Below are positions 1 through 64,000 of a stretch of 64,000 nucleotides of DNA, piece after piece. The position numbers were made by a program, and so were the translations under genes. Position 1 is the first letter of the stretch. Each line of letters starts with the position of its first letter. The notes under the pieces are model-generated. The model was not told the DNA's origin. It did no database searches and saw nothing but the letters and a program-made list of their open reading frames with translations. The DNA is from Paucibacter sp. KCTC 42545 (GTDB taxonomy: Bacteria > Pseudomonadota > Gammaproteobacteria > Burkholderiales > Burkholderiaceae_C): contig NZ_CP013692.1 of NCBI RefSeq assembly GCF_001477625.1, positions 4,836,001-4,900,000 on the forward strand, given 5' to 3'.

Positions 1-351
1 CTCCGGGGGAATGCCAGGCATGGCCGGCCAAGCGGGGGTGGACATGGCCTCGGCGGTGGGCAACTTGAGGGCATTGCTCAGCTCGGCCAGCGGTACGTTC
101 AGCGACTTCAGCGTCGACAAGGTCATGCGCTGCACCTCCAGGGCCTGGATGGTGGCGCCCAACATGCGGGCGTTTTGTTCGAGCCAGAACTGCACGGTGC
201 GCAGCTCTTCGATGCGTTTTCCCAGCTCTTCCGGGTTGAGCGTCGGCGCCACCCACTGGCCGATGCCGGGCAAGGCCGCCCCGGCGTTCTTCACCAGGCC
301 TTGCAGAAAATCAAAACCGGGGACGAATTTGCTGAAGCTGTTGTCGGCCAT
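1..351 (-). CDS. phaM: PhaM-family PHA granule regulatory protein (partial, C-terminus outside window)
   Basis: Reads leftward off the window edge; 117 codons are visible from the ATG at 351. The N-terminus carries the FVPGFDFLQGL segment followed by an amphipathic, coiled-coil-like helix typical of the betaproteobacterial PhaM family, which binds PHA synthase and DNA and links polyhydroxybutyrate granules to the nucleoid. It lies upstream of the TraB/GumN gene on the opposite side of a short gap. The family call rests on the N-terminal motif only, because the basic C-terminal tail is not in view. Confidence 0.75.
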   Translation of the reverse strand, partial: MADNSFSKFVPGFDFLQGLVKNAGAALPGIGQWVAPTLNPEELGKRIEELRTVQFWLEQNARMLGATIQALEVQRMTLSTLKSLNVPLAELSNALKLPTAEAMSTPAWPAMPGIPPE

Positions 352-378
352 GCTTTTGTGCTCCTTCAAGAGGGTCGT

Positions 379-1359
379 TTAATGCGAGGGGGATGACGCG
401 GGCTGATGGTACGACGGATGCAATTGCTGCACCTCGAAGCCGTGCTCTTGCTGCAACAGCAAGGGCAGGGCGCGCGGCCCGCTCAGGTGCAGGCTGCCGA
501 CGGCGGCCAGCACCCGCCGGCCCTGCCCATGCAGGGCGGCAAGGCGCTCGGCCAGGCTGGGGTTACGCTCGTCGTTGAGGGCGCGCAGCTCGGCGCGGTC
601 TTGCGCGTCGCCCACGCAGTCGCACCAGTCCGCATAGTTGCTCAGGGTGGCCATATCGCTGTTGGCCCAGGCCTGCGCCAAGCGCCGCGTGCTTTTGCGC
701 AGCTGGCCTTGTTCCAGCTGTTGCAGGCCTTTGCGCAGCTGGGTTTGCGCTTCCTTGGGATCGGCGGGCAGCAGCGCCTGCAGCTGGGTGTCCACGCTTT
801 CCAGCGCATGAATGGTTATGCCGCTTTGGCGGGCCCAAGTGGAGAGCATCAACTCTTGGCCGAAGCTGGGGTCCATGCCGTCCCAGCGGGCGTCCAGGGC
901 CATGTAGTTGCTCAGCTGCAGCAAAGGGTGCAGATGGGCCAAGGCCTGTTCGGGCAGGCAGGCGGCGCGTGCTTGGGCAGCCAGGCGCTTTTGCAGTGCG
1001 GGGCTGGCATGAAAGGGCTGGGCATGTTGGGGTGGCGCGCTCAGGGCCTGCAGGGTGGCGGGGTCGCTGAGGTCCAGCTCCAAGGCCAGGGTATCGCTCT
1101 GCTTCATCGCTTCTCGCAGCTGCGGGCCTGGGAAGAACCAGGCCATGCGGCCGATGTGCAGGGTGCCGTAGAGATAAGAGTCATGGCCGCCCTTGCGCAG
1201 GCGGTAGAGAAAACCGCGGTCGGGCGCGGCGGCGGCCAGCTCGGCGGCTTGCGCTGCGCTGGGCAAGGCGGCTTGTGGCGGGCAGACGGGCTTGGCCTGG
1301 GCCTGCGGCAGCGGCAGGCTCAGCGCCAGGGCGAGACCGAAGCCAAGCAGCGCCCTCAT
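379..1359 (-). CDS. TraB/GumN family protein
   Basis: 326 residues with a hydrophobic N-terminal signal peptide (about 1-22, AQA-type cleavage), so probably periplasmic. A GTLHIG motif at residues 65-70 and a second GSLHLSGP-type motif near the C-terminus are the paired histidine motifs of the TraB/GumN (Tiki-like) metalloprotease-like fold. The biological substrate in bacteria is not known. The start overlaps the stop of the retropepsin-like gene behind it by 4 bp (ATGA), so the two are probably co-translated. Confidence 0.8.
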   Translation of the reverse strand: MRALLGFGLALALSLPLPQAQAKPVCPPQAALPSAAQAAELAAAAPDRGFLYRLRKGGHDSYLYGTLHIGRMAWFFPGPQLREAMKQSDTLALELDLSDPATLQALSAPPQHAQPFHASPALQKRLAAQARAACLPEQALAHLHPLLQLSNYMALDARWDGMDPSFGQELMLSTWARQSGITIHALESVDTQLQALLPADPKEAQTQLRKGLQQLEQGQLRKSTRRLAQAWANSDMATLSNYADWCDCVGDAQDRAELRALNDERNPSLAERLAALHGQGRRVLAAVGSLHLSGPRALPLLLQQEHGFEVQQLHPSYHQPASSPSH

Positions 1360-1859
1360 GGCTTGGCGTTGCGGATCAAGAGTTCGCCGCCATGCTGGGT
1401 AAAGCTCAGCTTGGACAAGATGTCCATGCCCAGCAAGGGCGCGTCGAGCGCGGGCAGCACGGTGACGGGCAGGCGCTGCGCATTCACGCCGCCCTGCAGG
1501 CGCAAATCGGCGCGGGCCCGGTAGCCCCGCGCCACGCCGCCGGCGGTGTTGGAGGCGACCTCGGCTTCGGCCCGCAGCCCCACTTGCTCGGCCAGGACCT
1601 GTGGCAGGGCGGTGCTGGTGGCGCCGGTGTCGACCAGAAAGTCCACCGCCACGCCGTTGACCTCGCCCGGCCAGTGGAAATGACCATCACTGGCGCGGCG
1701 CAAGGTGATCTCACCGCCGTTGATGGATACCAGGCTTTGCTTTTGCTGGCGCTCCCAGGCCTTGAAGCCCAGGAACACCAGCAGCATCAGCAAAAGCCAG
1801 ATGGTGGCGAGTTTGAAATAGCTGGGGAGTTCTTTGTGGGGGCTGTTGGCATGGCTCAT
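1356..1859 (-). CDS. Membrane-anchored retropepsin-like aspartic protease
   Basis: 168 codons from the ATG at 1859, preferred over an upstream start because it leads directly into a short cytoplasmic N-terminus and one membrane helix (about residues 18-33). The DTGA active-site motif (77-80) and a later LLGMDIL segment identify a clan AA (TIGR02281-type) single-domain aspartic protease that would act as a dimer in the periplasm. Overlaps the downstream TraB/GumN gene by 4 bp. Substrate unknown. Confidence 0.8.
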   Translation of the reverse strand: MSHANSPHKELPSYFKLATIWLLLMLLVFLGFKAWERQQKQSLVSINGGEITLRRASDGHFHWPGEVNGVAVDFLVDTGATSTALPQVLAEQVGLRAEAEVASNTAGGVARGYRARADLRLQGGVNAQRLPVTVLPALDAPLLGMDILSKLSFTQHGGELLIRNAKP

Positions 1860-1929
1860 GCCGACACCATGCCAGATTTTTGCGCAGCCAGAAGGCGTCG
1901 GCCGCAGGTTTTCGCCACTTGGGAGCGCA

Positions 1930-1971
1930 CAAAAGAACAAGGCCAGCCGGACTGTCGTCCCGCTGGCCTTG
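1930..1971 (-). terminator. Rho-independent terminator downstream of amtB
   Basis: A 10-bp perfect inverted repeat (1938-1947 with 1962-1971, CAAGGCCAGC) is followed on the minus strand by a T-rich run (TTCTTTTGT). It sits just after the amtB stop in the direction of transcription. Confidence 0.65.
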
Positions 1972-2054
1972 CTGTGTGGTGGCGACCAACTAATCAGTCA
2001 CCGCCTCGGCGCGCCAAGCCATGCTTGCGGGCCGGGTTGAAGGATCACTTGTGC

Positions 2055-3608
2055 TTACTTGTGATACGCAGTCTCGCCGTGCGAGCTGATGTCCAGACCT
2101 TCGCGCTCTTCTTCTTCCGTCACGCGCAGACCGATCACCAGATCAACCACCTTGAAGGCGATCACCGAGACGACGGCCGACCAGACCACCGTCACGCCAA
2201 CCGCCTTGGCTTGCACCAGGACTTGAGCGGCGATGGAGTAGGCGTCAGCCGTCACCGTCGTTGCCGTGACCCAGTCACCGACAAAGCTGGGGCCGCCCAG
2301 GGCGGGGGAGTTGAACACACCGGTCAGCAAGGCGCCGACGATGCCGCCCACGCCGTGAACACCGAAGACGTCCAGCGAGTCATCAGCACCCAGCAGCTTC
2401 TTCAGGCCGGACACACCCCACAGGCAGGCGAAGCCGGCAATGACGCCGATCACCAAGGCGCCGCCAATGCCGACGTTGCCAGCTGCAGGCGTGATGGCCA
2501 CCAGGCCAGCCACAGCACCCGAAGCAGCACCCAGCATCGAAGCCTTGCCCTTGAGCAGCGCTTCACCGACCGACCAGGCCAGCACAGCAGCCGCGGTGGC
2601 GACGAAGGTGTTCATGAAGGCCAGGGCAGCAAAACCGTTGGCTTCCAGAGCGGAACCGGCGTTGAAACCGAACCAGCCCACCCACAGCAGCGAGGCGCCG
2701 ACCATGGTCAGGGTCAGGCTGTGCGGGGTGAAGGCTTCCTTGCCGTAACCGACGCGCTTGCCGATCATGAAGGCACCCACCAGGCCAGCCACAGCGGCGT
2801 TGATGTGCACCACGGTGCCGCCGGCGAAGTCCAGCGCGCCCCATTGCCAGATCATGCCGGCAGTGCCGTTGACCTTGTCGACCACATCGGCGCTGGTGTA
2901 GGCGTCAGGGCCGGCCCAGAACCAGACCATGTGAGCGATCGGCAGATAGCTGAAGGTGAACCACAGGGCCAGGAAGGCCAGCACGGCGGAGAACTTGGCG
3001 CGTTCGGCAAAGGCGCCGACGATCAAGCAAGCGGTGATGCCGGCGAAGGTGGCCTGGAAGGCGGCAAACACCATTTCCGGGATGACCACGCCCTTGCTGA
3101 AGGTGGCCGCGTTGGCGAAGGTGCCGGTGACGTTGTCCCAGATGCCCTTCATGAACAAGCGGTCAGTGCCACCGATGAACTGGTTGCCTTCGGTGAACGC
3201 CAGGCTGTAGCCGTAAAGCACCCACAGCACCACGATCATCGAGAAGGCCACCATCACTTGCATCAGCACCGACAGCATGTTCTTGCTGCGCACCAGGCCG
3301 CCGTAGAACAGGGCAAGACCTGGCACCGTCATCATGATAACCAGCAGGGTGGACAGCATCATCCAAGTGGTGTCGCCCTTGTTGGGCACCAGCACCGGGG
3401 CGGAGGCAGCTTCGGCAGGCGCGGAAGCTGCGGCTGCTGCGACGGGCGCAGTGGCAGCAGCAGGCGCAGGCGCCGAAGCGGTGTCAGCCACAACAGCGCT
3501 GGCGGTGGTTGCCGCAGAGGCCGCGGCACTGGCAGTGTCTTGCGCCCAGGCGGCGGGTGCGGCAAGCACCGTGGCGGCCAAGGCCAGACTGGCAAAGAGT
3601 TTCTTCAT
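2055..3608 (-). CDS. amtB: Ammonium transporter
   Basis: 517 codons starting at MKKLF (3608); the longer possible start adds only nine non-signal residues. A signal peptide (1-22) is followed by an Ala/Pro-rich linker to about residue 75 and then the Amt/MEP/Rh core with eleven hydrophobic helices; LFYGGLVRSKN, INAAVAGLVGAF and GVHGVGG are recognisable Amt motifs. It moves ammonium/ammonia across the inner membrane and is gated by the GlnK trimer. glnK lies 74 bp upstream on the same strand and torF before that, all downstream of a sigma-54 promoter, so nitrogen control is very likely. Confidence 0.95.
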   Translation of the reverse strand: MKKLFASLALAATVLAAPAAWAQDTASAAASAATTASAVVADTASAPAPAAATAPVAAAAASAPAEAASAPVLVPNKGDTTWMMLSTLLVIMMTVPGLALFYGGLVRSKNMLSVLMQVMVAFSMIVVLWVLYGYSLAFTEGNQFIGGTDRLFMKGIWDNVTGTFANAATFSKGVVIPEMVFAAFQATFAGITACLIVGAFAERAKFSAVLAFLALWFTFSYLPIAHMVWFWAGPDAYTSADVVDKVNGTAGMIWQWGALDFAGGTVVHINAAVAGLVGAFMIGKRVGYGKEAFTPHSLTLTMVGASLLWVGWFGFNAGSALEANGFAALAFMNTFVATAAAVLAWSVGEALLKGKASMLGAASGAVAGLVAITPAAGNVGIGGALVIGVIAGFACLWGVSGLKKLLGADDSLDVFGVHGVGGIVGALLTGVFNSPALGGPSFVGDWVTATTVTADAYSIAAQVLVQAKAVGVTVVWSAVVSVIAFKVVDLVIGLRVTEEEEREGLDISSHGETAYHK

Positions 3609-3681
3609 GTTCGAGTCTCCAGACGGGGGGAGCAAATTGAGCGTTGAGCGTGTGGAATCGGGCGCTGGCGCGCCCTGCGCT

Positions 3682-4071
<390 letters not shown>

Positions 4072-4839
4072 TCAGAAGGTCTTCTTGACCGACACCACCA
4101 GGTGGCTCTTGCCCAGGTTCTTCAGGGAGTCGGCATTGGCGCCGCCCATATAGGCGTCGGAATCGGTGCCGATGACGGCGGCGCCGAAGGTGAAGCCGGC
4201 GTAGTCCTTGTTCACCGTCAGGGCGTAGTCGGTGTAGCTGCCGGCGCTGAAGTTCTTCACCTTTTGGTAGCCGATATGCGGGGTCAGGGTGAAGCCCTCG
4301 CCCAGCTCGAATGTGGCCGAGACATCGAAGTAGCCGCTGCCCTTGCTGTCGGCGGTGCCGAACAGATTGGTCACGCTGTGCGAGTACTTGGCCGTGACCG
4401 GGCCGAATGTCAGTGCGCCATAGACCTCGGTGGTGTTGGCGCTGGTTTCCAGCTTGTTGCTGGGGTAGACGTAGCTGAGCACGCCCACATCCAGGGTCAG
4501 GCCCTTGGCCACTTCGGTTTTGTAGCCACCGTAGAGGTCGATCTCGGCATTGGCGCCGCCGTTGTAAGGCGCGTCTTTGATCCACTTGATGGTCGAGGCC
4601 CAGGCGCCGACGTAGAAGCCGCTTTCAGCCGCGTAGTCCACGCCGCCTTGCAGGGCGGGGTCCAGACGCGACTGCGAAATGCCGCGGTAGCGGTATTCGC
4701 TGGTCAGGCTGAGGTTGAAGCTCAGCGGGCTGGCGGCTGCGGCAGCGGGCTCTTCGGCCAATGCGGGCAAGGCGGTGGAAGCCAGCGCCAGAGCGAGGGC
4801 ATGGGCGAGAGCGAGCGAGACGGGGAAGGCTGACTTCAT
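4072..4839 (-). CDS. TorF-family putative outer-membrane porin
   Basis: 255 residues from the ATG at 4839, which has an AGGAG ribosome site upstream; a start 42 bp earlier would break up the signal peptide. The signal peptide ends near residue 28 (ALA). The mature part shows the LTSEYRYRGISQS motif and alternating beta strands ending in a terminal Phe, as in Gcw_chp/TorF outer-membrane proteins often found beside amtB-glnK in betaproteobacteria. It is first in the torF-glnK-amtB unit, so a role in uptake of nitrogen compounds is a reasonable inference. Confidence 0.85.
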   Translation of the reverse strand: MKSAFPVSLALAHALALALASTALPALAEEPAAAAASPLSFNLSLTSEYRYRGISQSRLDPALQGGVDYAAESGFYVGAWASTIKWIKDAPYNGGANAEIDLYGGYKTEVAKGLTLDVGVLSYVYPSNKLETSANTTEVYGALTFGPVTAKYSHSVTNLFGTADSKGSGYFDVSATFELGEGFTLTPHIGYQKVKNFSAGSYTDYALTVNKDYAGFTFGAAVIGTDSDAYMGGANADSLKNLGKSHLVVSVKKTF

Positions 4840-4909
4840 GGCAAGACTCCTGGCAGTTTTCGAATGAAAGAGAGAGAACAAGCTTGGTGAAACACTTCGC
4901 TACAGGCAT

Positions 4910-4925
4910 TGCAGCTTCCGTGCCA
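4910..4925 (-). promoter_or_regulatory. Sigma-54 promoter of torF-glnK-amtB
   Basis: On the minus strand the sequence reads TGGCACG-GAAG-CTGCA, matching the RpoN consensus TGGCACG-N4-TTGCA at all but one position with correct GG and GC spacing. It is 71 bp upstream of the torF start. Confidence 0.75.
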
Positions 4926-5067
4926 GCTAGAGCCATGGCCTGCCCGCGTGCTCAAATCTCCATCCATCCCCCGGGTCTGCCCTGAGTCGCTCAGCTCATC
5001 CCAGCACTTACCCTGAGTGACGTGGGCGACGAGCGCACCAGCAAGGGGGTCGTGCGCAAAGCCCTCT

Positions 5068-5099
5068 GCATCATCTTGGTGCGCGCACCGCCGCTGTGC
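5068..5099. promoter_or_regulatory. NtrC-like enhancer site(s)
   Basis: GCATCATCTTGGTGC at 5068-5082 matches the NtrC dyad GCACCATATTGGTGC at 13 of 15 positions. A weaker dyad (GCACC...GTGC) lies at 5085-5099, 17 bp away. The stronger site is about 145 bp upstream of the sigma-54 promoter, a normal enhancer distance. Confidence 0.55.
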
Positions 5100-5149
5100 G
5101 CCAGCCCGGCCAAAGCCTGCTGCCAACGCTCACAAGGGAGTGTTTTTGC

Positions 5150-5380
5150 ATGTCACTCGCCCTGCTTCATAGCCGCTCGCTCGATGGCATGAGCGCCGTT
5201 GCCGTCAGCGTGGAGGTCCATCTGGCCAATGGCCTGCCCAGTTTCACCTTGGTCGGTTTGGCCGATACCGAGGTCAAAGAGGCCCGCGAACGGGTGCGGG
5301 CGGCCTTGCTCAATAGTGGTTTGAGTTTTCCTCATAACAAGCGCATTACTGTGAATTTGGCACCCGCTGAGTTGCCCAAG
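5150..5380 (+). pseudogene. comM: comM 5' fragment (Mg-chelatase-like AAA+ protein), truncated by island
   Basis: 77 codons from the ATG at 5150 (RBS AAGGGAG) encode the ComM/YifB N-terminus: HSRSLDGMSAVAVSVEVHLANG, LVGLADTEVKEARERVRAALLNSG and ITVNLAPAELPK in order (shown here as separated motifs). The frame then meets TGA at 5381 in foreign sequence. ComM is a hexameric branch-migration helicase used in natural transformation. The expected continuation (ESGRFDLPIA and the Walker A region) is absent from the window; the 3' part is at 42579. Non-functional as it stands. Confidence 0.9.
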
Positions 5381-5395
5381 TGACATCGTGATCGT

Positions 5396-5445
5396 TATTT
5401 GAGAAGTTTTCACTATTTGCGAGGTTCGTGAAATTGTTTGCGAGG
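5396..5445 (+). repeat. Left-end direct repeats (putative TnsB sites)
   Basis: Three related 11-mers: TATTTGAGAAG (5396), TATTTGCGAGG (5414) and TGTTTGCGAGG (5435), spaced 18 and 21 bp, beginning 15 bp inside the comM junction. Spacing and position resemble TnsB-binding arrays of Tn7-like ends. Confidence 0.5.
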
Positions 5446-5523
5446 CCAGAACCCATTGCATGAGAAAGTTGACCTTCCTCAGGCATAGGGCGGGGTGGCC
5501 CCAGTTGCCAATCGCGAGACACC

Positions 5524-6290
5524 TTGGCAAAACAGAACAAGCTTCGATTACTCCTTCCTTTTGGACGCTGGCGAGTGATCTGGTTCGGCAATCTGGCACC
5601 TCTCCCTGGGGCGGCCGATGCACTCGGCATTCACACCTTCTTCCTCTCAGCAGGTGTGCAGAAGGAAGATTGGCGTATTGAGCGAGCCCTTGTTTCGCTT
5701 GCTCACATGCCTCTTCTCCATATCGGCGCAGAGATTGACTGCCCAACCGGTAGGATCTCCCCGGTTCGCCCCACGTCAAAGTTGATCAAGCGGACGGTAG
5801 AAATAGACTTCGATTCGGCGAACACGAGTCTCGTAAAACGTTCATCGCTCGCATTTGCAGGATTAACGGCAGAGCTAGCAAGCACACTTGAGTACGACTC
5901 GCTCTTAGTCCGAGTCCGGCCAAGTGCGACCACAGCCGAAGTCCTGATTCCTTGTTCGACCTTGTTCTTATTCTTCTGGGCCGTGTCATCCCCTCTGCTT
6001 GACGCATCCATCACGGAAAAGCTACTCAGTCCTGAGCGGTATATCTACAACCCGGATAACACGGACCTGGAATCAAACCCGATCCGTTTCGAGGTTCGAC
6101 ATCGGTGGAGCGACGATGAGGCCCCATATCTGGTTACCTTACTAAAGGAATCTGGGGCTTTACAGCTTGGTCAACGTATCTATAAGCGGATCGCAGGCGC
6201 GCGTATGACTGATCCGCAAGGATTGCTGCCTTTGGAGGTTTGGCCACCGTTCGAAAGGCCCCTTGCCGTTACCGGCGTCTTTCGTGAAGT
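5524..6290 (+). pseudogene. tnsE: TnsE-like protein, N-terminal part (split by IS5-type element)
   Basis: About 255 codons. The early WRVIWFGNL, later LAHMPLLHIG and VEIDFDSAN segments follow the order seen in the N-half of Tn7 TnsE (HIGHLFRNS, THLPLL, VIEFEASDL), and a mid-region AEVLIPCSTLFLFFW resembles the family's conserved core entry. Removing the IS and one copy of GAAGT joins this piece in frame to 7515-8118. TnsE directs Tn7 to replicating or conjugating DNA. Location at the left end of a TnsABC element supports the call, but similarity is judged by eye. Confidence 0.55.
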
Positions 6291-7514
6291 GAGACCGCTG
6301 CATAACCCGCTCTGCAAACTCGCCCACCTCAGCGGCAGGCGAGGATTCCATGATGCGGAAAAATCGCTCGGTTTTAGAGCGTTTTGAAGGGTTTTCGGCC
6401 CTTCCTTCGGGCCCTTTGGCCCATCAAGACGGACTACTCCCTGCACACGGCTGCAGCCGTCCGCTTTGCAGCTTCCTCATCGCCTTGAGCAGGTTGACAC
6501 CCAGCGCCGCCCACGCCATTTGCGCCTGCGTTTTGGCCGCGCCAAAGTACCGCGCTCGGCTCAGGTGGAACTTTCTCTTCATTGTCCCGAAGCCTTGCTC
6601 GACCTTGTAGCGCAGCGTGGCGATGGCCCGGTTCATCTGCGTCTGCAAAGGATGCACCGGGTTGCCTCGGCTCCCCTTGAACTGGATCAGGTCGCCGATG
6701 CCCTTGTTCTTGAGGTACTCCCGGTTGGCTGCGCTCGCGTAGCCCTTGTCGGCCAGCACACCCTCAGGCTGGACGCCTTGCGCTGCGAGCGCCTCCACGA
6801 TGCCGGGCAACTTGTTGACTTCGGCTTGGTTGGCGGGGTGGACTTCGACGTGCTCGACATAGCCATCTTCTGTGTCCACCGCGCTGTAGCCGCGATAGCC
6901 GAAGAAGGCGTCCTTGCCTTTCTTGACCCAGCGGGCTTCGTCGTCTGCACTGTCCACCACATCGGCCTGGCCGTCCTCATCGACTTCGATGTGTTGATTC
7001 GGCCGAGCCGCGCTCTCGATGATCGTGGCGTCGATGATGGCGCCCCGGCTGCCGGCCACCTTGAGCCCCTGGCCTTCAAGTTGCACATTGACCCGGCGCA
7101 GCAGCACTTGATCGAGCTTGGCCGTCACCAATCGGTTGCGGAAGCGGCAGATGGTGGTGGCATCAGGAAAGCTGTCGTCACCGGGCTCGAAGCCAGTGAA
7201 CACCATAAAGTCCAGTCGAACCTTGAGCGCATGCTCCAACTGCGTGTCCGACAGACCATGCCACTGGCCCAGCAGCATCAGCTTGAACATCGCCAGCGGC
7301 GCATAGGGCTCAGGTCCGCCGCCATTACTGGCCTCACGCTTGTACAAGCCTTTGAGCTTGTGGCTGATCTCAACCCAATCCAGCAACTCGTGCAACTTCA
7401 TCGTCGGCGAGTCTTGAACCAGCGGCTTGGCACCCATCAGGAAGAAACTGTCCATGCCCTGTATTGCACCGCATCTTCAAGTTGCGCGCATTAGGGATGT
7501 TATGCAGCGGTCTC
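6291..7514 (-). mobile_element. IS5-family-like insertion sequence (1224 bp)
   Basis: Perfect 16-bp terminal inverted repeats (GAGACCGCTGCATAAC) and a 5-bp target duplication GAAGT (6286-6290 and 7515-7519). One transposase gene on the minus strand. The host gene frame is restored exactly when it is removed. Confidence 0.9.
6424..7455 (-). CDS. IS5-family transposase
   Basis: 343 residues. N-terminal DUF772-type region (LKGLYKREASNGGGPEPY, LMLLGQWHGLSD) followed by a DDE_Tnp_1 core with the IIDATIIES aspartate, the later VLADKGYAS segment and the VEQGFGTMKRKF glutamate motif, in the usual IS5 order. Appears full length and intact, so it could be active. It is the only gene of the element. 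Confidence 0.9.
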   Translation of the reverse strand: MDSFFLMGAKPLVQDSPTMKLHELLDWVEISHKLKGLYKREASNGGGPEPYAPLAMFKLMLLGQWHGLSDTQLEHALKVRLDFMVFTGFEPGDDSFPDATTICRFRNRLVTAKLDQVLLRRVNVQLEGQGLKVAGSRGAIIDATIIESAARPNQHIEVDEDGQADVVDSADDEARWVKKGKDAFFGYRGYSAVDTEDGYVEHVEVHPANQAEVNKLPGIVEALAAQGVQPEGVLADKGYASAANREYLKNKGIGDLIQFKGSRGNPVHPLQTQMNRAIATLRYKVEQGFGTMKRKFHLSRARYFGAAKTQAQMAWAALGVNLLKAMRKLQSGRLQPCAGSSPS

Positions 7515-8118
7515 GAAGTGGGCAATGCGCTATTGCTCACCCACATCTTGTCTATCGACCTTGATCCGAACTGGACTGCCCTGGAACTCATCCGGGAAAG
7601 AGGGCGCCGGGCTCGTAGGGTAACCAGACTTGATGAGCCTGAGGAGCAAACAAAAGAGCCGTTGCCAACTGGCAGCAGTAGTATTGGACCAACGTCCGAG
7701 ATTGAAATGTATGAGGCACCCGGCGGATACGGACAAGGTGCGGCTGATCTGCCCGCCGTTGCTACTCTGACGGCTCGTTTTCCTGGGCTTGCCAAAGTCA
7801 TGGTCAGCAGGCCTTTGGACCGCGATCCTGTTGAACAACGTAAGCCCAAGCGCCGTAGAGTTGTTCGAGGTCCGTGGACTGCTATCAACGGAAGGCCACT
7901 TCCTTCAGGAAAGTCCATCAAGGGCAAGATCGTCGGAGGCGAAAACATTGATACCGTTGGTACGCCTACTAACGAGATCTGTGAAGTCCCAGTCCCGCTT
8001 GACAATCAACTCGCGACGTTTGCTGACAAGCTTGCGCAAGATATCCGTAAGTTAACCATCGACGGCACTGAATATGACGTCCTACTTGACTTTTGGAATC
8101 CCTATCGCTGTGTGACCG
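7515..8118 (+). pseudogene. tnsE: TnsE-like protein, middle part (3' end lost at IS3-type copy A)
   Basis: About 200 codons continuing the 5524-6290 reading frame: LLLTHILSIDLDP, then a low-complexity acidic stretch, a basic KPKRRR segment, GPWTAINGRPLP, and an LDNQLATFADKLAQDI helix that resembles the start of the TnsE C-terminal domain. The frame runs into the inverted repeat of the IS3-type element at 8119, so the DNA- and clamp-binding C-terminal end is missing. I found no remaining 3' piece elsewhere in the island. Confidence 0.5.
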
Positions 8119-8177
8119 TGACCTGCACCCTCCCAGCCGTACCAGCGTAATGGAGAGGAAGTCCATCAACCAGGAGA

Positions 8178-8453
8178 ATGATGGACATGAAGAAGAGCAG
8201 ATTTACTGAGGAACAAATCATTGGGTTCCTGAAGCAGGCCGAGGCCGGCATGCCGATCAAGGAGCTGTGCCGGCAAGGCGGCTTCAGCGACGCCACGTTC
8301 TACAAGTGGCGGGCCAAGTACGGCGGCATGCAGGCCACGGATGCCAAGCGACTGCGCGAGCTCGAAGGCGAGAACGCCAAGCTCAAGCGCCTGCTGGCAG
8401 AGGCCCACCTGGACATCCACGCGCTCAAGGACGTCTTCGGCGTAAAGCCCTAG
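8178..8453 (+). CDS. IS3-family OrfA (copy A)
   Basis: 91 residues: helix-turn-helix HTH_Tnp_1 (SRFTEEQIIGFLKQAEAG, CRQGGFSDATFYKWRAKYGGM) followed by a leucine-zipper-like helix. OrfB follows in the -1 frame, and a full transposase is expected from a programmed -1 frameshift just before the TAG at 8451 (near a GTAAAG run). Confidence 0.9.
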   Translation: MMDMKKSRFTEEQIIGFLKQAEAGMPIKELCRQGGFSDATFYKWRAKYGGMQATDAKRLRELEGENAKLKRLLAEAHLDIHALKDVFGVKP

Positions 8454-9313
8454 CCCCGCAGGTCAGGCGCGACGCGGCGACCCAGATGATTGCCCAGCAC
8501 CATCTGTCCGAACGCCGCGCGTGCCGCCTGGTGGGGCTCTCCAGAGACAGCTATCGCAACCCGCCCGTGGTCGATGAGGCCACGCAGCAACTCAGCGCCA
8601 AGATCGTCGAGATCGCACAGGTGCGGCGCCGCTTCGGCTATCGCCGCATCCATGACGTGCTGCGCCCACAGTTCCCAGGCGTCAATCACAAGCGCGTCTA
8701 TCGGTTGTACAGCCAGGCGCAGTTGGCGGTGCGCAAGCGCAAGAAGATCAGACGGGCAGCCAGCGAGCGCGTGCCGCTCACCGTGCCGACCCGAGTCAAT
8801 GAGGTGTGGAGCATGGACTTCGTTTCCGACAGCCTGGCCAATGGCCGGCGTATCAAGTGCCTGACTGTGGCCGACGACTTCACGCACGAGTGTGTGGACA
8901 TCGCCGTGGACTACGGCATCTCGGGCCAGTACGTGACGCGGTTGCTGGACCGGGCCGCGATCTTCAGGGGCTACCCTGCGGCGGTGAGAACCGACAACGG
9001 GCCGGAGTTCACCTGCCGGGCCTTCATCGCTTGGGCGCAAGCTCACGACGTGCGGCACATCCTCATCCAGCCAGGGCGGCCCATGCAGAACGGCTACATC
9101 GAGAGCTTCAACGGCAAGTTCCGCGACGAGTGCTTGAACGAGCACTGGTTCCAGACGCTGCCGCAGGCGCGCTCGGAGATCGCCATCTGGCGGCAGGACT
9201 ACAACGAGGTGAGGCCGCACAGCAGCCTGGGTCGGATACCGCCGGCCGAGTTCGCGCAGCGCCACCGCACCAAGAACCAGGCGCCACCGGCTACACGCAA
9301 CGAGATCAAGTAA
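8450..9313 (+). CDS. IS3-family OrfB, DDE integrase (copy A)
   Basis: About 287 codons; an internal ATG lies at 8486, but expression by frameshift from OrfA is more likely. It carries the HTH_21 region (RRRFGYRRIHDVL) and the rve core with WSMDFVSD, RTDNGPEF and the ESFNGKFRDECLNEHWF glutamate motif, then RPHSSLG. The reading frame is intact and its translation is the same as that of copy B. Confidence 0.9.
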   Translation, partial: LAPQVRRDAATQMIAQHHLSERRACRLVGLSRDSYRNPPVVDEATQQLSAKIVEIAQVRRRFGYRRIHDVLRPQFPGVNHKRVYRLYSQAQLAVRKRKKIRRAASERVPLTVPTRVNEVWSMDFVSDSLANGRRIKCLTVADDFTHECVDIAVDYGISGQYVTRLLDRAAIFRGYPAAVRTDNGPEFTCRAFIAWAQAHDVRHILIQPGRPMQNGYIESFNGKFRDECLNEHWFQTLPQARSEIAIWRQDYNEVRPHSSLGRIPPAEFAQRHRTKNQAPPATRNEIK

Positions 9314-9363
9314 CCTTCAACCCGGACTTCCGCATGGCTGGTACGGCGGGAGGGGGCAGGTCA

Positions 9364-9470
9364 AGGCTGGCATGGCGGTGGCTGAGATCTGCCGCAAGAG
9401 CGACTTCTCGGATGCCACCTTTTACAGGTGGCGCGCCAAGTTCGGCGGCATGGAAGCCAAGTTCTTAACC
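9364..9470 (+). pseudogene. IS3-family OrfA remnant
   Basis: Reads MAVAEICRKSDFSDATFYRW and RAKFGGMEAK, the recognition-helix region of an IS3 OrfA that differs from copy A. It has no start region and no continuation, and directly abuts the right end of copy A. Confidence 0.7.
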
Positions 9471-9653
9471 TACCGTACTTGGCGATTCCAACTTGAGCGA
9501 AAAGCGACATTGACTTTGTTAATCATGTCCTTGAGCCTTCCTGGGCGTTCACGACACGCAGGCCCAGCAGGAAGGGTCTGGGACTTCCTAGCGCCGACTT
9601 TTTGAGTAACCGCCAGTGCTACCGGCTTGTTAAGTGCCCTGACCAGATCTGAG

Positions 9654-10004
9654 TTAGGTTTGGGTGTTGATGGACTCCACCGCCAACTTAATCTCCTGGG
9701 ACAGGCCCAGCGCAAGTTGTACAGCCATTCTGCATGTCGTGTCGATTCGAGTTCCAGACATTGCGACTGAAGTTCTACGGCAAGAACCGTGAAGCGCTAA
9801 AGCAGCATCTCGAACTTCCGAATCAGGGCGAGCCATGACAACCGTCATACGCAATATTTGCATCATCCCGTTAATTTCATCGAGATGCTCGGAAAGCAAA
9901 CGCTGCCAAGTCTGCGTGCCCGGTGTTCCGCGACGTACTGCTTGCACGAGATCGTCGAGATCACCAATTTGCTTGGCTAGGGTTGTTAGTTTTGGATCAT
10001 CCAC
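9654..10004 (-). CDS. Hypothetical protein
   Basis: 116 residues, mostly helical by composition, with no motif I recognise (begins MDDPKLTTLAKQIGDLDDL and contains two Cys). It lies in a 1.8-kb stretch made largely of transposon remnants. Whether it is expressed is unclear; no convincing ribosome site was noted. Confidence 0.3.
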   Translation of the reverse strand: MDDPKLTTLAKQIGDLDDLVQAVRRGTPGTQTWQRLLSEHLDEINGMMQILRMTVVMARPDSEVRDAALALHGSCRRTSVAMSGTRIDTTCRMAVQLALGLSQEIKLAVESINTQT

Positions 10005-10255
10005 GTGCTGAACATTGTTGTTGTTTCATTCCGGAAAGGCTGCTCGCGCACCCGATCAGTCGGATTGGCGAGTTACTGTCGCACCGCTGGAATCTCCTCT
10101 CTTCATCATTTGATCTCGCCATCGGTGCCAAGTTGGGTTTGGCGTACGACTACAGCACGCCCATCGGTTGAGGCTGTAGTTGTTTGCCTGGGATGTGGCC
10201 GAGCCGTCTGGCACCTTCTATCGGTGAAGTATGAGCCAGAGTTTTAGTGCATCGG

Positions 10256-10636
10256 CTAAACGCTTGGGCTAGCTCTGCCGGGCTTGAAATCTCTGATCCG
10301 GCGCCGATGATTTGCGCAGAGTTTATAGAATTTGCGCCGCGCGTGCGCCATGAAGCCGACTTCCAGCAAGCGTTTTGCTAGCAACGCCCCGTATCCAGAG
10401 TAGTCATCGCAGACTAGCGCGCCGCTCTGTACCTCCGGAATTTCATCGCATGCTTGCCGGAGCGGCACACGGCGATGTTGTGGGTCAGTCTGCGGCCTAT
10501 CCTTGATCAGGCCGGTGCAAAAGCTCCACAGATAGGAGCGATGTGACTTGCTTGCACCTGCCTTCCACAGCGCCGCCGACGTTCCGTCGGAGTGCCGCAC
10601 ACACTGGCTAAACATCTCGGTCTTGAGCGCGTCCAC
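10256..10636 (-). pseudogene. IS66-family transposase remnant
   Basis: The C-terminal half reads GALVCDDYSGYGALL and LEVGFMAHARRKFYKL, the central DDE_Tnp_IS66 signature (usually VCDDYAGYKAL...AHARRKF). The flanking sequence is out of register and the element is far shorter than a functional TnpC (about 510 residues). Confidence 0.7.
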
Positions 10637-10659
10637 GATCCTTGCAGTCGCGATCCCTC

Positions 10660-10970
10660 AATTCAAGATGGGGTGGCCGGAGGCATGCCGCCCTCCCGGT
10701 GCACCAGCGACATTTTTCAATATGTTGCGTTCCATTTAGCGCGCGCGTGGCGGCTTCCTTATTGCGCCACTCATCTCGGTTTGCCCAGGCTATATGACGT
10801 CCTTGCCCGGCAAAGCGTGCTGTTGATCCGCTATCAACTCTCGCCTCTAGGCTCGCCGCTGCGCCTAACGCCCATCCAAGTCGCGCGCCACTTGCGCAAC
10901 TGCCACTCCGCGATCGATCACCAGTCTCACAGCCTCGACCTTGAGCGCACGGCTGAATTGAAGTCTCGTT
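10660..10970 (-). pseudogene. Degenerate IS3-family OrfA remnant
   Basis: Pieces spread over two minus-strand frames (LVIDRGVAVAQVARDLD, FAGQGRHIAWANRDE, RSMERNIEKNVA) recall an OrfA helix-turn-helix, linker and zipper (typically ...VAQVARDLGV..., FPGQG..., AERDILKKAA). Frameshifts prevent translation as one protein. Confidence 0.55.
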
Positions 10971-11059
10971 GCCGAAAAGCACTTCCGGTTCGATATTCAA
11001 CCTCAGAAGATGTGCTCATCAAACCTGAAGCAAACAAGTTGGATCCTCTGGATAAATCA

Positions 11060-11080
11060 TTTTCTAACTAATTTAGAAAA
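11060..11080. promoter_or_regulatory. A/T-rich perfect inverted repeat upstream of precursor gene
   Basis: TTTTCTAA at 11060-11067 and TTAGAAAA at 11073-11080, 5-bp spacer, in A/T-rich DNA about 230 bp before the precursor start. It could be an operator or the end of the preceding remnant; no function can be assigned. Confidence 0.3.
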
Positions 11081-11306
11081 TTTCATATAGCAAACTCTTA
11101 CAGGTAAGAAAAATTCCCAACATCAGGGAAAACTCCACCGCGACTAAGTCAGCCGGGCGGAGGGCCTGATGACATGGGGGTTGAGTGCGCGCACGCTTTT
11201 CGGACATTCGCTGCCTCCCCCTTAAGGGGGAGACGAGATGGTTTTGATTCCAGTGATAGAAATCGAACCTGGGCATTTCGCCCAGCTTTCCAACGAAAGG
11301 AAATTC

Positions 11307-11639
11307 ATGATTGACCATATTGAAGAAGCGCCCATCGTTGCGCAACGTCCGCAGCCCGACGTGGCCGAGCAGCAGCAATATGCTGAAGCTACCGCTATCA
11401 GCTTGGAGCGCCTGATTGACCGTCTCAAGAATGACTCAGAGTTTTCGAAGTCACTGGCTGAGCACCCCAAGTCCACCTTAGGCGAAGCCGGTATCGTCCT
11501 TCATAAGGAAGGTATGGAATTCCTGATGGAATTCCATCCGGAGCGCTTTGATCGACTCTCTGCTGAATTGTTCGAAATGATGGACCCGTCCTTCATCGCA
11601 TGCATGGATGAGCCATCCTGTTCGGTCGGCAATAAGTAA
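11307..11639 (+). CDS. Putative RiPP precursor peptide with nitrile-hydratase-like leader
   Basis: 110 residues from the ATG at 11307, chosen over an in-frame start at 11238 because of the GAAAGGA ribosome site and because the leader begins there. The region around residues 33-60 (LERLIDRLKNDSEFSKSL then AEHPKSTLGEAGIVL) follows the NHLP pattern in which a helix is followed by a dPxxxLxexGi turn. The C-terminal tail holds the only two cysteines (FIACMDEPSCSVGNK), a plausible core. Separated from the enzymes by a hairpin at 11707, as is common where precursor must exceed enzyme. No obvious GG cleavage site. The assignment is inferred from leader pattern and context. Confidence 0.6.
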   Translation: MIDHIEEAPIVAQRPQPDVAEQQQYAEATAISLERLIDRLKNDSEFSKSLAEHPKSTLGEAGIVLHKEGMEFLMEFHPERFDRLSAELFEMMDPSFIACMDEPSCSVGNK

Positions 11640-11706
11640 TGCCTTGATTGCTTTGCATTGCCGCGTTAGTTTCTGGATTTAACCGCGGCCTGCAATATTG
11701 ATCGCG

Positions 11707-11742
11707 GGACGCGGTCAGTAATTCAACCGCGTCCTGTTTCTC
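11707..11742 (+). terminator. Hairpin attenuator between precursor and biosynthetic genes
   Basis: Perfect 9-bp stem GGACGCGGT (11707-11715) with ACCGCGTCC (11726-11734), 10-nt loop, followed by TGTTTCT. It lies 68 bp after the precursor stop and 60 bp before the next start on the same strand, so a leaky terminator is likely. Confidence 0.6.
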
Positions 11743-11794
11743 GCCTCATCTCGTATCAATATCCCAGCCACTTTCCCGCTTATCGCTGCTCTTT

Positions 11795-13171
11795 ATGTCA
11801 AAAATTCTGCTGATCAATCTGTCAAGCTTGCCGATGCCGGGTAACGAACCGATTTACCCCATCGGCGTACGCTGCATACAGCAGGCTCTCGACTTGGCCG
11901 GGCATCGCACCCTGGTCGTAGATTTCGTGGAAACTCCCCAGGCATTCGACGATTTGACTTGGGCGAGCGGCGATTGGGACGTGATTGGTTTTGCTATCAG
12001 AAACATCGATCCAATCGGCCTTGCCCGGGAAGGGCATATTGACGACTATCTGCGCTTTACCAACCGCGTCAAGGCTGTCGCCAACCCGAATGCAGTGTTG
12101 GTCGGCGGCGGCCCCGGCTACAGCCTTTTTGCCGACAGTCTTACTGAACTGCTGGGCCTACATGTTGGAGTACGCGGCCCCGGTGAGACAGTCATGCTGG
12201 AAATAGCCAATGACCCCGGTCGCTACAAACTTGGCCCTCAAGTAATTGATGGTCAACGTTATGAAGGATTTATCACCGAGCCACTAACGCACCAGCCCAA
12301 TCTAGTTCGCGTTTACGCGAATGATCGTCTTTCGATGATCGGTGTGGAAACGCGACGCAAAACTTGCTTCCAACGCTGCGTCTATTGCCCATACGCATAT
12401 ATAACTGGTCAGAACTCGGGTGATCTGAAACCCCTCGAATTGTTGCGCGCGGAGATCTCTGGAATTTACGATGCAGGCTTCCGAAGAATATTCTTCACCG
12501 ACGGAATTTTTAATAGTGGAATCACCTTCGCAAAACAAATCGTGCGCATGCTGACCGAACAGCGCTGGCCAGGCTTGACTTGGTCGGCCTATTTCGCGGC
12601 AAGACCATTCGACGAAGAGTTCGCGGAGCTGTTGCGTTATAGCGGCGTTGAGTCAGTGGTTGTATCGCCAGACAGCCTTGATGGAGGCCTAATGGAGCGG
12701 CTCGGCAAAAATTTCGATTTGGCCGCGATGGATAAATTCGTCGAAATATGCCGCCGCCATAGTCTTCGCATGTCTGTGAACGTAGTTTTTGGCGGCCCGG
12801 ACGAGAGTCGTGAAACAGTTGCAAACACGGCCCGTTATATCAACGAGAAACTCGCATCCGACGAGCTTTCGATGCATGTCGGGTACCGCATTCTGCCGCA
12901 TACCTCGTTGTCTGCTGAGACCGGCCTCAACGAGAAAGATCTGCTCTACCCGACATTCTATCCCTTCGATCCAGATTTATTCAAATGGGCCAACTCCGAC
13001 TTGGATAAGCGTTTCATGACCAATTCCCGCATGCTCAATCTTTTGGCCGGAAGAGCCTCATTGCTGCGTATGGCCAAAATAACGCAGCCGCAGTCTCAAA
13101 ACCAAAACGCTTGTGGAGCTAAGGTTATTGCCTTCAGTCGAGCGCCCGTCCCCACCAAGGTTGGTAGTTAA
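11795..13171 (+). CDS. B12-binding-domain radical SAM enzyme
   Basis: 458 residues. The N-terminal third has the Rossmann-like layout of B12-binding radical SAM proteins (ILLINLSSLP, YPIGVRCIQQAL, VLVGGGPGYS) but lacks a DxHxxG motif, as in many of the class that bind cobalamin base-off without histidine. The [4Fe-4S] site is C191-x3-C195-x2-C198 (TCFQRCVYC). Members methylate unactivated carbons or rearrange rings, often on peptides. First enzyme of the operon, 6 bp before the GNAT gene. The substrate is unknown; the precursor at 11307 is the natural candidate. It could also act on a small acid later loaded on the carrier protein. Confidence 0.85.
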   Translation: MSKILLINLSSLPMPGNEPIYPIGVRCIQQALDLAGHRTLVVDFVETPQAFDDLTWASGDWDVIGFAIRNIDPIGLAREGHIDDYLRFTNRVKAVANPNAVLVGGGPGYSLFADSLTELLGLHVGVRGPGETVMLEIANDPGRYKLGPQVIDGQRYEGFITEPLTHQPNLVRVYANDRLSMIGVETRRKTCFQRCVYCPYAYITGQNSGDLKPLELLRAEISGIYDAGFRRIFFTDGIFNSGITFAKQIVRMLTEQRWPGLTWSAYFAARPFDEEFAELLRYSGVESVVVSPDSLDGGLMERLGKNFDLAAMDKFVEICRRHSLRMSVNVVFGGPDESRETVANTARYINEKLASDELSMHVGYRILPHTSLSAETGLNEKDLLYPTFYPFDPDLFKWANSDLDKRFMTNSRMLNLLAGRASLLRMAKITQPQSQNQNACGAKVIAFSRAPVPTKVGS

Positions 13172-13176
13172 GATAA

Positions 13177-13950
13177 ATGGACGTAATACGCATATTAGGT
13201 CCAGCTGACTTGGATCTGTTGAACGAGTTTCTAGGGGCAGAAAGTCTGCCGCGAGAAAGTCTTGCACGCGAATTGGCTCAACCCGACACGTACATATGGA
13301 TAGGTTTGCTGGAGGACGGCCGACAGGCTCTTTCTGGCGTTCATCGAGGCATGAAGATCGGAGGCTTCCTCCTGCTCAAGGGCGTCACGATCGATCGACG
13401 ACTGACGGGCACTACTGCCGCCTTACGATTGGCACAAGCCATTTCCCAAACTGCGCGGCACCGTGGCTGGACGGGAGTTTCTGTATGGGTGGAACCAGCC
13501 AAGCGTGAGCGCTTCCTCGCTGCCCGGTTGCAGATTCGCGCCGCCGGAACGCGGGTTCATAGATACCATATTTCGCTGAAAAATTGTGCAGCAGAACTTG
13601 CGGATGCGCCCGGCGCGCCTCTGAGCGGCACCCTTGAGATCGCGCTTGGTACGGCACAGCCGCTCGTCGGCAGCCTCCTGCCGCTACCTGAGCACTGCTA
13701 TGGATGGGTATGCGACGGGCGCCGCATTGTGCTTGCTGGGAATCCGTGCGTCACTCTGGACGATCTGCCGACATTGAAAGACAGACTCGCGCCCGTTGCC
13801 AGGCGCATCGGCGCCACGGCTCTTGAGTTGCAAGTGCCGGCGGCGGATTTCGCGGCATCGCTGAGTCTGCTCGCGATTGGTGCCAAGCGGTTGAGCCGCA
13901 CGCCTGTGCAACTCGGACATCGTCGATTCGATCCGGAGGCCCCTCTATGA
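13177..13950 (+). CDS. GNAT-like acyltransferase
   Basis: 257 residues. N-terminal region ends in a GNAT-type beta-strand and helix (GGFLLLKGVTIDRRLTG, TTAALRLAQAISQTARHRGW) followed by VSVWVEP, consistent with an acyl-donor-binding GNAT fold; the C-terminal half may be a second, degenerate GNAT lobe. GNAT maturases that attach acyl groups to NHLP- or Nif11-led peptides are known (selidamide-type pathways), which fits this operon. Overlaps the next gene by 4 bp. The acyl donor could be the carrier-protein-bound group made downstream. Confidence 0.6.
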   Translation: MDVIRILGPADLDLLNEFLGAESLPRESLARELAQPDTYIWIGLLEDGRQALSGVHRGMKIGGFLLLKGVTIDRRLTGTTAALRLAQAISQTARHRGWTGVSVWVEPAKRERFLAARLQIRAAGTRVHRYHISLKNCAAELADAPGAPLSGTLEIALGTAQPLVGSLLPLPEHCYGWVCDGRRIVLAGNPCVTLDDLPTLKDRLAPVARRIGATALELQVPAADFAASLSLLAIGAKRLSRTPVQLGHRRFDPEAPL

Positions 13951-15188
13951 CGAGTGACGCGCAAAGGATCCGCCGGCTTTGCCTGAGCGGAACCGCATCG
14001 GAAGCCTGCGCTGCGCTGCAGTCGGAAGGCTTGGAACTGGATCAAGTTTTGGCCAGTCTAGCCGCTCCGCAGCCGCCGGTGGAGCCAGGGACCCGGTCCA
14101 TCGAACTGGTCGCTCCTAATGGTGACCGCTCCGAAATGACGATATTCGTCCCGCCGCTTCCACCGAGTGGACGGCTAGGTGCGCTGATCTTTTTACATGG
14201 TTCGGGTTCCAGCGGCGCTGACGTCGCGAAGATGGCAACCACATGGGGCACGTTGAGTGGATGTGCCGTACTGTGTCCGACGGCTGTTACTAGCGTGACC
14301 AACACTAGCAACTTCGAGCTCGCCGGATTATTTGGCTCACGTGTACGCCACGCGCGTTGGCATTACGGGCAGCAAGACCTACCGATGACAGCGCTTCGCT
14401 GGGCACTGCAGAACCTCGACGTCGATCCCGATCGATGCGCCATAGCGGGTCATTCGATGGGTGCCATTGCCGCATGGAACATTGCCGCGCGCCACTGGGA
14501 GTCTTTCGCCGCACTCCTTTCGATCAATGGCGCACTGTCGGTATGGGAGCGCTTCGGGCCTGACATGGCAGCGGCTCAGCTACAGGCAAACCTACTGCCA
14601 GTCGCAATCCGCTCATTGAACGGAACGTTGGACCAAAAGGTGCCGCCGGAGTTAGCTGCGTCGACCATCGAGCGTTTGCGAACGGCCGGCCATTTCGCGG
14701 CACGGCAGATCCTGGTGGAGTACGGCGACCACCCGATGCAAACCATGAATCTGATGCCGGGCTCAACTCATTACGACGCTCTGGGTCTGTGGCTCGGTAA
14801 GCAAAGGCGCGTGGCGTGGCCGACCCTGGTTCGGCATTGCACGGTTGACGCGACGCATGGGCGTGCACATTGGATCGAAGTGAGCAAACGCCGTGAGCCC
14901 CGTGGTGCTGGGGTCGTGGTGGCGCAAGTGGTTGCACCTGACGCCATTGAGATCCAAGCCCGTGGCGTTGCCCGGCTAACTCTAAACCTGAGCCGAAAGC
15001 TGGTTCGCCCTGGAGCGCTCTTAGTGAGCGTCAATGGGGTTGCCCGGCATGTGGAATTTGAGCCCACCTTGGCGTCGGTCGTGCTGTCTTACCGTAGCAC
15101 CCTGGATGCCGGACTGATATTTGAACAAGCCGTATCCCTCGAAATCACCGAGGACTGCATTCAGCCATTAATTGGAGCAAACGCATGA
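13947..15188 (+). CDS. Alpha/beta hydrolase (PHB-depolymerase/esterase-like)
   Basis: 413 residues. LIFLHGSGSSG gives the oxyanion-hole strand, GHSMGAIAAWN the nucleophile elbow Ser, and a late His (GDHPMQTMN region) is a candidate catalytic base; the last 100 residues form a beta-rich extension with no family I recognise. Resembles polyhydroxybutyrate depolymerase-like esterases. Within the operon it may remove the leader, release a thioester or hydrolyse an ester. Starts inside the previous stop (ATGA) and its stop overlaps the next ATG. Confidence 0.7.
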   Translation: MTSDAQRIRRLCLSGTASEACAALQSEGLELDQVLASLAAPQPPVEPGTRSIELVAPNGDRSEMTIFVPPLPPSGRLGALIFLHGSGSSGADVAKMATTWGTLSGCAVLCPTAVTSVTNTSNFELAGLFGSRVRHARWHYGQQDLPMTALRWALQNLDVDPDRCAIAGHSMGAIAAWNIAARHWESFAALLSINGALSVWERFGPDMAAAQLQANLLPVAIRSLNGTLDQKVPPELAASTIERLRTAGHFAARQILVEYGDHPMQTMNLMPGSTHYDALGLWLGKQRRVAWPTLVRHCTVDATHGRAHWIEVSKRREPRGAGVVVAQVVAPDAIEIQARGVARLTLNLSRKLVRPGALLVSVNGVARHVEFEPTLASVVLSYRSTLDAGLIFEQAVSLEITEDCIQPLIGANA

Positions 15189-16168
15189 CCAACCAACGTG
15201 CCCTTATCGAGGCACTCCGCGCCCGCGGAACGGAACAGCAGAATCTTTTCGCGGCGGCGCGCCAAGCGCGCAAACTCAGTTCAGGAGATGCCATCACATT
15301 ACGTGGTGTCATCGAGGTCACCAACGTTTGCAGGGTGAATTGTGACTACTGCCCGATGCGCAGGGAAAACACTCGCCAAAACGAAAGATTTCAACTCAGC
15401 GAGGACGACATTGTGGAAATGGGCGCTGCCATTGTAGCGGCAGGTATTCGTGTGATTCTCATCCAAGGCGGTGAGACCACTACGCTACTCGCGGTGGTAG
15501 AAGCGGCAGTCCGGCGCCTTATGAAGTTCCACGGCCCCAAACTCGAGATTATTGTTAATCTTGGAAACTTCACATCCAACCAATATCATCGGCTAAGGGA
15601 TGCGGGTGTAAGTAGCTATATTCTCAAGCACGAAACCAGTAATCCTGAGTTATTCCGGCAGCTCCGTCATGAAAGTCTCGAAGAGCGCCTGCGCTGCCTA
15701 CACGATCTCAAGTCGTTGGGCTTTAAGGTTGGTACGGGCCTAATTTCAAGCCTTCCTGGCCAAAGCCTTGAAAGTATCGCTGAGGACATTCGCTTGGCGG
15801 GCAGATTGGGTGTCGACATGTGCAGCGTGAGCCCGTTCATCCCGGCGCCCAATACGCCAATGGAGCATGTACCCAATGGAGATAATGACTTGGCACTAAA
15901 TGCCATCGCCTGTTTGCGAATTCTATATCCTAATATTTTGATCCCGTCGGTAAGTGCTCTTGAACGCACCAGTGTCGGTGGGCAAAGCCGTGGTCTAGAT
16001 GCTGGCGCCAATGTTTTGACAGTTAATTTCACCAAACTTGAGCATCAGCGCAAATACTTGATCTATGGAAAGGACCGCTTTGTGGTGACCACTTCACATG
16101 TGCAGAAAATAGTTGCCGATGCGGGCCTTCATCTTGAACATTCGATCGACGCGACTTTGGCGGCTTGA
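15185..16168 (+). CDS. BioB/HydE-like radical SAM enzyme
   Basis: 327 residues. The C49-x3-C53-x2-C56 cluster motif (CRVNCDYC) follows an IEVTNVC strand, and the TIM-barrel order ILIQGGET, YILKHETSN, VGTGLISSLPGQ and SPFIPAPNTPMEH closely follows the HydE/BioB/PylB group, with a C-terminal BATS-type end. HydE-type proteins act on small molecules such as cysteine-iron adducts or thiazolidines; PylB makes methylornithine. So this enzyme may build an unusual amino or thio acid rather than modify a peptide. No hydrogenase gene is nearby. Translationally coupled on both sides. Confidence 0.8.
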   Translation: MTNQRALIEALRARGTEQQNLFAAARQARKLSSGDAITLRGVIEVTNVCRVNCDYCPMRRENTRQNERFQLSEDDIVEMGAAIVAAGIRVILIQGGETTTLLAVVEAAVRRLMKFHGPKLEIIVNLGNFTSNQYHRLRDAGVSSYILKHETSNPELFRQLRHESLEERLRCLHDLKSLGFKVGTGLISSLPGQSLESIAEDIRLAGRLGVDMCSVSPFIPAPNTPMEHVPNGDNDLALNAIACLRILYPNILIPSVSALERTSVGGQSRGLDAGANVLTVNFTKLEHQRKYLIYGKDRFVVTTSHVQKIVADAGLHLEHSIDATLAA

Positions 16169-16169
16169 T

Positions 16170-17450
16170 ATGACAATGACACCTAATTCCACTGCCGGGC
16201 ACGGTACTGCGACCAGTGCATTTCGACAATTCTGGGCTGCTGACATCGCTCTGAGACTGGGCGGTCGAGCTTGGATGTTGGCGTTACCGGTCATCGCCAT
16301 TGAATTTCTGCAGGCTGACAGCCGCCAAATTGGCTATTTGGCCACCGCATCGACGGCCAGCTATTTGATTCTTGGCCTACCTGCCGGAGCTTGGGTTGAA
16401 CGAATGCGCAAGCGCAATGTGATGCTGTCTACCGCAGTTATCCGCGCGCTTCTACTCTGTAGTATTCCGCTGTTGTGGTGGCTCGGCGGATTATCCTTCT
16501 CATTTCTCCTGGCCGTTACGTTCATGATCGGCTTGGCAAATCTCTTCTATGACACGGCCTACCAATCCTATATCCCCTTGCTGGTCGGCGCAAACAATAC
16601 CTACAAGGCCAACGCTCAAATTGAAACTACTGCGCGCGCCGCGCGAGCGGTCACGCCGGCGCTATTAGGCTGGGCGATGAAGACTATTAGCGCGCCGCTC
16701 TTGCTTCTCATCGATGCATTTGGGCATGTTGTCAGCGCCACCCTGTTACGACGCGTGCCTGAAGTAGAGGAGAAACTGCCTGCGCCATCATCTCGCAATC
16801 TCCGCGCGGAATTGATGGAAGGTTTTCGCTTCATTCGCAATGAGCCGGTGTTGTGGTCGATCGCGCTGGCCATAGTATTTTCCAATTTCTTCGCTACGGC
16901 GATTACGACGCTTATGCCTGTCCTGGTGCTTACCCACCTGAAACTCGGCCCAGGTTCCCTCGGAGTCGTCTACACGGCCGGTGAAATTGGCGGTTTTCTC
17001 GGGGCCTTGCTGCTTACGCCATTACGTAGATATTTCGAGGTCGGGCAAATGCTAGCCGGTGGCCTGCTTCTCGCGGCCGGTTCCACGGCGCTTGTGCCGC
17101 TGGCAATGGGAATGCCAGACTCGTCGCCCAAGTTGGCGCTGGGGATACTGATGCTATCTGTTTTTGGCACGGCAATCGGCGGCGTTACCTTTGCGGTTTC
17201 TCAGATTAGTCTGCGGCAGATGCTCTGCCCTGCTGCGCTTTCAAGCCGGGTAAATGCAACAATGCGGTTCGTTATCTGGGGCACCATGCCGGCGGCAAGC
17301 CTGCTCGCCGGTGCCGGGGCCTATTGGCTTGGAACCATTCCGACACTTTGGCTCGCAGTCGTCGGCACCGTACTGACGGTACTGCCGATCCTCAGCTGCG
17401 CGCGCTACTCGACCCCTCAATCCAACGGCCGAGCACTGGGAGATGGTTAA
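16170..17450 (+). CDS. MFS transporter (probable product exporter)
   Basis: 426 residues from the ATG at 16170, one base after the upstream stop; a longer reading from 16113 would overlap the radical SAM gene by 56 bp. Twelve hydrophobic segments; the loop 2-3 motif is VERMRKRNVM, and the layout (AGAWVERMRKR, ARAVTPALLGW, FVIWGTMPAASLLAGAGAYWLG) matches the MFS_3/enterobactin-exporter (EntS-like) group. Likely exports the cluster product across the inner membrane. Confidence 0.85.
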   Translation: MTMTPNSTAGHGTATSAFRQFWAADIALRLGGRAWMLALPVIAIEFLQADSRQIGYLATASTASYLILGLPAGAWVERMRKRNVMLSTAVIRALLLCSIPLLWWLGGLSFSFLLAVTFMIGLANLFYDTAYQSYIPLLVGANNTYKANAQIETTARAARAVTPALLGWAMKTISAPLLLLIDAFGHVVSATLLRRVPEVEEKLPAPSSRNLRAELMEGFRFIRNEPVLWSIALAIVFSNFFATAITTLMPVLVLTHLKLGPGSLGVVYTAGEIGGFLGALLLTPLRRYFEVGQMLAGGLLLAAGSTALVPLAMGMPDSSPKLALGILMLSVFGTAIGGVTFAVSQISLRQMLCPAALSSRVNATMRFVIWGTMPAASLLAGAGAYWLGTIPTLWLAVVGTVLTVLPILSCARYSTPQSNGRALGDG

Positions 17451-18714
17451 CGCTCGCACGGCTCTGGCGGCCGATCTACTGGCTTCAACTGCCCACCTAA
17501 ACGGAGCACCGCTCCACCGCTCATACGACAAGGCGCGCGAACGCCTCCTAAAGCTCGATGTCGGTGACTTGGACATCGTTGGCGTAGCGAGTCTGTCGCC
17601 AGATCGAACATTGGCCGCGATGGTTGCGGCGTGGTCGCTCGGCGCAGTTGTATGGCCTATGGCTACCCTAGTCAAGGATGGCCCTGCCTCCGTGATTTGG
17701 GACGGGGAGCACCTCACGCGTGTCGCGAAGCCGCCTCTATCCCCTATGAGTAAGGAGCTTGCGATTGTTCACTGCACTTCGGGCTCGACTGGACCCACCA
17801 AGCTCGTTAAACGAAGTGCGGCAAGTCTTCGCGCCGAAGCGCGAGGTTACCGCCACGGATTGGGGCTTCGACCCGGTGACCGTGTTCTGCTCCCTCTGCC
17901 AGTCGTACATTCACTCGGCAGCGGCATCGCGCTCAGTGCGCTGCTCTCCGGATGCGAGTTGCATGTGGACGAAAGGCAACTGCCATCCGCGATCGCCAGT
18001 GCCCTTGACGCAGGTCGGTTCGAGATGGTCGTGGTCACGCCATCAATAGCGCGCCTGCTGGTGAAAACGGTCCGCAATGGCCCCTGTTTGCCGACCCGGT
18101 TTTTTATTGCAGCAGGGTCAACTTCCGACGAACTTAAGCAAGCTGTTCACGCGCGCTTCGGTCTGCCGCCAATCTTTGGCTATGGCTCCACTGAGACCGG
18201 CGGGACATTCATCGGCTTCACCGGAATGGGCTCGGCGATCGAAGGGGTAGAGATATTGGAGCCGGCGTCCGGCATGGAGGGCGAACTTGTACTGCGCCTA
18301 GCGTGTCCACCTCTTGGGTATTTCGATCAAGCCACTCCCGGCACCATCTGGAAGACCGGCGATTTGGTGCGTCGCGACCTGCAGGATGGCTTGCACTACC
18401 TGTGCCGGCAAAGCGAAGCACGGATCCGCATTGACGGGAGGTTCGTTTCAATCGAAGCACCGAACGCCCTGTTGGATGATCTTCCCGAAGTCGTGGAACA
18501 TTGTGCCTTGGTAGTGGCTGACCCCCATCGCCTGGGCGCCGAAACTCTGTATTTCGTCGCCGCCACGACGCGCCTGACGCCCGCTGTCTTGGCCGCGAAG
18601 CTCGCCCGGGTCACCACCCCATCATTTCGAGTTGTCACCTGTGCGAGCCTGCCGCGCAACACCATCGGCAAACTTGACCGCGCAGCCCTTGTCAAATTCG
18701 TAACTTCCCCATGA
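17443..18714 (+). CDS. Adenylate-forming (AMP-binding) enzyme
   Basis: 423 residues, shorter than the usual 500-550. Core motif A3 TSGSTGPTK at 112-120, GYGSTETGG (A5), KTGDLVRR (A7) and a final PRNTIGKLDRAAL (A10 with catalytic Lys) are all present, so the N- and C-subdomains are both complete. Would activate a carboxylic or amino acid as an acyl-AMP and load the carrier protein encoded next (4-bp overlap). The substrate pocket cannot be read with confidence. Confidence 0.85.
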   Translation: MVNARTALAADLLASTAHLNGAPLHRSYDKARERLLKLDVGDLDIVGVASLSPDRTLAAMVAAWSLGAVVWPMATLVKDGPASVIWDGEHLTRVAKPPLSPMSKELAIVHCTSGSTGPTKLVKRSAASLRAEARGYRHGLGLRPGDRVLLPLPVVHSLGSGIALSALLSGCELHVDERQLPSAIASALDAGRFEMVVVTPSIARLLVKTVRNGPCLPTRFFIAAGSTSDELKQAVHARFGLPPIFGYGSTETGGTFIGFTGMGSAIEGVEILEPASGMEGELVLRLACPPLGYFDQATPGTIWKTGDLVRRDLQDGLHYLCRQSEARIRIDGRFVSIEAPNALLDDLPEVVEHCALVVADPHRLGAETLYFVAATTRLTPAVLAAKLARVTTPSFRVVTCASLPRNTIGKLDRAALVKFVTSP

Positions 18715-19763
18715 AACAGCCTGGATCACCACCCTGCGCCCGCGAACTTTATATTGGGATCATTGCATCTCGACTATTTGCTAATCAGTCGGAACAGTAT
18801 GCATCGGCGCGCCCGAGCCTGCCTGAACTGCTCGCAATGCCAAATTTCGAGACATTGAGTTTGAGCGAACTTGGCATTGATTCGCTCACCTGGATGGAGC
18901 TCCTGACTAGCCTCGAAGCCGAATTTGGCATTCAAATTAGTGATGAATTTCTAGCGAAATCGAGCATTTCGGTCGCGAGTCTTGCGACGGCGCTTGAGGA
19001 TTCGTTGGAGCGCGCGCGAGGCTGCCGTAGCAACGCCGAAATTCGCCGCCCTATTTTCGGTCAACGCTACGTAATTATCGACAACTTCTTACCGGTCGAC
19101 TTACTGGCGGAACTTCGCAAATATCTCACCAGTATCGAGTTCAATCGATTTGACAGTGTTGTAGATCCGAGTATCGACGGACCAGCATTTAAATCAAAAG
19201 GATGGCTCTTAAATTCGTTAAATAGGGATATCGGAGCTCCCCTCCAAGCTGCGATGCAGGCACTCGCAGAGGCGGTGCGTTCACATCCGCAAATATACGG
19301 CCGCAGCGAACAGGATTGGACGGAGATGAGCTTCTCGTTTTGGCAGTACGAGGCTGGAACACGCCTTGGGTGGCATAACGACGCCGGGAACGGCCGTACC
19401 GGCGAATACATTATTTATCTCCATGATGAATGGAAGCCCGGCTGGGGTGGTGAATTAATGATACTGGACGAAGCCGCAAACGTTGATTCGGTAGACCTCG
19501 CAAAGAAAACGCAATTTTCGCTGATCGAAGATATTGTCGAGCGGTCGTCCACCAACCTCACCGCGATTCGTCCGCGCCCCAATCGCCTGGTCATGGTGCA
19601 GGCCGGTACTTGCCACTTTATCAATCGCGTGGACGCAAGTGCAGGGGCAATTCGGCGTCTCAGCATGACCGGTTTTGCCGCGCGACCAATAGGCATCGGC
19701 CAAGCGCGTGTGCGATCTGACCGTTTACATAAATTGTTGGATTTGGATAAAAAAACGATCTAA
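18711..19763 (+). CDS. Carrier protein fused to 2-oxoglutarate/Fe(II) oxygenase
   Basis: 350 residues. Residues about 10-100 are an acyl/peptidyl carrier domain with the phosphopantetheine Ser58 in GIDSLTWMELL. From about 118 on is a prolyl-4-hydroxylase-like 2OG oxygenase: H222-x-D224 (WHNDAG), GGELMILD, distal H302 (TCHFINRV) and a following RRLSMTGF arginine for 2-oxoglutarate. The fusion suggests hydroxylation of a group while thioester-bound to its own carrier domain. The adenylating enzyme upstream is the obvious loader. The next gene starts immediately after the stop. Confidence 0.8.
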   Translation: MKQPGSPPCARELYIGIIASRLFANQSEQYASARPSLPELLAMPNFETLSLSELGIDSLTWMELLTSLEAEFGIQISDEFLAKSSISVASLATALEDSLERARGCRSNAEIRRPIFGQRYVIIDNFLPVDLLAELRKYLTSIEFNRFDSVVDPSIDGPAFKSKGWLLNSLNRDIGAPLQAAMQALAEAVRSHPQIYGRSEQDWTEMSFSFWQYEAGTRLGWHNDAGNGRTGEYIIYLHDEWKPGWGGELMILDEAANVDSVDLAKKTQFSLIEDIVERSSTNLTAIRPRPNRLVMVQAGTCHFINRVDASAGAIRRLSMTGFAARPIGIGQARVRSDRLHKLLDLDKKTI

Positions 19764-20564
19764 ATGAAAGCTGGAACTAGTCCTATGGAAGAAACGTCTT
19801 ACCCTGATGTGAATCGCACTGTTATGGAGCGCTGGGCGGTTCGGAATAATATTGAACCGGCACAAATCGAACGTATCTTGGTCGGTCTAAGTGGTTCCAC
19901 GGGCGCGCGCGTCTTGGACGCCACCGCCTACGATCAAAAGCCCACTTTCAGGTTCCCAGACTTGCGCGCCATTCCATTTTGGGATCATGGCGAATTCACT
20001 TGGGCCGCGGCCATTGAAGCTGCCGCGCAACAGATTAGATCGGAGTATTTGGAATTCGTTTCCATGCATGGGCAGCAGCAGCGCAAATCTACGCGTGTTA
20101 GGAAGGGTAACTGGTCCGTCTATCCGCTAACGCGCATTGGTCAATACAACACGGCGATGGGAGCACATTTCCCCCACACTGTCGAAGCACTGCGCCAAGT
20201 GCCGGGCGCTCTGAGTTGCGGCATGACGTACTTCTCGACGATCGCGCCTACCACTCATATTCTTCCGCACTGCGGTTTCACCAATGCCCATCTGCGCTGC
20301 CATCTGACATTGTCTACATCAGAAGGCTGCCGTATCCGCGTAGGCGAACAAGTGCGAACTTGGCAGGATGGCCGACTGATGATTTTTGATGATACTTTTG
20401 AACACGAGGTATGGAACGATTCGGACAATTCGCGCACCGTGTTGTTGTTCGATATTTTTCATCCAGACCTCAGTGTCCTCGAAATGCGCGCCCTCGAGTA
20501 CATGGCCGGTCTCTGGAGGCGTGCTATTTCCGTGCGTGGCTTGGCAAGCCTTGTTGCGGCGTGA
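19764..20564 (+). CDS. Aspartyl/asparaginyl beta-hydroxylase-like oxygenase
   Basis: 266 residues. The core ILPHCGFTNAHLRCHLTL with a downstream FDDTFEHEVWNDSD is the AspH/LpxO signature (metal His residues, 2OG-binding Arg, distal His). Family members hydroxylate Asp/Asn side chains in peptides or lipid A acyl chains. In this operon it could act on the precursor peptide (it has Asp and Asn in its tail) or on the carrier-bound acyl group. Second Fe(II)/2OG enzyme in a row. Confidence 0.8.
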   Translation: MKAGTSPMEETSYPDVNRTVMERWAVRNNIEPAQIERILVGLSGSTGARVLDATAYDQKPTFRFPDLRAIPFWDHGEFTWAAAIEAAAQQIRSEYLEFVSMHGQQQRKSTRVRKGNWSVYPLTRIGQYNTAMGAHFPHTVEALRQVPGALSCGMTYFSTIAPTTHILPHCGFTNAHLRCHLTLSTSEGCRIRVGEQVRTWQDGRLMIFDDTFEHEVWNDSDNSRTVLLFDIFHPDLSVLEMRALEYMAGLWRRAISVRGLASLVAA

Positions 20565-20583
20565 GGGTGCGCCCGTAAGAACT

Positions 20584-21330
20584 ATGACCACCACACCCCC
20601 CCCCCTGGACAGCCTTTCTCATCTGCTTGTATTGGACATTGACGGCACGGTGTTGCGCTCTGCCGCCCCGCACCGGATCATCCTGCAATCTTTGCTGATG
20701 GATGCGGGGCTGATCGAGCAGGAGCTCGATTTTTCGACTTTCAGCGATCGCACCGATACAGGCATCCTGCGGGCGAGTTTCGAGCGTCGCCATGGTCGGA
20801 CGCCCACCCGTAGCGAGCAAGCGAGCTTCGAGCAGGCCATGGCTGCACGGTATGCCGCCCTTGGATCGGTTGACAGCCAAGTGATGCCAGGCGTGCTTGA
20901 CCTGTTGGCTCGGCTGCAGACTAAGCCAAATTGGAACTTTGCATTCGCGACAGGCTGTTGGCGCGAATCCGCCACTAAAAAGTTATCCATCCTCGGCTTA
21001 GCACGGCCGTGCATGAGCACCGCCTCGGAATTCCAGTCGCGACCCGATATTCTTTCTCAAGCGATCGCCTTAGGTTGGCGGGACACCCCGCCAGCGGCAC
21101 GAGGATTGACCGTCTTCGTTGGCGACGGAGTTTGGGACGCGCAGGCCGCTGGCACTGTTGCAATCCCATTCATCGGGATTGCTGAGGGTTCGGCGGCGAC
21201 CGAGCTGATGTGCTTAGGCGCCCACGCTGTCGTACCCGATTTTACTAATTTCTGGCCGATTCTTGAGGATCTGTCGGCGCGCTTGGCGGCGCGCGCGGCT
21301 CGCCAGCCTAAGCTTTGCTCCCCTATCTGA
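20584..21330 (+). CDS. HAD-superfamily hydrolase (phosphatase-like)
   Basis: 248 residues from the ATG at 20584; an earlier in-frame start would run through the preceding gene. Motif I LDIDGTVL, motif II-like AFATGCW, and motif IV VFVGDGVWDAQAA are present, with an alpha-helical cap between. Could remove phosphate from an intermediate or act as a housekeeping nucleotidase. Its stop overlaps the start of the receptor gene (TGATG). Confidence 0.8.
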   Translation: MTTTPPPLDSLSHLLVLDIDGTVLRSAAPHRIILQSLLMDAGLIEQELDFSTFSDRTDTGILRASFERRHGRTPTRSEQASFEQAMAARYAALGSVDSQVMPGVLDLLARLQTKPNWNFAFATGCWRESATKKLSILGLARPCMSTASEFQSRPDILSQAIALGWRDTPPAARGLTVFVGDGVWDAQAAGTVAIPFIGIAEGSAATELMCLGAHAVVPDFTNFWPILEDLSARLAARAARQPKLCSPI

Positions 21331-23549
21331 TGAACAAACCAGTACTACACCAACTTGCTTGGCGCACTTGTTTGCTCACTGCCGTGATACCCATTGCGAT
21401 ACGAGCCCAAGAGATTCCACAGAATGATGGCATCGGGCGCGCAGCCGGCACCAAATTAGAACGAGTCGAAGTCAACTCGCGTGCCCTTTCCGACGTCGAG
21501 TTGCGCAGGCAGTCGAAAATTGCCAAGCAGTACTTCGGCCGCGAAGAGCTCGACAAGTATGGTGACACGACGCTGCCAGACCTCTTCAAACGACTTCCCG
21601 GCATCGATGTGCAGAACGGCTCGCCCACACTCCGGGGCCTTTCAGCGCGCTATACGCAAGTTCTGATCAACGGCGAACCCGCGCCTCCCGGATTTTCGCT
21701 GGATCAAATGAGCCCAGCGCTGGTAGAACGCATCGAAATTGCTAGAACGGCCGTCGCCGATCAGAGTACACAAGCGGTGGCCGGTACTATCAATATCATT
21801 CTGAAAGAGGCGCCTAGTCGTGCACAGAATGATTTGCGAGCAACCGTCGAATATTATGCCGAGCATCCAACTACCGGCTTCAACTATGTCTGGGGGCAGC
21901 GCAAGGGCGGCCTGTCGGCTACCCTGCCGCTCGCCTATTTCGAATGGCATGGTATCCAAAATATTCGCAACGAGCGCATTATGGAAGGCCTGGATGGGAA
22001 TCCTTCCCACGCCGTGCAACGCGGTCAAGCTGGGTTCGGCGGCTGGTTCATCACCGCCGCACCGCGCCTCAACTGGAAGCTAAATGACGATGAAACGATT
22101 GGGCTGAATTCCTACCTAAGGAGAATCGCATCCTACAGCCACAGTAGCTATGCGAATCTGATTCTGGCTGGTCTTCCAAGCCTAGAAGACGATTCGGTGG
22201 GAAGCGGCGAGGGCAATACGGTCAACCTGAACATGAGTTGGAACAAGGTATTCACTTCCGAGCGCAAACTCGAGTTGAAGATGGGCGGCCTACAGACCCA
22301 CAGTGCGTCTCAGTCTAGTACTTTCTACCGCGATACGTCGACTAATGAGTTGAGGCCCCAGCGCCTGAGCCTAGGAGATGTCCACGAACGTGGACTTTCT
22401 CAGTCCGGTAAGCTCGTGGAACTCGCTGGAGACGCGCATACGGTTAGCATGGGATGGGACTTCGATCAACGCCGTCGGGAGGAGCGCCGCACCGTCACTG
22501 AACGCGGCATACTGCAAACCGACAGTCTCGAAGGCGAGTCGTTTGCTGCCACGTTGACGCGCGGCGCAGTTTACGTGCAAGACGAATGGGAGATCGCGCC
22601 ATTTTGGTCGGCCTATTACGGCCTACGTTGGGAGCAGATCCGAACAAACAGCGTCCTTGAGGTGTCCACCGCGCCCGTGCGCAACACCAGCGCGGTTCTG
22701 TCTCCGCTGTTAACTTTGAACTATGCCCTTGACGCAAAGAAACGCGACATCGTGCGTCTGAGCTTGGCACGCACCTACAAGGCTCCCGAGCTGAATCAGT
22801 TGTTGGCCCGGCCTATCATTAATGGTCTTTTCCCCGACATAACAATCAGTAACACCGAGCTCGCGCCGGACAGGGTTGGCAATTCGGCCTTGCGCCCCGA
22901 ACTGGCGACCGGTTTGGACATAGCCTTTGAGAAGTACTTATCCGGAAGTGCATTTTTGAGTATTGGCTATTTCCAGCGTGAGATCCGGGACCTGATTAGG
23001 AACGTGACCACGCGAATGGATGTGCCTTATGCCAAGGTACCCCGTTGGATTGCGGTTCCGCAAAACTTTTCCAAGGCACAGACGAGTGGGCTGGAGGTTG
23101 AGGTCAAAGGACGCGCCGGTGATCTGATTCCCTCTCTCATCGACGCAAAGGCGCCGTTGAACGTCCGCTCTGCCTTGAATCTGTATTGGTCAAAAGTCGA
23201 TGCGGTGCAACTACCCAACAGTCGCTTGGAGAATCAGCAACCCTGGTCGGCGCTGCTAAGCGTTGACTATCGCTGGCAGCAAGTGCCGTTGCACGCTGGA
23301 GCCACACTCACTTATCGGCCAGGATATGCCGCGCAAGCTACGCCGACGACCTTGTACACAACCAACCTCTCACGTGGGTTTGACCTCTTCGCCGCCTGGA
23401 CCATCAACGCAAGCAGTACCTTGAGGTTCAACGCCCGCAATATTGCCCCAGTCGAGACAGTGACGGCTACCTATCTACCTGATGGATTTCAGCAGTCGGC
23501 GCGATTGCCCAGCACAATTTACGGACTTTCGATCGAGCTGAAGCTTTAG
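21330..23549 (+). CDS. TonB-dependent outer-membrane receptor
   Basis: 739 residues from the ATG at 21330 (overlaps the HAD stop; a TTG 15 bp earlier is possible). Signal peptide to about residue 26, then a plug domain (LPDLFKRLPGIDVQNG, LRGLSARYTQVLINGEP, VERIEIARTAVADQST, VAGTINIILKE) and a beta barrel ending in SIELKL. Being last in the biosynthetic operon, it may re-import the product (metallophore-like) or act in self-recognition. Substrate unknown. Confidence 0.9.
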   Translation: MNKPVLHQLAWRTCLLTAVIPIAIRAQEIPQNDGIGRAAGTKLERVEVNSRALSDVELRRQSKIAKQYFGREELDKYGDTTLPDLFKRLPGIDVQNGSPTLRGLSARYTQVLINGEPAPPGFSLDQMSPALVERIEIARTAVADQSTQAVAGTINIILKEAPSRAQNDLRATVEYYAEHPTTGFNYVWGQRKGGLSATLPLAYFEWHGIQNIRNERIMEGLDGNPSHAVQRGQAGFGGWFITAAPRLNWKLNDDETIGLNSYLRRIASYSHSSYANLILAGLPSLEDDSVGSGEGNTVNLNMSWNKVFTSERKLELKMGGLQTHSASQSSTFYRDTSTNELRPQRLSLGDVHERGLSQSGKLVELAGDAHTVSMGWDFDQRRREERRTVTERGILQTDSLEGESFAATLTRGAVYVQDEWEIAPFWSAYYGLRWEQIRTNSVLEVSTAPVRNTSAVLSPLLTLNYALDAKKRDIVRLSLARTYKAPELNQLLARPIINGLFPDITISNTELAPDRVGNSALRPELATGLDIAFEKYLSGSAFLSIGYFQREIRDLIRNVTTRMDVPYAKVPRWIAVPQNFSKAQTSGLEVEVKGRAGDLIPSLIDAKAPLNVRSALNLYWSKVDAVQLPNSRLENQQPWSALLSVDYRWQQVPLHAGATLTYRPGYAAQATPTTLYTTNLSRGFDLFAAWTINASSTLRFNARNIAPVETVTATYLPDGFQQSARLPSTIYGLSIELKL

Positions 23550-23554
23550 CAAAA

Positions 23555-23792
23555 TTCAATCGCCGAGCGGCCATCTCCCGCTCCGGCGCATTGATGTGAT
23601 CTACCGTCGAATAGAACCTCACCCGTTTGCCGTGCCTGGTGATGTCGGCCACGCCATTGGTCGTGGCCAAGTATGTCTCTCCGGTTACGGGGCCACCGAT
23701 GAAAATCGCGTTGTGCGAGAGTTCCGTGAACGCCGTGCCAGACATTGGTGCCGTGGTCAAGTTCTCTACCGCCAGCGAAAGCAACCGCAGTA
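23555..23792 (-). pseudogene. IS21 IstB remnant
   Basis: Minus strand reads AIFIGGPVTGETYLATTNGV and ITRHGKRVRFYSTVDHIN, corresponding to the IstB Walker A region (GGPGTGKTHLA) with the key Lys changed to Glu and both ends missing. Marks an older IS21-type insertion just after the receptor gene. Confidence 0.7.
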
Positions 23793-23819
23793 AAGCAGTA
23801 AAGCAGTAAAGCAGTAAAG
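23788..23819 (+). repeat. CAGTAAAG x4 tandem repeat
   Basis: Four perfect 8-bp copies in noncoding DNA beside the IstB remnant. The rest of 23820-24143 shows no gene I can support. Confidence 0.7.
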
Positions 23820-24143
23820 CATACTTGGAAGGAGTATTGGTTTGGGCCACGCCTGTGGACGTCTACTCACGCTTGAGGTCGCCGATCCGCGGTATGCGTC
23901 CAGCCAAGTCATGTTGACTGGCTGATCTAGCTTCAAGCTATGTCGGCTGCTTCTAGTAATGCGGCAGTAACTCCGCGATACGGCTGGCGGGCTCTTGCGC
24001 CACTTACGGCGTCAGGACTGGTTCAGCTTTTATGGACGCCCATGGACGGTGGAACGCGACGCTACCGTCGCGAAGCTTTGGCCTGACTTCATTCGCCGCC
24101 GGCCATGCTCTACTAATTTCAGGCAACACGATAGGGATAGTCA

Positions 24144-24772
24144 ATGCATCTTGGCGTTGAGAAGCACACCGGCACCATCTTTGACGGGATGAACAATCCT
24201 GATATGCCGGTAAGACCCCAGCCTCCGGTGAGCCAGTGTCACCTGATCCTGGCAGAGGCGGATTGGACAAAGATGCCGGAAGGCTTGCACCAGAACCCGC
24301 ATCGGTGGGTGTTCCGAGAAGACAGCTTCGATCCGGTCACGCGCATCCGCAGGGGCCGTGTATACCAGTCCTACGGAAATGCCCAGCCCGACTCCGTCGT
24401 GGTCTATCGAGACCCGTCCGATGCCGTTCTTGGTAGGGAGGTACACCCCACATCACATACGCGTGTGCAGATGTTCCGCTATGTCGCCGCCACCGCGCTT
24501 TTGGTCGTGCCGAACAAGGCCTACGGCATGCCGTTTGTGGTCGGCTCGGGCCAGGGAGTCTCGATCTACACCATTGTGCAGATCGAGTCGCTTCTGACCG
24601 GCGATGTCATGGTCACGCTGAAGCAGCGATCTGCACTCGGCGTGATTCCCGAACTTAACGAGGCCGCAGTGGTCGAAGGTTCTCTCAAAGCCGTGCGGTT
24701 GGCCATTGAGCGCGCGGTGAATTCCGCGCTGCGAGAGACTGCGGTCTCCGTGGTAGACCAGTGCCGCAACGC
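24144..24772 (+). CDS. Hypothetical protein, 3' end cut by IS3-type copy B
   Basis: About 209 host-derived codons, starting at an ATG preceded by GATAGGGATAG. I do not recognise the family. It contains EADWTKMPEGLHQNPHRW, RGRVYQSY and a C-terminal helix with regularly spaced charged residues; no signal peptide or membrane helix. The reading frame continues only 19 codons into the inverted repeat of the IS, so the native C-terminus is missing. It could be cargo of the island with its partner genes lost. Confidence 0.5.
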
Positions 24773-24822
24773 TGACCTGCCCCCTCCCGCCGTACCAGCC
24801 ATGCGGAAGTCCGGGTTGAAGG

Positions 24823-25686
24823 TTACTTGATCTCGTTGCGTGTAGCCGGTGGCGCCTGGTTCTTGGTGCGGTGGCGCTGCGCGAACTCGGCCGGCGGTAT
24901 CCGACCCAGGCTGCTGTGCGGCCTCACCTCGTTGTAGTCCTGCCGCCAGATGGCGATCTCCGAGCGCGCCTGCGGCAGCGTCTGGAACCAGTGCTCGTTC
25001 AAGCACTCGTCGCGGAACTTGCCGTTGAAGCTCTCGATGTAGCCGTTCTGCATGGGCCGCCCTGGCTGGATGAGGATGTGCCGCACGTCGTGAGCTTGCG
25101 CCCAAGCGATGAAGGCCCGGCAGGTGAACTCCGGCCCGTTGTCGGTTCTCACCGCCGCAGGGTAGCCCCTGAAGATCGCGGCCCGGTCCAGCAACCGCGT
25201 CACGTACTGGCCCGAGATGCCGTAGTCCACGGCGATGTCCACACACTCGTGCGTGAAGTCGTCGGCCACAGTCAGGCACTTGATACGCCGGCCATTGGCC
25301 AGGCTGTCGGAAACGAAGTCCATGCTCCACACCTCATTGACTCGGGTCGGCACGGTGAGCGGCACGCGCTCGCTGGCTGCCCGTCTGATCTTCTTGCGCT
25401 TGCGCACCGCCAACTGCGCCTGGCTGTACAACCGATAGACGCGCTTGTGATTGACGCCTGGGAACTGTGGGCGCAGCACGTCATGGATGCGGCGATAGCC
25501 GAAGCGGCGCCGCACCTGTGCGATCTCGACGATCTTGGCGCTGAGTTGCTGCGTGGCCTCATCGACCACGGGCGGGTTGCGATAGCTGTCTCTGGAGAGC
25601 CCCACCAGGCGGCACGCGCGGCGTTCGGACAGATGGTGCTGGGCAATCATCTGGGTCGCCGCGTCGCGCCTGACCTGCGGGGCTAG
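24823..25686 (-). CDS. IS3-family OrfB, DDE integrase (copy B)
   Basis: Translation identical to the copy A OrfB, with the same WSMDFVSD, RTDNGPEF and ESFNGKFRDECL catalytic segments and intact frame. Expected to be made by -1 frameshifting from OrfA. Confidence 0.9.
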   Translation of the reverse strand, partial: LAPQVRRDAATQMIAQHHLSERRACRLVGLSRDSYRNPPVVDEATQQLSAKIVEIAQVRRRFGYRRIHDVLRPQFPGVNHKRVYRLYSQAQLAVRKRKKIRRAASERVPLTVPTRVNEVWSMDFVSDSLANGRRIKCLTVADDFTHECVDIAVDYGISGQYVTRLLDRAAIFRGYPAAVRTDNGPEFTCRAFIAWAQAHDVRHILIQPGRPMQNGYIESFNGKFRDECLNEHWFQTLPQARSEIAIWRQDYNEVRPHSSLGRIPPAEFAQRHRTKNQAPPATRNEIK

Positions 25687-25958
25687 GGCTTTACGCCGAA
25701 GACGTCCTTGAGCGCGTGGATGTCCAGGTGGGCCTCTGCCAGCAGGCGCTTGAGCTTGGCGTTCTCGCCTTCGAGCTCGCGCAGTCGCTTGGCATCCGTG
25801 GCCTGCATGCCGCCGTACTTGGCCCGCCACTTGTAGAACGTGGCGTCGCTGAAGCCGCCTTGCCGGCACAGCTCCTTGATCGGCATGCCGGCCTCGGCCT
25901 GCTTCAGGAACCCAATGATTTGTTCCTCAGTAAATCTGCTCTTCTTCATGTCCATCAT
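25683..25958 (-). CDS. IS3-family OrfA (copy B)
   Basis: 91 residues identical to copy A OrfA: helix-turn-helix followed by a zipper-like helix, overlapping OrfB in the -1 frame. Confidence 0.9.
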   Translation of the reverse strand: MMDMKKSRFTEEQIIGFLKQAEAGMPIKELCRQGGFSDATFYKWRAKYGGMQATDAKRLRELEGENAKLKRLLAEAHLDIHALKDVFGVKP

Positions 25959-26017
25959 TCTCCTGGTTGATGGACTTCCTCTCCATTACGCTGGTACGGC
26001 TGGGAGGGTGCAGGTCA

Positions 26018-26140
26018 GTGCTGGCGCAATTGCCGGGAGCGTTTGAGCACTTCAACGAGATCCACCCGCATTCGAGTTTAAAGATGATGTCGCTCAGGGA
26101 GTTCCGAAGGCGGCAGAATCACACCGCCCACCAGGGCTAA
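26018..26140 (+). pseudogene. IS3-family OrfB C-terminal remnant
   Basis: 41 codons ending at TAA read FEHFNEIHPHSSLKMMSLRE then FRRRQ, the typical C-terminus of an IS2/IS3-type integrase (NEVHPHSALKMxSPREF). It is unrelated to copy B, which appears to have inserted into or beside it. Bases 26141-26270 show no gene. Confidence 0.75.
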
Positions 26141-26270
26141 CTTGGCGACTGGACAGTGTCCGGAACTACGGGGGCAAGATCAGAACTTACCCACCGTCTA
26201 TTGCCGCAGAACACGGGCTACGGTCACATTAGCAATATTAGTTTGAACTTGCCGAGCCGATATGCCTGCG

Positions 26271-27714
26271 CTACGGCTGGCCCTCAATCGGAACACCGTT
26301 CACCACCGCGATCGCGATCTGTATAGGCGTGTAGAAGTCGATCTCAGCTGCGATCTCATCCAAAGGCCGAATGGAAATGACCAGCGAGTAGGGCACGCTT
26401 ACGCCTGCGCGTCCGCTACCGTTCCAGTCCTTCCACCATCCGCCAACCGGAAAAACGGCCACATGCGACTTGTCCGCCAACGCTGCTGCTGTTCCGGTCC
26501 AGACGTCTGAATGCAGCGAGCCGCGAGATCTTAGTTGGGCTCCGATTTCCCAATCCATTCGATCTGGGTCAGACATGGACTCGGCACCGTCGAGGTCCGC
26601 CTCCTCGCGTTCCAGCTTGTTTATCCGCTGGTTGAAACGATCCTCGGTCTCGGACGCACCCTTGACTGCAAACCGCAGCCCATGCGACTGATAGCGAAAC
26701 TTGCTCTGCCAGCCGCGGCGACTTGGATTCGGCTCGATGAAGTATGAAAGCGTAACCCGCATCTCGACGTTTGACCCGCCCAGATCGCGCAGGGCCTGAG
26801 CCGGCCACGGCAACGCATGGAGCTTGAGCTGATTGAGCTTGATTTGGCCTTCTTCGGAACGGTACGGGACGATGTCATCCTGCACCACCAGGGTAGGCGC
26901 CTGTTCGCTGGAGATCAGCGAGTTCGCCATTGAGACTTTGCCGAAGCCATACGTGCGCAGCAGATTCTTTATATCGGCTTTGTCATGGTGTGCCGGCAGC
27001 TGCGATCTCATGTGCGGCGTGAATCTCGCGCCATGAACGACCAGAGCGCGGATGGTCTCTTCCCAGTATGCAGGGTACCGCGCTCGCAGGATCGCGCAGA
27101 TCCGCCCGACTTCTGCAGCCGCTGCGCTGGTGTCACCGCTCTCCGTGAACGGAGACACATCCTGTCGATGCGACGTTGTGAGAATGCGCAGGCTCTCCGG
27201 CCCCACGCTTACGTGGGGCTGCGGGTTGAGTGTGGCATTGCCGCCTTCCGCCACGACGTCCGGTTTAATCGGCCAGGAGTTGCGCCATAGCAGCGATGTT
27301 GTGGATGCAGGCGAGAGGCCTCCTTCAGGCGCGATCTGCTTAGCATTCGGCCAGTTGCCGCGATCCACGTCGACTCGGTGAGTGCAGGCACCTACGGTCA
27401 GCGCGTTCCAAGCTTGACCTGGATCTTCAATCGAGGTGAGGTAGTTGATCTGCGGATAGGCGCTCCACGCCTCCCATGGTACGTTGCCCGCCGACAAGAC
27501 GAACAGGCGCTGGCGGAGTTCCCCTGCCGGCCAGTTGACGCCGCTCGCATAGGGTTCTAGCCCATTGAGGCCAAAGGCTAGCTGATCGATGGTCGCTGAC
27601 CACTCGCTGGGCTTCCCAGCACCAGGCCCAATGGCTGTCGTCATGGTCGCGAAAACACGCTGTCTGTCCGGATTGCGCTGCTCGACTGCGTATTTCAGCC
27701 CATCCCGGCCACCC
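26271..27714 (-). pseudogene. S8 (subtilisin-like) protease, IteS-like, C-terminal part (split by IS21)
   Basis: About 481 codons. DRQRVFATMTTA and PSEWSATIDQLAF continue the protease fold, LFVLSAGN supplies the oxyanion Asn region, and SGDTSAAAAEVG holds the catalytic Ser. A C-terminal beta-rich domain follows (about 250 residues). Joining base 27714 to 30341 without the IS21 element gives one uninterrupted frame with the N-terminal part, total about 857 residues. Upstream partner is the AAA ATPase at 31525. In its present form the catalytic Ser is separated from Asp and His, so the protease should be inactive. Confidence 0.8.
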
Positions 27715-27861
27715 ATTTCAGCGGAACGCGGACAGCGTTTCAGACGAAGGCGGACACCATTTCAGGCTGATCGCGGACAGCGTTTCAAACTGATCCCGGA
27801 CACCCCTGGCGCGCGCAAGTGACCTGAGCCGTAGGCATGCTGACCGATTTTTCGGTCCGTC

Positions 27862-29412
27862 ATGCCCACTCCCAGGATTCACATGCGCCAACTTCGACAA
27901 ACCCTTCGACTTCACCTTGAATCTGGCCTGAGCATGCGCGAGTGTTCGCGCGTGCTTGGCATCGCCAAGTCGACCGTCAATAGCGTCGTTATGAAGGCCC
28001 GCGCCGCCGGTGTGGACTGGGCCGCCGCCCAGACGCTGGACGATGCCGCCTTGGAGGCTCGCTTGTACGGCCCCGCTGTGCCTCGGTCCAGCACCCAGCT
28101 TGAGCCCGACTTCGCCCTCGTCCACCAGGAACTCAAGCGCCCCGGCGTCACCTTGCAATTGCTCTGGGAGGAGTACCAGCGCGGTCTGACCGACGCCGGC
28201 TCGCAAGCCTACAAGTACACCAGCTTCTGCGTGAAGTACCGCGCCTGGGTCACCGGCCTCAAGCGCTCGATGCGCCAGGTCCACCCGGCCGGCGAGCGCC
28301 TGTTCATTGACTACGCCGGCCAGACTGTGCCCTTGGTGGACGCTGCCACCGGCGAGATCCGGCAAGCGCAGATCTTCGTGGCCGTCCTCGGCGCCTCGAA
28401 CTACACCTTCGCCTGCGCCACGCCGACACAGACAGCAGCCGACTGGGTCGGCGCCATCATGGATGCGCTGGAGTTCATGGGTGGCGTGCCCCGGCTGATC
28501 GTGCCGGATCAGGCGCGCGCCCTGATCGCCCGGCCCGACCGCTACGAGGCCACGCCTAGCCGTCTGGTCGAAGAGTTCTGCGACCACTACGACGTGGCGA
28601 TGCTGCCCGCGCGTCCTGCTCATCCCCGCGACAAGCCCAAGGTGGAGGTCGGCGTGCAAATCGTCGAGCGTTGGATTCTGGCGCGGCTGCGGCACCGGCG
28701 CTTCTTCACCCTGGCTGAGCTCAACGCCGCTGTCCGGGAGTTGCTGGTGGACCTGAACGCTCGGCCGTTCAAGAAGCTACCCGGCTGTCGGGCCAGCGCC
28801 TTCGCGGCCTTGGATCGGCCGCTGCTCAAACCCCTGCCGGCAGCGCGCATGCCCATCGCCCGCTTCAAGCGCGCCCGGGTCAATATTGACTATCACGTTG
28901 AACTCGATGGCCATTACTACAGCGTGCCGCACCGGCTGGTGCGCGAGCAGGTCGAGTTGCGCATCACTTCGACCACGGTGGAGATTCTGGCGGGCCAGCA
29001 ACGCGTGGCCGTGCACGCCTACAGCGTCCGGCGCGGGGCGCACACGACGGCGCCCGAGCACATGCCGGCCTCCCACCGGGCGCACCGAGAGTGGACCCCA
29101 GCCAAGCTCATCGCTTGGGGTGAGCACATCGGCGTGGCCACAGCCGCCGTGGTGCGCTGGCAGATGGAACACCGGCCGCACCCCGAGCAAGGCTACCGCT
29201 CCTGCCTCGGCCTGCAAAGCCTGGCGCGCCAGTTCGGCCACGAGCGGCTGGAAGCGGCCTGCGTTCGCGCCATGTCGATTCGCTCGCCGACCTACCAAAG
29301 CGTCAAGTCGATCCTGGCCACCGGCTTGGACCGGCAAGCCGCGCCGGCCCAAGCCACGCAGGCCGCACTCCCGCTGCATGACAACGTGCGCGGCCCCGAT
29401 TACTACCACTGA
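27862..29412 (+). CDS. istA: IS21 transposase IstA (#1)
   Basis: 516 residues. N-terminal helix-turn-helix ([20 protein letters not shown]), rve core with [19 protein letters not shown] and [10 protein letters not shown], then the C-terminal beta domain ([17 protein letters not shown]). Full length and intact. The product DNA-binding/integrase partner of IstB. Confidence 0.93.
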
Positions 29413-29435
29413 CCCCACTGAAGAAGGAGAAGCTC

Positions 29436-30173
29436 TTGCTCAACGAACACACCCTGGATCAACTGCGCAGCCTGCGCCTAGACGGCATGGTGCAGGCGCT
29501 TACCGATGGCGCCACCCGCACGGCAGCGGCCGAGCTGTCCTTCGAGGAGCGGCTGGCCATGCTGGTGCAACGCGAGGTCGATTGGCGCGACGGCAAACGC
29601 CTGGCCCGGCTGCTCAAGGCGGCCAAGCTCAAGGTCAGCAGCGCCTGCATCGAGGACATCAACTGGCGAGGCTCGCGCGGGCTGGATCGCAGCCTCATCA
29701 CCCAACTGGCGGGCTGCGACTGGCTGCGCCACGGCCACAACGTGTTGCTCACCGGGGCCACGGGTTGCGGCAAGACCTGGCTCGCATGCGCGCTGGCCCA
29801 GCAGGCGGCACGCCAGGGATTCGCGGTGTTGTACACGCGGGCGCCGAGGCTGCTGGAAGAGCTGCGGGTGGCCCACGGCGACGGCTCCTTCGGCCGGCGC
29901 CTGGCACAACTGGCGCGCATTGACCTGCTGGTCATCGATGACTTTGCGATTGCACCGGTCACGGCGGCCGACCGTAACGACCTGCTGGAGTTGCTCGACG
30001 ACCGGGTCGGCAGCCGCTCGACGCTCATCACCAGTCAGCTACCCGTCTCAAACTGGCACCAATGGTTGGATGACCCGACATTGGCCGATGCCATCTTGGA
30101 CCGGATCGTCCATTCGGCACAAAAGATCGCGCTCAAGGGCGAGTCGCTGCGCAAGAAACAGGACTCGGTATGA
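29436..30173 (+). CDS. istB: IS21 ATPase IstB (#1)
   Basis: 245 residues with Walker [13 protein letters not shown], Walker [13 protein letters not shown] and the C-terminal [19 protein letters not shown] segment of IstB/DnaC-like AAA+ helper proteins. Full length; 23 bp after istA. Confidence 0.93.
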
Positions 30174-30340
30174 GCACCAAACCAACCACCGCAGAACCGT
30201 CCGGGCCAGCCCAATTCAGGCTGATCGCGGACACCTGAGCTACCATCAACCCAGGCACTTGCGCGCACCCAAACTGTCCGCGATCAGTTTGAAACGCTGT
30301 CCGCCATCACGCTGAAATGACTGTCCGGGATCGCTGAAAT

Positions 30341-31470
30341 CCGCACTCGACAGTGTTGACAGCTTGGGCGATGACCCAGCCGTACAGATGCGGCGGGTTC
30401 GCGCCACGCGGCGGGAAAATCTTCACGGACTCCAGACGATGCGGAACAACCAAGTCGTCGCTTCCTGCAAAGACACCGGCCAAGTCTCCGTGGCAGATGA
30501 TGCCTGCCATCTCCGTGCCATGTCCTTCTGGATCGGCGCCGCCCCATTCCGGCAACACCGCCATCACGTCTTCCTCTGCGATCGCATCTCTTAGGAGCAA
30601 GTGGGCTCGGTTCACACCGGTGTCTAGCAAAGTGACGTAGGGTCCGACATCGGGAGCGGAATATGTACAGCGACCAAGCAAGTCCTGGATCCAGTCCGCC
30701 TGCTCTCGCGGCGTCAGATTGGATAGGAAGAACTCTGCATTGGGCTGCACTGCGCGAATCTCTGCAATTACGTCGAGCAGGCTCATCGCTTGCTCTAGCG
30801 CGCGACGCGTGCATTGCGCCGCAATCACAATGCGGCCAGGGAAGGTCAAATATCCCGGCTCGACAGTGATTTGCAACTGCTGTGCAGCAACGGTAAACGT
30901 CTCGACTACCTCGCGAACAACACCATCGCCAATCCGAAGCCAGAGTTGAAACCAACGCGGCTCCTCGGTTAGGGCCGGTGCTCCGGTGTCTTCGGTCCAA
31001 AGTTCTTCGAAGGCAGCATGCCGGATCGCGTCGATTGCGTTGACCAGTCTGGCATTCTTGGGCTTCCCCGTAGCCGTGTCCTTGTCAAGGTAATCACGGA
31101 CCCGACCCTCCAGCGCGCTCAACTTCCCTTCGGGAACATGCAGTGCGACAACCGGTCCTATTCCCGAATCGACCACGCTGAGCACTTCGACGCCGTCACG
31201 CCGCCATTCCAGCGATTTGAAGTCCAAATCGGTTCCTGCCGCGAACTGGATGGCAATGGTCATACCAGCGCTCGCGTCTAGCCCCCTGGCGGCCCTCTCT
31301 TGCGACAGTGCGTCGGCATCTAACCGAAGCAGTTCTAGCTGTCGCAGCAATGCATGGCCATGCGGACCACGACTTCGCTGCGGCGATTCCGTGCCGCGCA
31401 CTGACAGATTGGATTTGAATGGTCGGTCTTTGGTAAATCCTAAGACAAGTAAGTGGTCGAGGTCAGCCAT
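30341..31470 (-). pseudogene. S8 (subtilisin-like) protease, IteS-like, N-terminal part (split by IS21)
   Basis: About 377 codons from MADLDHLLVLGF. A long N-terminal domain (about 270 residues) precedes the catalytic Asp (VTLLDTGVNRAH) and His (DPEGHGTEMAGI). The frame passes into the IS21 end at 30340 after NTVECG. Lies 54 bp behind the ATPase gene on the same strand. S8 protease plus AAA ATPase pairs of this layout are named IteS/IteA as anti-phage proteins in current annotation (from memory). Confidence 0.8.
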
Positions 31471-31524
31471 CCCTGGAGTAACTAGTTATTTAGTTGTTCC
31501 AATGTAATGCAGTTGCCCGCTTTA

Positions 31525-32508
31525 TTACATGTTCAGCTGACTGGCCGCGCGCTCTTTCAAGTGCAGCAGCACGCTCGACTCACTGATGTGCTCTTGCTCT
31601 TCGAGCACGGCATCCTTGATGGCGTCCTCGCATGCGCGAACGATCTCGGAATGAGACAGGCCGCGAGCTTGTGACACAAGACCGAAAAAAGACATTCCCG
31701 CAGGAGCGTGCAGTGCCAGACGGTTGCTGAGCAAAGCTTCGATCTGCGCGTCGTCTGGGGAGGTATATCGGATGACGTCGTCGAAACGCCGGAACAGGGC
31801 TGAATCGAGGGAGGCGCCGTGATTCGTCGCGGCAATGATTACGCTATTCGAAGTGTCTTGCTCAATGAGCTGCAAGAACATATTGAGCGTACGCCGCATT
31901 TCGGCGACGTCGTGCTGACTGCCTCGTTGCAGACCTAGGGAGTCGAACTCGTCGAAGAGGTAGACGCCTCGCGTCGACTTCAGAGCCTCGAAGACTAGGC
32001 GCAGCTTCGAAGCGCTCTCTCCCATGAACTTGGTGATGAGGCTGTCGAACCTCGCGGTAAAGAGAGGAAGCTTCAGCTCCGTGGCGAGAACTGCCGCTGT
32101 CAGCGTTTTGCCGGTGCCGGGCGGCCCGACCAGCAGGAGCTTGCGCCGTGCCGACAGCCCGTGACCGTTCAATCTTTCATGCTGCCGCTGCTCGCGGAGA
32201 ACCCGAAGCAGCTTTTGCTCGACCTCAGCCGACAGCACCATTTGCTTGAGATGGTGCTCTGGATACCGGGCTGTGAGTAGTTCCGCCAGTTCGCCGCGCG
32301 GCTGCACAAGGGGCATCGTGCGGGCTCGGGCGCGTGGCGCAGAAGGCGTGCGGGCAGCTTCAATCAGCTCTCGCAATTCCGTGGCGAGCTTACCGTGCCC
32401 TCGACGCGCCTCCTCGGCCGCAACCTGAAGCGCCACCGCGATGAATTGCGCGTCCTCATTGCCCGCATAGGCTCTGAAGAGTGCCTTGATCTGTTCAGCT
32501 CGTGCCAT
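31525..32508 (-). CDS. AAA family ATPase, IteA-like (partner of S8 protease)
   Basis: 327 residues from MARAEQIKAL (32508), which follows a GGGAGCAA ribosome site; upstream starts lie in the divergent promoter. Walker A GPPGTGKTLTA, Walker B GVYLFDEFDSL, sensor VIIAATNH and FRRFDD arginine finger mark a classical FtsH/CDC48-like AAA domain after a helical N-terminal domain. Thought to work with the adjacent S8 protease in phage defence. This gene is intact; the protease is not. Divergent from the XRE gene at 32596 with an 87-bp shared promoter region. Confidence 0.8.
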   Translation of the reverse strand: MARAEQIKALFRAYAGNEDAQFIAVALQVAAEEARRGHGKLATELRELIEAARTPSAPRARARTMPLVQPRGELAELLTARYPEHHLKQMVLSAEVEQKLLRVLREQRQHERLNGHGLSARRKLLLVGPPGTGKTLTAAVLATELKLPLFTARFDSLITKFMGESASKLRLVFEALKSTRGVYLFDEFDSLGLQRGSQHDVAEMRRTLNMFLQLIEQDTSNSVIIAATNHGASLDSALFRRFDDVIRYTSPDDAQIEALLSNRLALHAPAGMSFFGLVSQARGLSHSEIVRACEDAIKDAVLEEQEHISESSVLLHLKERAASQLNM

Positions 32509-32595
32509 GTTTGCTCCCGAATGCATGTTATGCCTTAGGCATCTGCCATATGTGCTATTGTCGCACTTTGATTCGATAGTCACAACAAATCAGTT

Positions 32596-32886
32596 ATGAA
32601 TATTTCGTCCTTTCCGGCGCGGCAAGGGGAGTTGATCAAGCTGGTCCGCGGCACCCTCAGTCAAACGGAATTCGCCCTGCAACTGAAGATCAGTCGGTCA
32701 TGCTTGTCTCGTTACGAAAGTGAAAAACTGGGGGCGCCTACCGTCTTGATCAACCATTGCCTTGGTGCGATAGCTGCACGGCTTTCTGGTCTCACCGCAG
32801 ACGGAGATCCTCTGCAGCGTGCTTTGCAACTAAGTCGCGATACGACACGACAGTTGGAGCAAGCCACGCTTCACCGCTCAGGTTGA
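32596..32886 (+). CDS. XRE-family helix-turn-helix protein
   Basis: 96 residues; RQGELIKLVRG then TLSQTEFALQLKISRSCLSRYE is an HTH_3 domain (second and third helices at about 22-41), followed by a helical tail. Divergently placed from the ATPase-protease operon, so it is probably its regulator. The ATG at 32596 lacks a strong ribosome site. Confidence 0.75.
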   Translation: MNISSFPARQGELIKLVRGTLSQTEFALQLKISRSCLSRYESEKLGAPTVLINHCLGAIAARLSGLTADGDPLQRALQLSRDTTRQLEQATLHRSG

Positions 32887-33272
32887 CTAAACGAGCTGTC
32901 CAGCCGAACACCCATGGCCGCCCGCATCCAGTGCAGGAAAGCGATGGCTGCGCTACGCTTGTCGATGCTTTTGGTCGATCAGGAGGGCTCTGTTCAACGA
33001 TATGCCGGCCGCTTCGGCATGCTCGTAGTTCCTGCTTGCAAACCAGTCAGAAAACGAAACGCCCTAATTGCGAGCCGCTCAACCGGTCATAACTAGATCA
33101 GTCGTCCGCTGGCTGCGATCCTTGTAGCCGGTGGCTATTCAATTCCAGTCCTATGGGCACAACTACACGCTGATGGAACTGCTGTGCAAGTTGGACTGGG
33201 CTCCTCGGCACTACTGATATTGCCGGGCGTGACTTAAGGTGGCCGACAGGTTCGCGGTGCTAAGCCGCTGGA
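32887..33272. other. Intergenic stretch without a supportable gene
   Basis: Several short open frames occur but none has a recognisable motif or a good start. A short frame ending near 33218 (YTLMELLCKLDWAPRHY) may be the tail of a lost gene. Confidence 0.4.
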
Positions 33273-33335
33273 TGACCTTGTCCCCAAAAAACGGAGTTCT
33301 TAGCTCGTGATGAAATCAGAGCGAGGAACGATGAA

Positions 33336-33659
33336 ATGAGTCAGCAAAAGCAGGTGCGTGGCAAGTACACGCTGGAGTTCAAGATGGAGGCGGTTCGCCT
33401 GGTCAAGGGCGGGCAGTCGGCCGCGGTGACGGCGCAGATTTTGGGCATACCCAAGGCCAGTCTGAGCAACTGGGTACGGCTCAGCGAGGACGGGAAGTTG
33501 AGCGGAGCCGGCGACAAGCCTGTGACGCCTGAGCAGATGGAGTTAGCGCGCTTGAGGGCCGAATTGGCTCGGATGACGATGGAGCGAGACATCGCAAAAA
33601 AAGCGGCGGCGTACTTTGCGCAGGATCTTCTGCAAGGTACGCCTGGATTCAAGAAATGA
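33336..33659 (+). CDS. IS3-family OrfA (second type)
   Basis: 107 residues: KYTLEFKMEAVRLVKGG, AQILGIPKASLSNWVR helix-turn-helix, then a zipper-like region and ERDIAKKAAAYFAQD. Its stop overlaps the OrfB ATG (ATGA). Confidence 0.92.
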   Translation: MSQQKQVRGKYTLEFKMEAVRLVKGGQSAAVTAQILGIPKASLSNWVRLSEDGKLSGAGDKPVTPEQMELARLRAELARMTMERDIAKKAAAYFAQDLLQGTPGFKK

Positions 33660-34531
33660 AGACTCAGTGGCCGGTTAGCCTGAGCTGCAAGGTCCTGGAT
33701 GTGAGCGTGAGCGGCTATTTCGAACACCAGAAGGCCAAGGCCGCCAGAAGGCCCAGCAAGGACGCCACGCCGCGTTTGAGCGATGAAGCGGTGCTGACCC
33801 ACATCCGCGCAGTCCATGGCGAAGTGGGTCAGGAGTACGGCTGGCCTCGCATGGCCAAGGAGCTGGTTGCGCGTGGACATCGAGTGGGCAAGGAACGGGT
33901 GCGCAAGTTGATGCAGCGTCACGGGATTCGTGCGCGCGGCCAGCGCAAATTTGTTGTGACCACGGACAGCAAGCACAGCCTGCCGGTGGCGCCAAATCTG
34001 CTGCGGCGGGACTTTAAGGCGCAGGCTCCGAATCAGAAGTGGACCAGTGACATCACCTACATCGAGACGGCTGAAGGCTGGCTCTATCTGGCGGCGGTCG
34101 TCGACCTGCACAGCCGGCAAGTGGTGGGCTGGAGCATGCAGGACCATATGCAAACCAGCCTGATCACGGACGCCCTGCGCATGGCCTGGTTTCGGCGTCG
34201 ACCGGCGCCTGGGCTGATTTTCCACAGCGACCGCGGAAGCCAGTATTGCAGCCGAGAATTTCAAGGCGACTTGAAGAAATTCGGCATGCGCTCATCGATG
34301 AGCGGCAAGGGTGATTGCTGGGACAATGCGCCGACGGAGAGCCTGTGGGGGCGACTGAAAGTGGGCCGGCTACACGGTCAGAAGTTCAGCACAAAACGGC
34401 AGGCCAAGGATGAAGTGATTGCCTGGTTGACCTTCTACAACCACAGTCGAATTCACTCGACCCTGGGCTACGTCAGCCCCATGACGTTTGAGAAAAACTG
34501 GCACGCGGCCCAGCAGGATAAAGCCGCGTAA
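33656..34531 (+). CDS. IS3-family OrfB, DDE integrase (second type)
   Basis: 291 residues with HTH_21 (YGWPRMAKELV) and catalytic segments WTSDITYI, FHSDRGSQY and CWDNAPTESLWGRLK, then FYNHSRIHSTLGYVSP. Full length. Confidence 0.92.
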   Translation: MKTQWPVSLSCKVLDVSVSGYFEHQKAKAARRPSKDATPRLSDEAVLTHIRAVHGEVGQEYGWPRMAKELVARGHRVGKERVRKLMQRHGIRARGQRKFVVTTDSKHSLPVAPNLLRRDFKAQAPNQKWTSDITYIETAEGWLYLAAVVDLHSRQVVGWSMQDHMQTSLITDALRMAWFRRRPAPGLIFHSDRGSQYCSREFQGDLKKFGMRSSMSGKGDCWDNAPTESLWGRLKVGRLHGQKFSTKRQAKDEVIAWLTFYNHSRIHSTLGYVSPMTFEKNWHAAQQDKAA

Positions 34532-34666
34532 CAAGGTTGCTAAGAACTCCGGGGAAGAGGGGCAAGGTCAGGATTCCAATGCGGCCAACTTTTGCAGCGT
34601 AGTATTGTGCTGTGAATAATTCAGAAATTTTTTCACACAAGACCTTTTCACCGGGACTACTCCGCT

Positions 34667-35015
34667 TCACGGCTTGCGATCGATACAAGGGCTAGTTCTC
34701 TCCCGCAGTACACCTAGGTCCCGCATCCGTCGCCCCACCCGGGCGCTGCTGGCCGTTGCCATGCCAAGGACTTTGCAAACCTCACTAGCCCTGGCAAACC
34801 TGCCTCCATCGTTGCGCACCTGGTAGCGAATCGCTGCGTCGAGTTCCCCTTCGCTGGGTACGTAGATTGTCCGGTCCAAGTGCTTTCGAACTAAGCTCCG
34901 ATACCAAAATGGGGCAGGCACCCGCAGTGAGCTGCTGTATCTAAGAACGCTATGACTTGACAGGCGTCGTAGTGAAAGGCCGATAAGGAACTCTTCGACA
35001 CCGCTATTCAGTAGG
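34667..35015 (-). pseudogene. tniQ: TniQ/TnsD-like target selector, C-terminal remnant
   Basis: About 116 codons ending at 34667. Reads EEFLIGLSLRRLSSHSVLRY and later RFARASEVCKVLGMATASSA, a helical DNA-binding-type C-terminus in the position expected for the end of TniQ/TnsD. It lies on the far side of IS21 #2 from the N-terminal fragment, on the same strand. The zinc-finger middle of TniQ is missing between them. Confidence 0.55.
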
Positions 35016-35199
35016 TGCGTATTCCACGCCATGGCGGACACCATTCCACGTTGATGGCGGACAGCATTCCAGCGTCATCGCGGACACCATTCCACGCTGA
35101 TGGCGGACAGCGTTCCATTTTGATGGCGGACACTTTGGCTGTGTCCTGAGTGACTCCAACGAGGCATAGGCTGCCCGGTCTTTTCACCGGAACCCAGCG

Positions 35200-36744
35200 A
35201 TGCCCACACCGAGAGTCACCATGAGCAAGATTCGACACACTTTGCAACTGCTGCACAGCGGCAAACTCAGCCAGCGCCAAATTGGCACCTCGCTGGGCAT
35301 CTCCAAATCCACGGTCAGTGAGATCGCCAGTTATGCCCGCGTCGCCGGGCTGGACTGGAACGCCGCTCAGGCTTTGAGCGACGCCGAACTGCAGGGCCGG
35401 CTTTACCGGCCCGCTGTGGCACGCCAGTCCCGCCACCTGGAGCCCGACTACGCCACACTTCACATCGAACTCAAACGCCCCGGCGTCACCTTGCAGCTGC
35501 TCTGGGAGGAATACCAAGCACAACACCAGGGCCAGGCCTACAAGTACAGCGCCTTTTGCGAGAAGTACCAGCAATGGGCCCAGCGCTTGAGGCGCTCCAT
35601 GCGCCAGACCCATGAGGCCGGCGACAAGCTCTTCGTGGACTATGCCGGGCAGACCGTGCCCATGGTGGATGCCGCCACTGGCGAGATCACCCAGGCGCAG
35701 GTGTTCGTGGCCGTGCTGGGCGCATCGAACTACACCTATGCCTGCGCCACGCCGGCCCAGAAGGCCGCCGACTGGGTCGCCTGCATCATCGCCACGCTGG
35801 AGTTCATCGGCGGGGTGCCCCGTCTGCTCGTGCCTGACCAGCCGCGTGCGCTCATGATCCGGCCCGACCGCTACGAGCCCACCAGCCACCGCTTGCTGGA
35901 TGAGCTCTCCCACCACTACGGCCTGGCCGTGCTGCCAGCCCGACCGGCCAAGCCGCGCGACAAGCCTAAGGTCGAGGTGGCCGTGCAGGTGGTCGAGCGC
36001 TGGATTCTGGCGCGCCTGCGCCATCAACAATTCTTCAGCCTGGCCGCCTTGAACAAAGCCATTGCGGCCCTGCTGCAAGAGCTCAACCAACGCCCGTTCA
36101 AGAAACTGCCCGGCTGCCGTGCCAGCGCCTTTGCCAGCCTGGATCGGCCTCTCCTGGGGCCCTTGCCGGCGACGCGCATGGCCATCGCTCGCTTCAAGCC
36201 CGCGCGGGTCAACATCGACTATCACGTTGAACTCGATGGGCATTACTACTCCGCCCCCCACCGCCTGGTGGGCCGGCGGGTGGAGCTGCGCATCACGGCC
36301 ACCACGCTGGAGGTGCTGGAGGGCCAGGCCCGCGTGGCTGTCCATGCCCTGAGCCCGCACCGAGGGGCCCACTCCACCGCGCCCGAGCACATGCCACCCT
36401 CGCACCGGGCGCACCTGCAATGGACGCCGGACAAGCTCATCACCTGGGCCGAGGGCATCGGTGCGGCCACTGCCGCCGTGGTGCGCTGGCAGATGGAGCG
36501 CCGCGCCCATCCCGAGCAGGGCTACCGATCCTGCCTGGGCCTCATGCGCCTGGGCCGGGAGTACGGCCATGAACGACTGGAGGCCGCGTGCGCGCGTGCC
36601 CAGTCGATTCGTGCGCCAAACTACAAAAGCGTCGCCTCCATCTTGCAGTGCGGCCTGGATCAGCGTCCCATCGATGCGCCGCTGCCCACCCAAACCAGTT
36701 TGCCCCTGCACGCAAACCTGCGCGGCCCCGACTACTACCACTGA
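35200..36744 (+). CDS. istA: IS21 transposase IstA (#2)
   Basis: 514 residues; HTH (GKLSQRQIGTSLGISKSTVSE), rve core LFVDYAGQTV, VPDQPRALM, DKPKVEVAVQ, and C-terminal [17 protein letters not shown]. Intact and clearly homologous to IstA #1 without being a copy of it. Confidence 0.93.
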   Translation: MPTPRVTMSKIRHTLQLLHSGKLSQRQIGTSLGISKSTVSEIASYARVAGLDWNAAQALSDAELQGRLYRPAVARQSRHLEPDYATLHIELKRPGVTLQLLWEEYQAQHQGQAYKYSAFCEKYQQWAQRLRRSMRQTHEAGDKLFVDYAGQTVPMVDAATGEITQAQVFVAVLGASNYTYACATPAQKAADWVACIIATLEFIGGVPRLLVPDQPRALMIRPDRYEPTSHRLLDELSHHYGLAVLPARPAKPRDKPKVEVAVQVVERWILARLRHQQFFSLAALNKAIAALLQELNQRPFKKLPGCRASAFASLDRPLLGPLPATRMAIARFKPARVNIDYHVELDGHYYSAPHRLVGRRVELRITATTLEVLEGQARVAVHALSPHRGAHSTAPEHMPPSHRAHLQWTPDKLITWAEGIGAATAAVVRWQMERRAHPEQGYRSCLGLMRLGREYGHERLEAACARAQSIRAPNYKSVASILQCGLDQRPIDAPLPTQTSLPLHANLRGPDYYH

Positions 36745-36847
36745 GGCCGGACACAAGGCCCGGCAGGGGCCTGTGTTTATCGAAGAACCCGATTCATAAC
36801 GTCTAACTAAGACGCCAAACAAAACACCGATTCAACAAGGAATCAAC

Positions 36848-37585
36848 ATGCTCAACGAACACACACTGCAACAACTCAGAACGCTGCGCCTAGACGGCAT
36901 GGCAGCAGCCCTGACGGATCCTGCCAACCAGATCCACGTTGCCGAACTCCCCTTTGACCAACGCCTTGCGTTGCTGGTACAGCGGGAGCTGGACTGGCGC
37001 GACGGCAAACGCCAGGAGCGGCTGCTCAAAGCCGCCCGGCTGAAGGTCTCCACAGCCTGCCTGGAAGACATCGATTGGCGCAGCAACCGCGGACTCAGCC
37101 GCGACACCATCCAAACACTGGCTGGCGGAGACTGGCTACGCCACGGGCATAACGTTTTACTCACAGGTGCCACCGGTTGCGGCAAAACCTGGCTGTCCTG
37201 CGCGCTGGGCCAGCAAGCTGCACGATTGGGCTTCTCGGTTTACTACGCCCGCGCCCCGCGCCTGCTGGAGGAACTGCATGTGGCGCACGGGGACGGCAGC
37301 TTCACCCGTCGGCTGGCTCAACTGGCCAAACTGGACCTACTGATTCTTGACGACTTTGCCATTGCCCCCATTGCCGCACACGAGCGCAATGACCTGCTGG
37401 AGTTGCTGGATGACCGCGTGGGCAGCCGCGCCACACTCATCACCAGCCAATTGCCGGTGACGGCCTGGCACACCTGGCTGGATGATCCCACCTTGGCTGA
37501 CGCCATCCTGGACCGCATCGTGCATGGCTCACACAAACTGGCCCTCAAAGGGGAGTCCATGAGGAAGCTGGCCAACGGGCGTTGA
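36848..37585 (+). CDS. istB: IS21 ATPase IstB (#2)
   Basis: 245 residues; Walker [13 protein letters not shown], Walker [31 protein letters not shown]. Starts 103 bp after istA with an AAGGAA ribosome site. Confidence 0.93.
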
Positions 37586-37740
37586 TGCCCCTGCGCCACC
37601 CGGCCACTAAACGCTCATCTGAGGTCTGTGCGTTACCATCCCCGCCGTCACTCAGGATCCCAGTCCGGGGTGTCCGCCATCGCGTGGAACACTGTCCGCG
37701 ATGAGCGTGGAATCGGTGTCCGCGATCAATGGAATACGCA

Positions 37741-37895
37741 GCCACACCTCGATCTACGTCCCGAGTCCAGTACCAACTGTCATTCAGGTGCAGCCGGCAA
37801 AACGCCCCTGCGGTTGAGCCATGGCCATGGGCTACACGCGTCAGGTAACTGCTGAGCAATTCCTGCGGTGCTGGCCGAAGATGAAACGCCCACAT
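37741..37895 (-). pseudogene. tniQ: TniQ/TnsD-like target selector, N-terminal remnant
   Basis: About 51 codons from the ATG at 37895, two bases after the tnsC stop. WAFHLRPAPQELLSSYLTR and GAFCRLHLNDSWYWTRDVD are the hallmark TniQ N-terminus (P-x-P-x-E-L-L-S-S-x-L-x-R ... FC). The frame is broken by the end of IS21 #2 at 37740. TniQ proteins choose the target for TnsABC, so target-specific transposition by this copy should be lost. Confidence 0.75.
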
Positions 37896-37897
37896 GG

Positions 37898-38788
37898 TCA
37901 GACGCGCCTCGCAGCTTCTTCCCAGTCGGGAATTCGCTGGGCACGCACATCTGACAGAACTTTGGCATCGATACGGTCCTTGCACTCTTCGATTGCTAAG
38001 GCGGCGGCTTCTTTCAGTAGGTCGACGGTTCCGCCGATGGTGTCCCCCGCCATTCCATAAATCAGGGGCGCCAGTTCGCGGCTTGCCAGGTTCGACGGAG
38101 CCGGTAGCGGAAGGAACTTCTCATAACTGGTCAGGAAGCGCAAGTATTCAAGATCCAACGTCCAGCGATCCAAGGTCATCGGTTCAAAGCGTGTCATCAA
38201 TTGCGGCTCGCTTCGAAGCGCGTGGATGGCCGGCGCCGTTCCCGTGGCTAGGACTGGGACGCGCATCGTCGACGTCAAAGTCTTGATTTGAGCCAGGAGT
38301 TTGCCGGCCTCCTTGCCTGCATTGGTGAGATGGTTCAACTCGTCGATGACAAGCATGCGAGTGTCGGCAAACCGCATAGCTTCAAACGCATCGTGCCGCT
38401 TCACATCCGCGCGCTCTTTGGAGTTGTGACTGATGTTCAACGAGTACAGCACCTCCGACCAGAAGTTGCTGTCCGTCGGAGTCGCAGGGAGTGAAATCCA
38501 AGAGACCGTTCCAGTAGGCGCGCCACGTTCGTCAAGCAAGGGTGGGTGCCGGCGTATGAACTGCTCAACGATGGAGCTCTTGCCATTATTGGCCCGGCCG
38601 ACCAGCAGCAAGCACGGCATGCGTAGGCTGCGCGGGTAGATGAGCAAGTCATCGCACTGCCGAAGGATTTGCTGTGCGCGGGCATAGCCCACCCAACGAT
38701 CCTCTCGGGCGAAGCTGACGCGCTCCGGGGTGGGCCGCTCCAAGGCGGCCCGCGCTTCTGGAAGCAGATGATCGTCCTGCACTGTCAT
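37898..38788 (-). CDS. tnsC: TnsC/TniB AAA+ regulator
   Basis: 296 residues. Walker A GRANNGKSS at 64-72 and Walker B RMLVIDELNHL identify the TniB (TnsC-like) ATPase that forms filaments on target DNA and bridges the selector and the transposase. Overlaps tnsB by 4 bp (ATGA) and is followed two bases later by tniQ. Intact. Confidence 0.9.
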   Translation of the reverse strand: MTVQDDHLLPEARAALERPTPERVSFAREDRWVGYARAQQILRQCDDLLIYPRSLRMPCLLLVGRANNGKSSIVEQFIRRHPPLLDERGAPTGTVSWISLPATPTDSNFWSEVLYSLNISHNSKERADVKRHDAFEAMRFADTRMLVIDELNHLTNAGKEAGKLLAQIKTLTSTMRVPVLATGTAPAIHALRSEPQLMTRFEPMTLDRWTLDLEYLRFLTSYEKFLPLPAPSNLASRELAPLIYGMAGDTIGGTVDLLKEAAALAIEECKDRIDAKVLSDVRAQRIPDWEEAARRV

Positions 38789-40743
38789 CGTCTCATCCCA
38801 AGTTCTTCAAAGGGCTTGATCTGCTGGGCGAAAATATCGTCAACCTCAGGTCTGGCGCTTGTGGGAGTCGTCACGGTAGCCGGCACGGAGCCGGTGACCA
38901 GTTTGTTTGCGCTCGCAGTAGTGGGGGCGCGGGATATTGCGGGCTGCTTCGGCGCCGCCTTCGCACTCGAATGGCTACGAGCCTGCGCTCGTCGGGCGGT
39001 CTTGGATTTCATGACTGCCTCTGCCACGCGCCTCCTGTGGCGTTCTAACCGCTCGAAGATCAGGCTTTCGTCGACGTCCCGGATGCCTTCGTCCGCTAAG
39101 CGCTTGCGGATCTCGTTGAGCTCATACAGGCTCATTGCCGGATAGCCGATGTTTCGATACGGGAGAGGAACATAAAGGCTACTCTTCGGATCGTAAAAGT
39201 AGATTTTGCTGATGTCGCGAGGGTCGCGTCGCACGAGATATTTCTGTTTCTCGTCCTCGTCGTCTGGTTCGCAGGCGTTGATGTACGAATCGAGCACTGG
39301 GTCGTAGTAAGTAATCTTGTCCCACTGGATGCCGTAGCGCTGGATCGTGCGTGTTGACAGGGGCATGAAGTCGATCTGTAAACGGACAGGATCCCCCGGA
39401 ATCGGCATCAGACCCACCCCCGGCTCATCGTCGGAGCCGGTGATGCCGCGTTCCCATTTCTTGATTGGCGGCACGCCAATGCTCTTGTGAGGGCGCAAAT
39501 GGTACTTGTTTACGAAAAAGTCGACGAGTTCAACTTCTAGCTCGAGCAACGTCATGGCCGACTCGGCTTCAGAGTCATAGCCTTTGCGCTTTTGCGGATT
39601 GGAGAACGTGGTCCCCGGCCACTTGTGAACCTCGCGCATCGTAGTTCCCATGAGGCGCTCGATATGGCCTCCGTAATTCGGCGTCGCGGGCGGCCGCCAT
39701 TGGAGGTCGATGCCATGCTGCTGTGCACCGCGCTCCAACGCAATGCTTTGGAATTCCTTGGCGTTGTCGACATGGACCGTCGCGATCTTGCCCCAGACAG
39801 GCCAGCTTCCAGGAATGCCAAGCGTGGCAAGGTAGTCGCGCTTAGGGCACATCGCGTTGGCCAGACACAGGCTAACCGATGCAGAGTTGGGAGGATCGAA
39901 GCTGAGATAAAGTCCGGCCACCATTCGGCTGAAGACATCAATCGCCAGGGTAAGGTAGGGTCTTCCGATCGGCTGCCTAAAGACCTCGTCCACCAATATG
40001 ATGTCTACTGGCGTGTGGTCGATCATCACAACTGAAAATGGGTGCAGAGCATCAAAGCTGCTCTGAATCGGCGAGAAGCGATTCCGAGCTTCCTCTCGCT
40101 GGCCGCGCCGCTTGAGCTTGACGATCTCCGGCACGCGACGGATGCGATTGCGAATTGTGTTGGGATGCGGTGGCGCCACCTTTGCAAGGCGACAACGAGA
40201 CTCCACCTCCTCGATGACTTCGTCTGGCGTGCGCCGCTGCTTGTGCAGGTAAAACTCTTCGATGACCGAATCCATGATGGCTTCAAGTTCCGGCGTCAGC
40301 AGACGTGTCCCGCTCTTGCGTCCGCGCGTGGCCGGCACCAATGAAGAGACGTTGCCCGTGCGCACGAATTCGGCCAACCAGCGGTATAGGGTCGCGACAT
40401 GCACGCCCGCGGCCTCTGCCATCTTCTGTGCGTCTTCGCGTGTGCGTTTTGGGTTCTCCAGCAGCCCTTTGATGGCTTGAAGGCGACGCTGACCTTCCTT
40501 CCACTCTTCGGCCGAGTACAAAGTCAGGTCGCGTGGAGGCTTCGACTGAGGACTATCTTTGGTGGTGGCTGCAAGGCGAAGTAACTCGATAGGGAGGCGC
40601 GAGGACTCGCCGGACTCCAGGTCCACAGCCAATGCCGTGTCGACGGAAATCAAATGTGTGACTCGATAGCGCTTGTCCTCGAGGGTAACGACCGAGTTGA
40701 CGTCGATAGCGAAAAACTGGGGCGCAATGCCTGTCGCACTCAT
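38785..40743 (-). CDS. tnsB: TnsB/TniA-like DDE transposase
   Basis: 652 residues. An N-terminal HTH region (AEAAGVHVATLYRWLAEF) precedes a Mu-transposase-type rve core with D242 (VMIDHTPVD), D326 (VHVDNAKEF) and E362 (YGGHIERLMG), a DD35E spacing. The Mu_C-type beta barrel follows and the extreme C-terminus (IFAQQIKPFEELG) is the kind of tail that contacts TnsC. Makes the 3' strand cuts and joins at transposon ends. Translationally coupled to tnsC. Appears intact. Confidence 0.93.
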   Translation of the reverse strand: MSATGIAPQFFAIDVNSVVTLEDKRYRVTHLISVDTALAVDLESGESSRLPIELLRLAATTKDSPQSKPPRDLTLYSAEEWKEGQRRLQAIKGLLENPKRTREDAQKMAEAAGVHVATLYRWLAEFVRTGNVSSLVPATRGRKSGTRLLTPELEAIMDSVIEEFYLHKQRRTPDEVIEEVESRCRLAKVAPPHPNTIRNRIRRVPEIVKLKRRGQREEARNRFSPIQSSFDALHPFSVVMIDHTPVDIILVDEVFRQPIGRPYLTLAIDVFSRMVAGLYLSFDPPNSASVSLCLANAMCPKRDYLATLGIPGSWPVWGKIATVHVDNAKEFQSIALERGAQQHGIDLQWRPPATPNYGGHIERLMGTTMREVHKWPGTTFSNPQKRKGYDSEAESAMTLLELEVELVDFFVNKYHLRPHKSIGVPPIKKWERGITGSDDEPGVGLMPIPGDPVRLQIDFMPLSTRTIQRYGIQWDKITYYDPVLDSYINACEPDDEDEKQKYLVRRDPRDISKIYFYDPKSSLYVPLPYRNIGYPAMSLYELNEIRKRLADEGIRDVDESLIFERLERHRRRVAEAVMKSKTARRAQARSHSSAKAAPKQPAISRAPTTASANKLVTGSVPATVTTPTSARPEVDDIFAQQIKPFEELGMRR

Positions 40744-40766
40744 GCGTCAGTCCAGATAGAGCTAGT

Positions 40767-41809
40767 TGTGAAGTTCCAATAGGTTGTATCGGGTGTTCAC
40801 CCGGACTGGTTCTGAGAGACTGGAAATCGCCAAACCCCCAGTCAGCTCAGGAGGACAACCCAGATGAACATTCATAAGAATGCCCGATTGACCTACGTGC
40901 GTCGAATCGAAATGGTTCAGGACATCACATTGAGAGGCCAAACTGTGGCGCAAGCCGCAAAGGCTCATGGTGTCAGCGAGATGACGACCCGCAAGTGGCT
41001 TGGGCGCTACCTTGCTCAAGGCGAAGTCGCCCTGGTCGACAAGTCCTCAAGGCCGCAGAAGTCGCCCAGAGCGATTGAGCCGGGCAAGGCGCTTGCCATC
41101 GTTGAGTTGCGCCGCAAGTTCATGCTGCAAGCAAGCATTGCCTCCAGCCTGACCGTTTCCAAGGCCACCGTCAGCCGCGTCCTCAGACGAGCCGGCCTGT
41201 CCAAGCTCAGCGATCTACGTCCGCCTGAGCCTGTCGTGCGCTATGAACATGAAGCGCCTGGCGACCTGCTGCACATCGATACCAAGAAGCTCGGGCGTAT
41301 TGAGCGACCCAGTCATCGCGTAACCGGCAACCGCGCAGACACGTTCGGCGGCGCAGGCTGGGAAGTCTTGTTTGTGGCCGTGGATGACCACGCCCGCATC
41401 GGGTTCACGCAGATTCACCCCGATGAGCGCAAGAGCAGCGCAGTGGCCTTCCTGCAGGCTTCAGTGAGCTACTACGCGGGGCTGGGTGTCACGGTGCGAG
41501 CGCTTCTCACGGACAACGGCTCGCCGTTCAGGTCGAAGGACTTCAAGCAGGCCTGCGCTGAGTTGAACATCAAACATCGCTTCACGCGGGCCTACCGTCC
41601 ACAAACAAACGGCAAGGCCGAGCGGTTCATTCAATCGGCACTGCGAGAGTGGGCGTACAGCCAGACCTACCAGCACTCCCGCGACAGAACCAGCGCGCTG
41701 GCGCGATGGATTCATCACTACAACTGGCATCGACCGCATCACGGCATTGGATGCCGCCCGCCCATGTCCCGTCTTCCTGATTCAGGCAACAACGTCTTGA
41801 CTCTTCACA
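40767..41809 (+). mobile_element. IS481-family insertion sequence (1043 bp) at a CTAG target
   Basis: Ends TGTGAAGTTCCAATAGGTTG and TGTGAAGAGTCAAGACGTTG (reverse complement) with a 6-bp duplication GCTAGT (40761-40766 and 41810-41815). IS481 is known to use NCTAGN targets with 6-bp duplications, which fits exactly. Inserted in the last codons of tnsA. Confidence 0.92.
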
Positions 41810-41814
41810 GCTAG
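40864..41814 (+). CDS. IS481-family transposase
   Basis: 316 residues. HTH (QTVAQAAKAHGVSEMTTRKW) and rve core LLHIDTKKLG, LLTDNGSPF, TNGKAERFIQ, then HHYNWHRPHHGI. The last Ser codon and the TAG stop fall in the duplicated target GCTAGT, so the target supplies the stop codon. Confidence 0.92.
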   Translation: MNIHKNARLTYVRRIEMVQDITLRGQTVAQAAKAHGVSEMTTRKWLGRYLAQGEVALVDKSSRPQKSPRAIEPGKALAIVELRRKFMLQASIASSLTVSKATVSRVLRRAGLSKLSDLRPPEPVVRYEHEAPGDLLHIDTKKLGRIERPSHRVTGNRADTFGGAGWEVLFVAVDDHARIGFTQIHPDERKSSAVAFLQASVSYYAGLGVTVRALLTDNGSPFRSKDFKQACAELNIKHRFTRAYRPQTNGKAERFIQSALREWAYSQTYQHSRDRTSALARWIHHYNWHRPHHGIGCRPPMSRLPDSGNNVLTLHS

Positions 41815-42451
41815 TCATAGTGAGCGGCTGGTCGAGTTGCACGCAGATCTCGCCGATGGCCACGAGGCGCCATAGCTCAGACAGAGCTGCCATTTGCTTT
41901 TCCTTGTCATACCAAGCTGCAGCAATCAACTCCTTTGGCGTGGTAGGCCCAAGGATCTTCAGGCCCTGGAACAACGCAGCAGCGTGAAGAGGCTGTTCCG
42001 GCAGGTTTCGATAGCGGCGTAGGAAGCGAATGTTATTGAGTTGCACCCCCCTAATTTGGACCTCTGTCACCAGCTTGAATCGCCAACCGCGAGCGCGGCA
42101 GTAGGCCATAGCGGCCTTGAACCGCGGTTTGAACTGATCCCACTCGGCGAGTAGCTCTTTTCGAAACTTGACCTCATAGACATCGGTCCAGCTCCGAGAC
42201 TCATCGGCGAATTCGACCTTGGCGTCAGGCGTGTAAGACCGTTGTTGGTCATCCAATGCATATCTCACCGTGAAGGGCTGCTCCAAGATGTGCTTGACAC
42301 GCGTGTCGAACGCCAAACTTAGAAACCAGTCACGCTCGAGGAGCGATTCGTGCGCAATCGAGTCGTTCCCGGACGAAGCAACGCGCCCACGTATGCCCCG
42401 ACTGCCAGGACGGATGGTTCGAACGGGTGATTCAAAATTCAGTCGCTTCAT
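41627..42451 (-). CDS. tnsA: TnsA-like endonuclease with C-terminus replaced by IS-derived tail
   Basis: 274 codons as it now reads. The N-terminal domain has the TnsA endonuclease residues in order: HESLLE (E35/E39), YTPDA (D76) and VYEVKFR (K95); the C-terminal part (PTTPKELIAAAW, LSELWRLVAIGEI) is the helix-turn-helix that binds TnsC. After QPLTM (about residue 213) the frame enters the IS481 element and gains about 60 foreign residues. Without the IS, tnsA would end in TSSIWTDA with its TGA overlapping the tnsB ATG. TnsA cuts the 5' strands, allowing cut-and-paste movement. May still work. Confidence 0.85.
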   Translation of the reverse strand: MKRLNFESPVRTIRPGSRGIRGRVASSGNDSIAHESLLERDWFLSLAFDTRVKHILEQPFTVRYALDDQQRSYTPDAKVEFADESRSWTDVYEVKFRKELLAEWDQFKPRFKAAMAYCRARGWRFKLVTEVQIRGVQLNNIRFLRRYRNLPEQPLHAAALFQGLKILGPTTPKELIAAAWYDKEKQMAALSELWRLVAIGEICVQLDQPLTMTSCEESRRCCLNQEDGTWAGGIQCRDAVDASCSDESIAPARWFCRGSAGRSGCTPTLAVPIE

Positions 42452-42558
42452 TAGATAAACTTTGCTATCCAGTCGCGACTATTGGTGAAATTTAGTCGCG
42501 TTGTTTGTTGTGAAAGGATCATCTACATAGCAGAGAAAGTCAATGAGTGGCAGTCGCA
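42440..42558 (+). repeat. Right-end direct repeats (putative TnsB sites)
   Basis: AGTCGC-containing repeats at 42440 (CAGTCGCT), 42470 (CAGTCGCG), 42493 (TAGTCGCG) and 42551 (CAGTCGCA). Two of them are followed by GTGAAA at similar distance, mirroring the TTTTCAC-x-TTTGCGAGG arrangement at the left end. They lie between the tnsA start and the comM junction. Confidence 0.45.
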
Positions 42559-42578
42559 GATTTGGATGGAACTGACAG

Positions 42579-43236
42579 CGGCTCGCCGCCAAGGCCGGGT
42601 GAAATCTCCCTGGCCCTGCATGGCGTTTTGTTTCTGGACGAATTGCCAGAATTCAATCGCCATGCCCTGGAGGCTTTGCGCGAGCCGCTGGAGACTGGGC
42701 GCATCTTGATCTCGCGGGCGGCGCGGCAGTCGGAGTTCCCGGCGCGCTTTCAATTGGTGGCGGCCATGAACCCTTGCCCTTGCGGGCAATTGGGCAATGC
42801 GGTCCAGACTTGCCGCTGCACGCCCGATCAAATCAGCCGTTATCAGGGGCGATTGAGTGGCCCCTTTCTCGATCGGCTCGACATCTCCATCGAGGTGCCG
42901 GCCGTGCCACCCGCTGTGCTGGCGGCTCAGCCTGCCGGCGAAGCCAGCGCTACGGTGGCAGGCCGGGTGGCGCAGGCGCGTCAGCTGGCCTTGCAGCGCC
43001 AGGGCTGCAGCAATGCGCGTTTGACGGTGGCCCAGCTGGATCAATTCGCACGGGCCGAGCCAGCGGCCCTGGCCTTCCTGCAAAAAGCAGCGGAGCGCCT
43101 GGCTTGGTCGGCCCGCAGCTACCACCGCATCTTGCGGGTGGCGCGCAGCATCGCGGACTTGGCCGAATCCGAACAGATTCAAAGCGCCCAGATGGCCGAG
43201 GCGGTGCAGCTGCGGCGTGGGCTGGGTAAGAGTTGA
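42579..43236 (+). pseudogene. comM: comM 3' fragment
   Basis: About 218 codons from SPPRPGEISLALHGVLFLDE through the Walker B/ELPEF region, MNPCPCGQLGN, a CRCTPDQISRYQGRLSGPFLDR sensor region and the C-terminal lid to the stop. In-frame sequence before 42579 (an ATG at 42547 is available) comes from the transposon end. Walker A is absent, so any protein made here should lack ATPase activity. With the 5' piece, about 295 of roughly 505 usual residues remain. Confidence 0.9.
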
Positions 43237-43284
43237 GCCCGTGAGGATGGGGACGCCGCTAGCCCGCGGCCTTGGCAATGAACA

Positions 43285-43302
43285 AAGCCCCTCGCGGGGC
43301 TT
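43285..43302. terminator. Stem-loop terminator after comM
   Basis: AAGCCCC (43285-43291) and GGGGCTT (43296-43302) with a TCGC loop, in the gap between comM and the convergent glycine-zipper gene; A-rich on one side, so it may serve both. Confidence 0.6.
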
Positions 43303-43356
43303 CGGTGAGTTTGCGTAGGCTGATTGAGTCGGCCCTAGAGCGAGGTCGAGTCCGCC

Positions 43357-44076
43357 TTAAATCGGCGTCAGTTCCCCATCACGCACGCGCACCGTGTCGT
43401 TGACGCGCACGCGTGGAGCTTCGGCATACTCGTAGCTGCGAGTGCTGTTGTCCGAGAAGCTCACTTTGACCACCCAGACGGTGCGGGCGTTGCGTTTCTT
43501 CTCCATCTCGTTGCCAAAGTAGCCACCGGCCGCTGCTGCGCCCACGGTGGCCAGCTTCTTGCCATTGCCGCCACCCACCTGGTTGCCCAATAAGCCGCCC
43601 AGAACGGCGCCACCCACGGCGCCCAAACCACTGGCCTGGCCTTCATGCACTACTTGCTTGATGGACAAGACGGTGGCGCATTCCTCGCATCGTGCCACTG
43701 CTTTGCTGGGCTCCGGCTCGGCTGCGGCGATTTGCGTTTCAGGCGCTGGGGCAGGTGCTGCTTGATGGCTGGCGGGCTTGCTTGGCTTGACGGCCGGCTT
43801 GGCGCTCGGCTGAGCCTGCGCCAGCTTGGGTGTCGCTGAGGCCGAGGCCGCGACGTTGCTGGGCAGTGCACTCAGGGCATTCGGCGTCTCAGTATTGCCA
43901 GGCGAGGGCGCGGCGGCGGCATCGCCGTTGACGGCCGCAACAGGCGTAGCGGTATCGCTGGGCGCCGAGCCCGACTGCGAGCGACCCAAGGCATAGACCC
44001 CGGCCAACAAGGCGGCCAGCAGGGCGATGCCGATATAGCGTTGTGACGCGGAACTGGAAACGGAAGAATTTGTCAT
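43357..44076 (-). CDS. Glycine-zipper 2TM domain protein
   Basis: 239 residues. One N-terminal membrane helix (IGIALLAALLAGVYALG), an Ala/Pro-rich linker, then CEECATV and a glycine-zipper hairpin (GLGAVGGAVLGGLLGNQVGGGNG, shown by its G-x3-G pattern from about residue 150) and a beta-rich C-terminus (VWVVKVSFSDNSTRSYEY). Resembles SlyB/YMGG-type envelope proteins. Function unknown beyond a cell-envelope role. Confidence 0.8.
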   Translation of the reverse strand: MTNSSVSSSASQRYIGIALLAALLAGVYALGRSQSGSAPSDTATPVAAVNGDAAAAPSPGNTETPNALSALPSNVAASASATPKLAQAQPSAKPAVKPSKPASHQAAPAPAPETQIAAAEPEPSKAVARCEECATVLSIKQVVHEGQASGLGAVGGAVLGGLLGNQVGGGNGKKLATVGAAAAGGYFGNEMEKKRNARTVWVVKVSFSDNSTRSYEYAEAPRVRVNDTVRVRDGELTPI

Positions 44077-44410
44077 GGGTGGAAATTAGCGAGAAAAACA
44101 GTAATGGCAAACCCCTAGTTCTGAAGCATGCCACGCCCGTCCTGCGATTCAGCGTAAACGCTCATCCAGCTTGTAAGAACTTGTCAACCTTGCCTCGCTA
44201 GCAGCAAACGCAAGCGCGCCAAAGCTGCGCCACGACCTGCCTTGCCCATCACCGCGCAGCCCCAGGAACGAGGGGCGCGGAAAACCCCATTGGCCGGCGC
44301 AGCGCTTCTTGAAACACTAACCCCCAGGATGATCAGCGCCTGCGTCCGGATTCGGCTCCTGCAGCGCTGAGCAACGAAACCAATTCAGCTCATCCCGTGG
44401 AGGGGAATCG
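44077..44410. other. Divergent intergenic region
   Basis: 334 bp between two divergent genes. A GTGGAGGGGAA ribosome site precedes the PEP-CTERM gene. No other element is apparent. Confidence 0.4.
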
Positions 44411-45250
44411 ATGCAGCGTAAATTCTTGGTCGCAGCGGCACTTGCGGGCTTGCTGTCTCAACACGCGGTTATTGCCGATGTGCAGTCCAGTATCAGCCTG
44501 AGTGGCTTTTCGGTGTCCTTGAAGGACCTGAACAGTTCGGACAATGTGGCCGCCAATTTGAGTTGGTCCAGCAATTGGTTTATGAGCACCGGTAGCTACT
44601 CGGCAACGCAGGTGGGCTGGAATCCGATCAGCGGCAACTACACCAGCGCCAATTGGGGCCCCGGCGTTTTTAGCGGCAGTTACGAAGACAACTCGGGCTC
44701 CCAGATCAGCAATAGTTCCTTGTTTGGGCAGCAGGCAATTTCGTCCAACGGCAAAGGGCTGGCTGGCATCAGTCTGTCGGGTACTGTGCATGCCGGCCAG
44801 CGCGAAAGCGCTTCGGCCTATCTGGAACAAGGCTTCACGCTCAGCGCGGGGACGCAGGTCACCTTTTCCGTGCTGATCAATGGCCAGCTCGTAGGAACGG
44901 CTTCCCCAGGCGCCTGGGCTCCCGCCGGCCTTGGCTATGACACTCGCGCCGGGGCCAACTACTCCGCAGGGCTCAAGGTGGGTTCTGTTTCCAATAGTGT
45001 CAACATGAACGGCACGGGCAACTGGCTAACGGACACTGACGCCTTTGAAGGTAGCACTGACGGTCAAGCCTTGAGCCTGACGATCAAGAACACCTCCAGC
45101 CAGGCCAAAACCTATATGTTCAGCGCCAACGCGCAATTGTGGGCACAGGAATTGACGGCTGCCGCCGTTCCCGAGCCCAGCAGCTACGCCTTGATGGCTC
45201 TGGGCTTGGTCGGCCTAGGGGCCTTGATGCGCCGGCGCGCCCAAGCCTGA
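44411..45250 (+). CDS. PEP-CTERM sorting-domain protein
   Basis: 279 residues: signal peptide (1-23), a Ser/Asn/Gly-rich beta-strand body, and a C-terminal VPEPSSYALMALGLVGLGAL plus MRRRAQA, the PEP-CTERM tripartite signal cleaved by exosortase. Such proteins are exported surface or matrix proteins. Specific role unknown. Confidence 0.9.
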   Translation: MQRKFLVAAALAGLLSQHAVIADVQSSISLSGFSVSLKDLNSSDNVAANLSWSSNWFMSTGSYSATQVGWNPISGNYTSANWGPGVFSGSYEDNSGSQISNSSLFGQQAISSNGKGLAGISLSGTVHAGQRESASAYLEQGFTLSAGTQVTFSVLINGQLVGTASPGAWAPAGLGYDTRAGANYSAGLKVGSVSNSVNMNGTGNWLTDTDAFEGSTDGQALSLTIKNTSSQAKTYMFSANAQLWAQELTAAAVPEPSSYALMALGLVGLGALMRRRAQA

Positions 45251-45268
45251 TCGGCCCAATCTGATTGG

Positions 45269-45304
45269 TGGCCCGCCTTGCCTGCGCAAGAGCGGGCCAT
45301 TTTT

Positions 45305-45306
<2 letters not shown>
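45269..45306 (+). terminator. Rho-independent terminator of PEP-CTERM gene
   Basis: TGGCCCGC (45269-45276) pairs with GCGGGCCA (45292-45299), followed by seven T. The metH stop on the other strand overlaps the T run. Confidence 0.85.
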
Positions 45307-48043
<2,737 letters not shown>

Positions 48044-48267
48044 GGCGGACCTCAAGAGACGGTGGGCCGCAAACTCACCGCGGCCCAAAGGATAGGGATT
48101 CGGTGAGCGTCGTTGCTGGGCGCCTGCGGCACCCTTGTCCAAGCCTGGCAAACCCTTGACGGTTTGTCGCAACGCTCCTTGAACCAGGGCGCGATTTTAC
48201 GCACAGGCATGGGCTTGAATCGCGGCCCATTCAAGCCGCCGCGCCAGATGCCGACAAAATAGCGTGC

Positions 48268-49527
48268 TTGGCCCTGCGTCAAAAATACAAAAAGCCTGCG
48301 GACACCCTGCGCAAAACGAAAACAAACGAGCCCACTTTGGATCTGATTCCCTTTCCCCCTGTTGCCCTGCGCTTTGGCCAAGAGCTGCCCTATTCCGTGC
48401 GGGATGCCGAGGGCAAGCTGCTGATTGCCAAGGGCCATGTCTTGCTCGACAGCCCGCAGGTGCGCCAAATGATTGTTCGCGGCGTCTGGGTGCAGGCCCA
48501 CGAAACCAAGGAATATCAAAAAGCCCTGGCCCACAAGATGGACACCTTGATGCACCAGGGCGCCGCGCTGGGCGCCATCATCAAGGCCGAAGCCGAGCTC
48601 AAGACCGAGCGCCAGGTGCGCCCCGAACTGGGTCCGCAAGCCGCCTGGGCCGATTTGCGCGTGCATGCCGCCAGCGTCTTGCGCGAACCCCGGGTGGAGG
48701 ACTTCAAGGCCCGCTTCCAGCACTTGCACAACGAGTCGCTGGAGCGCCTGCTGCGCCAGCCCGATGCCACGCTGATGCTGCTGATCTTCGACGCCAGCAT
48801 GGACTTCAACCAGTACAGCGCCCGCCACGCCATGCTGTGCCAGGTGCTGGCCGAGCTGTGCGGCCGCCAACTGGGTTTGCCTGACGAGCAACGCCTGGCC
48901 CTGACCCAGGCGGCGCTGAGCATGAATATCGGCATCACCGCCTTGCAAGATCGCTTGGCCGCGCAGCAAGACCCGCCCTCGGAGGCGCAGCGCCGCGATT
49001 TGATGGGCCATGGCGACCGCAGCGCCGAGTTGCTGCACAGCCTGGGCGTGCGCTCCGAGCTGTGGCTGCAAACCGTGCGCCTGCACCACGAGGCCGGCCC
49101 CGGCCCGCTGGCTGAGCGCTCGCCGGCCGAGCATCTGGCCCGCTTGCTGCGCCGCATCGACAGCTTTGCCGCCCGCCTCAGCCCGCGCCGCTCACGCCTG
49201 GCGCTGCCCGGCGCCTCGGCCGGCCGCTCGGTTTATCTGGATGAGTTGCGCCAGCCCGATGAGGCTGGCGTGGCCATCGTCAAGACGCTCGGGCTTTATC
49301 CGCCCGGCAGCTTGGTGCGCCTCGCCAATGGCGAGGTAGGCATGGTGTTCAAACGCGGCCACAGCGCCACCGAGCCGATGGTGGCGGCCTTGCTGGGCAA
49401 GAGTGGCAACCCCTTGAGTGAACCGGTGCCGCGCGACACCCGCCTGGCCACCCAGGCCATCGCCGCCAGCTTGGCGCCGCACGAGATGAAGCTGCTGGTG
49501 ACGATGGAAAAGCTTTTGCGGCTATAG
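48268..49527 (+). CDS. Degenerate HD-GYP-like domain protein
   Basis: Up to 419 residues from a TTG at 48268; a later start (for example the TTG before DLIPFPPVALRF) is possible. N-terminal PilZ-like/DUF3391-type region (QELPYSVRDAEGKLLIAKG), then an HDc-like helical domain: YSARHAMLCQVLAELCG, then ALSMNIG where a functional protein has an HD pair, and LHHE. The usual HD and GYP residues are not conserved, so cyclic-di-GMP hydrolysis is doubtful. Sits on the opposite strand between the two metH genes. Confidence 0.65.
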   Translation: MALRQKYKKPADTLRKTKTNEPTLDLIPFPPVALRFGQELPYSVRDAEGKLLIAKGHVLLDSPQVRQMIVRGVWVQAHETKEYQKALAHKMDTLMHQGAALGAIIKAEAELKTERQVRPELGPQAAWADLRVHAASVLREPRVEDFKARFQHLHNESLERLLRQPDATLMLLIFDASMDFNQYSARHAMLCQVLAELCGRQLGLPDEQRLALTQAALSMNIGITALQDRLAAQQDPPSEAQRRDLMGHGDRSAELLHSLGVRSELWLQTVRLHHEAGPGPLAERSPAEHLARLLRRIDSFAARLSPRRSRLALPGASAGRSVYLDELRQPDEAGVAIVKTLGLYPPGSLVRLANGEVGMVFKRGHSATEPMVAALLGKSGNPLSEPVPRDTRLATQAIAASLAPHEMKLLVTMEKLLRL

Positions 49528-49532
49528 CCCCG

Positions 49533-49552
49533 GGCTAGGCCTGGGCCTAGCC
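49533..49552. terminator. Stem-loop between convergent genes
   Basis: GGCTAGGCC-TG-GGCCTAGCC, a perfect 9-bp stem right after the HD-GYP-like gene stop and before the convergent metH part. There is no T tract, so only a possible terminator. Confidence 0.35.
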
Positions 49553-49565
49553 AGAAGGGGCGAGC

Positions 49566-50621
49566 TTAGGCTTCGACCAAGCTGCTGAAGAACTTGTCGC
49601 CGCTGACCCGCGGCTTGTAGGCCGAAACCTGAGCCGCAATCGCCGCGATATGCGCGGGCGTGGTGCCACAGCAGCCGCCGGCGATATTGAGGAAGCCGCT
49701 GCGGGCGAACTCGCTCATCAGGCGGCCGGTGACATCGGGCGTCTCGTCAAAGCCGGTGTCGCTCATCGGGTTGGGCAGGCCGGCATTCGGGTAGCAGCTG
49801 ATCGCCACTTCGCCGGCCGCCTTGGACAGCTCCTCGATGTAAGGGCGCATCAGCGTGGCACCCAGGGCGCAATTCAGGCCGATGGCCAGCGGCTTGGCGT
49901 GGCGCACCGAATGCCAGAAGGCAGTGACGGTTTGCCCCGAGAGAATGCGGCCCGAGGCATCGGTGACGGTGCCGGAGATGATCACCGGCAGGCGCTCGCC
50001 CGTGTCTTCCATCAATTCGTCCAGGGCGAAGATGGCGGCCTTGGCGTTGAGGGTGTCGAAGATGGTTTCCACCAGGAACAGATCAACCCCGCCTTCCAGC
50101 AAGCCCTTGGCCTGCTCGTAGTAGGCGGCGCGCAAGGTGTCGAAGTCGACATTGCGGGCGCCGGGATCATTCACATCCGGGCTGATGGAGGCGGTGCGCG
50201 GCGTGGGCCCTAAGGCGCCGGCGGCAAAGCGGGGCTTGTCCGGCGTGCTGTATTTGTCGCAGGCCTGGCGCGCGATCTTGGCGGCGGCCACATTCATCTC
50301 GTAGGCCAAGGACTCCAGGCCGTAGTCTTCCTGCGCCACGGAGGTGGTACCGAAGGTATTGGTCTCGATGATGTCGGCGCCGGCAGCCAGGTATTGCTCG
50401 TGGATTTCCAGAATCACGTCCGGCCGGGTCAGCACCAACAGGTCGTTATTGCCCTTCAAGTCCTTGGGATGGTCGGCAAAACGCGTGCCGCGGAAGTCCG
50501 CTTCGGTGAGCTTGTAGCGCTGGATCATGGTGCCCATGGCCCCGTCCAGAATGGCGATGCGCTGCTGCAAGATGGCGGGCAGGGCCGCACCACGGGTAAA
50601 GGCTGGAGACGTCGTGTTCAT
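49566..50621 (-). CDS. metH: Methionine synthase, homocysteine-binding part
   Basis: 351 residues from [11 protein letters not shown] (50621). [13 protein letters not shown] opens the homocysteine S-methyltransferase barrel, with GLNCALG and [11 protein letters not shown] giving the three zinc-binding cysteines. It is the N-terminal quarter of MetH as a stand-alone protein. The remaining domains are encoded 1.5 kb downstream on the same strand. A split metH of this kind is common in Burkholderiales. Confidence 0.93.
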
Positions 50622-50698
50622 GCCCGCATTGTAGGAAGGCGGCGAAGGCACCGGGGCGAGGGCACCCGAAAGCCATCCCAGCGCCACCCCGAAGCCAT

Positions 50699-50720
50699 CG
50701 CCCTGGCGGGCGCCAGGGCG
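50699..50720. repeat. Perfect 22-bp palindrome upstream of metH
   Basis: CGCCCTGGCG-GG-CGCCAGGGCG, 78 bp before the metH N-terminal part. Could be a regulatory hairpin in its leader; no known riboswitch pattern was recognised. Confidence 0.4.
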
Positions 50721-50777
50721 TCAAAACAAATGAGGTATTCGCAGGCGGGCGGCAGTGTCTGAGCAGACTGCGCACCC

Positions 50778-50861
50778 GCAGCAAGCAGCAAGCAGCAAGC
50801 AGCAAGCAGCAAGCAGCAAGCAGCAAGCAGCAAGCAGCAAGCGGCAAGCGGCAAGCGGCAA
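50778..50861. repeat. Heptamer tandem array, GCAGCAA x9 then GCGGCAA x3
   Basis: Twelve 7-bp copies in the metH-proQ gap; the last three share one A-to-G change. Confidence 0.95.
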
Positions 50862-50877
50862 GCCTCAGGCTCGCCGG

Positions 50878-50921
50878 CTCACTCACTCACTCACTCAATC
50901 AATCAATCAATCAATCAATCA
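50878..50921. repeat. Tetranucleotide array, CTCA x5 then ATCA x6
   Basis: Eleven 4-bp copies; the final copy contains the proQ stop codon, so the array starts in the proQ 3' end. Confidence 0.95.
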
Positions 50922-51812
50922 GCGGTTGCCGGGGGCGCGACCGCGTGGGCCGCGTTGCTCACGGCCCTCACCATTGCCATTTCCGCGACCATCACCGCGA
51001 GCGGCAGGGCGACCGGCGGGGCGGCCAGCGCCGCGGCTGTCGCCACGACCATCACCCCGGCCTGGCCCACGCGGGCCGGCATTGGCCGGGCGCGCTTCAC
51101 GCACCGGCTGAGCGGCACGCTCGGCACGCGCAATTTCCAGCAGGCCGGGCAATTCCGCTTCCGTCACGCCCTTGAGCACGCAGAAGTTGGGCAGCGTCAG
51201 GGTGGTGCGCTCGAAGTCGTGCAGCAGGCCGGCGCGGTTGCGCGCCTGGGTCTGAGCCAGATCGCGCTCGGCCTGCTCGGCCGCCACGCGTTCTTGCTGC
51301 AGGCCACGGCGGCGAGCCAGCTCTTCGCGGGCGGCCAGGCGGTGCTCTTCGCTCAGTTCGGCCACGGCTTGGCCGTCCAGGTCAAAGCGGTGGGTGGCTT
51401 TGCCCAGGGCGATCAAATAGCCGGTGTTGCCGGTATGGCGGCGCAGAAAGCTCGACAGCTGGGCCTTGCTGAACTGGGCCGGAGCGCGCTCTTGAATATC
51501 GGCTTGGATGCGCAGCTTCAAAGGCTTGAAGACACCGCCACCGAAGATGGCCGGGAACAGCGCCTTGAGCTTGGCCGCGCACTCGGCGGGCGACATCTCG
51601 GGCGTGGCCTTGGCGGTGGCTGCGGCTGGCTCGGCCGGCGCAGCGTCGCCCTCAGCCGGGGCAAGGTCGGTCGCGACTGCAGCAGCATCAACTGCCGCCT
51701 CGTTGGCGGTCACAAGCGCAACAGCCGCAGGGGTCTCGGCAGCTGGGGCGGAGGCCTCGTTCGAACCCTCAGGGGCGTTCAAATCGGCGGTCTCAAGAGA
51801 AGAATCGTTCAT
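50919..51812 (-). CDS. proQ: ProQ/FinO-domain RNA chaperone
   Basis: 297 residues from MNDSSLETAD (51812). An Ala/Glu-rich N-terminal arm (about 85 residues) leads into the FinO/ProQ domain (LKALFPAIFGGG, PLKLRIQADI, RRHTGNTGYLIAL), and the C-terminus is rich in RG/GR repeats typical of RNA-binding tails. Binds structured small RNAs and mRNA 3' ends. The last codons merge into a tetranucleotide repeat. Confidence 0.85.
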   Translation of the reverse strand: MNDSSLETADLNAPEGSNEASAPAAETPAAVALVTANEAAVDAAAVATDLAPAEGDAAPAEPAAATAKATPEMSPAECAAKLKALFPAIFGGGVFKPLKLRIQADIQERAPAQFSKAQLSSFLRRHTGNTGYLIALGKATHRFDLDGQAVAELSEEHRLAAREELARRRGLQQERVAAEQAERDLAQTQARNRAGLLHDFERTTLTLPNFCVLKGVTEAELPGLLEIARAERAAQPVREARPANAGPRGPGRGDGRGDSRGAGRPAGRPAARGDGRGNGNGEGREQRGPRGRAPGNR

Positions 51813-51930
51813 GGCAGGCGCGCTAGTGCGGCAAAAGTTCAAGCCGCTATTGTCCACCGCCGCGGGCGCCTGCTCTCAGGCTTTGCATTTCAGACCCTGG
51901 TAAAGGCTTCACCGCCCCAGCAGGGGCGCT

Positions 51931-52617
51931 TCAAAGCCCGCCGAAAACCTTCTTGAGAATCGCGCTGCCCGTGCCCACTGGGTCTTTGCGGATCTTGCGT
52001 TCTTCCTCGGCAATCATCAGGAACAGGCCGTCCAAGGCCCGGCCGGTGACGTATTGCTGCAGATTGGCGTCCTGGCTTTTGATCAGGCCCAGGCCGGCGG
52101 CTTTGCCGGCCACGGCGTTGTATTTGTCGGCCAGCGCCACTTTCTCGGTGGCATGGGTGACGATGGGCAAAAACTGTTTGCTGAGCGGCTCACGCGTTTT
52201 TCTGACGAAGAACTGCGTCACCGAGTCGTCGCCGCCTTGCAGCAGGCGCACACCGTCTTCCACGCTCATGGACTTGATGGCTGAACTCAGCAGCGGCCGG
52301 GCCGCTGGCACGGCGGCTTCCGCCGCGCGGTTCATGGCCGTCAGCAGGTCTTCGACTTGTTGGCCCTGGCCCATCATCTTGAGCAGTTGCACGCCTTCTT
52401 TGAGCTGACCGGGCAGCTCGATGCGCACCGCGGGGTTGCCCAGAAAACCGTCCTTCTTGCCCAGATTGGCAATCGCCGCATCGGCCCCGCGGGCCAGGGC
52501 CGCGCGAATGCCCGAGGCGGCATCGCCTTCGCTGACGGCCGCCCAGCTTGGCCGCAGCGCCAGCAGGGCCGGCAGCAAAAGTAGGGTTCGGCGGTGGTGT
52601 TGGTGGCGCAAGCTCAT
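51931..52617 (-). CDS. DUF4197 domain-containing protein
   Basis: 228 residues with a signal peptide (to about residue 26, SWA). SGIRAALARGADAAIANLGKK-type start, MNRAAEAAVP and YVTGRALDGLFLMIAEEE are hallmark DUF4197 segments (given here as separate pieces). Periplasmic, function unknown. Ends 2 bp after which the FAH-family gene precedes it upstream. Confidence 0.85.
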   Translation of the reverse strand: MSLRHQHHRRTLLLLPALLALRPSWAAVSEGDAASGIRAALARGADAAIANLGKKDGFLGNPAVRIELPGQLKEGVQLLKMMGQGQQVEDLLTAMNRAAEAAVPAARPLLSSAIKSMSVEDGVRLLQGGDDSVTQFFVRKTREPLSKQFLPIVTHATEKVALADKYNAVAGKAAGLGLIKSQDANLQQYVTGRALDGLFLMIAEEERKIRKDPVGTGSAILKKVFGGL

Positions 52618-52619
52618 GC

Positions 52620-53633
52620 TCAGATCTCCGGGTTGGGGTTGTCCAGCGCTTCATGCAAGGAGACGACATCTTGGTCGATGGCGCCGAACATGCTCAGGCC
52701 GTCGCGGCCCTTCATCTCGATGCGAATGCTGTCGCCGAACTTCATGAATTCGGTTTTTGGGGCGCCGCTTTCGATGGTTTCGATGGCGCGCTTCTCGGCA
52801 ATGCAGCTGTAGCCGCGGCTCCAGTCCTTGTTGCTGACCGTGCCCGAGCCCACGATGCTGCCCGCCCGTACCTGGCGGGTTTTGGCGATATGGGCAATCA
52901 GTTGGCCGAAGTGGAAGGTCATTTCCGGCCCGGCGTCGCAAAGCCCCACCTTGCGGCCATTCCACATCGATTGCAGGCTCAGCTCGACCCGTCCGCCGCG
53001 CCAGGCGTCGCCCAACTCGTCTGGGGTAACGGCCACCGGACTGAAGGCCGTGGCGGGCTTGCTTTGGAAAAAACCAAAGCCCTTGGCCAGCTCGGCCGGG
53101 ATCAGATTGCGCAAGCTCCAGTCGTTAGCCAGCATCAGCAGGCGCACACCGTCCAGGGCCTGATCCGGGCTCGCACCCATGGCCACATCGCCGGTGATCA
53201 CGGCGATCTCGGCCTCGAAGTCGATGCCCATGGCTTCGGAGACGAAGCGCGCCGGGTCGCAGGGGCCCAGGAAGTCATCGCTGCCGCCTTGGTACATCAG
53301 CGGGTCGAGGTAGAAGCTCTCTGGCACTTCGGCGCCACGTGCCTTGCGCACCAGCTCCACATGGTTCAGATAGGCCGAGCCATCGGCCCATTGGTACGCG
53401 CGCGGCAGCGGCGCCATGCACATCTTGGGGTCGAAGTTGAAGGCGTGGCGCAGCTTGCCGTGGTTGAGACTGATGGACAACTCCTCCAGCTGCGGGGACA
53501 AGAACCCCCAGTCGTCCAGCACTTGCTGCAGGCGGGTGGCGATGCCATTGGCGTAATGCGCCTGGCTGAGATCACGCGAGACGACGACCAACTGGCCATC
53601 GCGTGAACCGTCTTTGTAGGTGGCAAGTTTCAT
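52620..53633 (-). CDS. Fumarylacetoacetate hydrolase family protein
   Basis: 337 residues from MKLATYKDG (53633). The FAH fold is marked by DFEAEIAVITGDV, LLMLANDWSLRN and IVGSGTVSNKD, giving the metal-binding acidic residues. Longer than the 220-residue isomerases and similar to the fumarylacetoacetase-like group that cleaves acylpyruvates. No tyrosine-degradation neighbours are present, so the substrate is open. Runs directly into the DUF4197 gene. Confidence 0.85.
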   Translation of the reverse strand: MKLATYKDGSRDGQLVVVSRDLSQAHYANGIATRLQQVLDDWGFLSPQLEELSISLNHGKLRHAFNFDPKMCMAPLPRAYQWADGSAYLNHVELVRKARGAEVPESFYLDPLMYQGGSDDFLGPCDPARFVSEAMGIDFEAEIAVITGDVAMGASPDQALDGVRLLMLANDWSLRNLIPAELAKGFGFFQSKPATAFSPVAVTPDELGDAWRGGRVELSLQSMWNGRKVGLCDAGPEMTFHFGQLIAHIAKTRQVRAGSIVGSGTVSNKDWSRGYSCIAEKRAIETIESGAPKTEFMKFGDSIRIEMKGRDGLSMFGAIDQDVVSLHEALDNPNPEI

Positions 53634-53764
53634 GGGTGCGGCAAGGCTTGCGAAGAAGCGGGAACAATGCAAGTCTCGCATTCTCACCTGCGGCTGCGCG
53701 CGACTGCTCGCGTCAAGCTGCTGGCCCTTGTTCGCTCGCCTTTGCTCTGGTTCTCGTTCCCGCC

Positions 53765-54820
53765 ATGTTCGCCCGTTCCGCATTCTTGTCGGCCTTGCCG
53801 CGCCGCAGTACCCGCCAGGCTCTGGCGGCGGCCGTGCTGCTGAGCTTGCTGGCCCATCTGGCTTTGCTGCTGCCGGCCAAGCGTGCTGCAGCGCCGGCCA
53901 GCGCGGTGCCTAGTGCTAAGGCCTTGATAACGCTGCAAACGCGGGCCGTGCCGCCGCAGCCAGCCGTGAAAAGGTCGGACGGCACGAGTACCTCTGGCTT
54001 TGCCGCCAAAACTGCCGCCATCCTGCCCAGTTCTACCCAGCGCCCGCCGGCGGAACCAGAACCCGGCAGCGCCAAATCAAAGCCGTCAATTGCCGCCGCC
54101 CCCGCGGAATTGGCTGATTCCACCGCACTTGCCGCCGCAGCCCCCGCCCGCCCCGGCAGTGCGCCGCCCAGCGGCGAATGGCATTACCTGCTGCGCTCCG
54201 GCGAGCGCGAAGGCCAGGCCAAGCTGGTCTGGCACAGCGAAGCCGGCCGCTACGCCCTGCGCCTGGAGCGGCAGCTGGAAGGCCGCGCCTTACCCAGCTG
54301 GCATAGCCAGGGCACGCTGGACGGGCTGGGCCTGGCCCCACAGCGTTTCACCCAGCAGCGCCGCGGGCGCGAGCGGGCGGCGATCAATTTCCGAGCGGAC
54401 GAAGGGCTGCTGAGTTTTTCCGCCAGCGAGGCCCTGCTGCCTCTGGAGCCGGGCACGCAAGACCGGCTGAGTTGGTGGCTGCAGCTCAGTGCCCTGGTGG
54501 AGGCCGACCCGGCCTTCTACACAGCCGGGCGCAGCTTCAGCTTGCGGGTGGCGGCCCTGCGCGGCACGGCGCTTGACTGGCAGTTCGAGGTGCTGGGCCT
54601 GGTGCCACTGGCGCAAGACGATGGCAGCAGCGTGCAGGCCCTGCAACTGCGTCGCGCGCCCTTGGGTCCCCACAGCGGCGAGGTGCAGCTGTGGCTGGAC
54701 CCGGCCCGCCACCATCTGCCGCTGCGCCTGAACTTCGAGCTGCCCGATGAGCGGGGCTGGAGCCTGCGCCTGCAGCCCGAAGCCTCGTCTGGGCCCGCGT
54801 CCAGCGCCGCTGGCACCTGA
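53765..54820 (+). CDS. DUF3108 domain-containing protein
   Basis: 351 residues from the ATG at 53765. One N-terminal hydrophobic segment (ALAAAVLLSLLAHLALLLP), an Ala/Pro-rich linker to about residue 135, and a C-terminal DUF3108 beta domain (GEWHYLLRSGEREGQAKLVW, LDWQFEVLGLVPL, VQLWLDPARHHLPLRL). Probably anchored facing the periplasm; role unknown. Confidence 0.8.
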   Translation: MFARSAFLSALPRRSTRQALAAAVLLSLLAHLALLLPAKRAAAPASAVPSAKALITLQTRAVPPQPAVKRSDGTSTSGFAAKTAAILPSSTQRPPAEPEPGSAKSKPSIAAAPAELADSTALAAAAPARPGSAPPSGEWHYLLRSGEREGQAKLVWHSEAGRYALRLERQLEGRALPSWHSQGTLDGLGLAPQRFTQQRRGRERAAINFRADEGLLSFSASEALLPLEPGTQDRLSWWLQLSALVEADPAFYTAGRSFSLRVAALRGTALDWQFEVLGLVPLAQDDGSSVQALQLRRAPLGPHSGEVQLWLDPARHHLPLRLNFELPDERGWSLRLQPEASSGPASSAAGT

Positions 54821-55013
54821 TCTGCGGGGAAACACGCTCCCCCACTTGCGGGAATACCGTCAATTTTTTGCGTCAGCAACACAAATTTCCTGATCTGAGC
54901 CTCCGAAGTGCCGCGTGATCTGAGACTATTTGTGCATGTGGTGGCGCCGTCTAGTGCCGATAAGGCTTGAAAGTGGCGCCGCTGGCCGCAGGTGATGCTG
55001 ATAGGAGGTTTCC

Positions 55014-55307
55014 ATGCACATGCTCTACAACTCCCCCAGCTTCAGTGTTGTGAAGTTCGACATTCAGGTCAACGAGCCGCAGATGGGCGAGTTCCTGCAA
55101 GCCAATCCCGAGCTGCAACTGCATCGCGGGGGCTACGAGATCGTCGACAAATTCAGCCGCAAAGAAATCTTCATCGAAGGCGCGCTGGCCCAGCAGTTCC
55201 AAGACGGCGTTGAGGCCTTGATCGAACAAGACCCGAGCGAAGAAGACCTCGACGATTTCATCGAGAGCTTCGCCAGCATGGGCCATCAACCCGTTGTGAT
55301 GCACTGA
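55014..55307 (+). CDS. DUF3567 domain-containing protein
   Basis: 97 residues starting MHMLYNSPSFSVV with an AGGAGG ribosome site. The family is a small conserved protein of Burkholderiales (DUF3567), with NEPQMGEFLQANPELQLHRGGYEIVDK region and an acidic tail. No known function; useful as a lineage marker. Confidence 0.85.
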   Translation: MHMLYNSPSFSVVKFDIQVNEPQMGEFLQANPELQLHRGGYEIVDKFSRKEIFIEGALAQQFQDGVEALIEQDPSEEDLDDFIESFASMGHQPVVMH

Positions 55308-55428
55308 AGCCGAGACCGGCGACGAGCCTTCGCCGGCGGGTGAAAAAGAGCGCTTGTACTGTGCGCCGAGCTAAGCCAAGATCGGGCAGCGCCAGGCTTG
55401 GGCTGGCGGCTTGATTGCGAGGGATGCC

Positions 55429-57819
55429 ATGGTGAAGCGCTCAACCGCTGTTATGAGCCCGACTGCGCCGCGAGGTGCCGCGCGGCAGCGCGCCGCCGCC
55501 GAGAGCAGCGCCGAGTTCAAACAAGACGGCCGCGTGCTGCCCTCGCCCGGGCTGAAGAATGCCGCCGTGCTGGACCGCATGTGCTCGCAGTTTGTGCTGA
55601 CGCTGACGGTCAAGCATGCCGGCAAATTCAATCTGCGCCGCGACTTCAACGGTCTTCTGTCCTTTACCGGTCGCCATTTGGTTTGGCCCGTGCGGGTGCT
55701 GGGTCGGCTGCGGGACTACCTCAAGCTGCGCTGCCAGAACAACGAACTCTGGAGCGGCCACGAAGTCCTCAGCGATGAGGACTTCTTGCTGCGCTACGGC
55801 GTCTGGACCGGGCCTTTTTCCGAGTCCACCTTATTCTTCTACCTGGACGAATACGTCAAGGACGCGCCCAAGGATATGCTGGCTCTACTGGCCACCACCA
55901 GCGAATGGCTGGACCGGCAGTTGAAGCGCGAATCCACCCTGGTCGAAACCAATATCGACGCGCTGGGCAATCTACTGCAACTCAACCCGGCCGAGCGGGC
56001 GCTGCTGCTTTACGGCACCCTGGCGCGCTACCAGCGCGAGTTGCGCGGCGCGCTTGTTGAGTTCAAGGTCAACACCGCCCAGGAAGCCTTCGCCACCATT
56101 GCCGCCGTAGCTGGTGTGAATGCACAGGAAGTGGCTGAGGCCTTGCGCGCCGGCTCTCGCCTGGAGCGCATTGGCATGGTGGAGAACCTGATCTCCGAAC
56201 ACAACATCACCGATCTGGCCGACCTGATGAAGGTGAGCGACCAACTCCCGCCGGTCTTGATGCGCGAGTACAAAGGCCCGCATGATTTGATGGCGGTGTT
56301 CACCCGCCCGGCCTCGAAAAGCAGCTTGACGGCGGCCGATTTTGATTTCGTCAGTGATGATCTTGGCGTGGTGGGCAGCCTGCTGCGCGAAGCGGTGGCG
56401 CGGCATGACGCTGGCGTGAACATCTTGCTTTACGGCCCGCCCGGCACCGGCAAGACCGAGCTGGCCAAGGTGGCCGCGCAAGCCGCCGGCCTGGATCTTT
56501 ACGAAGTGGAATACGCCGACCGCGATGGCAATTCGCTCTCGGGCCGCGACCGCTACCGCTCGCTGCAGATCAGCCAGGTTTTTCTCAAAGCCAGCGCCAA
56601 TGTCGCGCTTTTGTTTGACGAGGTGGAGGACGTGTTCCCGCCACTGTCCAGCGACACCGCGCAGCTGATGGCGCGGTTGGATTCCAGTGGCGAGCAGCCG
56701 GCCAATGGCTCGGTTAGCGGCAAGGCCTGGGTCAACCAGATTCTGGAAACCAATCCGGTGCCGGTGATCTGGGTCACCAACCGCATCGAGCAGATCGACC
56801 CCGCCTTCCGGCGCCGTTTTCAATATCACCTGGAACTGAAGTCGCCGCCGCCCGGGGCGCGCCTGCGCCTGGTCAGCACGGCGCTGGCCGATGTGCCGGT
56901 GGCGGAAGGCTTTGCCGCGCGCCTGGCCGAGCGGCGTGGCCTGACCCCCGCGCAGGTGCGCACGGCAGTGCGCTTTGCCCAACTGGCTGGCCCGCCCGAG
57001 GACTGCGAACGGCTGATCCTGCGTCAGCTTGAAAACGCCGACAAAGCCCTGGGCCATGCCAGCAAGGAGCGCGGCGCCCGGCCCATGGTGACGCAGTACG
57101 CGCTGGATTTGCTGAACTGTGAATCGCGCTTTGAGATCCCGCGTATCGTTACCGCCTTGCAAAGGCGTAGCAGCGGCAATCTGTGTTTTTACGGCCCGCC
57201 GGGTAGTGGCAAAACTGCCCTGGCCGAGCACATTGCCCAAAGCCTGCAAAAGCCCTTGATGATCCGCCAGGCCAGTGATCTGAGCAGCAAATTCGTCGGC
57301 GAGACCGAGCAAAACATGGCCCGCATGTTCGAGGCCGCCGCCAGCGAGGGCGCGGTGCTGCTGCTGGACGAGGCCGACAGCTTCTTGCGCAGCCGCCGCA
57401 TGGCCGAGCGCAATTACGAGGTCTCCGAGGTTAATGAGATGTTGGCCGGCATGGAGCGCTTTGCCGGCATTTTTATCTGCACCACCAATCTGTTTGAAGA
57501 CCTGGACGAAGCCGCCTTGCGCCGCTTCGCCTTCAAGATTGCCTTCAAGCCGCTGCGCGCCGATCAGCGCGAACGCATGTTCCGCCGCGAGGCGCTGGGC
57601 GACGATGAGGCCGCCTTGGATGCCGAGCAAACTGCCCGTTTGGCCGCGCTGGATGTGCTGACCCCGGGCGACTTCGCGGCTGTGCGCCAGCAGGTGGAAA
57701 TCCTCGGCGAAGCGCTCACGCCGGATGAGTTTTTGTCTCAGCTGGAGGCCGAGCACCGTGGCAAGCCGGGGGTGCGGCAGCGGCGCGGCATCGGTTTTGC
57801 GGCGGCGCTGAAGCATTGA
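55429..57819 (+). CDS. Tandem AAA+ ATPase
   Basis: 796 residues from the ATG at 55429. A 300-residue N-terminal region is followed by two AAA modules: Walker A GPPGTGKT at 336-343 with LLFDEVEDVFP, and GPPGSGKT at 589-596 with LLLDEADSFLRSR and a FRRRF/LRRFAF arginine-finger pair. Layout is CDC48-like but the N-domain differs; the specific partner or substrate is unknown. Stands alone between DUF3567 and a response regulator. Confidence 0.85.
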   Translation: MVKRSTAVMSPTAPRGAARQRAAAESSAEFKQDGRVLPSPGLKNAAVLDRMCSQFVLTLTVKHAGKFNLRRDFNGLLSFTGRHLVWPVRVLGRLRDYLKLRCQNNELWSGHEVLSDEDFLLRYGVWTGPFSESTLFFYLDEYVKDAPKDMLALLATTSEWLDRQLKRESTLVETNIDALGNLLQLNPAERALLLYGTLARYQRELRGALVEFKVNTAQEAFATIAAVAGVNAQEVAEALRAGSRLERIGMVENLISEHNITDLADLMKVSDQLPPVLMREYKGPHDLMAVFTRPASKSSLTAADFDFVSDDLGVVGSLLREAVARHDAGVNILLYGPPGTGKTELAKVAAQAAGLDLYEVEYADRDGNSLSGRDRYRSLQISQVFLKASANVALLFDEVEDVFPPLSSDTAQLMARLDSSGEQPANGSVSGKAWVNQILETNPVPVIWVTNRIEQIDPAFRRRFQYHLELKSPPPGARLRLVSTALADVPVAEGFAARLAERRGLTPAQVRTAVRFAQLAGPPEDCERLILRQLENADKALGHASKERGARPMVTQYALDLLNCESRFEIPRIVTALQRRSSGNLCFYGPPGSGKTALAEHIAQSLQKPLMIRQASDLSSKFVGETEQNMARMFEAAASEGAVLLLDEADSFLRSRRMAERNYEVSEVNEMLAGMERFAGIFICTTNLFEDLDEAALRRFAFKIAFKPLRADQRERMFRREALGDDEAALDAEQTARLAALDVLTPGDFAAVRQQVEILGEALTPDEFLSQLEAEHRGKPGVRQRRGIGFAAALKH

Positions 57820-57907
57820 GTGCGGCACGCTCAGCGTGCTGGTTCGAGTGGTGGTGCTGAGCGAAGCTTGTCAGTCAAGCTTTGGCAGCAGGCGGTCCGC
57901 CCCTCGC

Positions 57908-58312
57908 TCAAATCCCCTCGGGGTCGACGCTCTCTGTGGGGCGGTTGCGCAAGAGCAGTTCGGTCAACTCCAGCAGCTTGGCGGGGCTGAAGGGCTTGGT
58001 GAGAAAGATATTGGCGCCGGCCGCCAGGGCGCGGGCCTTGGTGGCGGGGCGGATGTCGGCACTCAGCACCACGACCAGGGCGCTGGCCAGGGCGGCGTCG
58101 GCGCGAATGCGCTGGCAGACTTCGATGCCGTCCAACTCGCCCGGCAGCATCACGTCCAGAAACACCAGGTCGGGCCGCAGGGTTTGCGCCATCGCCAAGC
58201 CTAAGCTGCCGTTGGGCGCCTCGTAAAGCGTATGGGTGGATTCTTCCAATGACCAACGTACTAAGCGACGGATCTCGGCTTGATCTTCGATAAGCAAAAT
58301 CTTGTGCGGCAT
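57908..58312 (-). CDS. Single-domain response regulator
   Basis: 134 residues from MPHKILLIEDQ (58312). Receiver domain only: acidic pocket D10, phospho-acceptor D53 (LVFLDVMLPG), Lys in FLTKPF. No output domain, so it probably signals by protein contact. No histidine kinase nearby. Confidence 0.85.
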   Translation of the reverse strand: MPHKILLIEDQAEIRRLVRWSLEESTHTLYEAPNGSLGLAMAQTLRPDLVFLDVMLPGELDGIEVCQRIRADAALASALVVVLSADIRPATKARALAAGANIFLTKPFSPAKLLELTELLLRNRPTESVDPEGI

Positions 58313-58544
58313 GTTGGAAGGCTCGGCGGAGCACTGAGAAGCTTCGCGCATATTACTTTGCAATTAGGGGGCTTGGCATTGGCGCGGGCAGCCCCATGTG
58401 AACAACGGCACGGGCCTGTCGGGCTTGCGCCTGCGTGTGCCGGCTTGCTTGCCAGCCCGCATTGGGCTTTTCCGAGCTGATGCCCGACTCGCTCCTAGAA
58501 TCACTCCACCCTTTTCGCCTCCCGCTTCCCCGAGTACATCCGCC

Positions 58545-59834
58545 ATGGTTCCCCACCTCATCACCGCACTGACAGGCCCGATCAATGAGCTGGAGCAACG
58601 CGTGCTCGAATCCATGCCGGCGATTGAGCGCTGGTTCCGGCTGGAGTGGATGGAGCACACGCCGCCCTTCTACAGCTCGGTGGACCTGCGCAATGCCGGC
58701 TTCAAGCTGGCGCCGGTGGACACCAATCTCTTCCCCGGTGGCTTCAATAATTTGACGCCGGAGATGTTGCCTCTGGCGGTGCAGGCCGCCATGGCCGCCA
58801 TCGAGAAGATCTGCCCCGAGGCCAAAAACCTGCTGCTGGTGCCCGAGAACGACACCGGCAACAGCTTCTACCGCAGCAATCTGGCCACCCTGGTGCGCAT
58901 CTTTACCCAGGCCGGCTTGAATGTGCGCCTGGGCAGCATGGACCCCGCCGTCGTTGGCCCGACCGAACTGGCCATGGCCGATGGCAGCAGCCTGACCCTG
59001 GAGCCGCTGCTGCGCACGCGTGGCCGCCTGGGGCTGAAGGGCTTCGATCCCTGCACGGTGTTGCTGAACAACGATTTGTCGGCCGGTGTGCCGCGCTCGA
59101 TTGAGCATCTGCACGAGCAATACCTGCTGCCGCCTCTGCATGCCGGCTGGCCGACGCGGCGCAAGAGCCAGCATTTCAAGGCCTACGAGGAAGTGGCCAA
59201 GAAGTTTTCCAAGCTCCTGGGCATGGATCACTGGCTGATCAACCCGGTGTTCACGCCGCTGCAAAGCGCCGACTTCAGTGCCGGCGCGGGGCTGGAGGCT
59301 TTGCAAACCCAGGTCGACACCATCCTCAACAAGACCCGCCGCAAGTACAAGGAATACGGCATTCAGGAGAAGCCCTTTGTGGTCATCAAGCCCGATGCCG
59401 GCACCTATGGCATGGGCGTGCTGACCGTGCGGGACGCCAAGGATCTGGCCGAGTTGGGCCAGCGCAAGCTCTTGGGCCCGGTGGGCGAGGGCGCGGCCGA
59501 GCATCAAATCATCGTGCAAGAAGGCGTGGTCACGCATGAGCGGGTGCATGACGCTGTGGCCGAGCCGGTGGTCTACATGATGGACCGCTATGTGGTGGGC
59601 GGCTTCTACCGCGTCCATGCCGACCGCGGTGTGGATGAGAACCTCAACGCGCCTGGTGCCAGCTTTGTGCCGCTGGCGTTTTCGCAGTCCTCGCAACTGC
59701 CGCGCCTGGGTGAAAAGCCTGGCGTCAGCGCGCCCAACCGCTTCTATATGTACGGCGTGATCGCCCGTTTGGCGATGTTGGCCGCGAGCTATGAGCTTGA
59801 AGTCACCGACCCGGAAGCCGAGATCTACGCCTGA
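58545..59834 (+). CDS. gshA: Glutamate-cysteine ligase
   Basis: 429 residues from the ATG at 58545. VDTNLFPGGFNNL, IKPDAGTYGMGVLTV and YMMDRYVVGGFYRVH match the TIGR02049 GshA family of beta- and gammaproteobacteria, an ATP-grasp-like enzyme unrelated to E. coli GshA. Catalyses the first step of glutathione synthesis. The 3' end overlaps the convergent LysR gene by 10 bp. Confidence 0.9.
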   Translation: MVPHLITALTGPINELEQRVLESMPAIERWFRLEWMEHTPPFYSSVDLRNAGFKLAPVDTNLFPGGFNNLTPEMLPLAVQAAMAAIEKICPEAKNLLLVPENDTGNSFYRSNLATLVRIFTQAGLNVRLGSMDPAVVGPTELAMADGSSLTLEPLLRTRGRLGLKGFDPCTVLLNNDLSAGVPRSIEHLHEQYLLPPLHAGWPTRRKSQHFKAYEEVAKKFSKLLGMDHWLINPVFTPLQSADFSAGAGLEALQTQVDTILNKTRRKYKEYGIQEKPFVVIKPDAGTYGMGVLTVRDAKDLAELGQRKLLGPVGEGAAEHQIIVQEGVVTHERVHDAVAEPVVYMMDRYVVGGFYRVHADRGVDENLNAPGASFVPLAFSQSSQLPRLGEKPGVSAPNRFYMYGVIARLAMLAASYELEVTDPEAEIYA

Positions 59835-60808
59835 CTTGTCTCCCGCCGGGCGTAGTCCCCGGCGACCTGATGCAGCAAGGCCTTGAAACGTTCCACCAGC
59901 TCTGACTGGGGTTCGCGCAGATGCCAGAGGGCCAGGTCGGCCAAGCCCACTTTGGCCTCCAGCGGCAGGATCTTGACGATGCCTTGCTGGGCGGCGAGCC
60001 GTGCCACATGCAGCGGCATCATGGCCAGCAAGGGCAGCCGCTTCATCATGCTGAGCACCAGCATGATGTCGCCGGTCTCGATCAAATTGCTCGGCGGGGC
60101 TAGCCCCAGCGCTTGCCACATACGGTCCATCAGGCCCCGCATGCGTGTGCCGGGCAAGGGGCCAACCCAAGCCTGCTCATTGAGCTGAGGCCAATCCAGC
60201 TGGCGCTGCTTGGACAGGGGGTGGATGCAGCTGATGAACACCACCTCGTTTTGCTTGAGCAAGACCTGACCCTCAATATCGGCTGGCATCTCGATCGGCG
60301 GCACGCGCGCCAGCACCAGGTCGCGTCGGCCTTGGCGCAACTCGTCAATCAGGTCGGTGAGCGCATGGGTGCGAACGCTGATGGTCACCAGCGGACGCTC
60401 CAGCTTCATCAAGGCCATGGCATCGGGCAGGAGCTGGGGTAGGGCGGCATTGGTGGCACCGATCTGCAATTCACCATGGCTGCCGCGCACGATGGACGCC
60501 ACGTCCTCGCTACCTCTGCGTAGGTCAGCCTCCAGCTTGCCGGCCAGAGCGATGAGCCTTTCACCCAGGGCTGTGGCATGAAAGCCGCGCCCTCTGCGCA
60601 TGAACAGGGTTTGTCCTAGGCCCTGCTCCAGCTCGGCCAATGACTTGCTCACGGCGGGCTGTGTGACATGCAGCAACTCGGCCGCTGCGCCGATGCCTTT
60701 CCCCTCAGTCAAGGCCAGGATTAGGCGCAGATGACGCAGGCTCAGGCGCTTGGCGATGAAGGCCTCGGCCTGCTGCGGGTCGGCTGTGGGGGGGCTGGAT
60801 ATAACCAT
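59825..60808 (-). CDS. LysR-family transcriptional regulator
   Basis: 327 residues: winged HTH at about 22-80 (LRHLRLILALTEGKGIGAAAELL, TQPAVSKSLAELE) and a LysR substrate domain. Divergent from the TonB-dependent receptor at 60925 with 116 bp between, so it is likely its regulator. Resembles the GbpR/galactose-binding-regulator branch in layout. Inducer unknown. Confidence 0.88.
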   Translation of the reverse strand: MVISSPPTADPQQAEAFIAKRLSLRHLRLILALTEGKGIGAAAELLHVTQPAVSKSLAELEQGLGQTLFMRRGRGFHATALGERLIALAGKLEADLRRGSEDVASIVRGSHGELQIGATNAALPQLLPDAMALMKLERPLVTISVRTHALTDLIDELRQGRRDLVLARVPPIEMPADIEGQVLLKQNEVVFISCIHPLSKQRQLDWPQLNEQAWVGPLPGTRMRGLMDRMWQALGLAPPSNLIETGDIMLVLSMMKRLPLLAMMPLHVARLAAQQGIVKILPLEAKVGLADLALWHLREPQSELVERFKALLHQVAGDYARRETSQA

Positions 60809-60924
60809 CGGATCACTCTAGCAAACCAAATGTCATAAATGCCCGGCGGGGGGGTCTTAATGTGCGGCCTTCGACTGTGGCCCGCAGTGAGCGGGGGCAG
60901 CAAATATCTGTGAGGAGGATCCCC

Positions 60925-63882
60925 ATGAAGCATCGCCACAATCTGTTGATGTTGGCCGTTATCAGCTGCTGCGGCACGGCATTCGCGCAAGATGCGGCCA
61001 CGCCCGCCAAGATCGAACGCGTCGAGGTGACGGGCAGTTTGATCAAGCGCATCGACAAAGAAACGCCTTCTGTGGTGCAGACCATCTCGCGTGAAGACAT
61101 CCGCAAGTCGGGCTACGCCAGCATCGAAGAGATGTTGCGCACGGTCAGCGCGGTGGACACATCGTCCATCGGCGACGGTGCAGGCTCGGGCTTTGTCTCG
61201 GGCTTGTCCACCATCTCGCTGCGAGGCTTTGGCTCGCAAGGCACGCTGACCCTGGTCAACGGTCGCCGTCTGGCGCCTGCCGCCGCGGTTGACGTCAACT
61301 TCGGTCGTGGCAATCTGGTCAGTGTCAACACCATCCCCAAGGGCGCGGTGGAGCGCATCGACATCCTGAAGGATGGGGCCTCGGCCATGTACGGCTCCGA
61401 CGCCATGGCCGGTGTCGTCAACTACATCCTGCGCAAGGACTATGTGGGCGGCGAGCTGGGCGGCAGCTACACCGTCAACAACGACGGCGTGGGCGGCACC
61501 CGCTCGGCCAATGCGGCCTTCGGTTTGGGCAATCTGGCCACCCAGCGCTTCAACATCTATGGCGGCTTGGAGCTCAGCAAGCGTGATCGCGTCATGGCCA
61601 CCGATCTGCGTAATCAAGGCAATCCGGGCTTGGCCGACCAGGTCTTGAACCTGGACGGCAGCCTGTCACGCTTTGCCCCCAGCACGGCGGCATCGCCCTA
61701 TGCCAACTACTACCGTGTGCCCGCCAGCCTGTCTGGCCGCACCACGATTGACGGTTATAGCGTTGCCAACAATAGCGCTTCGGGCGTCAACTTCCTCGGC
61801 AGCCTGGCGGGCTGCCCGGATGAGATGTTGGTGGGCAAGGGCCTGCCGCAACGCCTGCCGGGCTTCTTGCCCGCGGGTACAGGAACGGACTACGGCACGG
61901 CCAATATGCCCAAGGGCATGTGCCGCTTTGATCTGGACAGCGCCACCGAAATCATCTCTAAGCAGGACCGTATCGGCGGCTCGATGCGTGGCACTTTTGC
62001 TGTCACACGCGACTTGACGGCTTATGCCGACGTGATGCTGTCCAAGACCACGACCGAGTCTTTGGTCACGCCGCGTGCCCTGACCACCAGCTTGTTCACC
62101 CAAAGCACCGCCAAGAACGCCGTACAGTGGCCCAAGCTGGATGGCACGATGCAGAGCTTCCCGGCCATCGTGCTGCCGGTGGGACACCCGGACAACCCGA
62201 CCAATGGCCGGGCCAAGCCCGAGGCGGTGCAACTGCTTTACCGCTTTGCCGACATCCAGCGCAGCGACACCACCGAGCTGCAAGCCTCGCGCTTCACCGT
62301 GGGCCTGGAAGGCGCAGTGGGCGATTGGGACATCGACAGCGCCCTGCTTTACAGCCGCCAGAACATGAGCCGTGTGCGTGGCAACGAGCTGCGCGCTTCC
62401 CTGCTGAGCAAGGCCATTGCCGACAAGACCTATCGTTTCAGCAAGGCCAATGACGCCGCGGCCATCGCCAGCGTGGCCTCGGACGCCGTCATCGACGGCA
62501 AGGCCAGCATCGCTTCGGTCGATCTGCGCGCCAGCCGCCTCTGGTTTGATATGGCCGGTGGCAAGGCCGGTGTGGCCTTGGGTGCTGAATTCCGCCGTGA
62601 GACCTTGGACTCTGTGCCTGATAACGCTTATCAAAGCGGTGACTTCATTGGTCTGGTGGCCAACGGCGCTTCGGGTACTCGCAACTCCACCGCGCTATTT
62701 GGTGAGTTGAGCCTGCCGGTGCTGAAGGACCTGGAAGTGCAGGCCGCCCTGCGTGCTGAGCGTTACAGCGACTTCGGCAATGCGAACACCGGCAAGCTGG
62801 GCTTCAAGTGGACGGCGGTGCCTTCGGCCATGCTGGTGCGCGGCACGGTGGCCACGGGCTTCCGTGCGCCCTCGATCTCGCAGATCGGCACTTCCTACGC
62901 CTCTTCCTTCCACTCCTTCGGTTCTTACGCGGTGGTGGATCCGCTGCGTTGCGACACCAGCAATCCCGCCAAGCCCATCAGCAAGGCCGATCCGGCCAAT
63001 AACCGCGACTGCAATGTGCTGGGCTTTAGCTCGCGCACGCCCAACCCAGGCAGCATCGCCACCACCATCGCGGCGAATCCGGACCTGAAGCCGGAGACCT
63101 CCAAGTCTGCGACCCTGGGCCTGGTGTTCTCGCCCAGCAAAGCGGTGGATCTGAGTCTGGATGCCTGGTACTTCGAGCGCCAGAACGAGATCCGCAGCCA
63201 GCGCGGTGTGGACATCATGGAAGACGCGGCCAAGAACCCCGGCGCGCCTAACCCGCAGATCGTGCGCGATCCCAATCCCACGACCTGGTTGCCAGGTGTG
63301 GCCAATAGCGGGCCCATCTTGATGTTGGTGCGCCAGTACGGCAATTACAACTGGACCAAGACCGGCGGCCTGGACTATGACCTGACCGTGCGCTTCCCTG
63401 ATACCGAGCTGGGTCGCTTCAAGCTCAAGGTGGATGGCACTTACACCCGCCGCTACGACTACAAGATCCTGGCCAGCAGCGACGTCACCTACGCCGTGGG
63501 TACGACCAATTCGGATGTGCCCAAGACCAAGGTCAAGGCCACACTGTCTTGGGAAGCCGGCAATTGGGACAGCTTTGCCCGGGTCTCGCACTCCGATGGC
63601 CTGAAGCGCTCCACCACCGACACCTGCCTGAGCTCGACCTCGGCGTCCAACACCTTGCTGCGCGACAACGGCTATTGCTACAACACGCCGCAGCAGTCCT
63701 TGGACCTGGGTACGACCTATCGCGGCTTCAAGAACTTGGCCTTGTCGGCCACGGTCTTGAACGTGATGGGCAGCTATGGCTTCAGCTCAGGCGTGCCCTC
63801 GGTGTTCAATTATTACGACCAAGGCGCGACCGACCAGTTGGGCCGCCGTTACACCATCAGCGCCAGCTATTCTTTTGATTGA
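60925..63882 (+). CDS. TonB-dependent outer-membrane receptor
   Basis: 985 residues from the ATG at 60925 (GAGGAGG ribosome site). Signal peptide to residue 21 (AFA), TonB-box-like KIERVEVTGS, plug (ISREDIRKSGYASIEEML, LRGFGSQGTLTLVNGRR, VERIDILKDGASAMYGSDAMAGVVNYIL as separate parts) and a barrel ending in YSFD. The 23-residue spacing and NGRRLAP motif place it with the large carbohydrate/oligopeptide-type receptors. Substrate not predicted. Confidence 0.92.
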   Translation: MKHRHNLLMLAVISCCGTAFAQDAATPAKIERVEVTGSLIKRIDKETPSVVQTISREDIRKSGYASIEEMLRTVSAVDTSSIGDGAGSGFVSGLSTISLRGFGSQGTLTLVNGRRLAPAAAVDVNFGRGNLVSVNTIPKGAVERIDILKDGASAMYGSDAMAGVVNYILRKDYVGGELGGSYTVNNDGVGGTRSANAAFGLGNLATQRFNIYGGLELSKRDRVMATDLRNQGNPGLADQVLNLDGSLSRFAPSTAASPYANYYRVPASLSGRTTIDGYSVANNSASGVNFLGSLAGCPDEMLVGKGLPQRLPGFLPAGTGTDYGTANMPKGMCRFDLDSATEIISKQDRIGGSMRGTFAVTRDLTAYADVMLSKTTTESLVTPRALTTSLFTQSTAKNAVQWPKLDGTMQSFPAIVLPVGHPDNPTNGRAKPEAVQLLYRFADIQRSDTTELQASRFTVGLEGAVGDWDIDSALLYSRQNMSRVRGNELRASLLSKAIADKTYRFSKANDAAAIASVASDAVIDGKASIASVDLRASRLWFDMAGGKAGVALGAEFRRETLDSVPDNAYQSGDFIGLVANGASGTRNSTALFGELSLPVLKDLEVQAALRAERYSDFGNANTGKLGFKWTAVPSAMLVRGTVATGFRAPSISQIGTSYASSFHSFGSYAVVDPLRCDTSNPAKPISKADPANNRDCNVLGFSSRTPNPGSIATTIAANPDLKPETSKSATLGLVFSPSKAVDLSLDAWYFERQNEIRSQRGVDIMEDAAKNPGAPNPQIVRDPNPTTWLPGVANSGPILMLVRQYGNYNWTKTGGLDYDLTVRFPDTELGRFKLKVDGTYTRRYDYKILASSDVTYAVGTTNSDVPKTKVKATLSWEAGNWDSFARVSHSDGLKRSTTDTCLSSTSASNTLLRDNGYCYNTPQQSLDLGTTYRGFKNLALSATVLNVMGSYGFSSGVPSVFNYYDQGATDQLGRRYTISASYSFD

Positions 63883-63935
63883 GGCCTGATGATGGGCGGT
63901 GCTGCCGAGGCAAGCTCGGCGGGCCGTCGTTCGCC

Positions 63936-63969
63936 AAGGGTCAATGCATTTGCATTGGCCCTTGTTTTC
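63936..63969 (+). terminator. Rho-independent terminator after receptor gene
   Basis: 13-bp stem with one G-T pair (63936-63948 with 63951-63963, AAGGGTCAATGCA), 2-nt loop, then GTTTTCTT. Confidence 0.85.
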
Positions 63970-64000
63970 TTGAGCTGGCGAAAGGCCGGAAATGAAGAAG

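Follow-up and report, generated by a model that had tools for sequence, protein, structure and literature searches.

Locus organisation

The window analysed here, a 64,000-nucleotide stretch of the Paucibacter sp. KCTC 42545 genome (contig NZ_CP013692.1, positions 4,836,001 to 4,900,000), carries eleven tightly packed open reading frames between positions 11307 and 23549, all on the + strand; the open frames thus bear out a first-pass annotation that had described eleven co-directional, mostly overlapping genes. Adjoining genes overlap or lie at most 19 bases apart, the sole exception being a 155-base gap 3' of the first gene, which encodes a precursor-like peptide (11307..11639, +). This gap (11640..11794, +) contains a GC-rich hairpin, which is absent from the sites reported by a terminator scan. 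The mechanical ORF of the precursor begins upstream, at 11238, and AAAGGAAATTC precedes the ATG at 11307; for the MFS, HAD and TonB genes, whose mechanical ORFs likewise begin upstream, we selected the ATG start ourselves.

The genes are flanked by two IS3-family elements (8119..9363, +, and 24773..26017, -), which are 100% identical and inverted relative to each other. A composite transposon was considered but is not supported: the bases beyond the outer IS3 ends differ, and the genome carries at least nine full-length copies of the element, among at least 18 matches in the best 40 of 103 candidates.

Distribution and conservation

In one scan, the set of nine genes that omits those for the HAD-family hydrolase (20584..21330, +; family match) and the TonB-dependent receptor (21330..23549, +; family match) recurred in 13 genomes, 1 from Burkholderia and 12 from actinobacteria, with a more divergent 14th. 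Streptomyces sp. WMMB 322 (L009) is one of the actinobacterial hosts. Since the HAD and TonB receptor genes occur in 0/14 related clusters, we take the conserved unit to be the nine genes at 11307-20564. The starting collection comprised 22 loci, nine of which (L015-L023) matched the oxygenase only and were excluded from cluster counts. Every one of the 14 clusters encodes the precursor together with a GNAT, a HydE-like radical SAM enzyme, an adenylating enzyme, an acyl carrier protein (ACP) and a PF13640-type oxygenase, whereas the B12 enzyme is missing from L012 and the a/b-hydrolase from L054, and neither L002 nor L054 has a matching MFS gene. Because the same genes are found again in the same order elsewhere, including in genomes of another phylum, the cluster is not a chance assembly. 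The first-pass annotation had made its reading depend on the 11307 protein being conserved beside these enzymes, and this protein is present in all of the related clusters.

The cluster is rare, though conserved across two phyla. Vertical inheritance in the genus was rejected, as only 6 of 58 other genomes (17 of them from the genus) gave matches, all weak (E 1.2e-4 to 7.6e-4). Likewise rejected was a defence-system reading: PADLOC matched two of the nine proteins scanned (MFS and TonB were left out), and did so incidentally. The open-access literature, judged by titles and the starts of abstracts, showed no characterised cluster of this composition, in keeping with the earlier failure to match a known product.

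The precursor-like peptide

The first gene had been described as a leader-peptide-like small protein heading the operon, and profile matches, alignment and a structural model now make this description more specific. The protein has 110 aa, with helices predicted over residues 19-101 and a tail carrying P103-S104-C105 that is modelled with low confidence and is probably disordered. NF038399 matched the precursor at E<=0.01 in all 13 sequences scanned (the window's and 12 homologues), the window's copy scoring 38.7 bits, just under the cut-off of 40; TIGR03793 gave 18.9 bits against a cut-off of 50.9. When the precursor profile was compared with the PDB, the single match at E<=0.1 was the 85-aa chain 6lk7, 'Nitrile hydratase, alpha chain' (E 0.0045), which we take to be the leader from Pseudomonas Os17. 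These matches suggest kinship with the NHLP (nitrile-hydratase-like leader) clan, to which the precursors of NHLP RiPPs such as Pseudomonas pos (strain Os17) and pfl also belong. The pos and pfl clusters use HEXXH enzymes (PMC12636437), whereas the window combines a Pro-Ser-Cys tail with two radical SAM enzymes and ligase and ACP genes.

Pro-Ser-Cys is invariant in 16/16 precursor copies, the window's included, and is followed by 1-20 variable residues. No double-Gly-type cleavage site was apparent, as none of the 16 copies has a Gly within the eight residues before this motif. The precursor profile gave exactly one match per genome in the 13 genomes searched; L054 carries two copies that differ in their last residues. 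Taken together, the constant company of the precursor and these enzymes and the invariance of Pro-Ser-Cys indicate a genuine pathway of which the small protein is part. Queried alone against 5.8 billion proteins, the precursor recovered only itself among 3 candidates; this reflects a method limited to exact words, as homologues did turn up when the loci and genomes were searched by BLAST and HMM.

Two radical SAM enzymes

The gene after the gap encodes a B12-binding radical SAM enzyme (11795..13171, +), assigned by family matches and alignment and present in 13/14 related clusters. Its C191, C195 and C198 (CxxxCxxC) are invariant in 11/11 aligned sequences, and the B12-binding domain matched at 28.1 bits, below its own cut-off of 32.1. 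Many B12 radical SAM enzymes catalyse C-methylation.

The second enzyme (15185..16168, +; family and PDB matches, alignment; 14/14 related clusters) has C49, C53 and C56 invariant in 11/11 aligned sequences. Its closest PDB family is HydE, of [FeFe]-hydrogenase maturation (244 bits versus 106 for PylB), yet it falls below the HydE equivalog cut-off (217.2 versus 254.6 bits). HydF above its cut-off (325.55 bits) was found in 0/14 cluster genomes, with weak partial matches in 9/14; among control genomes, 10/14 gave HydF matches, one of them above cut-off. We therefore rejected a role in hydrogenase maturation, which places a HydE-family enzyme outside that process. HydE adenosylates synthon B, a cysteine-iron synthon, and thiazolidines (PMC11736057).

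Relatives of the HydE-like enzyme at L052 and L053 have no adjoining precursor within 20-kb stretches and lie beside adenylating enzymes and PKS or condensation-type genes, so that the substrate of this enzyme may be a carrier-bound unit and not the peptide at all. One search gave 728 HydE-like proteins in all. In a plasmid collection, 10 records matched the HydE-like enzyme, all at <60% identity and four annotated hydE, and the B12 enzyme had no match at E<=1e-20; the one context examined among the HydE-like records (Bradyrhizobium) has no annotated precursor.

Predicted enzymes of activation, hydroxylation and transfer, and transporter

The compact adenylating (AMP-binding) enzyme (17443..18714, +; 14/14 related clusters) carries a P-x-P-x-x-H-S-x-G motif, whose H-S-x-G is present in 14/14 aligned sequences. 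Amino-acid adenylation domains carry an Asp in this region, and the motif suggests that the substrate is probably a carboxylic acid, not an alpha-amino acid. The next gene (18711..19763, +) encodes an acyl carrier protein, with its carrier Ser in GIDSL, fused to a PF13640 Fe/2OG oxygenase with H222-x-D224 and H302. Both halves occur in 14/14 clusters, and they form a single protein in the window as well as in P0002 (Burkholderia) and P0006 (alignment, by eye). The oxygenase H-x-D is invariant in 18/18 aligned sequences; because its Asp is retained, a halogenase reading, raised by a weak WelO5 match (E 9e-4), was rejected. A second Fe/2OG oxygenase follows (Asp_Arg_Hydrox; 19764..20564, +; family matches; 12/14 related clusters), for which the best NCBIfam models, OlsC and LpxO, score below cut-off.

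The GNAT-like acyltransferase (257 aa; 13177..13950, +; 14/14 related clusters) has no Pfam match and only weak PDB matches, and is assigned from a predicted model (pLDDT 91) whose secondary structure reads as two GNAT-like halves. The a/b-hydrolase (13947..15188, +), which is esterase or PHB-depolymerase-like with a C-terminal extension, occurs in 13/14 related clusters with Ser, Asp and His aligned in 13/13, and is a candidate for product release or leader processing; L054, which lacks it, has an aminopeptidase P-type M24 gene 3' of the oxygenase. Neither this hydrolase (from 13947) nor the HAD protein (from 20584) had been named in the first-pass annotation. A predicted MFS exporter (16170..17450, +) was assigned by family matches, and an MFS gene is present in 12/14 clusters.

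Proposed pathway

An encoded precursor with a conserved leader stands beside modifying enzymes in all 14 clusters, as expected of a RiPP, and the mixture of ribosomal-type and carrier-type genes noticed earlier proves to be encoded together and co-conserved with an apparent NHLP-clan leader. We consider it somewhat more probable than the contrary that the locus encodes a RiPP/carrier-protein hybrid pathway. In such a pathway, the NHLP-clan protein would present its invariant Pro-Ser-Cys near the C-terminal end, on a tail that is probably disordered. Family and motif suggest that the AMP ligase would activate a carboxylic acid and load it onto the ACP, where it could be hydroxylated by the ACP-linked Fe/2OG oxygenase and by either the AspH/OlsC-like enzyme or a further homologue of the ACP-linked one. 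The GNAT would transfer this acid to the Ser-Cys end, whether still on the peptide or released from it as a Ser-Cys unit, and the two radical SAM enzymes, HydE-like and B12-binding, might then, by analogy with their families, remodel the cysteine/acyl unit. The a/b-hydrolase would free a small product for export by the MFS pump, and in this Gram-negative host its re-uptake may proceed through the TonB receptor.

In weighing this hybrid reading, we counted in its favour the co-conserved set in two phyla, the leader homology, the invariant Pro-Ser-Cys, the ACP-oxygenase fusion, the oxygenase H-x-D, the ligase H-S-x-G, the aligned hydrolase Ser/Asp/His and the L054 M24 gene, as well as the association of NpuN-related GNATs with NHLP or Nif11 precursors and HydE chemistry on synthon B and thiazolidines. 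Against it we counted L052 and L053 without a precursor, the gene losses in L012, L054 and L002, the sub-cut-off NF038399 score and the weak GNAT matches.

The combination of a Pro-Ser-Cys peptide with carrier-type enzymes and an unusual radical enzyme suggests that the product of the cluster is probably a small molecule of an undescribed type. More tentatively, and with rather less confidence than in the hybrid pathway as such, we propose a ribosomal scaffold class in which Ser-Cys on a folded leader is joined with a carrier-bound hydroxylated acid and rebuilt by HydE-type sulfur-centred and B12 radical chemistry into a small non-peptidic sulfur compound. In peptide-scaffold pathways of the 3-thiaglutamate type, a Cys at the peptide end is remodelled and released as a small molecule. 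The model for the window shares this end-Cys remodelling and release with the 3-thiaglutamate/pearlin type, but the window's Cys is gene-encoded, and no peptide aminoacyl-tRNA ligase family is represented among the eleven genes. If the scaffold proposal holds, it would give the HydE family, to our knowledge, its first role in natural-product formation. The operon joins ribosomal-precursor and acyl-carrier-loading logics, usually separate, in one compact, conserved and rare unit. Tailoring genes differ from strain to strain, which makes several related products likely, and, given the invariant Pro-Ser-Cys, one small substrate protein and a few genes would suffice for a direct test of the chemistry.

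Alternative explanations

The small protein could instead be a reusable carrier that holds intermediates on the invariant Cys thiol during radical SAM and GNAT work, with the a/b-hydrolase as thioesterase. LysW-type proteins hold substrates and have an EDWGE-type end motif. As in LysW amino-group carrier proteins, the window's is a small protein with an invariant end motif as a possible anchor; its leader-like body is conserved and predicted to be structured, the Cys lies near the end before variable tails, and the hydrolase is nearly always encoded. This protein, however, has no EDWGE-type end but an apparent NHLP-clan leader homologous to known RiPP leaders, its Pro and Ser vary no more than the Cys, and as a carrier it would in part duplicate the ACP that every cluster already encodes. 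We regard such a carrier as unlikely.

In selidamides and nostolysamides, which are GNAT-acylated RiPPs, a GNAT likewise accompanies an NHLP or Nif11 leader; NpuN has a predicted tandem GNAT fold, and GNATs related to it occur with NHLP or Nif11 precursors (PMC13060382). A selidamide-like lipidated RiPP, in which the GNAT adds a dedicated hydroxy fatty acid, the other enzymes tailor and the lipopeptide retains its tail, would fit this pairing. It would also fit the OlsC and LpxO models, which act on acyl chains, and the Lys found a few residues upstream of Pro-Ser-Cys in 8/16 copies. That Lys is missing from the other 8, the window's included, no Lys, Arg or Orn near the motif is invariant among the 16 copies, and just one residue follows Pro-Ser-Cys in 5/16. 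Unlike the selidamide and nostolysamide clusters, the window's eleven genes include a dedicated ligase and ACP and neither a lanthionine synthetase nor an arginase; the excerpts on which we draw name no ligase, ACP or radical SAM genes for selidamide clusters. On this balance we think a selidamide-like product quite improbable.

RiPP precursors often occur as copies with differing last residues. Very unlikely, finally, is a role of the precursor-like protein as regulator or chaperone beside enzymes making a purely carrier-protein-based molecule, a reading to which L052 and L053, with an adenylating enzyme and without a precursor, lend some weight, but against which stand the precursor's presence with GNAT and oxygenase in every cluster and the two L054 copies, whose last residues differ in RiPP-like fashion while Pro-Ser-Cys does not vary.

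A conserved operon joining a putative ribosomal precursor to carrier-protein enzymes

The operon at 11307 to 23549 (+ strand) is real and conserved, and probably encodes a RiPP/carrier hybrid pathway, apparently one that is undescribed so far. Its eleven open frames encode, in order, a precursor-like peptide of 110 aa, a B12-binding radical SAM enzyme, a GNAT-like protein without a Pfam match, an esterase/PHB-depolymerase-type a/b-hydrolase, a HydE/PylB/BioB-type radical SAM enzyme, an MFS protein, an AMP-binding ligase, a fusion of PP-binding (ACP) and 2OG-FeII_Oxy_3 oxygenase domains, an Asp_Arg_Hydrox protein, a HAD protein and a TonB receptor.

A single scan of the genome_contigs collection (84,980 species, one genome each) with the oxygenase alignment returned 22 loci. 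The cluster was present in 13 (L002-L014), hosted by Burkholderia sp. Bp9142, six Streptomyces, Streptacidiphilus, Nocardia, three Amycolatopsis and Actinomadura, and the other nine (L015-L023) matched the oxygenase only. The count of 13 is a lower bound, as the scan depended on a pair of peptide patterns from the oxygenase and clusters without this enzyme would escape it. Searching 298 genomes with the HydE profile added a 14th cluster, L054, which is divergent and has two precursors. One contig (L011) starts within the HydE-like gene; by assumption, we took it as one cluster with L055, another contig of the same genome carrying the precursor, B12 enzyme, GNAT, a/b-hydrolase and the 5' part of a HydE-like gene.

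The first-pass annotation had proposed a RiPP-like, apparently undescribed pathway, and the conservation of its precursor beside the enzymes was borne out in all 14 related clusters, the window's own not counted, with exactly one precursor-profile match per genome in 13/13 genomes. The GNAT, HydE-like enzyme, AMP ligase, ACP and oxygenase were likewise found in 14/14, the last by construction in the 13 scanned loci. The B12 radical SAM enzyme (absent from L012) and the a/b-hydrolase (no match in L054) each occurred in 13; Asp_Arg_Hydrox in 12, with L004 and L012 carrying a second oxygenase homologue; and the MFS gene in 12 (absent from L002 and L054, on the opposite strand in L006). Neither HAD nor the TonB receptor was found in any of the 14. 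Gene order and accessory content varied: in L009, the genes for the AMP ligase and ACP precede that of the precursor, a methyltransferase accompanies L003, L004 and L012, and an O-methyltransferase L003 and L009. In L006 (Amycolatopsis dendrobii), a second B12-binding radical SAM gene adjoins the cluster (10480-12375).

Judging from profile searches, in which just part of the first-look candidates per genome was scored, such clusters are rare. Of 391 genomes from the order of a Streptomyces genome (G066), three gave a hit with the precursor profile, two of them known and the third weak (E 6.3e-4). At E<=1e-50, the HydE-like profile matched 2/391 genomes (both known clusters), 4/298 (one known), 1/345 (known) and 4/399 (one known, the other three at E 3e-62 to 3e-51). 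Among the window's kin, the fusion protein gave weak matches only, in 6 of 58 other genomes. None of the titles and abstract starts listed from the open-access literature, a scope without subscription journals and BGC databases, matched this combination of genes or placed a HydE-like enzyme in a natural-product cluster.

The operon has a G+C content of 0.56 vs 0.62 outside, and is flanked by two inverted, 100% identical IS3-family (IS476/IS1477-like) copies of 1245 bp each (8119-9363, +; 24773-26017, -), an element with at least nine full-length copies across the genome among the matches scored. Taken together, the G+C contrast, the IS3 flanks and a host seemingly in Burkholderia's order indicate that the operon was probably acquired horizontally.

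A possible carrier-bound substrate for the HydE-like enzyme

The HydE-like profile scored 244 bits on HydE structures vs 106 on PylB, and the radical SAM cysteines were invariant (11/11). Sulfur is the site of HydE adenosylation. Synthon B and thiazolidines are adenosylated by HydE, according to PMC11736057. HydF was above cut-off in none of the 14 genomes with related clusters; nine gave weak partial matches, which would represent other GTPases, and 10 of 14 control genomes gave similar matches, one of them above cut-off.

In a midpoint-rooted FastTree phylogeny of 136 HydE-like proteins (the window's, those of 16 loci and 119 of 120 listed, with some duplicates), 49 formed one group (support 0.97) that includes L004 and L012, where the precursor is present, and L052 and L053, where none lies within the 20 kb read. 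Among the remaining 87 are the window's protein and those of all further clusters with a precursor, L054 being placed there without support. L052 carries an adenylating enzyme with PKS/condensation genes; in L053, a P450-carrier fusion is followed in a row (7365-13435) by the HydE-like radical SAM enzyme and by proteins of the condensation and adenylating types, perhaps another uncharacterised pathway that uses a HydE-like enzyme. The pairing of adenylating and HydE-like enzymes thus exists without a ribosomal precursor. The substrate of the HydE-like enzyme may therefore be a unit bound to a carrier, and this finding weighs most against the view that it simply modifies a peptide.

Precursor and remaining enzymes

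The Os1348-family NHLP-clan model NF038399 matched all 13 precursor sequences scanned (E<=0.01), the window's scoring 38.7 bits where the cut-off is 40; we found no paper on the Franean1_4349/Os1348 family names in the open-access literature. At E<=0.1, the precursor profile matched a single PDB chain, 6lk7 (E 0.0045). The AlphaFold2 model from 13 sequences (mean pLDDT 78) has predicted helices spanning residues 19 to 101, with block means falling to 66 at residues 91-100 and 48 at 101-110. Pro-Ser-Cys stands near the end of 16/16 copies, followed by one residue in five, three in four, five in the window and 13-20 in six, a variability suggesting that residues beyond the Cys may be discarded or irrelevant. 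Eight of the 16, the window's not among them, have a Lys a few residues N-terminal of this motif. The two similar precursors of L054 (5480-5926 and 6264-6563) end in PSCDAF and PSCDIW, and an aminopeptidase P-type M24 gene lies downstream.

The AMP ligase motif P-x-P-x-x-H-S-x-G was kept in 14/14 aligned sequences. Amino-acid-activating domains have an Asp at the ligase's H-S-x-G position; even so, the ligase's best PDB match, through the C-terminal part, was a proline-carrier ligase. H-x-D and the second His were kept in 18/18 oxygenases, and Asp_Arg_Hydrox proteins were conserved around their His residues (12/12). The model of the 13177-13950 protein (pLDDT 91) has strands and helices that we read as two alpha/beta halves, in agreement with the tandem GNAT NpuN as described in PMC13060382. 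The GNAT assignment is only moderately secure, since PDB matches were weak (best E 0.015, over 31 residues of a chain named H10; next a phosphinothricin-type acetyltransferase, E 0.6).

Other features of the window

Methionine synthase appears split over 45305-48172 and 49566-50687 (-): one gene has the pterin, B12 and activation domains, and the other resembles, by eye, the homocysteine-binding N-terminal part. An SAH riboswitch (48098-48186, -) lies at the start of the 45305-48172 gene. One predicted tRNA-Ala(agc), at 29149-29230 (-), is possibly spurious; it falls inside a long ORF at 27862-29412.
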